In this document: in pieces, positions 1-42,743 of the stretch
Layout of the letters: each line of letters begins with the position of its first letter
Numbering within the stretch: the stretch's first letter is position 1
From: Bacteroidetes bacterium GWF2_35_48
GTDB lineage: Bacteria; Bacteroidota; Bacteroidia; Bacteroidales; GWF2-35-48
Assembly: GCA_001769125.1 (NCBI GenBank)
Contig: MEOG01000004.1
Location: 1-42,743 of the forward strand
Length of the DNA stretch: 42,743 nucleotides
Reading direction: 5' to 3'
Program-made: the position numbers and the translations under genes
The notes under the pieces: model-generated
What the model was told of the DNA's origin: nothing
What the model saw: only the letters and a program-made list of their open reading frames with translations
Databases searched by the model: none

Positions 1-102
1 TGCTTGATGCACGCTGATAGGGGCGCATGTGTGATTTACAGAGCGCTGGCAAAAAAACGAAACTGGGTTGGCTTGTGTATCAGCAATCTTTTGTCACTTT
101 AA
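1..102 (+). CDS. Possible 3' end of a gene cut by the window edge
   Basis: Frame 1 is open from the first base to a TAA at 100-102 and would encode about 33 residues ending VGLCISNLLSL. The first 80 bases are clearly richer in G and C than the neighbouring DNA, which would fit coding sequence. The stretch is too short to recognise a family, and no terminator hairpin follows. It could equally be non-coding. The rest of the interval up to the amylase stop (103-208) is AT-rich with nothing I recognise. Confidence 0.2.
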   Translation, partial: CLMHADRGACVIYRALAKKRNWVGLCISNLLSL

Positions 103-208
103 AATTATTTGTCTTGATACATTATATTATTGTCAACTTTATTTGAGTTTATCAATCCTGTTATTTTATCTGTACGAATTTTTGATAACCTTGTTGCTAA
201 CACACATA

Positions 209-2593
209 TTACAGTATAAATACGTCAAACGAATACCCCGAAATCTCAAGTTCTAAAACGGATTTATTAATTTTATAATTAGAATTAAATATCGGTTTCA
301 GCATTTCAGATTTATCAATTTCTGTGATGTTTATTTTAAACAATTTTTTTTGAGCATTTTTATTAAATACAACCAGAACTGTTTGTCCAAAATAAGATCT
401 GGTATAAATCATTTCCGTTTCAGTTACTTCAATAAATTTAAAATCACCAAATATCAAGGGCATAGACGATCTGCGAAGTTTAACAAGTTTTTCGGTTTTT
501 TCTCTGAGCGTTTTTTCTTCCTTAGATAAATTATCAAATTTCATCATTCTGCGGTTATCAGGGTCCCCGGCTCCGGGCATGCCAAATTCATCTCCGTAAT
601 ATATAACCGGAACACCGGGGATTGTCAAAATAAAAGCAGTAAGCGCTGAAAGTTTTTTATAACCTACCGGATTTTCAACCTTAACATCTCTTTTCCATCC
701 TGCTTCTTTTTCGTCTTCATCGAAACGCAAACCTTCACCTGCATACGAAATCACACGCGCCTGATCGTGATTTCCGGTAATATTTCCCATCAGATGATTA
801 TGCCCGTAATACGATAAACTTTCGATTAAAGAGTTCTTGAGATTTACAAAAGAATTATCATCTTTAATAAATGTATTTTTAGCATCGAAAAAAAGATTGA
901 AATCAAATTGCCCGTCCATTTTTCCAGAACCAACATAAGAACCGATAAGCTCTCTGCTTCCGTAGGTTTCTCCAATCTGATAAACGGATTTATTATTTTT
1001 CTTACCACTAAATTTTTTAATTTTTTTTGTGAGTTCTCTCCAAAAAATTTCAGGAATATGCTTCGTTGCATCATGTCTGAAACCATCTATATCAAAGGTT
1101 TTCAAAAAGAATATTGCTGAATCGGAAATGCAATCATAAACTTCTTTTTTTTCAAGATCAAGTGTAGGAAGAAACGTGTCAAACCATGTAGTAAGGCGGT
1201 ATTCGTCCCACAAACGAATATTTTTTCGTCCGTCAGGAAGATTTAATTGCGTTGCCCAATGTGGGTTTTTCTTTATTATAGGACTTTCTTCATGAAGATG
1301 GTTTGCGACAAAATCAACTAAAATATTCATATTGTTTGCATGCGCTTTTTCAACTAATTCTTTCATCTCTGCATTCGTGCCAAAACGATGATCAATTTTT
1401 GTAATATGCACAGGCCAATACCCATGATAACCTGAAAATTTTCTGTGAGGCTCTGGAAATTCAACATACGCAGTCAATGGATTCTGATGCACAGGTGAAA
1501 GCCAGATTGTATTAACTCCCAGCTTCTGAAAAAAACCATCGTCAATCTTTTTTATAATTCCTTTTATATCTCCACCCATATAATTTGCTTTGGGGTGTAC
1601 TTCTGCATCTTTTACAGGTTGATCATTAGACGTATTTCCATTATTAAAACGGTCAACAAGCAAAAAATATAATACTTGCGCTTCTTTGTCAGAGCGGGAA
1701 AGGAATGAGGAATCATCTATTATTTTACCATTCTTCAAGGGAATTATTAAATCGTTGCTTTCACCGTTTTTATTATATGCAAAAATCCGAACACGTGATG
1801 ATTCCGGGTTTTCACAAAAATTAGGCAATATCACTTCGTACTCTGAATTTTTCTTCTGAATATAATTATTATCCAAACGAATGTTTTGCCATAAGATGAA
1901 AACTTCATCAAGTTCCTGATCTGATATAAATGAAAATCGTTTTGCTGAAATCGTTTTGCCTGAAATATGAGGAACTTTTTGCTCTGGATTACCAACTACA
2001 ATAGATGAATTGAAACCGCCCATGCCGTTGCTGACAGAAACAGGGTTTCCAGAATCAAGCATCCATTTCCCATCAGCTACTATCTGATAGCTGTAACGCC
2101 CCGGGTTAAGAAGTAAAGATATTTTCCATTTATCATTGGTAAGAGACATATTTGATTCATTGGGATTCCAATTATTGAAATCTCCTGCTAATTGTAATTT
2201 TGAATATTTCTTGCCTTTTGCATCATAAGAAAATGTATGAGATATTTTTTTTGATTTTTTTATCAGTACAGAATTATGGTTTCCTTTACTCCATATTTTC
2301 ATTTCAGAAATTACAGGTAATTTTTCATGTTCACCGCATATTAATTTTACAGATTTTTTATCTGAAATCAGCATATTTTTCAGCATCGGATGAAAAGAAA
2401 AACTATCAATCAGAGAAGGATCTGAAACAAAATCTTCTGAGAAAATTGTAGTAGTATCTGGATTTATAGTTACAGGTTGCGCAATTCCGGAAATGAAATT
2501 TACATTGTCAGAAATATTTGTATTATTGACTGTACAGCGATTATTTAAAAAAACTGTCAGAATAAAAATGCAAGCGACGATTATTTTCCGCAT
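209..2593 (-). CDS. Secreted GH13 alpha-amylase family glycosidase with N-terminal CBM48-like domain
   Basis: Predicted to hydrolyse or rearrange alpha-glucans outside the cytoplasm. Residues 1-18 are a hydrophobic export signal. A Cys at 20 might be lipidated, but the lipobox (LNNRC) is poor. Residues about 115-200 (LAGDFNNWNP, then GRYSYQIVADGKW) look like a CBM48/AMPK-type glycogen-binding domain. The GH13 barrel runs from about 305 with all four classical regions: DFVANH (427-432), GFRHDATKH with nucleophile Asp508, QIGETYG with acid Glu542, and GNHD (607-610). A small C-terminal beta domain follows. At 794 residues it is long for an amylase because of the N-terminal modules. It is transcribed alone; a TAttTTTG -7 box lies 33-40 bases upstream. 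Exact specificity (amylase, neopullulanase or cyclomaltodextrinase) cannot be read from the sequence. Confidence 0.92.
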   Translation of the reverse strand: MRKIIVACIFILTVFLNNRCTVNNTNISDNVNFISGIAQPVTINPDTTTIFSEDFVSDPSLIDSFSFHPMLKNMLISDKKSVKLICGEHEKLPVISEMKIWSKGNHNSVLIKKSKKISHTFSYDAKGKKYSKLQLAGDFNNWNPNESNMSLTNDKWKISLLLNPGRYSYQIVADGKWMLDSGNPVSVSNGMGGFNSSIVVGNPEQKVPHISGKTISAKRFSFISDQELDEVFILWQNIRLDNNYIQKKNSEYEVILPNFCENPESSRVRIFAYNKNGESNDLIIPLKNGKIIDDSSFLSRSDKEAQVLYFLLVDRFNNGNTSNDQPVKDAEVHPKANYMGGDIKGIIKKIDDGFFQKLGVNTIWLSPVHQNPLTAYVEFPEPHRKFSGYHGYWPVHITKIDHRFGTNAEMKELVEKAHANNMNILVDFVANHLHEESPIIKKNPHWATQLNLPDGRKNIRLWDEYRLTTWFDTFLPTLDLEKKEVYDCISDSAIFFLKTFDIDGFRHDATKHIPEIFWRELTKKIKKFSGKKNNKSVYQIGETYGSRELIGSYVGSGKMDGQFDFNLFFDAKNTFIKDDNSFVNLKNSLIESLSYYGHNHLMGNITGNHDQARVISYAGEGLRFDEDEKEAGWKRDVKVENPVGYKKLSALTAFILTIPGVPVIYYGDEFGMPGAGDPDNRRMMKFDNLSKEEKTLREKTEKLVKLRRSSMPLIFGDFKFIEVTETEMIYTRSYFGQTVLVVFNKNAQKKLFKINITEIDKSEMLKPIFNSNYKINKSVLELEISGYSFDVFIL

Positions 2594-2625
2594 AGTTATG
2601 TAATGTTAATGAATAAATACTTTTT

Positions 2626-2633
2626 CAAAAATA
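2626..2633 (-). promoter_or_regulatory. Putative -7 box of the amylase gene
   Basis: The minus strand reads TATTTTTG here, matching the Bacteroidota -7 consensus TAnnTTTG, about 33 bases before the amylase ATG. No convincing TTTG -33 element is at the usual 19-21 base distance, so this is a half match. Confidence 0.4.
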
Positions 2634-2696
2634 GTTATAAAATATTATTTTAGAAAGAAAGAATGATGTATGGAGAATTAGGAAATAAGAAAATCG

Positions 2697-2955
2697 GTAG
2701 GAATACAATAGGAATACAGTAGGAATACAATAGGAATACAGTAGAAATTCAATAGGAATACAGTAGAAATTCAATAGGAATACAGTAGAAATTCAATAGG
2801 AATACAGTAGAAATTCAATAGGAATACAGTAGAAATTCAATAGGAATTCGATAGGAACTCGATAGGAACTCAATAGGAACTCAATAGGAACTCAATAGGA
2901 ACTCAATAGGAACTCAATAGGAACTCAATAGGAACTCAATAGGAACTCAATTGAT
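2697..2955. repeat. 11-bp minisatellite with a 22-bp higher-order section
   Basis: About 23 copies of an 11-bp unit related to AGGAACTCAAT fill most of the 453-bp gap between the amylase start and the end of the upstream gene. There are three blocks. The first (to about 2740) alternates AGGAATACAAT and AGGAATACAGT. The middle (about 2741-2850) is a 22-bp dimer, AGAAATTCAAT plus AGGAATACAGT. The last (about 2850-2955) is nearly pure AGGAACTCAAT. The 11-bp period shifts the frame at every copy, so it is not coding. The rest of the gap holds only three ACAATTGTA palindromes and AT-rich DNA. Confidence 0.9.
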
Positions 2956-2967
2956 GTTCGATTGAAA

Positions 2968-3033
2968 TACAATTGTATGTCTACCGAATTAACAATTGTA
3001 CACTTATTGAACACCTATCGTAGCACAATTGTA
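2968..3033. repeat. Three copies of the palindromic ACAATTGTA motif
   Basis: ACAATTGTA occurs at 2969-2977, 2992-3000 and 3025-3033, just after the stop of the gene ending at 3047 and before the minisatellite. The core ACAATTGT is a perfect palindrome. It could be a protein-binding site cluster or another decayed tandem repeat. No function is evident. Confidence 0.4.
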
Positions 3034-3046
3034 TCTCTTAAAAAAA

Positions 3047-4321
3047 TTACGTTTTCAGTTTTTTCTTTTTTGCAGCAGGGAAAAGCACATTGTTTAAAAT
3101 GAGCCGATATCCAGGTGAATTAGGATGTAGATTTAAGTCGGTTGGCGGGTCTCCAACAAAATGCTGGTAGTCTTCCGGATCATGACCTCCATAGAAAGTC
3201 CAGGTTCCTTTGCCGAATGTTCCATGAATATAGCGCGCTTCACTAGCTGCTTTATTTTCTCCCATAATTATTACATTTGGCTTTATCAAATCTTTATTAA
3301 AAGATGTTGTTTGCCCCATAAAACCTTTAATCATATTCCGGTGATTCTGACAAAGCATTGTTGGAATCGGATCCCATTTTGCAGAAAAATCAAATAAAGT
3401 GAAATAATCATCTTCTTTTCTAATTTTCCGAGCTCTGGATTCTGTCGCATCTATATCAGAATATTCATAACGATTTGGATCTATAATAAGTTTAAAATTA
3501 TGAAAAGCAAACGTTTTTGAATAATCTAACATTTGCTGGCATTGAGGGTGACAGGGGTCTCCGTCAAAAGGACTTTCACAAATGTCTGTGTTTTCTGCAG
3601 CTAAAGCAATGTCGTACGAATCAGTTCCGGAACACATGGTAAATAAAAAACCTCCTGAATTAACATATTCTTTTATTGATTTTGCAACAAATAATTTTAA
3701 TTGAGAAACTTTATTAAATCCAAATTTTTTTGCCAATTCTTCCATCTGCTTTTGTTGCTCTACATACCATGCTGCATAACGGTACGCACTATAAAATTTT
3801 CCATATTGTCCGGTAAAATCTTCGTGATGCAAATGAAGCCAGTCGTAATTGGCGAGCTTTCCCTCTAAAATATCCGGATCATAAATTTTATCATAAGGAA
3901 TTTCCGCGTAAGTCATAACGAGGGTTACCGCATCATCCCACGGTCGCTTGTCTGAAGGAGTGTAAACGGCTATTTTGGGAGCTTTCTCTAATTTCACCAC
4001 ATCCATATTTACTTCAGGTTGTGCAATTTCATTAAGGATAACTTGTGCCTGAACATCTGCGATAATCTCGTAACTTACACCTCTGATAACACATTCCTGC
4101 TCGACATCTTGAACATATTGAATCAAAAAACTTCCGCCCCTGTAATTCAGCAGCCATTGCACCTCAACTTTATTTTGAATAGTCCAGTATGCAATACCGT
4201 ATGCTTTCAGGTGGTTCTTTTGATCATCATCCATAGGAATAAGAAGGAAAGAAGCAAAAGAATGAAATCCCGCAATAAGAGTTAAAGAGAAAATAATAAA
4301 TATTTTTTTCAGAAATTTCAT
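3047..4321 (-). CDS. Secreted conserved Bacteroidota protein often labelled asparagine synthetase B
   Basis: Encodes 424 residues from the ATG at 4321. The frame extends to a TTG at 4336, but MKFLKKIF starts a normal signal peptide, so I prefer the ATG. After the signal comes LLIPMDDDQKNHLKAYGIAYW, a lead-in I recall from Bacteroidota proteins annotated asparagine synthetase B. I see none of the motifs of the real enzyme: no N-terminal Cys nucleophile and no SGGxDS pyrophosphatase loop. The middle (residues about 115-250) resembles a class I glutamine-amidotransferase or ThuA-like fold, with GGFLFTMCSGTDSYDIAL placing Cys230 at a nucleophile-elbow position. A later GKGTWTFYGGHDPED is typical of such folds near the active-site His. 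The export signal makes cytosolic amide transfer unlikely. The label is almost certainly historical; the real function is unknown. Confidence 0.8.
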   Translation of the reverse strand: MKFLKKIFIIFSLTLIAGFHSFASFLLIPMDDDQKNHLKAYGIAYWTIQNKVEVQWLLNYRGGSFLIQYVQDVEQECVIRGVSYEIIADVQAQVILNEIAQPEVNMDVVKLEKAPKIAVYTPSDKRPWDDAVTLVMTYAEIPYDKIYDPDILEGKLANYDWLHLHHEDFTGQYGKFYSAYRYAAWYVEQQKQMEELAKKFGFNKVSQLKLFVAKSIKEYVNSGGFLFTMCSGTDSYDIALAAENTDICESPFDGDPCHPQCQQMLDYSKTFAFHNFKLIIDPNRYEYSDIDATESRARKIRKEDDYFTLFDFSAKWDPIPTMLCQNHRNMIKGFMGQTTSFNKDLIKPNVIIMGENKAASEARYIHGTFGKGTWTFYGGHDPEDYQHFVGDPPTDLNLHPNSPGYRLILNNVLFPAAKKKKLKT

Positions 4322-4339
4322 TTTACAATAATTCAAAAA

Positions 4340-4382
4340 TAAAAAAGCGTTTATATTTTATGCAAGCACAAATATAACGCTT
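4340..4382 (-). terminator. Rho-independent terminator of dnaB
   Basis: On the minus strand, AAGCGTTATATTT (from 4382) pairs with AAATATAAACGCTT (to 4345) around an 11-base loop. The stem is followed by a T-rich run (TTTTTTATTTTT). It lies about 33 bases past the dnaB stop and before the next gene on the same strand. Confidence 0.65.
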
Positions 4383-4414
4383 TCTGTGAAAAAAAAGTAC
4401 GAATATGATTAAAA

Positions 4415-5947
4415 TCAGAATGGATCTGAAGGAGGTGTTTTATCAAATTCAACATTACTGTCGAAAGAATCATTACTCTTACTAAAAGAACTGTTGTTCA
4501 TTTTTGAGCTTAATGTTTTTCCATTTGAATAAGAAGCTTCGGGAATATCGCCCAGAACAACATCCAGCTCTGCAAATTTTGCCATATTGCTGATGAATTT
4601 CAGCCTAACATCTCCCAGCGCGCCATTACGATGTTTTGCAATAATTATTTCAGCAATACCTATTAATGATTGTTGATTTTCATCTTCAGTAAAACCATAA
4701 TATTCGGGTCTGTGAATAAAGAGCACCATGTCGGCGTCTTGCTCAATAGCACCCGATTCGCGAAGGTCAGAAAGTACCGGTCTTTTCAGACCTGCTCTGC
4801 TTTCAACCGAACGATTCAACTGAGAAAGAGCAATAATAGGAATATTCAACTCTTTAGCAATTGATTTAAGCGAACGTGAAATTGTACTTACTTCTTGTTC
4901 TCTTGTTCCCATTTTATTGTCGCTACCCGCTGACATAAGCTGAAGATAATCAATAACAACCGCACGGATATTATGCTGCCTTACAAGCCTTCTGCATTTT
5001 GCACGAAGTTCAAAAATTGAAATTGCAGGCGTATCATCAATGTATATAGGTGCCTCGTGTAATTCTTTTATTTTATAATCTAATTGCTGCCATTCATAAC
5101 TCTGCAATTTTCCGGTTCTTATTTTCTCAACGGGCAATTCGGTTTCGCTGACAATCAAACGGGTTACAAGCTGTAGCGAAGACATTTCAAGCGAAAATAC
5201 GGCAACAGGTACATTATTTTGCACGGCCATATTGCGCGCCATCGAAAGCACAAAAGCTGTTTTTCCCATGGAGGGTCTTGCCGCAATAATAATAAGGTCA
5301 GAAGGTTGCCAGCCAGAGGTAATACGGTCTATCCCTGTGAAACCTGAAGGAACGCCGCTGAGTCCGTCTTCTCGTTTTCCGGCCTCTTCAATATGTTTAA
5401 TTGCCTCATCTATAAGGGGACGAATTCGTGATGTTTCCGTTTTAATATTTCCTTCAGCAAGATCGAAGAGTGAGGACTCCGAGAAATTCAGAAGATCAAG
5501 CACGTCCTGTGAATCATCAAAGGCTTTTGTCTGAATTTCAGAGGAAATACGGATAAGCTCCCGCTGAATATATTTCTGTTGTATTATACGGGCATGATAC
5601 TCAATATGCGCAGCAGCAGCCACTTTTGATGTAAGACCCCAAATAAAAGCAGGCCCTCCAACAGAATCAAGCTGCTCTTTTTTTCTTAATTCTTCAATAA
5701 CAGTAAGCCCGTCAATGGGTTGTTCATTTGATGATAAATTTCGTATTACTTCATATATCTTCTGATGTGCTTCTTTATAAAAACTATCAGGTTTTAATAC
5801 ATCAAGTACTTCGAGAACAGCATTTTTTTCAAGCATCAAGGCACCAAGAACTGCTTCTTCAAGCTCAACTGCCTGCGGAGGCAACTTTCCGTATTCACCA
5901 ATTTGAATTTCCGGGGTATATTTTTTTTGTTTTCTATTGTCAGCCAT
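4415..5947 (-). CDS. dnaB: Replicative DNA helicase DnaB
   Basis: The hexameric helicase that unwinds DNA 5'-3' at the replication fork and recruits primase. The N-terminal helical domain (residues about 22-125) contains PQAVELEEAVLGALMLE. The RecA-like ATPase follows, with Walker A ARPSMGKT (223-230), Walker B VVIDYLQLMS (330-339), the SQLNRSVE switch region (375-382) and SDLRESGAIEQDADMVLFIHR (393-413). At 510 residues it is slightly longer than E. coli DnaB because of an N-terminal charged leader and a Ser/Asn-rich tail ending TPPSDPF. No intein is present. The gene stands alone, with a terminator behind it and a 450-bp repeat-rich gap before it. Confidence 0.98.
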   Translation of the reverse strand: MADNRKQKKYTPEIQIGEYGKLPPQAVELEEAVLGALMLEKNAVLEVLDVLKPDSFYKEAHQKIYEVIRNLSSNEQPIDGLTVIEELRKKEQLDSVGGPAFIWGLTSKVAAAAHIEYHARIIQQKYIQRELIRISSEIQTKAFDDSQDVLDLLNFSESSLFDLAEGNIKTETSRIRPLIDEAIKHIEEAGKREDGLSGVPSGFTGIDRITSGWQPSDLIIIAARPSMGKTAFVLSMARNMAVQNNVPVAVFSLEMSSLQLVTRLIVSETELPVEKIRTGKLQSYEWQQLDYKIKELHEAPIYIDDTPAISIFELRAKCRRLVRQHNIRAVVIDYLQLMSAGSDNKMGTREQEVSTISRSLKSIAKELNIPIIALSQLNRSVESRAGLKRPVLSDLRESGAIEQDADMVLFIHRPEYYGFTEDENQQSLIGIAEIIIAKHRNGALGDVRLKFISNMAKFAELDVVLGDIPEASYSNGKTLSSKMNNSSFSKSNDSFDSNVEFDKTPPSDPF

Positions 5948-6104
5948 TGAGTTATATTTTATATATTGAAGACGCTAAAATACTGTCCCAATCTATATTT
6001 CAGTAATAAATGCACGTGTATTTATTAACATTTTTCAAGTGGGGAATGAACAGGTTATAAACAGTGAATTAATAATAACCGATATTACGCAAATTGTAGG
6101 AAAT

Positions 6105-6310
6105 TGAGTCGGCAGTCAGCATAGTCGGCAGTCAGCAGTCGGCAGTCAAAAAGTCGGCAGTCGGCAGTCGGCAGTCAGCAGTCAGCAGTCAAAAAGTCGG
6201 CAGTCAAAAAGTCGGCAGTCAAAGAGTCGGCAGTCAGACAGACGGTAGACTGAGGCCTGAGGAGTGTAGACTGAGGACTGAGGACTGAGGACTGAGAACT
6301 ACTGTAGACT
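6105..6310. repeat. 7/8-bp tandem repeat tract (AGTCGGC / AGTCAAAA, then GGACTGA)
   Basis: A run of units AGTCGGC, AGTCAGC and AGTCAAAA (or AGTCAAAG) in mixed order from about 6105 to 6235, then a second run of GAGGACT-type units (ACTGAGGACTGAGGACTGAG) to about 6300. It sits in the 460-bp gap between the divergent dnaB and MATE genes. The 60-codon open frame across it (6175-6357, minus) is only translated repeat (ADFLTADFLTAD). The flanks (5948-6104 and 6311-6405) show no other feature. Confidence 0.85.
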
Positions 6311-6411
6311 GTTAACTGTTGAGCAAAACATCTTCCGACTGATTTATAAAAAAACAATTTGAGTAACGTCAGTTAATAAATAAAATTTACTTTTGGAGCA
6401 GATTTTTGAGC

Positions 6412-7761
6412 ATGAAAGATTTAACAATAGGAAATGAAAGAAAACTGATTTTGCAATTTGCACTTCCCATGTTGTTGGGAAATTTATTTCAGCAATCTTA
6501 TAATATTGTTGACAGCATTGTTGTCGGTAGGTTTATCGGTAAAGAAGCTCTGGCTGCTGTTGGTGCGTCTTTTCCTGTTATTTTTATTCTTATTTCTCTG
6601 GTTATAGGTTTTTCAATGGGTCTTACTGTGATAATATCTCAATATTACGGAGCAAAAGATTTTCGAAGCATTAAACGCTCAATTGATACATTAAATATAA
6701 TACTATTAATAACATCTATAATAATAACGCTGATTTCTATTTCATTCAGTACAGAAATTTTTCAGCTAATGCAATTACCTGTAGATGTTATTCCCCAGGC
6801 TGAAGAATATTTTACAACTTACATGCTGGGGTCAATAGCTTTCTTTGGATTTAATGGCGTCAGCGCAGTTTTACGTGGGCTTGGAGATTCAAAAACCCCC
6901 TTGTATTTTCTTATCATTGCAACAGTCTTAAATATTATTCTGGTTTTATTGTTTGTTATTGTTTTTGACTGGGGAGTTAAGGGTGCTGCTATATCAACAA
7001 TTATTGCACAAGGAATTTCTTTTCTGCTTTCTGTTCTTTATTTGAATAAATATCACAAACTGGTTAAAGTTTCATTTATTAATATTAAATTCGATAAGAA
7101 AATATTTTTACAGAGTTTACGAATCGGCCTTCCATCGGGATTACAACACACATTTGTATCTATAGGCATGATGGCTTTGTATGCTATTGTAAATTCATTT
7201 GGCACGGATGTTTCTGCGGCTTATGCCGCTGTTATGCGCATTGATACTTTTGCCTCCCTTCCTGCTATGAATTTTGCAATAGCTTTATCTACGTTTGTGG
7301 GTCAAAATATTGGCGCAAATAAAATTGGACGCGTAAAGCAAGGATTGTTAGCTACTTTTGTTATGACATCAGGCGTAGCCATTTTTGTTTCGATAGGTGT
7401 TATTTTGTTTGGAAAAGAGCTAATGTATTTGTTTACAACCGACAGTACCGTTATTGCGCTTGGCCACGACTACCTGATTATCGTTTGTTCTTTTTATTTA
7501 GTATTTACAACAATGCTTGTTATTAGCTCTGTACTTCGCGGCGCAGGCGATACGCTTATTCCAATGTTTGTTTCTCTTTTCTCTCTTTGGTTAGTAAGAA
7601 TTCCGTTTGCTTACTTTTTATCACAGCATTTCGGAGTGCAGGGCATCTGGTGGTCAATACCAATCGGATGGTTTTGCGGCTTGCTGTTTATTTTTCTTTA
7701 TTATATGAAAGGAAACTGGAAAAATAAAAGTGTTGTAAGCTATACCAATCCCGGTCATTAA
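6412..7761 (+). CDS. MATE family efflux transporter
   Basis: A multidrug and toxic compound exporter of the inner membrane, normally driven by a Na+ or H+ gradient. The 449 residues contain about 12 hydrophobic segments in two MatE halves. Family signatures are LPMLLGNLFQQSYNIVDSIVVGRFIG at the start (TM1), AVGASFPVIF, and FFGFNGVSAVLRGLGDSKTPL in the first half, mirrored in the second by SSVLRGAGDTLIPM. I chose the ATG at 6412; a TTG six bases earlier is in frame, and a GGAG at 6395-6398 would suit either. Transcribed alone. The substrate cannot be predicted. Confidence 0.93.
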   Translation: MKDLTIGNERKLILQFALPMLLGNLFQQSYNIVDSIVVGRFIGKEALAAVGASFPVIFILISLVIGFSMGLTVIISQYYGAKDFRSIKRSIDTLNIILLITSIIITLISISFSTEIFQLMQLPVDVIPQAEEYFTTYMLGSIAFFGFNGVSAVLRGLGDSKTPLYFLIIATVLNIILVLLFVIVFDWGVKGAAISTIIAQGISFLLSVLYLNKYHKLVKVSFINIKFDKKIFLQSLRIGLPSGLQHTFVSIGMMALYAIVNSFGTDVSAAYAAVMRIDTFASLPAMNFAIALSTFVGQNIGANKIGRVKQGLLATFVMTSGVAIFVSIGVILFGKELMYLFTTDSTVIALGHDYLIIVCSFYLVFTTMLVISSVLRGAGDTLIPMFVSLFSLWLVRIPFAYFLSQHFGVQGIWWSIPIGWFCGLLFIFLYYMKGNWKNKSVVSYTNPGH

Positions 7762-7834
7762 TTGCGCTTTGGGGAAACCCTTGATATCTACATTGGATAG
7801 GCACGCTGAGACCTCAAGTGTTTAAGCTATTGAG
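7762..7834. repeat. Intergenic repeat element, copy A (pair with 10247-10335)
   Basis: Begins with TTGCG directly after the MATE stop codon and continues CTTGATATCT, ATTGGATAGGCA, ACCTCAAG, GTTTAAG and ATTGAG. The same ordered blocks occur behind the beta-propeller gene at 10247-10335. The outer CTTGA and TCAAG form an inverted repeat, so the transcript could fold into a hairpin. The remaining 7835-8043, before cdaA, is AT-rich with no clear promoter. Confidence 0.7.
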
Positions 7835-8043
7835 AAAAAAAAATCGATAAGAGTATATTTTTCGAAATAAATTGATATAAAAAAATTCATCAAATTCTTT
7901 TACGTTCTTCAGATTTGCTTAAAATAAATCAGACAGTTTACCCCTGTTTTGGTAGTATTATTGAAAATAAGCTCTAAACATTTATCAAAAATAATATTTG
8001 AAAAAAAATTACTAAATTGCGCCGAAAAGCAAATAATTATTGC

Positions 8044-8823
8044 ATGACATCCTTTTTTATCAACATACGCTTTTTTGATATTCTTGATATCTTTCTTGTT
8101 GCAATACTATTATATCAGTTTTATCGGCTGATAAAAGGTACTGTTGCCATAAATATTTTTGTTGGAATTTTTGCACTCTACTTAGTTTGGCTTATTGTCA
8201 AAGCCTTTAAAATGGAATTGCTCAGCTCAATTATGGGACAATTCATCGGCGTGGGAATGATAGCGCTTATTATTGTATTTCAGCAAGAGCTAAGAAGATT
8301 TCTTATTGTTATTGGAACAAGGTATTTCAGAAGCAAACGTTTTTCGTTTGATAAAGTTTTTACACTTAATCCCAGAGCGGCATCTATTAATATTATAGAT
8401 AGCATTGTTGCTGCATGTGAGAAAATGAGCACTTTAAAAACAGGTGCGCTTATTGTTGTTTCGAATGCTGCTGAACTCCGTACATACACACATACCGGAA
8501 ATATAATTAATGCCGATGTTTCATCTCTGCTTCTTGAAACAATATTTTTTAAAAATAGCCCGATGCATGATGGTGCTGTTATCATTATCGGAAATAAAAT
8601 CCGTGCAGCCGGATGTATTCTTCCTGTTTCAGATAATCCGAATCTCCCTTCTAATTTCGGACTTAGACACCGTGCAGGACTTGGAATGGCCGAAGAAACA
8701 GACACATTGGTTATTATTGTTTCTGAAGAAACCGGAAATATTTCTTATGCCCAAAATGGAAAAATCTTTGATGGTATTTCTGCAAAAGAACTTACCCGCC
8801 AGTTAAAAATGATTTTGTTATAA
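8044..8823 (+). CDS. cdaA: Membrane diadenylate cyclase CdaA (c-di-AMP synthase)
   Basis: Condenses two ATP into cyclic di-AMP, a second messenger for cell-wall and osmolyte control. Three membrane segments occupy residues about 12-82, then the DAC domain (about 100-245). The catalytic motifs are intact: HDGA (175-178, Asp176 binds the metal) and RHR (208-210), plus GALIV (134-138). The length of 259 is typical of the CdaA class rather than DisA. The frame extends upstream to a TTG at 8017, but only the ATG at 8044 leads directly into the first membrane helix. In many Bacteroidota the gene sits beside folP; that is not the case here. The matching hydrolase is probably the HD protein at 26165-28324. 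Confidence 0.95.
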   Translation: MTSFFINIRFFDILDIFLVAILLYQFYRLIKGTVAINIFVGIFALYLVWLIVKAFKMELLSSIMGQFIGVGMIALIIVFQQELRRFLIVIGTRYFRSKRFSFDKVFTLNPRAASINIIDSIVAACEKMSTLKTGALIVVSNAAELRTYTHTGNIINADVSSLLLETIFFKNSPMHDGAVIIIGNKIRAAGCILPVSDNPNLPSNFGLRHRAGLGMAEETDTLVIIVSEETGNISYAQNGKIFDGISAKELTRQLKMILL

Positions 8824-8827
8824 ATCC

Positions 8828-8905
8828 ATGATCATCGCTATTACAGGTTTTAGCGGATTTGTTGGTTAAGCATCTTTTTTTCAACGTATTTTTAATCTTT
8901 AAAAA
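8828..8905 (+). pseudogene. Remnant of the start of an NAD-dependent epimerase/dehydratase gene
   Basis: Four bases after the cdaA stop an ATG opens MIIAITGFSGFVG and then hits TAA at 8867. The peptide is the first beta strand and TGxxGxxG nucleotide-binding loop of a Rossmann-fold epimerase. Removing one T (GGTTAAG to GGTAAG) continues as KHLF, exactly what follows the loop in such enzymes. After that the similarity fades. I infer a gene that lost most of its body and gained a frameshift. Chance resemblance of so short a peptide is possible. Confidence 0.4.
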
Positions 8906-8973
8906 TATATATATATTTGTTGCAATACGAACGATGTAAAACATCTTATTGTGTAAATAAAATTATAACACTT

Positions 8974-10233
8974 ATGACAACCAAAACATTTATTCTTTTT
9001 CTGATAGCCGGGAGTCTCCTTTTTTCCTGCACACGCAGCACAGAAATGAAAACAAATAAACTTAAGATGTCGCAATGGCGCGGTAAATATTATGCAGGGG
9101 TATTTGATGAAAAAAACCTTCTTAAATATTGGTCTGAAGAAGGACCAGCAATGCTTTGGAAGGCTGATAGTATTGGCAATGGTTATGGCTCTCCTATTGT
9201 TTATGAAGATAAATTATACGTGATGGGTGAAAAAGACAGCATAGGAACATTGTATGCATTTGACTTAAATGGAAAAGAACTGTGGAAAGTTAATTATGGA
9301 AAAGAATGGGGTAGGTATTTTCCTGGTTCACGTTCAACACCTACAATAGTAGATGGTTTGCTGTATCTTGAGTCTGGATTTGGACGTGTGGTGTGCATGG
9401 AAGCTACTACGGGAAAAGAAAAATGGGCTGTTGATATGCTGAAAGATTTAAACGGCAGAAATACAAATTTTGGTTTTTCTGAATCCCCTTTAGTTGATGA
9501 AAAAAATGTGTATTGCATGCCTGGTGGTCACGATACTAATGTGGTTGCGCTTGATCGTATGACAGGAAAAATTAACTGGATTTCCAAAGGTATGTGTGAA
9601 GAGCCTTCTTATTGTTCACCCATTATTATTCATCTTCCTGAAAGAAGCATACTTGTAACTTTTTCAAAACAACATCTTTTAGGAATTGATATTAAAGACG
9701 GTAGTTTGTTGTGGTCCGATTTTCAACACAAAGATGGTGATACGCATGGCAACTCACCTATGTACGAAAATTATTACAACAACCATTATATTTATTATGT
9801 TGCAGGCGATGGTCAGCGTGGCGTTAAATTAAAACTTTCAGATGCAGGTTCTAAAATTACAGCCTTATGGAGAAACAAATTGTTTGATAATGCTTATGGT
9901 GGCTTTGTGAAACAGGGAGATTACCTCTATGGATCAGGACATCGTAAAAAAAATTGGTTTAGTCTTAATGTCAGAACTGGTCAGATTTGCGATTCTCTAA
10001 AAATAAATAGAGGTATTACAGTTATGGCTGATAGCATGCTGTATTGCTACAACGAAAAAGGTGAAATATTTCTTGTGAAAGCCAGAGATGGTAAAATGGA
10101 AAAAATTTCATCTTTAAAAATTAAACATGGTTCAAAAGAACACTTTGCGCATCCGTATATTGCAAACGGTGTTTTATACATAAGACACGGAAAAGCATTG
10201 ATGGCTTTTGATATCAAACGGAAAGCGGCATAA
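8974..10233 (+). CDS. PQQ-like beta-propeller lipoprotein
   Basis: Encodes 419 residues from the ATG at 8974. The frame extends to a TTG at 8917, but MTTKTFILFLIAGSLLFSC is a textbook lipoprotein signal with lipobox LFSC, so the mature protein starts at Cys19. The body is a series of PQQ/BamB-type blades: YEDKLYVMG, LYAFDLNGKELWKVNYG, VVCMEATTGKEKW, VVALDRMTGKINW, LLGIDIKDGSLLW. Such propellers serve as scaffolds (as in BamB) or as secreted enzymes. I see no catalytic residues that identify an enzyme. It is not next to der or bam genes, so a BamB role is not supported by context. A TAtaTTTG box lies at 8912-8919. Confidence 0.85.
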   Translation: MTTKTFILFLIAGSLLFSCTRSTEMKTNKLKMSQWRGKYYAGVFDEKNLLKYWSEEGPAMLWKADSIGNGYGSPIVYEDKLYVMGEKDSIGTLYAFDLNGKELWKVNYGKEWGRYFPGSRSTPTIVDGLLYLESGFGRVVCMEATTGKEKWAVDMLKDLNGRNTNFGFSESPLVDEKNVYCMPGGHDTNVVALDRMTGKINWISKGMCEEPSYCSPIIIHLPERSILVTFSKQHLLGIDIKDGSLLWSDFQHKDGDTHGNSPMYENYYNNHYIYYVAGDGQRGVKLKLSDAGSKITALWRNKLFDNAYGGFVKQGDYLYGSGHRKKNWFSLNVRTGQICDSLKINRGITVMADSMLYCYNEKGEIFLVKARDGKMEKISSLKIKHGSKEHFAHPYIANGVLYIRHGKALMAFDIKRKAA

Positions 10234-10246
10234 AATTAATGTTTTG

Positions 10247-10335
10247 TTGCGTTGAAAAACTCTTGAGATCTCTATTGGATAGGCATGATGAGGCATGTCC
10301 AGCAAGGCGGAATCTCAAGGGTTTAAACGATTGAG
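10247..10335. repeat. Intergenic repeat element, copy B (pair with 7762-7834)
   Basis: Shares with copy A, in order, TTGCG, CTTGAGATCT, ATTGGATAGGCA, TCTCAAG, GTTTAAA and ATTGAG. It has about 19 extra bases in the middle. CTTGAGAT at 10262-10269 and ATCTCAAG at 10311-10318 are perfect inverted repeats. Like copy A it starts just past a stop codon. Confidence 0.7.
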
Positions 10336-10368
10336 GAGATATGGTCTGAAAGATTATAGAAAAAAATC

Positions 10369-11025
10369 ATGACTAAGAAAAAAATAATAATCGTTGACGA
10401 TCATGAAATATTCCGGAAAGGACTCCGGCTTATTATATCAAAATTTGATCATTCTGTAATTGTTGCTGAGGCTACAAACGGACAAGATTTTTTAGATTTG
10501 TTGCCCTCTACAGAATGTGATCTTGTACTGATGGACATTCAAATGCCCGAGATGAATGGAATAGATGCAACAAAAAAAGCACTTGAAATAAAACCAAATT
10601 TGAATATTGTTGCTTTATCCATGTATGGTGAAGAAAAATATCTGGAAAGCATGCTTGAAGCCGGAGCTAAAGGATTTCTTCTTAAAAATATTGATAAGGA
10701 TAAATTGTACAAAGCTATTGATGTTACAAGCTCCGGAAATAATTATTTTTCTGATGAATTACTCACTTTTTTTACAAAAAAATATCTTTCCAAACCCAAA
10801 AATTCCGAACTTGAACCAAAACTTACTGAGCGTGAACTTGAAGTGCTTACCTTAATTGCCAAGGGAAAAACCGATAAAGAAATTGCTGATGCCCTTTTTA
10901 TCAGCGAAAGAACGGTAAATGGGCACAGGGCAAATCTTATTTCAAAAACAGGTTCTAAAAACACTGTAAATCTGTTGGTATATTCCATAAAAAATAAATT
11001 AATTGATTTAGATAAAATTTCCTGA
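10369..11025 (+). CDS. NarL/LuxR-family DNA-binding response regulator
   Basis: A two-component output protein of 218 residues. The receiver domain (5-122) has the acidic pair Asp10-Asp11, the phospho-acceptor Asp56 (VLMDIQMPEMNG) and the conserved Lys in GFLLKN. The LuxR-type helix-turn-helix (about 150-212) contains LTERELEVLTLIAKGKTDKEIADALFISERTVNGHR. No kinase is adjacent. The only candidate in the window is the HisKA_3 kinase at 14196-16244, which belongs to the class that pairs with NarL regulators, so they may be partners separated by the ATPase gene and one cargo gene. That pairing is inference. Confidence 0.95.
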   Translation: MTKKKIIIVDDHEIFRKGLRLIISKFDHSVIVAEATNGQDFLDLLPSTECDLVLMDIQMPEMNGIDATKKALEIKPNLNIVALSMYGEEKYLESMLEAGAKGFLLKNIDKDKLYKAIDVTSSGNNYFSDELLTFFTKKYLSKPKNSELEPKLTERELEVLTLIAKGKTDKEIADALFISERTVNGHRANLISKTGSKNTVNLLVYSIKNKLIDLDKIS

Positions 11026-11031
11026 TTTTCT

Positions 11032-11084
11032 GGACATAATTTAAATTTATTTCCGTTTTTTTCGGACATAATTTAAATTTATTT
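11032..11084. repeat. Twin 21-bp direct repeats before the ATPase promoter
   Basis: A 21-bp sequence beginning GGACATAATTTAAATT occurs at 11032-11052 and again without mismatch at 11064-11084. The starts are 32 bases apart, about three helical turns. Each contains the palindrome AATTTAAATT. The second copy abuts the -33 element of the promoter at 11085-11115, as expected for operator sites, though a duplicated promoter fragment would also explain it. Confidence 0.75.
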
Positions 11085-11115
11085 TTTGATTTTATGGAAA
11101 TAAATTGTATTTTTG
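11085..11115 (+). promoter_or_regulatory. Bacteroidota-type promoter of the DUF4143 ATPase gene
   Basis: TTTG at 11085-11088, a 19-base spacer, then TATTTTTG at 11108-11115, matching the TTTG-N19-21-TAnnTTTG pattern recognised by the primary sigma factor of this phylum. The ATG follows 19 bases later. Confidence 0.65.
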
Positions 11116-11134
11116 TGTTTTAATTCATATTAAG

Positions 11135-12469
11135 ATGAAACAACAAAAAGACTTAATCAAATCGCTGATACTTGATTTTCAGAAAAACTTACCACTGAAA
11201 ATTATTCCCAGAAACCTTGCATTGCCGATTGAATCCGGAAAAATAATATCTGTTTGCGGAGTTAGGCGTTGCGGGAAGACTTTTGTCTTATATGACACTA
11301 TAAATAAATTACTAAAGCATAAAGTTCGTGCAGAAAATATTTTGTTTATTAATTTTGACGATGAACGTATAGCTTTTACCGAAAAAAATCTTGATTTTAT
11401 CATACAGAGTTATACTGAACTATTTCCTGACATACCGTTTAAAGAAGTTTTTTTCTTTTTTGATGAAATTCAAATGGCGCAGGGATGGGAGCAGTTTGTT
11501 CGTAGGGTATATGATAAATATTCAAAAAACATATTCATATCAGGATCTAATTCTAAACTGTTGGCAACGGAAATAGCAACATCTCTAAGGGGTAGAACTA
11601 TTCCATTTGAAGTTTTCCCTCTGAGTTTTTCAGAATTTTGCTTATTCAAAGATATTGACACAAATTTTTATCTTCAAAAAAATGCAGCAAAACTCAAAAA
11701 CAGTTTTGTTGAGTTTAATAAATACGGCGGTTTCCCAGAAGTTGTTTTATCAGGTTTTAAATTTTATGAAAAAATCTTACAGGAATATTTTCATATTATG
11801 TTGTATCAAGACATGGTAGAGCGTTATGAGATAAAAAATATAGCAATATTAAAATACTATATTTCCAGAATGCTTGCAAATTTATCAAAACCTACATCTG
11901 TAAATAAAATATACAATGAAATAAAATCTGCCGGAATAAAGTGTGATAAAAATCTTTTGTATGACTATGCTGATATGCTTGAATCTATATACTTTTTACA
12001 AAGACTTTGCAAGCATGATTCTTCCGTTTTAAAAGCAGAGTTGATAAAAGAAAAGAAAGCATATTTTATAGACAATGGAATGATTAATGCCCTGAATTAC
12101 TCTTTTACGGATGATTTTGGAAAACAATTAGAAAACACCATTTTTCTCTGGTTGAGGCGGCAATCCGATTTTAAACGCGATATCTATTTTTATAAAGGTA
12201 AAAAAGAATGTGATTTTATTCTGTTTGACAGAAATAAGCCTGTAAAGCTTATACAATCGTGCTGGAGTCTTTCGGATCCGGACACTATTAAAAGAGAAAT
12301 ACAGGGGCTGACAGATGCTGCAAAAAATTTAAAATGCAAAGACCTTACAATCGTAACATCTGAGGAAGAAGATGAAATTAAAGCAGAAAATTTTATAATA
12401 AAAGTTGTTCCGGCATGGAAATTATTATTGGAAAAAGAGAGAACTAATACCTTATCATTTTCCCACTAA
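11135..12469 (+). CDS. AAA-type ATPase with C-terminal DUF4143
   Basis: A 444-residue member of the AAA_14/DUF4143 family, common accessory genes whose role is unresolved. Walker A is GVRRCGKT (42-49), Walker B FFFFDEIQ (106-113), and SGSNSKLL (136-143) is the sensor-1 region. The C-terminal DUF4143 part has KKECDFILFDRNKPVKLIQSC, which resembles a PD-(D/E)xK nuclease core in which the second half (usually E-x-K) reads I-Q-S, so nuclease activity is doubtful. I start at the ATG at 11135; the frame opens earlier at a TTG (11105), which lies inside the promoter. The last 26 bases overlap tail-to-tail with the gene on the other strand. Confidence 0.9.
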   Translation: MKQQKDLIKSLILDFQKNLPLKIIPRNLALPIESGKIISVCGVRRCGKTFVLYDTINKLLKHKVRAENILFINFDDERIAFTEKNLDFIIQSYTELFPDIPFKEVFFFFDEIQMAQGWEQFVRRVYDKYSKNIFISGSNSKLLATEIATSLRGRTIPFEVFPLSFSEFCLFKDIDTNFYLQKNAAKLKNSFVEFNKYGGFPEVVLSGFKFYEKILQEYFHIMLYQDMVERYEIKNIAILKYYISRMLANLSKPTSVNKIYNEIKSAGIKCDKNLLYDYADMLESIYFLQRLCKHDSSVLKAELIKEKKAYFIDNGMINALNYSFTDDFGKQLENTIFLWLRRQSDFKRDIYFYKGKKECDFILFDRNKPVKLIQSCWSLSDPDTIKREIQGLTDAAKNLKCKDLTIVTSEEEDEIKAENFIIKVVPAWKLLLEKERTNTLSFSH

Positions 12470-14180
12470 TGCTTTCGCTTTCATCCAATATTATTTTAAA
12501 AAAATATACTCCGTTTTCCAGAAATAAATTTTTTAATTCAATATTTTTCTGGTGCTTCCCTGTTTGAGAATAAACCAATCTTCCCAGTGCATCATAAACT
12601 AAAAGTGAATGAGAGTTGTATTCTTTTCCGGAAAGCACAAATGCAACATCCGAATGAAAAGGATTCGGTAAAACGTTCACATTTATTCCAGGTTCTGATG
12701 TAATAGTATTTATGCTGTAATGCGGATCCACAAAAACAATAAGTGTGTCATAATAATAATCAAGATTGTAGTAATTTAAAGTATCATTATTAATATTAAC
12801 AATGTACTGCGATTCCATTTCCAAGCCTGGTATTTCAATATAAACTTTATAGCTTCCATCAGGAATTCCAGAAATAGAATAGTCGCCGTTGGCATCAGGA
12901 TGTGCATGTGCCTTTGTTGTTCCGCCGGCATTTTCTTCAAGAATCACTTTAACTTTATCGGCATTAATGGCAATATTTTTTTGTCCGTTATAGGGTTCAA
13001 TCGTACCAGTTAAGGAACCTGATCCGGGGTTTTGCAGAAGGGCAGAATCGTTCAGTAAATTAATTGTAATTGCAGAGTCACTGTTAAGCCATATTTGGGA
13101 GGCATTTTGCCATTTAATCTTATTCCCGTAGTAGGTTGGCAGGTGGTAAGTATACTGCATTGGATTCGGGTCAGCATAAATTAGAAAACTCAGAAAAGGC
13201 ATTCCTGAAAACCGAAAATATCCTCCGTTGTTGATAAGAGTTGTTTCATAAAAATTAAACAAATGATCATAAGAATCGTGAAGTATCATACTTATTGTTC
13301 CTGAATTAATTGGAATTACACCATCAGAGGAAAAGACCCTGCCAGACAAGGTGTGAAGAGGAAAAACAGAAGAAAGATATTCGACAGATTTGATATTATT
13401 TGCCTGATCACATGAAATTTTTGCAACCGGAAATCCAATGTTATTTGCCCAGAAATAGTAATTGTTAGTAGTTTCAGAAAAAACCTGATAACTATAATAA
13501 ACACTACCCATTGCGATGATTTTCGCTGAATCATTTTTAATAACATTTTCATGAACACGAATAACATCAAAAGTTCCATAGGGAGTAGTTATAGAACCAT
13601 AAGCATCTGCAATCAACGACTTTGAAATATTTGATTCAAACAGGGTGTCCCATGAACCGGGATTGTGTGAAAAAAGATACGACCATTTTGAGTTTCCCGT
13701 GTAAGAAGAATCATAAGCAAAGGGTGTTTTCATCAAAACCTCTGAAGGGTTTTCAACAACTGGTGTGTTATTATACAACTGGTCATTTCTGAAACCAATT
13801 ATTTTTAACCCGGAAGAATCAGATTTCATATAGGTGTATCCTTTATAGGTTGCATACAAAGGAACTCCGCCCGTGAGACCACCGAACAATCCTGCGTAAC
13901 CATACAAATATATATTCGATTGTGAAAAAGTTGTGTAATAGGGTATGAGCGGATGGTTTTCTGAATATGCAGCATATTTAACACTCTGATTCTGCAAGCC
14001 TGAAAAGTTCCAGTTTTGGGGCAGTGAAGATGCTGTTCCCATGTTTATATTTGTGGTCGAATCAATACTAATCACGTATCCTTTTCCTGCTGAAGGAAGA
14101 TCCGAACCGGTAATTGTAATCTGCGCTCTGGCTATAGCGAAGCTGATTAATATAAAAAGGGTTATTTGTATTATTTTCAT
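12444..14180 (-). CDS. T9SS type A sorting-domain protein with ITIT N-terminal module
   Basis: A secreted or surface protein of 578 residues. After a signal peptide (1-19) comes ITITGSDLPSAGKGY and later WNFSGL, a module shared with the protein at 17924-18970. A carboxypeptidase-regulatory-like or prealbumin-like beta domain follows (LTGTIEPYNG, ANGDYSISGIPDGSYKVYIEIPG, about 390-455). The C-terminal 75 residues are a T9SS sorting domain: VNVLPNPFHSDVAF, LLVYDALGRLVYS, NGVYFFKI, MIRY. The gene begins 15 bases after the kinase stop on the same strand, so the two are probably co-transcribed. Ligand or enzyme activity is unknown. Confidence 0.88.
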   Translation of the reverse strand: MKIIQITLFILISFAIARAQITITGSDLPSAGKGYVISIDSTTNINMGTASSLPQNWNFSGLQNQSVKYAAYSENHPLIPYYTTFSQSNIYLYGYAGLFGGLTGGVPLYATYKGYTYMKSDSSGLKIIGFRNDQLYNNTPVVENPSEVLMKTPFAYDSSYTGNSKWSYLFSHNPGSWDTLFESNISKSLIADAYGSITTPYGTFDVIRVHENVIKNDSAKIIAMGSVYYSYQVFSETTNNYYFWANNIGFPVAKISCDQANNIKSVEYLSSVFPLHTLSGRVFSSDGVIPINSGTISMILHDSYDHLFNFYETTLINNGGYFRFSGMPFLSFLIYADPNPMQYTYHLPTYYGNKIKWQNASQIWLNSDSAITINLLNDSALLQNPGSGSLTGTIEPYNGQKNIAINADKVKVILEENAGGTTKAHAHPDANGDYSISGIPDGSYKVYIEIPGLEMESQYIVNINNDTLNYYNLDYYYDTLIVFVDPHYSINTITSEPGINVNVLPNPFHSDVAFVLSGKEYNSHSLLVYDALGRLVYSQTGKHQKNIELKNLFLENGVYFFKIILDESESISGKMIRY

Positions 14181-14195
14181 TGTATGTTTTGTTGT

Positions 14196-16244
14196 TTATT
14201 TTTCTTCCACCGAGACAATTATTTTGACTTTCATTCCTTTTCCTTTTTCACTTTCAAATTTACAATTTCCATTAACAGAAAGTATGCGCTGAATGATATT
14301 TGAAAGACCCAGTCCTTTTCCTGAAAGTGCCAGAACAGAATTCACATCAAATCCTTTTCCGTTGTCTTCATATTGAATGTACGCCAAGGAATTGCTTGTT
14401 GAAAATTGAATGAAAATATTTTTTGCATTTGCATGTTTAATTGTATTATTTATCAATTCAAGCACTACTCTGTAAATAATAATTTCTGTAGTTTTATTAT
14501 TAATTTCAGGAAAATTATTTTCTGTTACAGAGATTTCAACGACTCCGGTATTCGACATTTTATCTGCAAAAATTCGCACAGCTTCTGTCAGTCCGAAATC
14601 TTCAAGAACAGATGGCATAAGATTGTTAGAAAGCAAACGAATATTGGAAATTGCTTCATCAATAAGTTCTGATGCAAACTTAACATGTTCCGCATCACTG
14701 CTGTTATCTTCTACACTCAACCCGTTTATATATAATTTAATTCCTGACAGCAAAGGGCCGAGTCCATCATGCAAATCTCTGGCAAAGCGTTTCCGCTCAT
14801 TCTCTTCGGTTTCAATAATTTTGTTCAGCATTTTCCTGTCATTCTCTCGTTGCATTACTAACTGACGGTAAATACTTTTTTGTCTGAAAATATATATCCC
14901 AATTAGTACAAATAAAAGTAAAATAAAAAACAAACCGACAAAAGTATAGGAGAGCCATCTGTTTTGTTTTATCTCTTTTGTTCTTATTTCATTTTCCTTC
15001 TTTAACAAAAGAATTTCATTCTCTTTCTTTTCAGCTTCATATCCTGCTTGTAAATTTGCCACCTGCCTTATTGATTCAATACTTAAAATGCTATCGCTAA
15101 TCTGACTGTATTGCCGTTTAAATTTCCATGCATTCACTAAATCATTTTGAGCAGAATAAATTTCGGATAAGTACTGACAGGCGTTTTTCATTACCTCAGG
15201 ATCTTGAGCCTCCTTGCTTAACTGAAAAGCTTTTAAATAATAATCCACTGCTTTTTGATTTTGCTTGTTATTACGGTAAATATGTCCATAATTTAAAAAT
15301 AGAACTGCAAGCCCGCTTTGATCATCTGTTTTTAAATACAAAGCTTCAGCTTTATTATAAAATTCCAAAGCTTTTTCCGGTTGATTTAACTTAGAATAAC
15401 TGTCGCCAATATTATTTTGCGCAGATGTTAAACCGGAAATAAAATTTATTTTTTCTGCCATTTTCCCTGCTTTGAAAAAATAATCTAATGCTTCCGTTTC
15501 GCTTCCTGTTTTACTCAGAGATACTCCGATATTATTATAAATGCCAATAAGACCTTTCTCGTCATTAATCTCTTTTCGTATTACAAGAGCTTTTTGATAG
15601 TACTCATAAGCTTTTTGATAGTTTTTCTGTTCGTCATATATAGCCCCAATGTTGTTAAGAATATAGGCTGCCCCTTTTTTATCTTCAATTTTATCTCTAA
15701 CATCTAATGATAACTGATAAAACTTTAATGCCTGCAAATAATTTCCTGAGTTATAAAAAAGAACTCCAAGATTGCCGAGCAAGACAGCTATTCGCTTATT
15801 ATCTTTAGCTATGTGCGCAAAATTCAGAGATGATTTGAAATAATAAAGGGCTTTAGAAAAATTTTCATTCGCATTATAGTAATTTGCGATATTTGCAAGT
15901 ACAATAGAAGCACTTGTGTTCTCATTTATTTCTTTAAAAATAGCAAGAGATTCAAAATAATTTTTCAGCGCGGCATCATAGATTCCCTTATTATTAAAAT
16001 AAAGCCCCAGATTATTTAACGAAGATGCAAGTCCTTTTTTATAATTGCATTTTTTAGATAAAATAAAACTTTTATCTGCCAGTAATTTTGCGCTGTCAGG
16101 ATTTTTATTCAGCAAGGAAGCGAACAATTCGTTGTAACGATTTATTTCAGATGTATCATTCGAAAATGATGCATAATTTTTTCCTGAAACAGAAATAAAA
16201 ACTATTAACTGTAATATAAAAAAATATTTTTTAAAAAAAATCAT
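14196..16244 (-). CDS. TPR-containing sensor histidine kinase (HisKA_3 class)
   Basis: A membrane sensor kinase of 682 residues. A signal sequence (1-25) sends the N-terminal part to the periplasm. About eight tetratricopeptide repeats fill residues 35-390, each with the N-N-I-G and Y-x-x-A-L pattern. A coiled coil (about 395-430) leads to one membrane helix (431-453). The kinase core has the phospho-acceptor His492 in RFARDLHDGLGPLLSGIK, N box ELINNTIKHA (596-605), G1 DNGKGF (627-632) and G2 GKGLGLSNI (642-650). This type phosphorylates NarL-class regulators; the one at 10369-11025 is a candidate. The TPR region may sense a protein or peptide. It precedes a T9SS cargo gene by 15 bases. Confidence 0.95.
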   Translation of the reverse strand: MIFFKKYFFILQLIVFISVSGKNYASFSNDTSEINRYNELFASLLNKNPDSAKLLADKSFILSKKCNYKKGLASSLNNLGLYFNNKGIYDAALKNYFESLAIFKEINENTSASIVLANIANYYNANENFSKALYYFKSSLNFAHIAKDNKRIAVLLGNLGVLFYNSGNYLQALKFYQLSLDVRDKIEDKKGAAYILNNIGAIYDEQKNYQKAYEYYQKALVIRKEINDEKGLIGIYNNIGVSLSKTGSETEALDYFFKAGKMAEKINFISGLTSAQNNIGDSYSKLNQPEKALEFYNKAEALYLKTDDQSGLAVLFLNYGHIYRNNKQNQKAVDYYLKAFQLSKEAQDPEVMKNACQYLSEIYSAQNDLVNAWKFKRQYSQISDSILSIESIRQVANLQAGYEAEKKENEILLLKKENEIRTKEIKQNRWLSYTFVGLFFILLLFVLIGIYIFRQKSIYRQLVMQRENDRKMLNKIIETEENERKRFARDLHDGLGPLLSGIKLYINGLSVEDNSSDAEHVKFASELIDEAISNIRLLSNNLMPSVLEDFGLTEAVRIFADKMSNTGVVEISVTENNFPEINNKTTEIIIYRVVLELINNTIKHANAKNIFIQFSTSNSLAYIQYEDNGKGFDVNSVLALSGKGLGLSNIIQRILSVNGNCKFESEKGKGMKVKIIVSVEEK

Positions 16245-16356
16245 TGCACTTGTTTTGATTTTACAATATTAAGAATTTCTCACATTGAATACACCCGTAA
16301 AAATACCCGTTTTAAAACAAGGTTTTTAACGTTTATTTAATTCAATGTTTTATTCG

Positions 16357-16364
16357 TATTTTTG
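16357..16364 (+). promoter_or_regulatory. Putative -7 box of the T9SS gene at 16401
   Basis: TATTTTTG matches TAnnTTTG and lies 36 bases before the ATG in the divergent gap with the kinase gene. The -33 position shows only TTTA, so the match is partial. Confidence 0.4.
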
Positions 16365-16400
16365 TAAAATCAAAATTACCCAATCTTAAAATTTACTATT

Positions 16401-17702
16401 ATGAGAAAAATTTATTTTGCAGTCGCACTTTTATTTATTTTGATATCTGTAAATGCTCAGAATGTAACATCTGTAAGCAACGGAAACTGGCTGAACCCAA
16501 TGACCTGGAGCTGTATGTGCATTCCTGTTCCTGGTTATACTGCAAGCAGCATTACAATAAATCATCAGGTGGTAATGGACACAAGTATGGTACTTCCATC
16601 CGGTTCTATTACTATTGGTGCAACCGGAATTTTATCTGATGATGTATCCGGAAGAGATTTGTATGTAAGCGGGGGCACGCTTATTAATAATGGTCTGCTT
16701 GATATTCGTTATCTCTACGCACAAACAGGCTCTGTTACGAATAATGACTCCATACATTTGAAATCTTTGGCATCCTTGGTTACATTTACTAATAATGGAA
16801 ATATTTACATTCCTGACAGTATGTTTCTGAACGGTAATTTCACAAACAACGGAATTATAAATGTCGGAACATTCTACAATGAAAGTATTTTTCATAATTA
16901 TGGAGCAATAGTAAATGCAGACAGTATAACCAATGCAGGGGCTTTTACAAATTATCCGGATTCATGGATGGAAGTGGACAGCATGACGAATACAGGTATT
17001 CTAATCAATGATGGTACAATATCTTATTATGCATTTACAAATTTTGGAAACTACACGAATAATAATCTCATAACTTTTTTTGATTTTACAAACATTGGCA
17101 GTTTCTCTAATAATGACTCCCTAATCGGAACCGGAAGCTTCTTCAACGTGGGAAATTTCACGAATGTTTTTGGTTCAAAATTATTAATCGGAGACAGTTT
17201 TCTCAATGCAGATACATTAGGTTTTCATGGTTATTTTCTTAATGATGGATATGTTTACGTGGGCAACAACTGGTACAACACAGATACAATTGCCGGTACA
17301 GCAGGAAGTTTCATTGTTCAAAACTTAACAGGCAACGAAGGAATAATGATGGGGTCGTTTGATTTCTGCGATTTGACACCACCTGCAATTGCGCCATTTA
17401 TTGACTATAATATTGGAACTATTGAAGCCGGAATTACTTATTGCACGAATACATCCATTAGCGAAACCATCTTTAAGCAGATAGAAATTTATCCTAATCC
17501 CGTGAATGATGTTTTGTATCTAAATGATAATACCAACTCTGTTTCTGCAATTGAAATTTTCGATTTTCTTGGAAAGAAAATTTTTGCTGAAATGAAAATA
17601 AATAATAGCATGAATGTTAGTACACTTGAAAGCGGATGCTATTTCATTAAAATCACAACAAAAGATGGCACTGTTAGAATGGAGCGATTTGTTAAAGAAT
17701 AA
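16401..17702 (+). CDS. T9SS type A sorting-domain protein with Asn/Gly-rich beta-solenoid repeats
   Basis: A secreted protein of 433 residues. The signal peptide (1-19, ending VNAQ) is followed by NGNWLNPMTWSCMCIPVPG and ITINHQVVMD, a lead-in typical of Bacteroidota surface proteins with beta-helix folds. Residues about 75-300 repeat short units such as FTNNGNIYI, GNFTNNGIIN and GAFTNY roughly every 15-20 residues, as in a right-handed beta-solenoid. The end (about 355-433) is the sorting domain: IEIYPNPVNDVLYL, IEIFDFLGKKIF, SGCYFIKITTKDGT. It is most likely anchored to the outer membrane after T9SS export. The gene has its own terminator. No enzymatic motif is visible. Confidence 0.85.
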   Translation: MRKIYFAVALLFILISVNAQNVTSVSNGNWLNPMTWSCMCIPVPGYTASSITINHQVVMDTSMVLPSGSITIGATGILSDDVSGRDLYVSGGTLINNGLLDIRYLYAQTGSVTNNDSIHLKSLASLVTFTNNGNIYIPDSMFLNGNFTNNGIINVGTFYNESIFHNYGAIVNADSITNAGAFTNYPDSWMEVDSMTNTGILINDGTISYYAFTNFGNYTNNNLITFFDFTNIGSFSNNDSLIGTGSFFNVGNFTNVFGSKLLIGDSFLNADTLGFHGYFLNDGYVYVGNNWYNTDTIAGTAGSFIVQNLTGNEGIMMGSFDFCDLTPPAIAPFIDYNIGTIEAGITYCTNTSISETIFKQIEIYPNPVNDVLYLNDNTNSVSAIEIFDFLGKKIFAEMKINNSMNVSTLESGCYFIKITTKDGTVRMERFVKE

Positions 17703-17705
17703 AAA

Positions 17706-17750
17706 GTATTTTTCACTTTACAAAAAGTGTTTCTAAAAATACCTTTTTTC
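17706..17750 (+). terminator. Terminator hairpin after the T9SS gene at 16401
   Basis: A nested stem: GTATTTTT (17706-17713) pairs with AAAAATAC (17735-17742), and inside it CACTTT (17714-17719) pairs with AAAGTG (17724-17729). CTTTTTTC follows. It starts three bases past the stop codon. Confidence 0.65.
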
Positions 17751-17848
17751 AGAATTAAATTTTAAATCATACTCCTTTTCATTAAGGTTAAGTGTTAGAT
17801 ATTTTATTCAAAGATAAAATCATATAGGTACAAACACCCATTTTGATT

Positions 17849-17879
17849 TTTGTAATACTCCTATGAATTATTACTTTTG
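17849..17879 (+). promoter_or_regulatory. Bacteroidota-type promoter of the T9SS gene at 17924
   Basis: TTTG at 17849-17852, a spacer of exactly 19 bases, then TACTTTTG at 17872-17879. Both elements and the spacing match the phylum consensus. The ATG is 44 bases downstream, so a leader of about 35 bases is expected. Confidence 0.65.
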
Positions 17880-17923
17880 TAATAGTTTGTAATAAATATT
17901 AATATTAACCAAAATTTATTTTT

Positions 17924-18970
17924 ATGAAAAAAATTATACTTTTAATTTCATTTGTGGGATTATTTTGTATCTCACAAGCACAAATAACTATTACCAGCAG
18001 CAATACACCCACAGCAGGGCATGTCGCAAATCAAAAAGTAGACACCCTATGCAATGGTATAACAGAAGGAATCGCAGGTGCAAATCAAACTTGGGATTTC
18101 ACAGGACTTGCAAATCACAAGGAGGAAACGATTGGGTTTGTTGTACCATCAACGTTGCCAGGTGCATCAAGTTTTCCCACGGCTAATTTAGGGATAGATG
18201 ATGCCTCAAGTCAATACCAGTTTGTCAATTCAAACTCTTCTGAATTTAATGTGCTTGGCTTTTATGGAAGCCTTATTGGAACGATGACTCCGGTTATTCT
18301 TGACCCCGGGTTTAAACTGATAACATTTCCTTCAACCTACAATACCTCGTATAACTATACCTATACATCTACTGTTCAGGTTCCATACAATCAACCTCCG
18401 GTAGATTCAATTCGCATTAATATTTCAGGAAATATTTCCAGTATAATGGATGGATGGGGAATTGTTTCAACACCAACTTATGCAAATGTAGCATGCCTAA
18501 GGCAAAATTTCACTGAAATTGTTACGAACACAATGTATATTCACATGAGCGGAACTTGGACACCCTCAGGCTCCCCCGATGTTGACACATCCTATTCTTT
18601 TAACTGGTGGTCTGAACCTCATAATGCACCCATTCTTGAGTTGGACAAAGAAACCAACGGTGTAATTAGTGAAGCAAAATGGCTGCACTCTTACCTACCG
18701 GGTTCAGTTAGTACACCCGAGGTAAAGACTGTTTCTAATATTAAGGTATATCCAAATCCTGTAAAAGATGTGTTGTATGTATCCGGTCTTACAGAAGCCT
18801 CTGTTATTGTAATAACTGACATCACAGGGAAAATATTAAGCAGCAATTATCTTAATCCAAACAAATCAGCAATCAATATTTCGGAATATAAAAATGGAGT
18901 TTTTATTTATTCTGTAATTGATATTAAAGGAAGTATTCTTTCTAAAGGAAAGTTTATTGTAGTGAAATAA
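17924..18970 (+). CDS. T9SS type A sorting-domain protein with ITIT N-terminal module
   Basis: A secreted protein of 348 residues. A signal peptide (1-20, ending SQAQ) is followed by ITITSSNTPTAGH, then GANQTWDFTGL, the same lead-in as in the 578-residue protein at 12444-14180, so the two N-terminal modules are paralogous. The middle is beta-rich with no motif I can name. The C-terminal 75 residues are the sorting domain: IKVYPNPVKDVLYVSGL, VIVITDITGKIL, NGVFIYSVIDIKG, KFIVVK. The gene has a strong promoter match and a clear terminator, so it is likely a single-gene unit. Confidence 0.87.
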   Translation: MKKIILLISFVGLFCISQAQITITSSNTPTAGHVANQKVDTLCNGITEGIAGANQTWDFTGLANHKEETIGFVVPSTLPGASSFPTANLGIDDASSQYQFVNSNSSEFNVLGFYGSLIGTMTPVILDPGFKLITFPSTYNTSYNYTYTSTVQVPYNQPPVDSIRINISGNISSIMDGWGIVSTPTYANVACLRQNFTEIVTNTMYIHMSGTWTPSGSPDVDTSYSFNWWSEPHNAPILELDKETNGVISEAKWLHSYLPGSVSTPEVKTVSNIKVYPNPVKDVLYVSGLTEASVIVITDITGKILSSNYLNPNKSAINISEYKNGVFIYSVIDIKGSILSKGKFIVVK

Positions 18971-18987
18971 TTAAATGGGATGTTATT

Positions 18988-19026
18988 AAAAGAGGCTGAA
19001 TTATTTTATAATTCAGCCTCTTTTAT
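18988..19026 (+). terminator. Strong rho-independent terminator after the T9SS gene at 17924
   Basis: AGAGGCTGAATTAT (18991-19004) pairs perfectly with ATAATTCAGCCTCT (19008-19021) around a three-base loop. Flanking A and T runs extend the stem, and TTTT follows. Confidence 0.9.
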
Positions 19027-19073
19027 ATAGAATGAGTTTAGGTTGAGACTTTGCAATCCACTTACTTCCCTAT

Positions 19074-19100
19074 AAAAAAAGCCACCCAAGGGTAGCTTTT
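19074..19100 (-). terminator. Rho-independent terminator of the Cys/His-rich protein gene
   Basis: On the minus strand AGCTACCC pairs with GGGTGGCT around two bases and is followed by seven T residues. It ends the gene that stops at 19124. Confidence 0.75.
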
Positions 19101-19123
19101 CTTAAAATATTCTAAATCTTAAT

Positions 19124-19483
19124 TTATTTTTTTTCAGGACTTGTTGTAGTTTTTGAATCTCCTGATGAATGTGAACATTTAGTTCCGGTTTTATTTGCTC
19201 CTGAGCAGCATTTTGTTGTAGTTTTTGAAGAGCAGCAGGATGTTTTTGTTGCATGATTACATTTTCCTGCTTCGTGATTACATTTTCCTGCTTCGTGATT
19301 ACATTTTCCTTTTTCATGATTGCAACCGGGCTTGCATGTTGAGGAACTTTTTGTTTTATCTTTGTCTTTATCCTTATCTTTTTCTGCTACAACAATATTT
19401 TCTTTTGCAACAACAGCTTTAACAGGGGTTACATTTACACCGATAAAAGCAAACAGGGCGATCATTAAAATTACTTTTTTCAT
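19124..19483 (-). CDS. Small secreted Cys/His-rich protein, probable metal binder
   Basis: Encodes 119 residues. A signal peptide (1 to about 24) sends it out of the cytoplasm. A KDKDKDKDK linker follows, then a Cys/His-rich section: GCNHEKG, three GKCNHEA-type heptads, SCCSS, KCCSG and KCSHSSG, giving ten Cys and five C-x-H pairs. The heptads are encoded by a 21-bp tandem repeat at about 19252-19316. Such a pattern suggests binding of soft or borderline metals (Cu, Zn, Ni, Cd) outside the cytoplasm; I do not recognise a named family. It is a single gene with its own terminator. Upstream are a TActTTTG box and an inverted repeat that could be a metal-sensor operator. Confidence 0.75.
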   Translation of the reverse strand: MKKVILMIALFAFIGVNVTPVKAVVAKENIVVAEKDKDKDKDKTKSSSTCKPGCNHEKGKCNHEAGKCNHEAGKCNHATKTSCCSSKTTTKCCSGANKTGTKCSHSSGDSKTTTSPEKK

Positions 19484-19527
19484 ACTTTTTTAATTTTTAA
19501 TTAAACATTACTAAATTTCTTTCAATG

Positions 19528-19559
19528 CAAAAGTACAGATAATTAAAACAGGTATCTGT
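19528..19559 (-). promoter_or_regulatory. Putative promoter with inverted repeat for the Cys/His-rich protein gene
   Basis: The minus strand has a -7 box TACTTTTG at 19528-19535. Directly upstream, ACAGATA (19535-19541) and TATCTGT (19553-19559) form a perfect 7-base inverted repeat with an 11-base centre, located where a repressor or activator would act. No TTTG -33 element is evident, which would suit an activated promoter. Confidence 0.45.
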
Positions 19560-19620
19560 TAAATAATCGTTAAAAAAAAGGGGTGGAAATTTAAAAAAAT
19601 GTTAATTCACTTTGCAAGAA

Positions 19621-20283
19621 CTAATTCACTAATTCTGCAAGAACAGTCTGTGTTCCTATAACTTTCTGATCAAGTACAGCATTTACCTTTGCATTCAGAG
19701 GAAGAAAAATATCTACGCGGGAGCCAAATTTGATAAATCCGATTTCAGAATTTTGCTCAACTTTATCTCCTTCATTAATAGATGTAACAATTCTACGTGC
19801 GAGCGCTCCTGCAATCTGTCGAATTAGAATCTGAGTTCCATCGTTCATCTCTACAACAACAGTAGAATGCTCGTTGTCTGTTGAAGATTTTGGCAACCAC
19901 GCACAGTAATGTTTGCCTATATGATATTTAAAGTATTTAATAATGCCAGCTATTGGTGTCCAGTTGATATGAACATTTAAGGGCGACATAAACACAGAAA
20001 TCTGTTTCCGTTTATCATGAAAAAATTCATCTTCAAAAACTTCTTCAATCACAACCACTGTGCCATCAGCAGGTGCATAAACGAAGCTTGGATTAATATT
20101 GCGGGGTCGGTTGGGTTTTCTGAAAAAATAAACTACAACAGAAAAAAAGGATAGGGAAAGACCTGTAAAAATCCAATATATAACCGGATAATTAGTCGTC
20201 AGGCACCAAACGCCCATATTCAGTAGAAGAAGAGCAAGAAAAATCAAAAAGATGAAACCATATCCGGTTTTATGAATTGTCAT
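19621..20283 (-). CDS. psd: Phosphatidylserine decarboxylase (short form)
   Basis: Converts phosphatidylserine to phosphatidylethanolamine at the inner membrane. It is made as a proenzyme that cleaves itself before a Ser, which becomes the pyruvoyl cofactor; here the site is Gly187-Ser188 in FIKFGSRVDIFLP. Two membrane segments lie at about 11-53. APADGTV (69-75) and FMSPLNVHINWTP (98-110) are family motifs. At 220 residues it is the short bacterial/archaeal type. It is the last gene of the run starting with lepA; its start is nine bases after the cdsA stop, and both enzymes belong to the same phospholipid pathway. Confidence 0.95.
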   Translation of the reverse strand: MTIHKTGYGFIFLIFLALLLLNMGVWCLTTNYPVIYWIFTGLSLSFFSVVVYFFRKPNRPRNINPSFVYAPADGTVVVIEEVFEDEFFHDKRKQISVFMSPLNVHINWTPIAGIIKYFKYHIGKHYCAWLPKSSTDNEHSTVVVEMNDGTQILIRQIAGALARRIVTSINEGDKVEQNSEIGFIKFGSRVDIFLPLNAKVNAVLDQKVIGTQTVLAELVN

Positions 20284-20292
20284 TGTTTTTAC

Positions 20293-21111
20293 TTATTTAA
20301 TTAGTTCAAGATACATAAATACACAAGGAGCAGCAAGAAAAGCGCTGTCGAACCTGTCAAGTATACCTCCGTGACCGGGAAGAATATTTCCTGAATCTTT
20401 GATATTGATGCTGCGCTTAAATAAAGATTCGACAAGATCACCAAAAGTGCCGCAAATAATTACAATTACTGATACTATCAGCCAATCAAAAAAAGAAATT
20501 TCTGTATAAAAATGAGAAATCATGTATGCAACACCAAAGGTAACAAAGGCTCCACCAATACTTCCTTCCCATGATTTTTTAGGGGAAACCCGCTCGAAAA
20601 GCCGATGCTTGCCTAGGGTAATTCCGAATAAATAAGCTCCCGTATCATTTGCCCATATTAAAAAGAAAAAACCCAACAAAATCCATGGTGTGTATGAAAT
20701 TTCCTGTGTCGGTGTTAATACAATATAATTCATCAGAGATACCGGAAGGGCAATCCATAAAATGCCAAGCAGAGTAATCGCAATATTTGTAAAGGGTTGG
20801 GTTTTCTTTCTGTATAATTCAAAAACAAAAATCAGAAAAATAAAACCAATTATGGGCAAAATAATTTTCGGTCCGGTAAGACCCGATGCGAAAGAAAAAT
20901 TGCTTGCTAATAAATAAACTCCGCTTGCAATTCCCAAAATTTTTTGAGGAAAGATGGTTTCATTTTTGCAAACTGAATAAAACTCCCACAAACCCAAAGA
21001 CACAATTGCCAGTGAAATAATCAGAAAAGATTCTCTGGAAAACCAGATTCCTCCGATTAAAACAAGGGCAAATAAAGCGCCTGTAAAAGTTCTTGTTAAT
21101 AAATTATTCAA
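20293..21111 (-). CDS. cdsA: Phosphatidate cytidylyltransferase
   Basis: Makes CDP-diacylglycerol from phosphatidate and CTP in the inner membrane, the precursor for phosphatidylserine used by the next gene, psd. The 272 residues form about eight membrane helices. PKKSWEGSIGG and the C-terminal signature running from SLFKRSINIKD to LPGHGGILDRFDS are diagnostic. The start is a TTG at 21111 (MNNLLTRTF), overlapping the end of the DUF2007 gene by eight bases. No ATG is suitably placed, so translational coupling is likely. Confidence 0.95.
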   Translation of the reverse strand: MNNLLTRTFTGALFALVLIGGIWFSRESFLIISLAIVSLGLWEFYSVCKNETIFPQKILGIASGVYLLASNFSFASGLTGPKIILPIIGFIFLIFVFELYRKKTQPFTNIAITLLGILWIALPVSLMNYIVLTPTQEISYTPWILLGFFFLIWANDTGAYLFGITLGKHRLFERVSPKKSWEGSIGGAFVTFGVAYMISHFYTEISFFDWLIVSVIVIICGTFGDLVESLFKRSINIKDSGNILPGHGGILDRFDSAFLAAPCVFMYLELIK

Positions 21112-21313
21112 ACCCGGAATTATTAATCAGCAATTTCGCTTTAAGCAAATCATCTCTTTTTACATAAATTTCAATATCGCCAATTGTTACATAAAACGAA
21201 TCTTTTTTATTCATAATAAAAGCGTCCATTTCATTATCTTCAAGAAGCGCTTTTATCATTTCAGCGATGTATTCTTTATCTGTTGAATAAACAACCTGCC
21301 AATCGCTTTCCAT
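21104..21313 (-). CDS. DUF2007 domain protein
   Basis: A 69-residue cytoplasmic protein: DWQVVYSTDKEYIAEMIKALLEDNEMDAFIMN, then EIYVKRDDLLKAKLLI. This matches the DUF2007 pattern (a small ferredoxin-like fold sometimes called putative signal-transducing protein). Its biochemical role is unknown. It sits two bases after the ftsH stop and overlaps cdsA by eight bases, a position often seen in Bacteroidota, so it may link protein quality control with lipid synthesis. Confidence 0.88.
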   Translation of the reverse strand: MESDWQVVYSTDKEYIAEMIKALLEDNEMDAFIMNKKDSFYVTIGDIEIYVKRDDLLKAKLLINNSGFE

Positions 21314-21315
21314 AA

Positions 21316-23343
21316 TTACACACTTGCTTCAGGAATATGTACTACTTCAACCGGAATCGGCTCAATTTCCTCAAAATTTCTAGGACCAAAAATGGCTTCC
21401 AAATCTTCGCTGAAAATAACTTCTCTTTCTAAAAGCAATGCTCCTAATTTTTCAAGCCCCTCTCTGTTTTCTGTTAGTATATTTACAACTCTGCTATACT
21501 GGGATGAAACCATATCCTGAACCTCTTTATCTATAACTTCAGCGACTTTATCCCCATAAGGTTTCGTAAATGCATAATCCATCTGACCTGAAGAATCATA
21601 AAAACTAACATTCTTCAATTTCTCACTCATGCCAAAATAAGTAATCATTGCATAAGCTTGCTTTGTAACGCGTTCCAGATCATTAAGAGCACCGGTTGAT
21701 ATTTTATTGAAAATAATTTCCTCAGCAGCTCTGCCGCCAAGCGTGGCACACATTTCATCTAAAAGCTGCTCTGTTGTTGTTATCTGTCTTTCCTCAGGCA
21801 AGTACCAGGCTGCGCCCAAAGCTTTTCCTCTTGGAATAATTGTAACTTTAATAAGAGGATTTGCATAACGCAACAACCAGCTAGCCGTAGCATGACCGGC
21901 TTCGTGATGGGCTATTGTTTTCTTTTCTTGAAGAGAAATGATTTTATTTTTCTTTTCAAGACCGCCAACAATTCTGTCAATAGCATTCAGGAAATCTTGT
22001 TTTTCTATTTCTGTAGCTCCTCTTCGGGCAGCAATTAAAGCAGATTCATTGCAAACATTGGCAATATCAGCACCGGAGAAACCGGGAGTTTGCTTTGAAA
22101 GAAATGCAAAATCCACATTCGGACCCAGCTTGAGGGGTTTCATGTGAACTTCGAAAATTGCTTTGCGTTCATTTAGGTCGGGTAACTCAACATGTATCTG
22201 ACGATCGAATCTGCCTGCGCGCAACAATGCACGATCGAGAATGTCTGCGCGGTTTGTTGCAGCAAGAATAATAACCCCGCTGTTTGTTCCAAAGCCATCC
22301 ATTTCTGTTAGAAGCTGGTTCAATGTGTTTTCACGCTCATCGTTTGCTCCCATATTCGGGTTTTTTCCACGCGCGCGACCTATTGCATCAATTTCATCAA
22401 TAAATACAATGCAGGGAGCTTTTTCCTTTGCCTGCCTGAATAAGTCACGAACCCTTGAAGCTCCTACGCCCACAAACATTTCAACAAAATCAGAACCCGA
22501 AAGAGAGAAAAAAGGAACATGCGCTTCGCCTGCAACAGCTTTCGCAAGCAATGTTTTTCCAGTACCCGGAGGGCCTACAAGCAATGCGCCTTTAGGAATT
22601 TTTCCTCCAAGCTGCGTATATTTTTTAGGATTTTTCAGAAAATCCACAATCTCCATAATTTCTACCTTTGCTTCGGCAAGACCTGCAACATCATTAAAGT
22701 TAACAGAAATACTTGTTTCTTTATCAAAAAGCTGCGCTTTCGATTTTCCAATAGAAAACATCTGACCTCCGCCACCTGCTCCACCAGTCATTCTGCGAAA
22801 AATAAACATGTAAATTGCAATTATTACAATAATGGGTAATAACCAACCCAAAATGTTACCAATCCAGTCATCTTTCGTTTCATCTCCCGGAACCAGACGT
22901 TCCTCTGCCTTGAACAGTGTTGTGTCTTTCTGCGCTTCTTCAAGACGTTTTTCAAAAACCCCTCTGTCCCCTATTTCAAAATAATAATGTGGCTCTATAC
23001 CTCCGAAAGTACCTTTGCCACGCTTTTCGAGACTTTTAAATTTCGGATCATTCAGCTTATCTTTTTTGATATAAATATTAACAATCTTGTTATTTACAAC
23101 TACAATCTTTTCAATATCTTTTTCCTTTAAGAATTTTCTCTCAACCTCGTCCCAGTTTGTTTTAATAGGACCAGAGCCGAAATTTAAAAATTGCAATCCA
23201 ATAAATACAAGCGCAATAATTCCGTATACCCAGTAAATATTAAATTTGGGTTTACCTTTTTTTGTTCCAAATGGGTTATTGATATCAGGAGCTTTCTCCT
23301 TACGAGGTTTTTCCTGTTTTTTTTCTTCTAAATTTTCTGACAT
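21316..23343 (-). CDS. ftsH: ATP-dependent zinc metalloprotease FtsH
   Basis: A membrane-anchored hexameric AAA protease that degrades misfolded membrane proteins and selected regulators. Two membrane helices at about 36-54 and 162-183 flank a periplasmic domain. The AAA module has Walker A GPPGTGKT (257-264), Walker B IVFIDEID (about 312-319) and the RAGRFDR arginine finger region (376-382). The protease has HEAGH (480-484), with Asp555 in ALNDLERVT as the third zinc ligand. The pore motif MFVGVGA is present. Length 675 is normal, with a charged N-terminal leader rich in Lys/Glu. Between it and rsfS is a 164-base gap with a repeat element. Confidence 0.98.
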   Translation of the reverse strand: MSENLEEKKQEKPRKEKAPDINNPFGTKKGKPKFNIYWVYGIIALVFIGLQFLNFGSGPIKTNWDEVERKFLKEKDIEKIVVVNNKIVNIYIKKDKLNDPKFKSLEKRGKGTFGGIEPHYYFEIGDRGVFEKRLEEAQKDTTLFKAEERLVPGDETKDDWIGNILGWLLPIIVIIAIYMFIFRRMTGGAGGGGQMFSIGKSKAQLFDKETSISVNFNDVAGLAEAKVEIMEIVDFLKNPKKYTQLGGKIPKGALLVGPPGTGKTLLAKAVAGEAHVPFFSLSGSDFVEMFVGVGASRVRDLFRQAKEKAPCIVFIDEIDAIGRARGKNPNMGANDERENTLNQLLTEMDGFGTNSGVIILAATNRADILDRALLRAGRFDRQIHVELPDLNERKAIFEVHMKPLKLGPNVDFAFLSKQTPGFSGADIANVCNESALIAARRGATEIEKQDFLNAIDRIVGGLEKKNKIISLQEKKTIAHHEAGHATASWLLRYANPLIKVTIIPRGKALGAAWYLPEERQITTTEQLLDEMCATLGGRAAEEIIFNKISTGALNDLERVTKQAYAMITYFGMSEKLKNVSFYDSSGQMDYAFTKPYGDKVAEVIDKEVQDMVSSQYSRVVNILTENREGLEKLGALLLEREVIFSEDLEAIFGPRNFEEIEPIPVEVVHIPEASV

Positions 23344-23398
23344 TTTCCTTAAATGAATATTGATATTTAAAATAAAATTCCGTGATACAAATCTGAAA

Positions 23399-23474
23399 TT
23401 ATACTTCGACTAAATGAATTTCCTAAAAAGTAAATTCATTGCTCAGTACTTGTGCAGAGCTTGCCGAAGTATAA
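23399..23474. repeat. Nested inverted-repeat element between rsfS and ftsH
   Basis: Outer arms TTATACTTCG (23399-23408) and CGAAGTATAA (23465-23474) are perfect inverted repeats. Inside, AATGAATTT (23413-23421) pairs with AAATTCATT (23432-23440). The segment TGTGCAGAGCTTGCCGAAGT from 23451 resembles one in the element at 37182-37225, so these are probably members of one dispersed family. Confidence 0.65.
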
Positions 23475-23507
23475 CCAAATCTAAATATCTTTCCATTCTG
23501 AAATCTA

Positions 23508-24149
23508 TTAAGATTTGGTATATTTATGAGCAGTAGTTACAGCATCTGCCCAAAGTTCTTCAAGTTTATAAAAATCTCTATAGGGTGTTTGAAAAATATG
23601 TACAACCACATCAGCATAATCAAGAAGCACCCATTGTGCGTTTTCAAAGCCTTCTTTGTGCCAGATTTTCTCACGTAAATTTTTCAACACCTGATCTTCT
23701 ATATGATAAGCTATAGATTTTACCTGAACATCAGAATTGGCGCTGCACACGATAAAATACTTACATATAAAATTATTGAGTTTCGATAAATCTATAGATA
23801 CAATATTTTCTGCTTTTTTATCCATTGCAGCATTCACAATAGCATCTAAAAGCTGTAAAGAAGCAGTTTTTTTATCTTTTTTTAGAATCGTTTTTTTTGC
23901 AGCAACTTTTTTATCTACGGAATCTTTAATCGTTGTTTTTTTTACAACTGGTTTCTTAACAGCAGTTTTCTTAACAGCAGTTTTCTTAACAGCAGTTTTC
24001 TTAACAGCAGTTTTCTTAACAGCAGTTTTCTTTTCAACTATTTTTTTAGTGCCTGTCTTTTTAGTAGCAGGTTCTGATTTTTTCACACGTGTTGATTTAA
24101 CAGGTGCTTTATCTTTATCTGTTGTTACAATTTTCTTTTTAATAGCCAT
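23508..24149 (-). CDS. rsfS: Ribosome silencing factor RsfS with Lys/Ala-rich N-terminal extension
   Basis: RsfS (YbeB/Iojap) binds ribosomal protein uL14 and blocks subunit joining under starvation. The conserved domain is residues about 98-210: LLDAIVNAAMDKKAENIVSIDLS, FIVCSANSDVQVKSIAYHIED, WVLLDYADVVVHIFQTPYRDFYKLEELWADA. RsfS is usually 110-130 residues; here 213, because of an N-terminal tail of about 95 residues with five exact VKKTA units and related KK motifs, resembling histone H1-like tails. The units are encoded by a 15-bp repeat at 23955-24029. The tail could bind RNA or DNA or the ribosome. The gene follows lepA by 17 bases. Confidence 0.93.
   Translation of the reverse strand: MAIKKKIVTTDKDKAPVKSTRVKKSEPATKKTGTKKIVEKKTAVKKTAVKKTAVKKTAVKKTAVKKPVVKKTTIKDSVDKKVAAKKTILKKDKKTASLQLLDAIVNAAMDKKAENIVSIDLSKLNNFICKYFIVCSANSDVQVKSIAYHIEDQVLKNLREKIWHKEGFENAQWVLLDYADVVVHIFQTPYRDFYKLEELWADAVTTAHKYTKS
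23955..24029. repeat. Five-copy 15-bp tandem repeat inside rsfS
   Basis: Five consecutive exact copies of CTTAACAGCAGTTTT, each encoding a rotation of VKKTA on the minus strand, with decayed copies on both sides. The period is a multiple of three, so copy-number changes alter tail length without breaking the gene. Confidence 0.9.
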
Positions 24150-24166
24150 GAATATAATATTTCGTT

Positions 24167-25954
24167 TTAATCAAGTTTCAATACAGCAAGAAATGCAGAT
24201 TGAGGAATCTCCACATTGCCAACCTGCCTCATGCGTTTTTTTCCTTTTTTCTGCTTTTCAAGAAGTTTTCGTTTACGTGTAATATCTCCACCGTAACATT
24301 TTGCGGTTACATCTTTTCTTAATGCTTTAACCGTTTCACGCGCAATAATTTTCGCACCGATTGCTGCCTGAATAGCAACATCGTATTGCTGACGCGGAAT
24401 AAGTTCTTTAAGTTTTTCACACATTTTACGACCGAAGTCATAGGCATTGTCTGCATGAGTAAGAGTTGAAAGCGCATCCACAGGTTCTCCGTTTAAAAGG
24501 ATATCGAGTTTCGCGAGGCGTGAAGGCTTGTAATCACAAGGATGATAATCAAAAGACGCATAACCTTTGGAAATACTTTTTAACTTATCATAAAAATCAA
24601 AAACAATTTCTCCCAAAGGCATTTCAAAAACAATTTCAACCTTGTCGCTGGTAAGATAGGTTTGATTTTTCAGAATTCCTCTCTTATCAATGCAAAGAGT
24701 CATAATAGAACCGACATATTCTGACCGTGAAATTATCTGCGCAATGATGTATGGTTCTTCAATGTGGTCAATATAATTTGCATCAGGAAGTCCCGAGGGA
24801 TTGTGTACGTCAAATACTTCACCTTTGTTGGTATAAACAGTATACGACACATTGGGAACCGTAGTAATTACGTCCATATCGAATTCTCTGTCGAGACGTT
24901 CCTGAACAATTTCCATGTGAAGTAAACCCAGAAAGCCGCAACGAAAGCCAAAACCCAAAGCAGCAGATGATTCAGGAATAAACGTAAGAGATGCATCGTT
25001 CAACTGAAGCTTTTCAATGGAGGCGCGCAATTCTTCATAATCGTCAGCATCAACGGGATAAATACCGGCAAAAACCATAGGTTTTACATCTTCAAACCCG
25101 TCAATTGGTTTTAAGCAGGGATCTTCAACATGGGTAATTGTATCTCCGACTTTAACTTCGCGAGCAGCTTTTATTCCTGAAATAATATATCCGACATCAC
25201 CTGATCTCACTATAGTTCTTGGCTCTGCGGTAAGTCTTAAAATACCAATTTCATCAGCATAATACTCCTTATCCGTAGCAAAAAATTTCACTAAATCGCC
25301 TTTCTTTAACTCTCCGTTAAAAATTCTGAAATAAGCAATAATGCCGCGGAATGGATTAAATACAGAATCAAAAATCAATGCTTGCAGCGGAGCAGAAGAA
25401 TCTCCCTTTGGCGCAGGAACTCTGAAAATAATAGCTTCTAAAACAGCATCCACTCCCAACCCGGTCTTTGCGCTGACTTCGAGAATTTCCTCCCTTTCAC
25501 AGCCGAGTAAATCTACAATCTGATCTTTGACATCGTCGGGCATTGCTGCCGGCATGTCTATTTTATTAAGTATCGGAATAATCGTCAAATCATTTTCAAG
25601 TGCCTGATACAAATTAGAAATTGTTTGGGCTTGTATTCCCTGAGTAGCATCAACAACCAACAGAGCACCTTCACAAGCAGCAATGGAACGCGATACTTCA
25701 TACGAAAAATCAACATGACCGGGAGTATCAATAAGGTTTAGCGTAAATTTTTTCCCCTCATGCTGATAATCCATCTGAATAGCATGGCTCTTTATTGTTA
25801 TTCCTCGCTCCCTCTCAATATCCATGTCGTCAAGAACCTGATTCTGAAAATCTCTTGCAGAAACAGTTTTTGTCAACTCAAGCAACCTGTCTGCAAGTGT
25901 ACTCTTTCCATGATCAATATGCGCTATTATACAAAAATTACGAATCGTATTCAT
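24167..25954 (-). CDS. lepA: Elongation factor 4 (LepA)
   Basis: A ribosomal GTPase that acts on stalled or assembling ribosomes. The 595 residues have G1 AHIDHGKST (11-19), G2 region [10 protein letters not shown]3 DTPGHVDF, G4 NKID, EF-G-like domains, and the LepA-specific C-terminal domain ([41 protein letters not shown], split by the family's conserved basic stretch). It is the first gene of the lepA-rsfS-ftsH-DUF2007-cdsA-psd run. A TAtaTTTG box on the minus strand at 26009-26016 is a possible promoter. Confidence 0.98.
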
Positions 25955-26164
25955 CTATTTCCAATATCAATGAGGTCTTAATTTGCTAAACCTCTGAAAA
26001 ATGAACGGCAAATATAATAAATAATACAATCTAAAAACCACTTTATGCATTTTTCATTAAAAGCCCTATATTAAAAGAAAACAGAGACCTTATGCCAGCA
26101 TACGAATAATTGAAAAATTGTTTAATCCGATTTTTATTTGTTTTTTTGCATAAAATCAAAGAAA

Positions 26165-28324
26165 ATGATAAAATTTCAAAATAAAAATTCATATAAAATT
26201 TACAATACATTACTCTTCATAGTTGCGGCAATACTGATTTTATCGGTTATGCCCAAGGGAGTAAAATTTCCCTATGAATACAAAAAAGGAATGCCATGGC
26301 TTCATAGTACTCTTGTTTCTCCCATGAATTTTCCCATTTATAAATCTGATGAAGACTTAAAAAATGAAACAGACAGTATCCAAAAAAACTTTGTGCTATA
26401 TTTTACGTTTGAAAATCAAACAATTATTGATCATTTAACCCTTTTCAGGAAAAAATTTGAAGTAAAATGGAATGAACATTTAAAAAAATATTTTCTGATA
26501 GACACGGAAGCCCAGCAAAATGGCGTAAATAAAAACGTAGAAAAATTAAACATTTTAAAAAACGATTACCTGAATTACTGCTCAAATCTCATTGAAGAAA
26601 CTTATAACAAAGGCATCATTGTATTGCCAAAAACAATCAAAAGCGATTCTCTGGCAAAAAAAACCATCTATGTTATCAAAAACAATATTGCAGAAGAATA
26701 TAAAATCAATGATTTTCTCGATATACAGACTGCCTATAATTTGATTGACAAAGCAACAAATAACAGGAAAGAACATAATTATTATAACGAAGCGTTTAAC
26801 ACTGGTTTTCTGGAAGAACTAAAGATAAAAGAATTTATAGCACCGAATATTTTTTATGATGAAGAAACTACAAAAAAAGTAATCACAAATCTTACAGAAA
26901 ATATTTCTCTGACACGTGGTATGATTGGTGAAGGAGAAAAAATTATTTCAAAAGGAGAAATCATTGATCACATCAAATTCAATATTTTAAATTCATTGAA
27001 AAAAGAATACGAAACCTTCACAACCAGTAATAAAAATTATTATTACATTTTTATTGGTCAGTTTTTATTGATCATGATTTCTTTATTTTCAGTTTTCATG
27101 TTCATCCATACCTTCAGAAACGATGTATTGCATGACAGCATAAAAACAGCCTTCATATTACTGTTAATTGTATTATTGATAACAATTGTCAGTTTTTTTC
27201 TTAAATACAATATTGTAAATCTCTATGTAATTCCGCTTGCAATTTTGCCCATTATACTTCGTACTTTTTATGGGACACGGCTTGCTTTATTTGTACATAC
27301 CATAACGATTCTTACAATAAGTTTTTTTGTGCCTAACGGTTACGAATTTTCGTTACTGCAAATTCTGGCAGGCGCTGCTGCATTATTCAGCCTTACAAGT
27401 GTTCAGCGAAGAGGTCAGCTTTTTCTTACGGCAATCATGATAATAATTACCTATTGTGTTTTATTCTTCGCTATTTCTATCATTCAGGAAGGAGACATTG
27501 CCAAAATTAATTATAAAACCTTTGCATGGTTTGCTGCAAACGGGTTATTGGTGCTTGCATCCTATCCCTTAATTTATATTTTTGAAAAAGCATTTGGATT
27601 TCTTTCAGATGTTACATTACTCGAACTGGCAGACCCGAATAGTAAAGTAATGAGAATGCTGGCTGAAAAAGCACCCGGAACATTTCAGCACGCACTTCAG
27701 GTCTCAAACCTTGTTGAAGAAGTAATGGTAAAAATAGGAGGCAACGCACTGCTTGCAAGAACAGGAGCTTTGTATCATGATATTGGAAAAATAGACATTC
27801 CACAATTTTTCATCGAAAATCAAGGTGTTGGAAAAAATCCACACGATGAACTTGATTTTGACAAAAGTGCTGAAATGATTATTAGCCATGTTAAAGCAGG
27901 TGTTAAGATTGCAGAACAAAACAACATTCCATCTCAAATAATTGACTTTATAAAAACGCATCACGGCAATACAAAAGTCCAGTATTTCTATCGTTCTTTT
28001 TTGAAAAAATATCCAGATAGAGATATTGAAACTGCAAAATTTACCTACACCGGACCTATTCCGATTTCAAAAGAAACCGCAGTTGTAATGATTTGCGATT
28101 CTGTTGAAGCAGCCTCAAGAAGCCTCAGAACTATTACAGAAGATTCTTTAAATAACCTTATTAACACAATCATCAATGATATCATTGCGAATAACCAACT
28201 CATTAATTCAGATATCACATTTAAAGACATTGCGAGTATTCGCGAAATTTTATTCCAGCAACTAAAAAATATTTACCATTCGAGAATTGAGTATCCGAGG
28301 TACGAGGAGATGACCATTATGTAG
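26165..28324 (+). CDS. pgpH: PgpH-type 7TM HD-domain phosphodiesterase (probable c-di-AMP hydrolase)
   Basis: Predicted to hydrolyse c-di-AMP to pApA. I use the ATG at 26165 (719 residues); a TTG at 26138 is in frame. Residue 15-30 is a membrane anchor, 45-290 the extracellular 7TMR-HDED domain, about 292-475 seven membrane helices, and 490-690 the cytosolic HD domain. Metal ligands are visible: His509, His538-Asp539 (YHDIGK), His575, His599-His600 (THHGN) and Asp645 (MICDSVEAA). The domain order is that of Listeria PgpH. Together with CdaA at 8044-8823 the window encodes both synthesis and breakdown of the messenger. Transcribed alone. The gene symbol is by homology of architecture. Confidence 0.9.
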   Translation: MIKFQNKNSYKIYNTLLFIVAAILILSVMPKGVKFPYEYKKGMPWLHSTLVSPMNFPIYKSDEDLKNETDSIQKNFVLYFTFENQTIIDHLTLFRKKFEVKWNEHLKKYFLIDTEAQQNGVNKNVEKLNILKNDYLNYCSNLIEETYNKGIIVLPKTIKSDSLAKKTIYVIKNNIAEEYKINDFLDIQTAYNLIDKATNNRKEHNYYNEAFNTGFLEELKIKEFIAPNIFYDEETTKKVITNLTENISLTRGMIGEGEKIISKGEIIDHIKFNILNSLKKEYETFTTSNKNYYYIFIGQFLLIMISLFSVFMFIHTFRNDVLHDSIKTAFILLLIVLLITIVSFFLKYNIVNLYVIPLAILPIILRTFYGTRLALFVHTITILTISFFVPNGYEFSLLQILAGAAALFSLTSVQRRGQLFLTAIMIIITYCVLFFAISIIQEGDIAKINYKTFAWFAANGLLVLASYPLIYIFEKAFGFLSDVTLLELADPNSKVMRMLAEKAPGTFQHALQVSNLVEEVMVKIGGNALLARTGALYHDIGKIDIPQFFIENQGVGKNPHDELDFDKSAEMIISHVKAGVKIAEQNNIPSQIIDFIKTHHGNTKVQYFYRSFLKKYPDRDIETAKFTYTGPIPISKETAVVMICDSVEAASRSLRTITEDSLNNLINTIINDIIANNQLINSDITFKDIASIREILFQQLKNIYHSRIEYPRYEEMTIM

Positions 28325-28331
28325 TGTTTGC

Positions 28332-28458
28332 AAGAAAACGCCAATTTCATCGTTACGCTTGACCTGAAAAGTAGTCATGTTCATTAGTACACTCCTGATT
28401 TTCAGGTCTTCGCAAGCCCTGCCTACCGGACAGGCAGGCTTGAACTTGACGTTTTCTT
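28332..28458. repeat. Nested three-stem inverted-repeat element after pgpH
   Basis: Outer arms AAGAAAACG (28332-28340) and CGTTTTCTT (28450-28458) enclose two further hairpins: GACCTGAAAA (28361-28370) with TTTTCAGGTC (28400-28409), and CAAGCCCTGCCT (about 28414-28425) with AGGCAGGCTTG (about 28432-28442), one base bulged. The last hairpin, with its CCTACCGGACAGG centre, resembles GC-rich palindromes I recall from other Bacteroidota intergenic regions. It lies in the convergent gap after pgpH and may also end transcription. The 68-codon minus-strand frame across it (28262-28468) is not a gene. Confidence 0.7.
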
Positions 28459-28528
28459 TATCAAACACATCGTTTATTGCTGACTCTAGATAATTTTCTA
28501 ATGGATTAAGGAGTAGGAATAGGATTTA

Positions 28529-28584
28529 GCAATCCTGTGAGGTATTGCAGGCTGAATCGTGCGATGGTTATCCTCACAGGTTTG
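28529..28584 (+). repeat. 56-bp palindromic element, copy 1
   Basis: Arms GCAATCCTGTGAGGTAT (28529-28545) and TATCCTCACAGGTTTG (28569-28584) around 23 bases. Two more copies, in the opposite orientation, are at 37299-37354 and 37413-37468. The preceding GGATTAAGGAGTAGG is also partly shared with copy 2, so the mobile unit may be longer on that side. Confidence 0.85.
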
Positions 28585-28606
28585 CGGGAATTGAAATAAA
28601 ATTCAA

Positions 28607-29617
28607 TCAACTCTGTCGAAAAAACTTAACCACCATTTGTGTGAATCCCTCAAAAGTTTCTTGTTTTAATTGCTGAATTATATCATCACAAAATTGAATA
28701 TCATTAATGAGTTCTGCTGTCTGTCCTGCAATCCATAGATTGTTGTAATTCCCGGGAAGTATAGATTTTTGCAAAAGTGTCATGTTTTTTTTCTGCAGGA
28801 TTTTTTTAAAATAAATTTTTGTAGCAGGATTTTTTGTGATTAATTTTTCGATCCAGTTTTGTTTCAGTCCGATTTTTTTCGCATAAGGTGTATTAATAAT
28901 AGAATTGGGCGTTCCTGAAATTCGTTCACTCAAAACAATATCTTCCATGCCGGCTTCAAGTATCGCTTTTTTATATTCTTCACTGACCTTACATTCGTGC
29001 GATGCAATAAATCGCGTACCCATGCTTATCGCCGATGCTCCAAGCGACAACATAGAAAGAATTCCTGTTCCGTTTGCAATACCTCCTGATGCAACCACAG
29101 GTATTTCAGGAAAATTTTCAATCAAAGCCGGAACAAGAACCTGCAAGGTATAAGGCCCAGCATGACCTCCTGCTCCCTGCCCTACCGCAATAAAACCATC
29201 ACATCCTGCATTAGCGCATTTTTTTGCATGCGTTAAATTCGTAACATCACAATATACTTTTGCTCCATAAGAATGTGCTTTTTCAATCACAATTGAAGGA
29301 TTTCCAAGTGAGGTAGTGAAAAAAGGAACTTTCAATCCAACACAAACTGCAAGTTGTTCTTCAAAAACAGGATTCGATTTCTGAACAATAATGTTCACAC
29401 CATAATTGCCTGACTGAAAATTTGTCTTATACGAATGAAGATTCGCTATAACATTTTTAAGCCCGTTACTATCATAGTTCATTGCGGGAAAAACTCCTGC
29501 AATTCCATTCCGTATAGCAGCTTTCATCATTTCCTCATTTGACACAAGGTACATGGGAGCCATCATGAGCGGAAAACTCAGATTGAGATGTTGCGTTATG
29601 TTTGTGGTTATGTTCAT
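28607..29617 (-). CDS. Nitronate monooxygenase / FabK-like flavoprotein
   Basis: An FMN-dependent TIM-barrel oxidoreductase of 336 residues. PLMMAPMYLVSN opens the barrel, GQGAGGHAG (147-154, candidate catalytic His152) and VVASGGIANGTGI (174-186) plus SMGTRF (198-203) form the flavin phosphate site. The family includes nitronate monooxygenases and the enoyl-ACP reductase FabK; the sequence alone does not settle which. It lies 17 bases after an enoyl-CoA hydratase gene on the same strand, which favours a role in acyl-chain metabolism, but this is inference. Confidence 0.85.
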   Translation of the reverse strand: MNITTNITQHLNLSFPLMMAPMYLVSNEEMMKAAIRNGIAGVFPAMNYDSNGLKNVIANLHSYKTNFQSGNYGVNIIVQKSNPVFEEQLAVCVGLKVPFFTTSLGNPSIVIEKAHSYGAKVYCDVTNLTHAKKCANAGCDGFIAVGQGAGGHAGPYTLQVLVPALIENFPEIPVVASGGIANGTGILSMLSLGASAISMGTRFIASHECKVSEEYKKAILEAGMEDIVLSERISGTPNSIINTPYAKKIGLKQNWIEKLITKNPATKIYFKKILQKKNMTLLQKSILPGNYNNLWIAGQTAELINDIQFCDDIIQQLKQETFEGFTQMVVKFFRQS

Positions 29618-29634
29618 AATACCTATTCCCTATC

Positions 29635-30393
29635 TTATTTTCTTTTATCTAAAAAAGCCTTTAACCCAATTTTTCCTTCATTTCCGACAAGCCGACCGAA
29701 AGCTTCTGCTTCCATTTTTAAGGCTGATGAAAGCTCTGTCTTTTGCCCTTTTATAACAACCTGTTTCAATTCACGAATACTTGTAGCAGGTCTTTTAATT
29801 AATTTTTCTGCTAAAAAAATTGCTTCATTAACGACATTTTCCGGCTTTGTTATTTGTTGCACGATTCCCATTTGCATGGCTCTATCAGCAGAAAAAGACT
29901 CACCTGTCATTAAATAATAAAACGCATTGTTTTTTCCTGCTATTCTTGAAAAAAGTTGTGTTCCTCCACCACCGGGAATAATGCCAAGAAGGCTTTCAGG
30001 CAGGGCAAACTGCGCATCATCGGCAGCAATACAGAAATCGCACCACATTATTAATTCGCAACCTCCACCCATTGCCAGACCGTTTACTGCTGCAATTACA
30101 GGGATTGGCAAGGTTTCAATTTTACTGAAAGAACCATGCACCAAACGACTCACTTCATAAGCCTGATTTTCTCCCATCAGCAACATTTCAGAAATATCTC
30201 CACCCGAAGCAAAAGCCTCATTATTGCCTGTAATAATTATTACCCGAACATCTTTTCGTGAAACAACTTCCTCAAGCAGACAATCTAAGTCGCGTATAAA
30301 CTGAACATTCATCGCATTTTTAACTTCAGGACGGTTAATTCGTGCGATTAATATTCCTTCTTTATATTCCGTTAAAATTGTTTTGTAAGGCAT
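29635..30393 (-). CDS. Enoyl-CoA hydratase/isomerase family protein
   Basis: A crotonase-fold enzyme of 252 residues. The oxyanion-hole regions are FASGGDI (61-67) and GLAMGGG (105-111). Both catalytic Glu residues of true hydratases are present: Glu113 (GGGCEL) and Glu133 (LPESLLGIIPGGGGT). It probably hydrates 2-enoyl-CoA during fatty acid or amino acid breakdown. It is first of a two-gene unit with the flavoprotein behind it. The exact chain-length or branched substrate is not predictable. Confidence 0.92.
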   Translation of the reverse strand: MPYKTILTEYKEGILIARINRPEVKNAMNVQFIRDLDCLLEEVVSRKDVRVIIITGNNEAFASGGDISEMLLMGENQAYEVSRLVHGSFSKIETLPIPVIAAVNGLAMGGGCELIMWCDFCIAADDAQFALPESLLGIIPGGGGTQLFSRIAGKNNAFYYLMTGESFSADRAMQMGIVQQITKPENVVNEAIFLAEKLIKRPATSIRELKQVVIKGQKTELSSALKMEAEAFGRLVGNEGKIGLKAFLDKRK

Positions 30394-30464
30394 ACTAATT
30401 TTTATTTCGGGCTAAATTAATATAAGCTGAGGAATTCACAAATTTATGTTTGAGGTATATCTGT

Positions 30465-30499
30465 AAAAAAAATGACCAGAAATTTTATCCCGGTCATTT
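30465..30499 (-). terminator. Terminator of the SprB-repeat protein gene
   Basis: On the minus strand AAATGACC (30499-30492) pairs with GGTCATTT (30477-30470) around 14 bases, followed by a T run. It lies 24 bases past the stop at 30523. Confidence 0.7.
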
Positions 30500-30522
30500 C
30501 AGATTATAGTAATTTGCTTTTT

Positions 30523-33500
30523 TTATTGCTTAATAATTTTCAAAACCTTATTGTGTTTTTTGTTAATTACACGAATAAAATAAGTTCCCTGTGAAAAATG
30601 AGCAATGTCAATCTTATTTTCAGCAGCGGAGTCTGATATTTTCAATAAATTTCTTCCATAAATATCAAAAATCTCTAATAAAGAAGCTAATTCACAATGA
30701 ACATAAATTTCACCGGTTGTGGGATTAGGAAAAATTCTCAAATCCATTAAACTTTCAATAGTTTTTGTTTGATTTACAAAATCAACGAATACAGTATTTG
30801 TTGCAAAGCAGCCCTGATTATCTACGACTGTAACGGTATAATTTCCCGGCAAAACATTTATTAAATCTTCTGAAGCCTGATTATTACTCCATAGAAAATG
30901 ATACGGGGCAGTACCTCCTGAAACAGTAATATAAATCGCGCCATCATTCATACTTGCTCCTGATGCATTCATAACCGAATCATTTATTATTATTGCTGGA
31001 GGTTCTGCAATGGAAAAGCTTGTAACATCAGAACAAGCATGTGCGTCTGTAAAAGTTAAAGTAAAAATTCCAGCATGTAAATTGGAAATACTGCTTGTAG
31101 TGTCAGATGTAGACCATATATATGAATAAGGATACGTGCCTCCTGCAGTGCTGAGTAAAATTGCGCCATCGCTTCCACCGTTGCAGGATACATGCATACT
31201 ATTTGCGGTATGATAAACAATATCCGGCTCATTAACTGTGATGCTAATTGATTTACTGCAATTATTTGCATCAAGCAACAAAAAAGTATAAATATCTGCA
31301 TTCAGGTTAGAATATGTATAGGGGAGCATAAATGAAAAACCTGAAAATTGAAGCGAATAGGGAGCTGTTCCACCGCTTGCAGAAAATGCGATACTGCCAT
31401 TGTTCCCTCCAAAGCACAAATTGTCTGTAATGTCATACAATGGTTGTAGTTCATCGGGTTGTAAAACTAAAACTGTTCCTGTGCCTATACAACCGGCATA
31501 ATCGGTAACAACCACACTATGCATTCCGGCTGGCAAACCTGTTATTGTTTCATTTGTACTGCCATTAGACCACAAAAGCTGATAGGGCTGAACTCCACCC
31601 GAAACAATTACATCAGCACTTCCGGTACTGTCGCCATAACATGTTGTTACAGGCGTTGCACTTAAAACCAAGGAAGGGCCATCTATGTTATTTATGGCTA
31701 CAATAGCAGTTTTTACACATTGATTATTGTCTGTTATCTGTACCTGATATGCTCCCGCAGTAAGATTTAAAGCAGTATCATTCGTTTGTTGCAATACATC
31801 ATTCCACAATATAAAATAAGGAGCAATTCCGCCAGTGATAGCAACGGTTGCATACCCGTCACCTGCGCTGCAATGAGCATCGGCTTTATTTGTTGTTAGG
31901 ATAATTTCTGAAGGTTCATTTATTATAATAGTATCATACAAAAAACAATTGTTTGTATCGCGAACCGTAAGACTGTAAGAGCCGGCAGTAATTGAATTCA
32001 GCGATGAACTTAACGAACCATCAGACCAGGCAAAAGAATAAGGCATAGAACCTCCTGTAACCTGTGGGATAATATTGCCGGTAGCAGTTCCATAACAAAG
32101 TGGATGCGATACAGTATATTCAACAGCTAAAGACTCAGGTTCTGTAATTGTAACTCCGGTAAAGATAAAACAACCGTTTGCGTCTATTGCCTTAAGTCCT
32201 AAATAACCCGAACATAAATTGGTTAATACAGGCGAATTCTCTGCATTAAGATACGTGTAAGGAGGCGTACCTCCCGAAACATTAATTATCGCCATCCCTG
32301 CACATTCTCCATGACATTTATTATTTACCTGACTAACCGTATAGGATAAAGGAGCCGGTACGTATATAGAATGGGAAACAGAAGATGTGCAATTATTTTT
32401 TGAAACAGTTAGTTGTATTGTATGCGTTCCGGGAGTATACCATGCAACATTGTAGGGACCGAAATCGATTCCTGAATTAATAATAGCACCGTCAAAATTC
32501 CAGCTATATGTAGAACCTGATGGAGCAGAGCCTGTAAAATTAATATTGGAAGAAATACCAAAACAACTTATTGGAGTAAAATCAAACTCAGCATTGGTTT
32601 GTGGAGTGAACGTTATTTGTACGATATCGCTAAACACACATGATTGCTCGGAATTATAAGTTTCTGTCCAGATAAAGGTGTAGACTCCATAAGCTGTAAC
32701 ACTAACATTTGAATTGTAAGCAGAAGGATTACTGAAAGAAGCATTTCCGGGATTTCCGGAAGCAAGTGTCCACACACCTGTGTTTTGCAAATGATTTTCT
32801 GCATGAAGTAAATAAGACATTCCACAAACATCATCATCTATTCCTGCATTAGGGTAAGGCATGGAGCAACACGGACCTGTATTTGGGTTAACAGCAACAA
32901 TAAAAGAAGTATCATAATCACAACCAAAATTATCAACCACATGCAGGTTGTAAATTTGATTTCCCAAACTTGTGGGTATTGCTGTACCAGAGCCGTTAGA
33001 CTGTGAAACAATTCCTCCCGAGGAACCTGAAGTCCAGTAAAAATCTGCAGGATTGTAGGTATTTGTATATGAAAACTGCGGAGGAACAATATCTGAATTA
33101 AAATTTAAGCTCCACCAAAAAATGTAACCGTTATCTGAGCCTATATTATCTTCAACATGAATAGTCCAATTGCCATTTAGAACACAACCTAAAAGATCTG
33201 TAAAAGAACCTGTAGTGGCATAATTCCCTGCAGGAGCTGTTGTACCGCCCATAACAGGCAGAGGAACAGTTGCAGTTGGAGTCCAACAATAGGTTGCTCC
33301 AACTCCAGGAGCTGTATTTGAATCAATATCAATAGGCTGACCGAAATAAGTTGAACCATACCCATTGGGATAAGTAAGAATATTCAGATACTGACCACTT
33401 GGGCAGATCAACCAGATTGTAAGGTCTCCTATATATGAATGTTCAATATTCAAACAAACAGAAGCTACATCAGTAATACTGCTTATCGTCTGATCAGGTA

Positions 33501-34443
33501 AAAAATGCGAATTAGTAATAGTTGTTTCTATAGGATGCCCCTGACCGTCTGGCAGATAAGTAAGACCCGCTACCATGGTGTCAACAATATGAGTCCATGT
33601 ATTTTCAGAAAACATTCCTGCTTCCATCAATACAGAACTTCCAAGACAAATAGTATCTGGATAAATGTATGAATTTTGAAAATTTGGTTCAGCAGAAACT
33701 AATATCAAAATACAAGCAAAATTGCTGTTCGTACAAAAATTCTGATCGGTTCCACGAACAATAACATTATAAGCTCCAACAGGCCATGTATGGGTTGCCA
33801 GGGTAATTCCGGTTCCGGTTAAAGGCAAAGAACCATCGCCAAACTCCCAGTGGAATGAAGTAGTTGCATCAGATTGGGCATAATTTGTACCAGATGTAGG
33901 ATAAGAACCTGTAACGTTAAGCGTTAAAGGTGTATTCTGGCAGATACGGATGGTATCGCCATTATAAAAAGGAGTACTTGGGTTATCAATTGTAATGTTG
34001 AAAGGCTGACAGGGAAATGTACAACTGATTAAAGCAACCCAACCTGGATTTGTAACAGAACCATCAGAAGTCCATTTAATAGTAAGGCAACCATCCGTAG
34101 ATGAAGTTATAACCTGACCGATAATAATAGCCGGATTAACACCTTCTGCCTGAACCAATAAATTTCCTGTAGTATTAGGTCCATCGTAAATATAAAGATG
34201 GTCGCAGCATTGTTCGCTGGTAAAGCTGGTAAATGTTAATGAAATTTGTGACCCGGGCAAATCAGAACAAAAAGTACGAATAAAACTTTCATTATTATTA
34301 TATGAGCCTGACTCGCCTCCGGAATCATAAAATGTACCACTGCAAGTATTTACTGTTGCGGCATTTGACATATTGTAGGTTTGTGCATACCCTGCAACAC
34401 AAAAAAATAAAAAGAGCAAAGCAGAAGAATAAAATTGTTTCAT
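30523..34443 (-). CDS. Large T9SS surface protein with CUB, PKD, P-domain and seven SprB repeats
   Basis: A 1306-residue cell-surface protein. In order: signal peptide (1-20), CUB-like domain (about 24-145, with EQCCDHLYIYDGPNTTG), PKD-like domain (about 165-250, WEFGDGS), proprotein-convertase P domain (about 308-450, SHSYIGDLTIWLICPSG style), a second PKD-like region (about 615-695), and seven SprB repeats between about 702 and 1215. Each repeat has a C-x-G start, a GG-x-x-PY core and an LWSNG or WSDG turn. The T9SS sorting domain closes it (LRIFPNPTTGEIYVH, GTYFIRVI). SprB-type repeats occur in gliding adhesins, so adhesion is likely. There is no protease domain. Confidence 0.9.
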   Translation of the reverse strand: MKQFYSSALLFLFFCVAGYAQTYNMSNAATVNTCSGTFYDSGGESGSYNNNESFIRTFCSDLPGSQISLTFTSFTSEQCCDHLYIYDGPNTTGNLLVQAEGVNPAIIIGQVITSSTDGCLTIKWTSDGSVTNPGWVALISCTFPCQPFNITIDNPSTPFYNGDTIRICQNTPLTLNVTGSYPTSGTNYAQSDATTSFHWEFGDGSLPLTGTGITLATHTWPVGAYNVIVRGTDQNFCTNSNFACILILVSAEPNFQNSYIYPDTICLGSSVLMEAGMFSENTWTHIVDTMVAGLTYLPDGQGHPIETTITNSHFLPDQTISSITDVASVCLNIEHSYIGDLTIWLICPSGQYLNILTYPNGYGSTYFGQPIDIDSNTAPGVGATYCWTPTATVPLPVMGGTTAPAGNYATTGSFTDLLGCVLNGNWTIHVEDNIGSDNGYIFWWSLNFNSDIVPPQFSYTNTYNPADFYWTSGSSGGIVSQSNGSGTAIPTSLGNQIYNLHVVDNFGCDYDTSFIVAVNPNTGPCCSMPYPNAGIDDDVCGMSYLLHAENHLQNTGVWTLASGNPGNASFSNPSAYNSNVSVTAYGVYTFIWTETYNSEQSCVFSDIVQITFTPQTNAEFDFTPISCFGISSNINFTGSAPSGSTYSWNFDGAIINSGIDFGPYNVAWYTPGTHTIQLTVSKNNCTSSVSHSIYVPAPLSYTVSQVNNKCHGECAGMAIINVSGGTPPYTYLNAENSPVLTNLCSGYLGLKAIDANGCFIFTGVTITEPESLAVEYTVSHPLCYGTATGNIIPQVTGGSMPYSFAWSDGSLSSSLNSITAGSYSLTVRDTNNCFLYDTIIINEPSEIILTTNKADAHCSAGDGYATVAITGGIAPYFILWNDVLQQTNDTALNLTAGAYQVQITDNNQCVKTAIVAINNIDGPSLVLSATPVTTCYGDSTGSADVIVSGGVQPYQLLWSNGSTNETITGLPAGMHSVVVTDYAGCIGTGTVLVLQPDELQPLYDITDNLCFGGNNGSIAFSASGGTAPYSLQFSGFSFMLPYTYSNLNADIYTFLLLDANNCSKSISITVNEPDIVYHTANSMHVSCNGGSDGAILLSTAGGTYPYSYIWSTSDTTSSISNLHAGIFTLTFTDAHACSDVTSFSIAEPPAIIINDSVMNASGASMNDGAIYITVSGGTAPYHFLWSNNQASEDLINVLPGNYTVTVVDNQGCFATNTVFVDFVNQTKTIESLMDLRIFPNPTTGEIYVHCELASLLEIFDIYGRNLLKISDSAAENKIDIAHFSQGTYFIRVINKKHNKVLKIIKQ

Positions 34444-34467
34444 AGGTTAATGTTTTCTATTTAGACA

Positions 34468-34475
34468 CAAAAATA
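34468..34475 (-). promoter_or_regulatory. Putative -7 box of the SprB-repeat protein gene
   Basis: The minus strand reads TATTTTTG here, 24 bases before the ATG. The -33 region has no clear TTTG. A separate promoter would uncouple this gene from the GWxTD gene 190 bases upstream. Confidence 0.35.
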
Positions 34476-34633
34476 TACAAAATAGTTGTATTGAGCCTTG
34501 GAAAAGTAACTAAAAATTAACCCGATTTTTCAGGTGGGAATAAAACAATTTCTCCGATATGCTTTATACAATGCTTTTTGAAGTGGACTCAATATTAAAT
34601 TTGTAAGATACGAAAAGCAAAGAAATAAAAAAC

Positions 34634-36094
34634 CTACTTTTTCATCCTCCCATCAATAGACGTGTTTGAGGTTCCTTCTGTTCCCTGAATAGAATTCGGA
34701 ATTTGCAATCCATCGTGGCGACTGAATAATTCATTTTCCCATTTGCTGTTCTGTATTTCTCCTTTCAAATCCGAATGAAGCAAACGATAGGATTCTGTAA
34801 CAAGGTCGGGATTATAAAATACAAACTGCACATTTGCCTGACCTTTTAATGTGTGATATAGCCATATTTCATTGGGATAAGCAACCGGATCGTGCTTGGT
34901 TTCAGAAATTTGATTAGGAGAGCCATATTGCAGGTACACTCTTCCTCTTTCGCTTTCATAACCTTTATCAATAGGCGTTTTAAATAACCTATTTACAAGG
35001 TCGACCTGCTTCTTGTAATTTTCCCATTCGGTTTGTGGATCTCCAAAATTACGGTTTTCCCAAAATGTTAAAAAATATTTTTGCATATAAATTAAAGTGT
35101 CCTTTTTGAAAAGATTGGCTGCATGTCTTTTTTCAGGTTCGCTTGAAATCGGGTGTAGTGAATTAATGTAATCTTTAATTGTATCTAAATTTGTGATACT
35201 GGCAACAAAAGAATTACTAATATCAGTTACAATGTAATCATCTTTTTGTTTTTTCTGAATCATTTTGCTTCTTTGGAAAAAAACTTTTTTTGATTGTAGC
35301 AATTTATTTTCTTTATTGATAATTTCAAAAACCAGATTATAATTTCCGGAACCCAATTCATTAATATCAAATTCCGCAAGAACAACATTTACTTCCGATG
35401 GTTTCATTTTTTTAAATTTGCTGTACTCATTCAATAGTCTTTTCTTTGATGCAGTTTCAATAAAATACTTTAATAAAAATTCTTCCCCATTTTGAAATAC
35501 ATTCTTTGCATTATAAATCTCTGTATAAAAGCTAAGTTTATTAATATTTTCAGGGAAAAAATCTGAAACATAGGGATACAAATCGAAATTATTTTTTGTA
35601 ATCATAGAAGGCGAGGTGCTTGCTTCATATTTCTCGAGAAGCTGAATCCCAGAAAAACATACTTCATTTTCAGGAAAATTAATAGTAAGAATATCTCTAT
35701 ACGTGAAGCCCTCTTCGGTCGAATTTTCGTCCTGCACTATAAGCTCAAAATTATAAATTCCTTGCTTCAGAGGAATTCTTTGCTGGTCAATAAAATTTGG
35801 AAGATTACTTAACGTATCATCTACTTCGGGACTTAATAAATTGTATTTATTAAAAGTTATAACTTTTCCTTCCTGCTTAAAAAGCATTGTTACCTGAATG
35901 GATGCCTGAAATTTATTGTTTGCATTTTTCTTATAAAAAACACTTTTCCCAATGGCAGTCATGTATGTTTCAAGAAAAGCTTCCTGACCCGGAATTTTAA
36001 AAGGAGATGACTGAAAATATACCTGAAGTTTTTTCCCTGCAAAAATCATATTTGCGGCAAAAACGAATAAAAGCAGAATATAATATTTTTTCAT
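34634..36094 (-). CDS. GWxTD domain-containing secreted protein
   Basis: A 486-residue exported protein (signal peptide 1-19). The C-terminal part, from about residue 310, is the GWxTD domain: a W/F-E-N motif (LTFWENRNFGDPQTEWENY), RGRVYLQYGSPNQI, and PNEIWLYHTLKGQANVQFVFYN. The N-terminal 300 residues form beta-sandwich-like stretches found with this domain in Bacteroidota. The molecular function of GWxTD proteins is not established; they are periplasmic or outer-membrane associated. In the name-giving motif the Gly-Trp-x-Thr-Asp is not preserved here. A TAccTTTG box lies 25 bases upstream. Confidence 0.82.
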   Translation of the reverse strand: MKKYYILLLFVFAANMIFAGKKLQVYFQSSPFKIPGQEAFLETYMTAIGKSVFYKKNANNKFQASIQVTMLFKQEGKVITFNKYNLLSPEVDDTLSNLPNFIDQQRIPLKQGIYNFELIVQDENSTEEGFTYRDILTINFPENEVCFSGIQLLEKYEASTSPSMITKNNFDLYPYVSDFFPENINKLSFYTEIYNAKNVFQNGEEFLLKYFIETASKKRLLNEYSKFKKMKPSEVNVVLAEFDINELGSGNYNLVFEIINKENKLLQSKKVFFQRSKMIQKKQKDDYIVTDISNSFVASITNLDTIKDYINSLHPISSEPEKRHAANLFKKDTLIYMQKYFLTFWENRNFGDPQTEWENYKKQVDLVNRLFKTPIDKGYESERGRVYLQYGSPNQISETKHDPVAYPNEIWLYHTLKGQANVQFVFYNPDLVTESYRLLHSDLKGEIQNSKWENELFSRHDGLQIPNSIQGTEGTSNTSIDGRMKK

Positions 36095-36118
36095 AATCGT
36101 ATTGTATTATTGAGAGTT

Positions 36119-36126
36119 CAAAGGTA
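36119..36126 (-). promoter_or_regulatory. Putative -7 box of the GWxTD gene
   Basis: The minus strand reads TACCTTTG, a full match to TAnnTTTG, 24 bases before the ATG. No clear -33 element is present. Confidence 0.4.
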
Positions 36127-36207
36127 CAAAATTTTCTTTCTGATAATATGACTAAAGATTTCTATTTTACCCCTATTTAATTTTATAATTTACTTAACAT
36201 TTAAGGA

Positions 36208-36302
36208 GCTTGCAGGTTGCAGGTTGCAGTTTTCCTCATAACAGATATCAGATTGACTCAAAAAACGCAACAACCATAACTAGCAACCTGTAACCTGCAA
36301 CC
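36208..36302. repeat. Inverted repeat with tandem TTGCAGG arms
   Basis: The left arm carries TTGCAGG tandemly (36208-36229). The right arm GCAACCTGTAACCTGCAACC (36283-36302) is its reverse complement with two mismatches in 20. The loop is about 53 bases. It lies between two genes on the minus strand and could form a long hairpin or be another mobile intergenic element. Confidence 0.6.
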
Positions 36303-36340
36303 GTATTGGTAATCTTTATAACATTTTACTATTGGAATAA

Positions 36341-37135
36341 CTATCTCTTCATAATTTTTCTAATCACATCTTTAAGTTCATTAAAAATATTTTTATTGGA
36401 AGAGATGATTTCCTCGCCGAAAATATAATTATTTGTACCCTGAAAATCGGCATTAACACCGCCGGCTCTTTCAACAATAAATGCTCCGGCAGCAACATCC
36501 CATGGGTTCAAACCGTATTCATAAAATCCTTCAATCCTACCACAGGCAACATAAACCAAATCTGTAGCCGCAGAACCCAAACGCCTCAAACCATGAGAAT
36601 GCCTCATAAAATAATCAAGGGTTTTCATGAAATTATCAATATGGCTGTAGTCATGATACGGAAATCCGGTTGCCAGAAGCGAGCTATCCACTTTGTCAAT
36701 TTCTGAAACAAAAATTTTTAAATCATTTAAAAAAGCAGGACTTTCTTTCCATGCATAAAAACATTCATTGAGGCTAACTTCGTAAACTACACCGATGACA
36801 ATATCATCTCCTTCCTGCAATGCTATGCTTACAGCCCATGGCGATAAACCATGTATATAATTGGTAGTACCATCAAGCGGGTCAATAATCCAATTATACA
36901 ATTCTTCTTTTTTATCAGAAGTTCCTTCTTCTGCAATAAAACCTGATTCAGGCAAAAGCTTGCTTAATGCAGAAACAATCATCTCTTCCGATTTTTTGTC
37001 TACATAAGTAACAAAATTATGTACGCCCTTCGATTCAATTTTTGAAGCATTAATATTGCCTCTTTGTTCTTTTTGAAATTTTCCTGCCTCACGTGCAATA
37101 TCACACACCTGGAGGCATAGTTTCTGGTAATTCAT
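36341..37135 (-). CDS. Inositol monophosphatase family protein
   Basis: A Mg2+-dependent, Li+-sensitive-type phosphatase of 264 residues. Metal ligands are visible: Glu69-Glu70 (AEEGT), Asp85 and Asp88 (DPLDGTTNY), and Asp213 (NPWDVAAG). The family includes inositol-1-phosphatases (SuhB), histidinol-phosphatases and 3'-phosphoadenosine phosphatases. The WAVSIAL context and length fit the SuhB/IMPase branch best. The gene stands alone between repeat-rich gaps. The true substrate is not predictable here. Confidence 0.92.
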   Translation of the reverse strand: MNYQKLCLQVCDIAREAGKFQKEQRGNINASKIESKGVHNFVTYVDKKSEEMIVSALSKLLPESGFIAEEGTSDKKEELYNWIIDPLDGTTNYIHGLSPWAVSIALQEGDDIVIGVVYEVSLNECFYAWKESPAFLNDLKIFVSEIDKVDSSLLATGFPYHDYSHIDNFMKTLDYFMRHSHGLRRLGSAATDLVYVACGRIEGFYEYGLNPWDVAAGAFIVERAGGVNADFQGTNNYIFGEEIISSNKNIFNELKDVIRKIMKR

Positions 37136-37181
37136 TTTATAAATATAATTTATTCCTTAATCCAATTGGACTGTAATTTTA

Positions 37182-37225
37182 AATCGCTCCACCTGTGCTG
37201 AGCGAAGTCGAAGTATGGAGCGATT
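37182..37225. repeat. Inverted-repeat element AATCGCTCCA / TGGAGCGATT
   Basis: Perfect 10-base arms at 37182-37191 and 37216-37225 around a 24-base centre containing CTGAGCGAAGTCGAAGTA. The centre is related to the element at 23399-23474. It opens the 347-base gap between the IMPase and mtaB genes, which otherwise contains two 56-bp palindromes and AT-rich CCTAAT-type runs. Confidence 0.65.
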
Positions 37226-37298
37226 CTACAATTCCTAATTCCCAATTCTTAATTCTACTCCTAAATCCTTAATCTATTTTTTTCCTTTCTTATTCCCA

Positions 37299-37354
37299 CA
37301 AACCTGTGAGGATAGCCTCCACTCTTGCCTTCTCGAAATACCTCACAGGATTGC
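37299..37354 (-). repeat. 56-bp palindromic element, copy 2
   Basis: CAAACCTGTGAGGATA (37299-37314), 23 variable bases, then ATACCTCACAGGATTGC (37338-37354). It is in opposite orientation to copy 1 at 28529-28584. The open frame across copies 2 and 3 (37261-37473, minus) is a translated repeat (GGYPHR twice), not a gene. Confidence 0.85.
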
Positions 37355-37412
37355 TTACGATCCTTAATCCTACTATTACTCCTTAATTCAATATTTATTT
37401 CTCTTATCACCA

Positions 37413-37468
37413 TAATCCTGTGAGGATATCCTCCACACAAGCTTGCCCGAGATACCTCACAGGATTGC
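37413..37468 (-). repeat. 56-bp palindromic element, copy 3
   Basis: TAATCCTGTGAGGATA (37413-37428), 23 variable bases, then ATACCTCACAGGATTGC (37452-37468). It ends 14 bases before the mtaB stop codon. Same orientation as copy 2 and 114 bases from it. Confidence 0.85.
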
Positions 37469-37482
37469 ATCATATCCTCATT

Positions 37483-38769
37483 CTATTTAACAAAATCAAT
37501 TTTCATCGTATTTCTATCAGTCAAGCCTGTTAACCTCACTTTCTTAATTTCATTTGCAAGAGAAGCATTGTAATCTGTTTCAACTTTTATGTAATTTTCG
37601 GTGTAGCCGTACATTTTCCCTTTGTCGTTAAAATCTTCAAAAAGGACGAAAGTAGTTTTACCAATACCGGATTTATAAAATTTCTTCAATTTATTTTCCG
37701 ATAGAGTTAATAATCGCTGACTACGGCTTTTCTTTTCGCCTACAGATACTTTCATTTCAAAACCTGTTGCCCTCGTGTTATCTCTTTCGGAATAAGAAAA
37801 CACATGCAGTTCAGAAAAATCAATATTTGATATAAAATTATAAGAATCTTCAAAATCATCTTCCGTTTCTCCGGAAACACCCACAATTACATCAATTCCA
37901 ATAAACGCATCGGGAAGGTTTTTTCGTATTCGCGCAATACGTTCCCGGAATTTAACAGTATCATATCTTCGACCCATTAATTGCAGAATTTTATCAGAAC
38001 CGGACTGCAGGGGAATATGAAAATGTGGCATGAATTTACCGGATTCTGCAACAAAATCAATAATCTCATCAGTAAGTAAATTAGGCTCTACAGAGGATAT
38101 TCGAAACCGCTCAATACCCTCTACATTTTCAAGCGCCCTGATCAGACCGAGTAAACTTTCATCAGTCCCCTTCCCAAAATCGCCAAGATTGATACCTGTG
38201 AGAATAATTTCTTTCATCCCCTTTTCAGCAATTTCATACGCAATACGGACGCACTGATCAATAGTTCCGCTTCTGCTCTTCCCTCTTGCTAAAGGAACAG
38301 TACAATAAGCGCAAAAATAGTCGCAACCATCCTGCACTTTAAAAAAAGAACGGGTTCGGTCGCCGGAAGAATAAGTAGGATAAAACTCGTTAATAATTCT
38401 CGCATCCGAAGTCTGCACAAGTTTTTTCCCTGTATGTGCCCGAACATATTCAAGCAATCTGAATTTTTCTTTCTGGTCGAGAATTATATCCACACCCTCA
38501 ATTTTATCAATCTGTCCGGGTTTTAATTGCGCGTAACAGCCTACAACCGCAACGATAGCAAATGGAGATGTTTTTACGGCTTTTTTAATAGCCTGCCTGC
38601 ATTTTTTATCTGCTGCCTCAGTAACAGTACAAGTGTTTATTATAACAACATCGCTCGGTTCACCGAATTCTACACGCTCAAATCCATTCCCGAAAAATAA
38701 TCGGGAGATGGAAGAAGACTCTGAAAAATTAAGCTTGCAGCCTAGTGTATATATCGCAAATTTTTTCAT
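37483..38769 (-). CDS. mtaB: tRNA N6-threonylcarbamoyladenosine (t6A37) methylthiotransferase MtaB
   Basis: Converts t6A37 in tRNAs to ms2t6A37 using radical SAM chemistry. I start at the ATG at 38769 (428 residues); the frame runs 21 codons further up, but MKKFAIYTLGCKLNFSES is the family's normal start. The UPF0004 domain supplies the auxiliary-cluster Cys11, Cys47 and Cys78. The radical SAM triad is Cys149-x3-Cys153-x2-Cys156 (DGCDYFCAYCTVP). A C-terminal TRAM domain ends the protein. The GCKLN start separates it from MiaB (GCQMN) and RimO. Confidence 0.95.
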   Translation of the reverse strand: MKKFAIYTLGCKLNFSESSSISRLFFGNGFERVEFGEPSDVVIINTCTVTEAADKKCRQAIKKAVKTSPFAIVAVVGCYAQLKPGQIDKIEGVDIILDQKEKFRLLEYVRAHTGKKLVQTSDARIINEFYPTYSSGDRTRSFFKVQDGCDYFCAYCTVPLARGKSRSGTIDQCVRIAYEIAEKGMKEIILTGINLGDFGKGTDESLLGLIRALENVEGIERFRISSVEPNLLTDEIIDFVAESGKFMPHFHIPLQSGSDKILQLMGRRYDTVKFRERIARIRKNLPDAFIGIDVIVGVSGETEDDFEDSYNFISNIDFSELHVFSYSERDNTRATGFEMKVSVGEKKSRSQRLLTLSENKLKKFYKSGIGKTTFVLFEDFNDKGKMYGYTENYIKVETDYNASLANEIKKVRLTGLTDRNTMKIDFVK

Positions 38770-38847
38770 TGATAAAAAGAAAAAGCAAAGGTAAAAATTG
38801 TAAGCTGTGAAAAAAATTTGATTCTGAAACAAAAAATAAGTTCATTT

Positions 38848-38880
38848 ATTGCGAAAACAAATTCATTTTTTCTATTTTTG
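38848..38880 (+). promoter_or_regulatory. Putative promoter of the 33-residue Lys-rich protein gene
   Basis: ATTG at 38848-38851, 21 bases, then TATTTTTG at 38873-38880. The -7 box is a full match; the -33 box is approximate. The ATG follows 46 bases later. Confidence 0.45.
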
Positions 38881-38926
38881 AGAGTTCAAAAAATTGTGTT
38901 TGTACAACAATATAAAACCTACAATT

Positions 38927-39028
38927 ATGGCAAAGTCTAAAGATGTAAAAAAAGAAACCAAAAAAGTTCCTGCAAAAAGCTTGAAGGAAAAAAGATTAGA
39001 AAAGAAAGAAAAGAAAGCAAACAAGTAG
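38927..39028 (+). CDS. Small Lys-rich protein, 33 residues
   Basis: An ATG at 38927 opens 33 codons: MAKSKDVKKETKKVPAKS, then a Lys/Glu-rich helix ending KKEKKANK. Sixteen residues are Lys. I recall very similar short Lys-rich proteins with the MxKSKDVKKE start across Bacteroidota, but no function. A TAttTTTG promoter lies upstream and a very strong hairpin follows, which supports a real transcript. It may bind nucleic acid or the ribosome. It is divergent from mtaB and convergent with the next gene. Confidence 0.65.
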   Translation: MAKSKDVKKETKKVPAKSLKEKRLEKKEKKANK

Positions 39029-39036
39029 TCTTTCTA

Positions 39037-39088
39037 CTGTTTAAACAAAAAAGCAGGCTGAAATCAGTCTGCTTTTTTGTTTAAACAG
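39037..39088. terminator. Bidirectional terminator hairpin
   Basis: Two 25-base arms (39037-39061 and 39064-39088) are inverted repeats with one G-T mismatch around a two-base centre. Each begins or ends with CTGTTTAAAC, and the A6/T6 runs flank a GCAGRCTGA stem, giving terminators on both strands. It sits between the convergent genes ending at 39028 and 39137. Confidence 0.85.
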
Positions 39089-39136
39089 AACTTTATTTAA
39101 TAAATTTAAATCAAGCAAAATGCTTTTTTCGTGACA

Positions 39137-39871
39137 TCACTTAATAATACTTTTTCTTTTTCCGCTAAAATCGGGACAGGCAGGTTCTTTATGTTTTTTC
39201 TTTTTCTTTACATTACCTTGAGTCGTTTCTCTGTATAGGAAAGAATTCTGTTCAAAAAAATCATTCTCGTCTTCAAAGAGATATTTTGCCTTGTACTCTT
39301 CCTGATTTTCTTTTTGATTGTCTTTCTGTTCGTCTGTTTTTACTACTTCAGAATTATTTTTTTGCTGGTTTTGCAGAGCAGACTTTTCTGAGTCATATCT
39401 GATAACAATGCCATGAAAAAAAGTACGGGTTTGTTTATCATTTCTGCAATCGGTCTGTAATAAGAGCCTCCAGCTTATTTCTTTGTTATTTAAAGAAGGG
39501 TCTAAACGAAAAAGTTCTTTAAGCCGGCTCGCCAGCAAAACATCATAATTGGTAATCCAGTCATTTTTAAAACGAGGATATTTTGTAAAGACAATCGTTA
39601 TCTCTATAACTTTCTTTCCTTTCTTAATTTTTGTCCACTCATCCCCGTTTTTCAATAATGCGCTTGCATAGCCATTTTCGAGAACTAATTTCCCAGCTTC
39701 GCTTTTCCCCCTGAAACGACTTATTTCATTATGTGCAAATATTTGCTCATAATCGCCTCTGAATTGCGCAGGATTGTCGAGCATATCCTGATTAAACTGA
39801 ACAGCAGAAATAAGTCCTCCGGATTGAGCAGTAATAAAACATAATAACAATATGGGGAAAATATATTTCAC
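39137..39871 (-). CDS. Exported protein of unknown function
   Basis: Encodes 244 residues from a GTG start. GTG is preferred because MKYIFPILLLCFITAQSGG right after it is a signal peptide and no ATG is closer. The folded part (about 25-170) contains NPAQFRGDYEQIFAHNEISRFRG, KKVIEITIVFTKYPRF, and a LLQTDCRND stretch; I do not recognise the family. The tail (about 170-244) is Lys/Glu/Asn-rich and ends with KKKKKHKEPACPDFSGKRKS, probably disordered. It starts 38 bases after the M28 peptidase gene on the same strand, so both may be co-transcribed. Confidence 0.75.
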   Translation of the reverse strand: MKYIFPILLLCFITAQSGGLISAVQFNQDMLDNPAQFRGDYEQIFAHNEISRFRGKSEAGKLVLENGYASALLKNGDEWTKIKKGKKVIEITIVFTKYPRFKNDWITNYDVLLASRLKELFRLDPSLNNKEISWRLLLQTDCRNDKQTRTFFHGIVIRYDSEKSALQNQQKNNSEVVKTDEQKDNQKENQEEYKAKYLFEDENDFFEQNSFLYRETTQGNVKKKKKHKEPACPDFSGKRKSIIK

Positions 39872-39909
39872 GCTTATAAAACGAAAAAAGAAAATATTTC
39901 ATATATGAT

Positions 39910-42153
39910 TTATCTCACAATAATTAAACGCGTAACAGCTCTTGCTCCCTTTCCGTTTATTCTGCAAAAATACATACCGGCAGGCATATCTGAAATATCT
40001 GTATTGAGCTGATAAAATCCTTTTGAATAAAATTTATCAGAAATTGTTTTGATTTTTTTCCCGGTAATATCAATTAAATCAATACAAATTTCAGTTCCCG
40101 ATGCAAGAGAAAAATTCATAGTAACATTTGTGTTAGCGGGATTCGGGAAACAAGGATACAATTTATTAATTAACTCGTCTCTGTTCGGTAATACTTTGTT
40201 TTGAAAATCAAATTTATGCTGCATGATGTAATCTACGAATGCCTGCGCCTGTGCTTCTTTTACATACCACAGAGGAAAACTCAATGCAATAACACGGTAA
40301 TCATCTCCCATATATTCCACTCCTACAGTAAGCCCTTTCATTATGCCATAGGAAGTCGTGGAGTCATAATTTGTATTGTAGGAATAAATTTTATTCGCAC
40401 CATCAAAAGGATAAAGTGATTCAATATTCGACAGATGATATAAATTAGAAGCAATCGTTTTTGCAGAATCAATTGATAAATCGGGATAACCTGTCAGCGC
40501 ACTTTGAGCACCATTAAACCTTGATGCTGCGGCTTTGTATATACTGTCAATTTTAAAAATATCATATAGAAAATGTCCTTGTTTAAATGCTGCGTAAGAC
40601 GTAAAACTATGTTCAGTCGTAAATCCGAAACGATCTGAAAAGAATAACATCTGACCTCCAAAGCGAAGATATTGCCTGATACTATTTTTGGAAGAAAAAA
40701 ATTTGGTAGTCAGTGAATATTTATTCGTATGCCATACCACCAAAGAATATTGACCTAAAGTATCTATAGGAGTATCGCCCGACTCATAAACATCATAATC
40801 AGTTGTTCCGTACTGACTGAAAAGCTGTTTGTAAAATGTATCAACCGCGCTGTCAGAGGGAGAGAGAATTTCACCCTGAGAATCGTCAACAATCAAAATT
40901 CCTTTGTTCCGGGTCAGTAAAACAGCAGAATCTATATCTAATTTCATACTTTCCTGATACAAATTATTAACAGAAACAACGGTATAATAATATGTTGTTA
41001 AAGGTGTAACCGTGCTGTCGAGGTAAGTGGTATCCTGTAATATTGCATTGTTTAATTTCACGAAATTATTCCCGGGAGAAGGAGATCTGTAAACATTATA
41101 CCCCGCTACATTTCCCTCTTTCAGCTCATTCCATGAAATTGCAATTGCGTTCCCGTTTCGCTTCAAATCAAATTCAGAAACAACAGGTCGCTCATTTGAT
41201 TCGAGAAGTATAGCTGCTGAAACTTTTGCAACTTCCGCACAATAATCAAAATTATATTTTGTTGAAACATCATCAGAAGTGTGATAATAGAGAGAAAATT
41301 GCGCTTCTTCAAAATATACGCATGGAAACCCTTTCTGCCAGAAAGAATAACTATCGCTCGCCTGATTCTGCGATGCATTAATAAAAACAGACAAGGATGT
41401 GTATTCTCCAAGAAGTTTCACAGCAAAATTTGTCAGCCATTCTGCATTATCGTAGGGATTAACTTTTACAACCCAGCTCACATTTGTTCTTGCATGAGAA
41501 ATCATATCATTATTTATCATCAATTTAATGTGAGCACCCTCTTGATTCGCTTTGTTGGCATAATAATAACTGCCATTAGAAAAGGGAGTATGGAGCATCA
41601 ATTCTTCTGCTGCAAAAGCAATAAATTTTATTCTCGATGCAGGCTGATAATTTTTCATTTTCATAACACGGGCAATTTCTAAAGCAGCAGCAGTGCCACT
41701 GGCATTATCATCGGCACCCGGAGCAGATGTAAAAACATCGCCGGATTGATTGTAAGAATCGTAATGTGCGCCAAGAATAAAAGACACTTCGGGACTGAGA
41801 GTGCCCTCAAGAGTTGCTACTACATTATACTGCCATGTCTGATATTCTGTACCGGAAAAATTAACCGTTACAAAAAAAGAATCCAAAACAGCATTTGTAT
41901 ATCCGTATGATATATATTTATTCTTAATCCATTCTGCAACCTGCTTTCTGTTTGAAGCAAGCATAAAACGAGTTCCAAAATTTTCCAAAGCCTCTACATT
42001 GGCTTTAATTGAATCAGCATTAATTTCTGATAAAAAAAAATTGATAAGGGGAGAACTCCCATCTTTGCCCGGCTTACTATTTTCTTTATGCTGAGACAAA
42101 CTAACTAATGTAGATAAAAATAAAAACAACAGTGTAAAATATTTTGTTTTCAT
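39910..42153 (-). CDS. Secreted M28 family zinc peptidase with FN3 and T9SS sorting domain
   Basis: An exported aminopeptidase-like enzyme of 747 residues. The signal peptide is 1-20. The M28 domain (about 50-315) has all expected metal and catalytic residues: His130 (GAHYDS), Asp148 (GADDNASG), Glu183-Glu184 (AAEEL), Asp216 (NNDMIS) and His291 (YYHTSDD). A fibronectin type III-like domain follows (about 322-412, AISWNELKEGNVAGYNVYRS). Residues about 415-650 carry a GATase-like or beta region (ILIVDDSQG, SLVVWHTNKYS) without a named activity. The sorting domain ends it (LYPCFPNPANTNVTM, IDLIDITGKKIK, GMYFCRINGKG). A TAtaTTTG box is 36 bases upstream. Confidence 0.93.
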   Translation of the reverse strand: MKTKYFTLLFLFLSTLVSLSQHKENSKPGKDGSSPLINFFLSEINADSIKANVEALENFGTRFMLASNRKQVAEWIKNKYISYGYTNAVLDSFFVTVNFSGTEYQTWQYNVVATLEGTLSPEVSFILGAHYDSYNQSGDVFTSAPGADDNASGTAAALEIARVMKMKNYQPASRIKFIAFAAEELMLHTPFSNGSYYYANKANQEGAHIKLMINNDMISHARTNVSWVVKVNPYDNAEWLTNFAVKLLGEYTSLSVFINASQNQASDSYSFWQKGFPCVYFEEAQFSLYYHTSDDVSTKYNFDYCAEVAKVSAAILLESNERPVVSEFDLKRNGNAIAISWNELKEGNVAGYNVYRSPSPGNNFVKLNNAILQDTTYLDSTVTPLTTYYYTVVSVNNLYQESMKLDIDSAVLLTRNKGILIVDDSQGEILSPSDSAVDTFYKQLFSQYGTTDYDVYESGDTPIDTLGQYSLVVWHTNKYSLTTKFFSSKNSIRQYLRFGGQMLFFSDRFGFTTEHSFTSYAAFKQGHFLYDIFKIDSIYKAAASRFNGAQSALTGYPDLSIDSAKTIASNLYHLSNIESLYPFDGANKIYSYNTNYDSTTSYGIMKGLTVGVEYMGDDYRVIALSFPLWYVKEAQAQAFVDYIMQHKFDFQNKVLPNRDELINKLYPCFPNPANTNVTMNFSLASGTEICIDLIDITGKKIKTISDKFYSKGFYQLNTDISDMPAGMYFCRINGKGARAVTRLIIVR

Positions 42154-42189
42154 GGATAGAATTTTTAATTTTTAAAATGATATCTGCAA

Positions 42190-42197
42190 CAAATATA
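42190..42197 (-). promoter_or_regulatory. Putative -7 box of the M28 peptidase gene
   Basis: The minus strand reads TATATTTG, a match to TAnnTTTG, 36 bases before the ATG. The -33 region shows no TTTG. Confidence 0.4.
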
Positions 42198-42370
42198 TAA
42201 AATTGTGGGGGGAAAATGGATATAAATAATAAAATTAATTTGAAAATATATTTGAAAGGGTTGAGTTTTTAATATTAGATTAAAGAGTAGGAGTAGGAGT
42301 AGGAAAATAACAGTTGGGGTAAAAGAAAGATGAAAGTGTTATTCGTTTAACAAAAGCATGAACCATTATT

Positions 42371-42616
42371 TCACTTATTATTTTTATCAAGAACTTTTCC
42401 CGACTCGTTAATCAGAACCAATTTGTAATTAATAATGGCAAAAAGTTTATCGCGATTTTTTCTTATAGTCTGAAATTTTGTTTCGAAAATGCTTTTATTT
42501 TTCACATCAACAATTTTCCAAACCCCATCCTCTTTAACATATATCGGTTTTGTCAAATCAATAAAGCGCCTTTCAAACGTGGTCATAGCCTTATAATCTC
42601 CAACATCTACGAGCAC
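42371..42616 (-). CDS. Probable 5'-truncated gene encoding a WG-repeat-like fragment
   Basis: The frame is open from 42667 down to the stop at 42371, but there is no ATG near its beginning; a GTG at 42616 would give 81 residues. The peptide has no signal. KPIYVKEDGVWKIVDVKNKS, then KLVLINESGKVLDK, loosely resemble WG (KWG) repeats, which usually occur in long proteins. Residues in the frame upstream of the GTG (VDGNEELQEI) look equally protein-like, so the true gene probably began further to the right and has lost its start. A small intact protein starting at the GTG cannot be excluded. Confidence 0.4.
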   Translation of the reverse strand: MLVDVGDYKAMTTFERRFIDLTKPIYVKEDGVWKIVDVKNKSIFETKFQTIRKNRDKLFAIINYKLVLINESGKVLDKNNK

Positions 42617-42662
42617 AATTTCCTGTAATTCTTCATTCCCATCAACACTTTTATAACGGATT

Positions 42663-42743
42663 TTACTTTAAGGTTTGTAGATTTAATGATAATTTTCTAA
42701 GATTTTTTTTCAAAATATTTGCTACGCTACTAAAGAGTCTTTG
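42663..42743 (-). CDS. Possible 3' end of a gene entering from the right edge
   Basis: The minus strand is open from the window edge to a TAA at 42663-42665 and would encode about 26 residues, including SSVANILKKNLRKLSLNLQ. The basic, helical tail would suit the end of many proteins, including transposases, but it is too short to identify. Confidence 0.2.
   Translation of the reverse strand, partial: QRLFSSVANILKKNLRKLSLNLQTLK

Follow-up and report, generated by a model that had tools for sequence, protein, structure and literature searches.

The closest described systems are the Bacteroidetes-type RAYT/REP subclasses 2.4 and 2.6, which, in the sections of PMC6006769 that treat them, comprise intergenic multicopy hairpins with copies, in both orientations, beside a RAYT gene carrying NH[FIV]H and Y[IV]HxNP motifs; these traits recur in the elements described here. 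The present elements differ from that description in that they have no GT[AG]G foot, their 29-nt loop contains a duplicated core, their dispersed copies mostly follow the sense of transcription, and a cognate RAYT was not found in the genome under study. E. coli REPs situated no more than 15 nt from a stop codon were reported to stall ribosomes (PMC12306157), and the hairpins studied here likewise lie shortly past stop codons; the available sections of that paper report no coding-strand bias. ERIC repeats of Yersinia are also intergenic and transcribed with their neighbors, with an orientation-dependent effect on mRNA according to the available text of PMC2229807, but are longer (127 bp, as given in the part of PMC2759123 consulted) and of other sequence. 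The pneumococcal repeats SPRITE, near gene 3' ends, and BOX, which varies by tandem modules, differ in sequence and size, as far as the accessible part of PMC3049150 describes them. Searches of open PMC papers listed none on these palindromes.

The window analyzed here is a 42,743-nt stretch of DNA from Bacteroidetes bacterium GWF2_35_48, whose genome is called the source genome below. REPs are generally treated as nondirectional repeats of the DNA, and ERIC repeats are not known to come with a RAYT; E. coli REPs differ from the elements of the window in sequence and foot. Compared with RAYT-associated REPs in general, the elements are likewise hairpins of 21 to 65 nt, mostly extragenic and in many copies, and copies flank a RAYT in two other MAGs; no GT[AG]G guide lies 0 to 2 nt 5' of the hairpin. 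The cognate RAYT is in the same genome in one of these MAGs (JALSSR01), and the source genome (98% complete) has none of the clade at E ≤ 1e-10.

Three copies of a paired-arm repeat in the window

The copies and neighboring genes (ORF calls, with functions assigned by eye) are as follows.

26138-28324, plus strand: gene upstream of copy 1, HD-domain membrane protein
28529-28584, plus strand: copy 1, between convergent genes; model span 28526-28594, 80.3 bits; outer stem, 9-bp stem formed by arms CCTGTGAGG (28534-28542) and CCTCACAGG (28572-28580), 29-nt interior with twin core
28607-29617, minus strand: gene convergent towards copy 1, nitronate-monooxygenase-like
36341-37135, minus strand: gene downstream of copies 3 and 2, inositol-monophosphatase-like
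37299-37354, minus strand: copy 2, 47-nt type; model span 37289-37357, 83.4 bits; arms 37303-37311 and 37341-37349 (minus-strand form)
37413-37468, minus strand: copy 3, 47-nt type; model span 37403-37471, 71.2 bits; arms 37417-37425 and 37455-37463 (minus-strand form)
37483-38832, minus strand: gene upstream of copies 3 and 2, methylthiotransferase-like

Exact 9-mer arms occur in the window solely in these copies, every one of them paired, and 200 shuffles of the window gave no arm pair. Each copy measures 47 nt arm to arm. The first-pass annotation, which used longer arms, had given an interior of exactly 23 nt; this holds for all three copies and equals 29 nt between the 9-nt arms. Copies 2 and 3 share one intergenic region and lie on the strand of both flanking genes, with copy 3 placed 19 nt behind the stop codon of the upstream gene. 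An Rfam search of positions 26000 to 39500 with E up to 1 returned four rows, none over the gathering score and none overlapping the elements.

Copy number and element length in the source genome

The source genome (5.98 Mb) contains 54 exact arm pairs with arms 10 to 40 nt apart and none with the reversed pattern, confirming the repeat with paired arms that had been proposed from the three window copies. A covariance model, as the first-pass annotation had suggested, was built on 48 of 50 copies (model R1; L030 and one identical copy were left out) and detected approximately 86 copies. These were kept by hand from 158 model rows, the remainder being antisense echoes and tandem-array fragments, and they include weak copies (L030 and L157 to L160); L159 and L160, near-identical loci from different contigs, were counted separately. 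Copies are almost wholly intergenic; a weak ORF call contains one, and a few others reach an ORF end.

Arm-to-arm length in the 50 flanked exact-arm copies was 47 nt (27 copies), 45 nt (12), 46 nt (8), or 44 nt (3), and the interior between the 9-nt arms, parsable in 76 of the 86 copies, was 29 nt (41), 27 nt (21), 28 nt (11), or 26 nt (3). Eight copies carry an insert of 12 or 20 to 21 nt in the 3' arm. The length constraint is therefore real but not absolute, at 26 to 29 nt and more with inserts; the proposed single size survives as a peak at 29 nt (the earlier 23), accompanied by narrow variants. Widely varying interiors or low-complexity arms, named beforehand as evidence against the repeat, were not encountered genome-wide.

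Tandem-repeat slippage fits some local arrays (L058 and L065) and not the dispersal, and integron attC and CRISPR readings were set aside by inspection. The arms had no match in a genome-contig collection from which near relatives are possibly excluded, and a search of IMG/VR viral contigs gave no match.

A duplicated loop core is conserved across two families

A 9-bp stem closes the 29-nt loop of the hairpin, which holds a 10-nt core in duplicate, and in most source-genome copies the stem is extended by GCAA/TTGC across a T.T mismatch. The interior had been described as free in sequence. The genome-wide copies instead yield a conserved consensus with the duplicated 10-mer, which three copies were insufficient to reveal. 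Arms diverge from the consensus at 1.6% (5') and 5.0% (3', an insert counting as one change) of sites in the 86 copies, and the interior diverges by 22% in 37 copies. The foot of the hairpin is GCAAT. The hairpin is followed by TTTGCGGG, with TTTG and no T run, so that the hallmark of an intrinsic terminator is lacking in the source-genome copies.

JALSSR01 (G264), a MAG from another Bacteroidales family, has the same core, with 29 nt in 27 of 28 parsed interiors. The 22-nt core is thus conserved across two families while the arms change between lineages, and stem pairs are changed on both sides between the source genome and the JALSSR01 lineage. In a hand-picked stem alignment (A2; 19 source-genome, 17 G264, 1 G001, and 4 G013 copies), 98.9% of cells are paired, and 19 cells are changed on both sides compared to 5.8 in shuffles. 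Counted as stem pairs, three are changed on both sides, a number not above shuffles (87 of 500 as high), and further pair types are also not above shuffles (110 of 500 as high); the stem changes represent few lineage events. Pairs inside the loop give weak hints alone (C16-G21 of the core), and the 3' arms show too slight an excess of wobble-keeping changes to be of use.

Dispersed copies mostly follow the sense of transcription

Of 43 source-genome regions between codirectional genes, 38 carry the element on the coding strand (P = 2.5e-7); without L030, whose two directions score 34.7 and 34.4 bits, the count is 37 of 42. In JALSSR01, the ratio is 15 of 16 regions (P = 5e-4), a count that uses 57 of 74 rows and omits 6 partial rows as well as 11 from the RAYT locus. 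Counter-direction cases number five and one, respectively. Control tracts showed no such bias (9:6 for purine tracts of the source genome, and 2:3). The element lies a median of 28.5 nt after the upstream stop codon, and in 29 of 38 cases it is closer to the upstream than to the downstream gene. These orientation counts, the tract control, and the gene-rank analysis below used a purpose-made codon-likelihood gene caller.

The bias decays with gene rank (46 elements with longer stretches), which leaves the replication strand unsupported as its main cause; a weakly positive GC skew on the strand of the element (28 of 46; P = 0.027) may reflect a small replication-strand share. The sense bias, absent in the purine tracts, suggests that the hairpin may function, or be subject to filtering, as RNA. 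To our knowledge, the coding-strand direction of scattered copies is new for REPs.

A chromosomal protein that reads two half-sites at a set distance in DNA could explain the narrow length peak and the near-invariant arms of the source genome. We regard such a site as very improbable, since the arms vary from lineage to lineage around a constant loop core, and since strand choice follows local transcription, which a dyad-symmetric site would not need.

Two MAGs have a RAYT gene flanked by related copies

On contig JAUVIX010000098 (L320) of the MAG JAUVIX01, a RAYT has, by eye, copies in the order +,+,- upstream and +,- downstream. JALSSR01 (G264:C171, L334) encodes an intact RAYT (open frame of 262 aa, ~204 aa from the first likely Met) that is 79% identical over 129 aa, with copies of both orientations around it, three of them upstream and eight downstream (locus stretch L380). 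This protein matches NCBIfam REP_Tyr_transpos at E = 6e-17 with 61.9 bits, under the cut-off of 80, and the TnpA_REP structure 4er8 at E = 0.007. Across the clade, CCTNNNAGG palindromes were present in 13 of 30 fetched RAYT loci, compared to none of 25 other Y1_Tnp loci (L214 to L238, at least two of them, L226 and L232, being distantly related to the clade), none of 11 reverse-transcriptase loci, and none in 20 shuffles of the 30; source-genome loci L016 to L021 were left out. Both motifs, NH[FIV]H and Y[IV]HxNP, are in one frame in 25 of 30 loci. The median HuH-Tyr distance of 82 residues agrees with that of subclass 2.6 in the relevant section of PMC6006769.

Copies beside the JALSSR01 RAYT are partly of a shorter variant (42 to 44 nt versus the dispersed 47-nt form). 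Inverted pairs (BIME/REPIN-like) occur beside RAYTs only; dispersed clusters in JALSSR01 are direct, none mixed. A GT[AG]G foot is absent at the source-genome hairpins and, by eye, at the CCTNNNAGG palindromes of nine RAYT loci. GTAG occurs sporadically, by eye, in the purine tract farther upstream of the elements.

By searches with Pfam PF01797, RAYTs had seemed not to carry these arms. This negative was misleading because the model misses the RAYT clade (the JALSSR01 gene is unlisted and two L320 pieces have no Pfam match), and the JAUVIX01 and JALSSR01 loci overturn it. The RAYT search proposed at the outset succeeded in these two MAGs, and none with these repeats was found in the source genome, where the nine Y1_Tnp loci examined have no flanking copies and the nearest RAYT among the sequences examined (L023, 29%) is flanked by a different palindrome. 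Retro-mobility is unlikely, with no reverse transcriptase in JALSSR01.

Short inverted repeats in many intergenic copies would also be expected of an ordinary MITE, a non-autonomous remnant of a DDE insertion sequence with the arms as terminal inverted repeats. This origin is highly doubtful: no target duplication was seen by eye in the listed flanks, the right flank TTTGC is conserved outside the arms, the 17 recurring neighbor-ORF clusters shown include no transposase by eye, and a RAYT was found instead.

The sense direction, the closeness to stop codons, and the stem pairing kept through changes could also come from a host-made, nonmobile 3'-end or intercistronic RNA element (terminator, stabilizer, or protein site) to which RAYT vicinity is secondary, and two phylum-search matches (L254 and L260) are short-loop CCTNNNAGG hairpins followed by T runs. 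We consider this unlikely, as copies in both orientations flank RAYT genes, TTTG rather than a T run follows the source-genome hairpins, and distribution is sporadic: 59 model rows in JALSSR01, none in three congeners, three of other sequence in a fourth, and two copies in G001, the genus mate of the source genome. Position also differs within one operon (names by eye), where the source-genome (G000) copy lies between two lepB-like genes and the G001 copy lies between the second of these and the next gene, neither genome having a copy at the other's place.

Discussion

Copies flank a RAYT in JALSSR01 and JAUVIX01, and the window elements are therefore read as RAYT/REP-type repeats, substrates of a RAYT that persist mainly in the sense of transcription (probability roughly 75%). 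From this linkage, we infer mobilization by the RAYT; no exact filled/empty insertion pair and no clean empty site came to light. The first-pass guess of a REP-like unit moved by a transposase thus remains the best supported; its restriction to the arms does not hold, since the 22-nt core is what two families share.

By analogy with known TnpA_REP chemistry, the RAYT would fold the element as single-stranded DNA, cut at the hairpin foot, and seed copies elsewhere. Orientation suggests that seeded copies would persist mainly where transcribed in sense, near stop codons, which would place the hairpin in the 3' or intercistronic part of the mRNA; possible effects there are protection of the upstream message, stalling of ribosomes, or binding of a factor via the twin core. 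The source genome would have kept its ~86 copies after apparent loss of the spreading RAYT. A bolder and tentative possibility is a directional REP, in which the twin 10-nt loop core would be an RNA recognition motif and the mostly sense copies a genome-wide 3'-UTR regulon that was built out of a transposase substrate and outlasted the transposase itself.

These data tie CCTNNNAGG palindromes, which several Bacteroidota genomes contain, to a single RAYT clade. A loop core and a strong coding-strand bias are common to two expansions that belong to different families and differ in their stems, so that retention of REP copies for an RNA function becomes a question that can be asked directly.

Structure and copy number of the element

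The three copies of a palindromic element reported by the first-pass annotation were found in the window:

28529-28584, forward strand, hairpin element
37299-37354, reverse strand, hairpin element
37413-37468, reverse strand, hairpin element

Genome-wide, 54 exact arm pairs were identified (reversed-pattern control, 0). A covariance model built from 48 copies (R1) returned 127 rows at E<=0.01, and 86 elements, in 70 intergenic regions, were kept once antisense echoes and fragments had been taken out. The consensus is GCAAT-CCTGTGAGG-TAT-Y-GCGGGNNRGC-NN-GTGCGNNRGC-TAT-CCTCACAGG-TTTGCGGG, with the stem extended by GCAA/TTGC over a T.T mismatch. The interior had been described as free in sequence; the consensus instead contains a duplicated core, the 10-mer GYGSGNNRGC present twice with a 2-nt spacer. 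Compared with shuffles, five copies formed more stable single-strand DNA folds (z from -3.3 to -5.7).

Interior length had been proposed to be fixed. Among 76 of the 86 elements that were parsed, the interior was 29 nt (41 copies), 27 nt (21), 28 nt (11), or 26 nt (3); in G264, a Bacteroidales genome of another family, it was 29 nt in 27 of the 28 that were parsed. Eight copies in the window's own genome carry a 12- or 20-21-nt insert within the 3' arm. Spacing is therefore constrained but not rigid. In the own genome, the arms were nearly invariant (1.6% and 5.0% differing), with a mean interior difference of 22% (37 copies). Interior identity averaged 0.71 for nine same-region pairs, versus 0.675 over 666 pairs overall, so most same-region copies are not recent tandem duplicates.

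Stem pairing was examined in 41 copies chosen by hand from four genomes (alignment A2), in which 98.9% of stem cells were paired. Nineteen cells were changed on both sides, compared to 5.8 in shuffles (0/500 as high) and 0 to 1 in slid versions. These changes fell in three of nine stem pairs; neither that number (87/500 shuffles as high) nor the number of pair types (110/500) exceeded shuffles. On the sense strand, 16 of the 41 rows have U.G at one particular stem pair.

Distribution among genomes

Of 393 genomes of the order, 6 contained exact arms, counting the own genome; three of the remaining five have interiors that, by eye, are unlike the element. R1 matched 5 of the 393 at E<=1e-4, again counting the own genome. 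The model gave 59 rows in G264. Among the congeners of G264, there were none in G331, G172, and G068 and three in a fourth, G392, in repeats of different sequence. G013 has one tandem array, and G001, of the window's genus, has one clear copy (contig C120) and weaker copies on C123 and C168. A pattern with partly free arms matched 15 stretches in five metagenome-assembled genomes of a named collection: JALSSR01 (G264), JACREX01 (G001), JAOZLR01, JAOZOC01, and JAUVIX01. Across the phylum, a second model (R2) matched 23 of 395 genomes, own included; most readable matches were simpler short-loop CCTNNNAGG palindromes. Copies in G013 (L068) and G264 (L104) lie near HicB-like toxin-antitoxin genes, with HicA also in G264 (two cases only).

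Direction relative to genes

In codirectional regions of the own genome, the element lay on the coding strand in 38 of 43 and on the opposite strand in 5 (p 2.5e-7); the remaining regions were divergent (14), convergent (12), or had a single neighbor (1). The corresponding figure in G264 was 15 of 16 (pooled, 53/59), with three divergent, two convergent, and six one-neighbor regions and no mixed-orientation cluster among them. Strand agreement (46 elements) fell from 0.76-0.80 for the nearest genes to 0.35-0.55 at ranks six to eight, a decay indicative of local transcription. For these elements, the strand carrying the element had a weakly positive GC skew (28/46, p 0.027). The first copy lay a median of 28.5 nt past the upstream stop in the own genome. 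In 29 of 38 own regions and 11 of 15 in G264, the cluster sat closer to the upstream than to the downstream gene. In a lepB-like operon common to the own genome and G001 (gene names by eye), the element occupies different joints, sense in both.

Other repeats were also observed in the window:

2622-3015, 11-bp tandem repeat (AATAGGAATAC / AATAGGAACTC type) of about 36 units, separating two ORFs on the reverse strand
23508-24149, ORF resembling a ribosome-silencing factor by eye, with KKTAVKK in tandem close to the N terminus
28418-28440, second palindromic family, CCTGCC..TTGACGCAG..GGCAGG

This second family occurs at several own loci and shares intergenic regions with the element; the 12-21-nt 3'-arm inserts resemble it by eye. 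Only two of its regions were informative for direction. Purine tracts (GGATTAAGGAGTAGG) also occur in the element's intergenic regions; they were 9 same/6 opposite, or 2/3, where the element scored 20/2 by the same method.

Linkage to a RAYT transposase

A Pfam Y1_Tnp search gave 10 matches in the own genome, and no element arms were found at the nine loci examined. Where flanks were read (L017-L021, L023), most genes had other palindromes or repeats nearby, with sequences that differ from gene to gene, e.g., GCACTCCGTAGGAGTGC or CAAGATGTTCCACATCTTG.

At locus L320 (JAUVIX01, labelled Chlorobiota), a REP-associated tyrosine transposase (RAYT) gene split by a frame change has, by eye, three element copies upstream and two downstream. 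The ABC-transporter and repeat locus of this contig, JAUVIX010000098, is shared with the Bacteroidales genomes JAOZLR01 and JALSSR01, through either transfer or binning error. A 129-aa piece of the split RAYT led to an intact G264 gene (79% identical; C171, L334). Element copies in both orientations flank this gene, three of them upstream and eight downstream; these coordinates came from R2, which was partly trained on G264 copies and was used there for coordinates only. The protein matched REP_Tyr_transpos at E 6e-17 (61.9 bits; cut-off, 80) and E. coli TnpA_REP weakly. Relatives at E<=1e-10 were found in 123 of 393 genomes and in none of the own genome, G001, and G013.

CCTNNNAGG palindromes occurred at 13 of 30 fetched RAYT-relative loci, 0 of 25 other Y1 loci, and 0 of 11 reverse-transcriptase loci, with 0 in shuffles. 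Some of them, at L336, L353, L354, and L358, lie within the RAYT frame, as PMC6006769 describes for subclass 2.4. Separately, a RAYT-like gene in G264 (C173, L226) is immediately flanked by cas1 on one side and by a RuvC_III-domain gene (cas9-like) on the other.

From the linkage of element copies to RAYT genes and from the known family, we infer that a RAYT would mobilize the element. Dispersed copies are biased to the coding strand, whereas those beside the RAYT lie in both orientations, a contrast suggestive of RNA-level selection on copies once inserted. Such effects have precedents in E. coli REPs near stop codons (PMC12306157) and in ERIC repeats (PMC2229807). We propose a putative RNA-binding role for the twin core.
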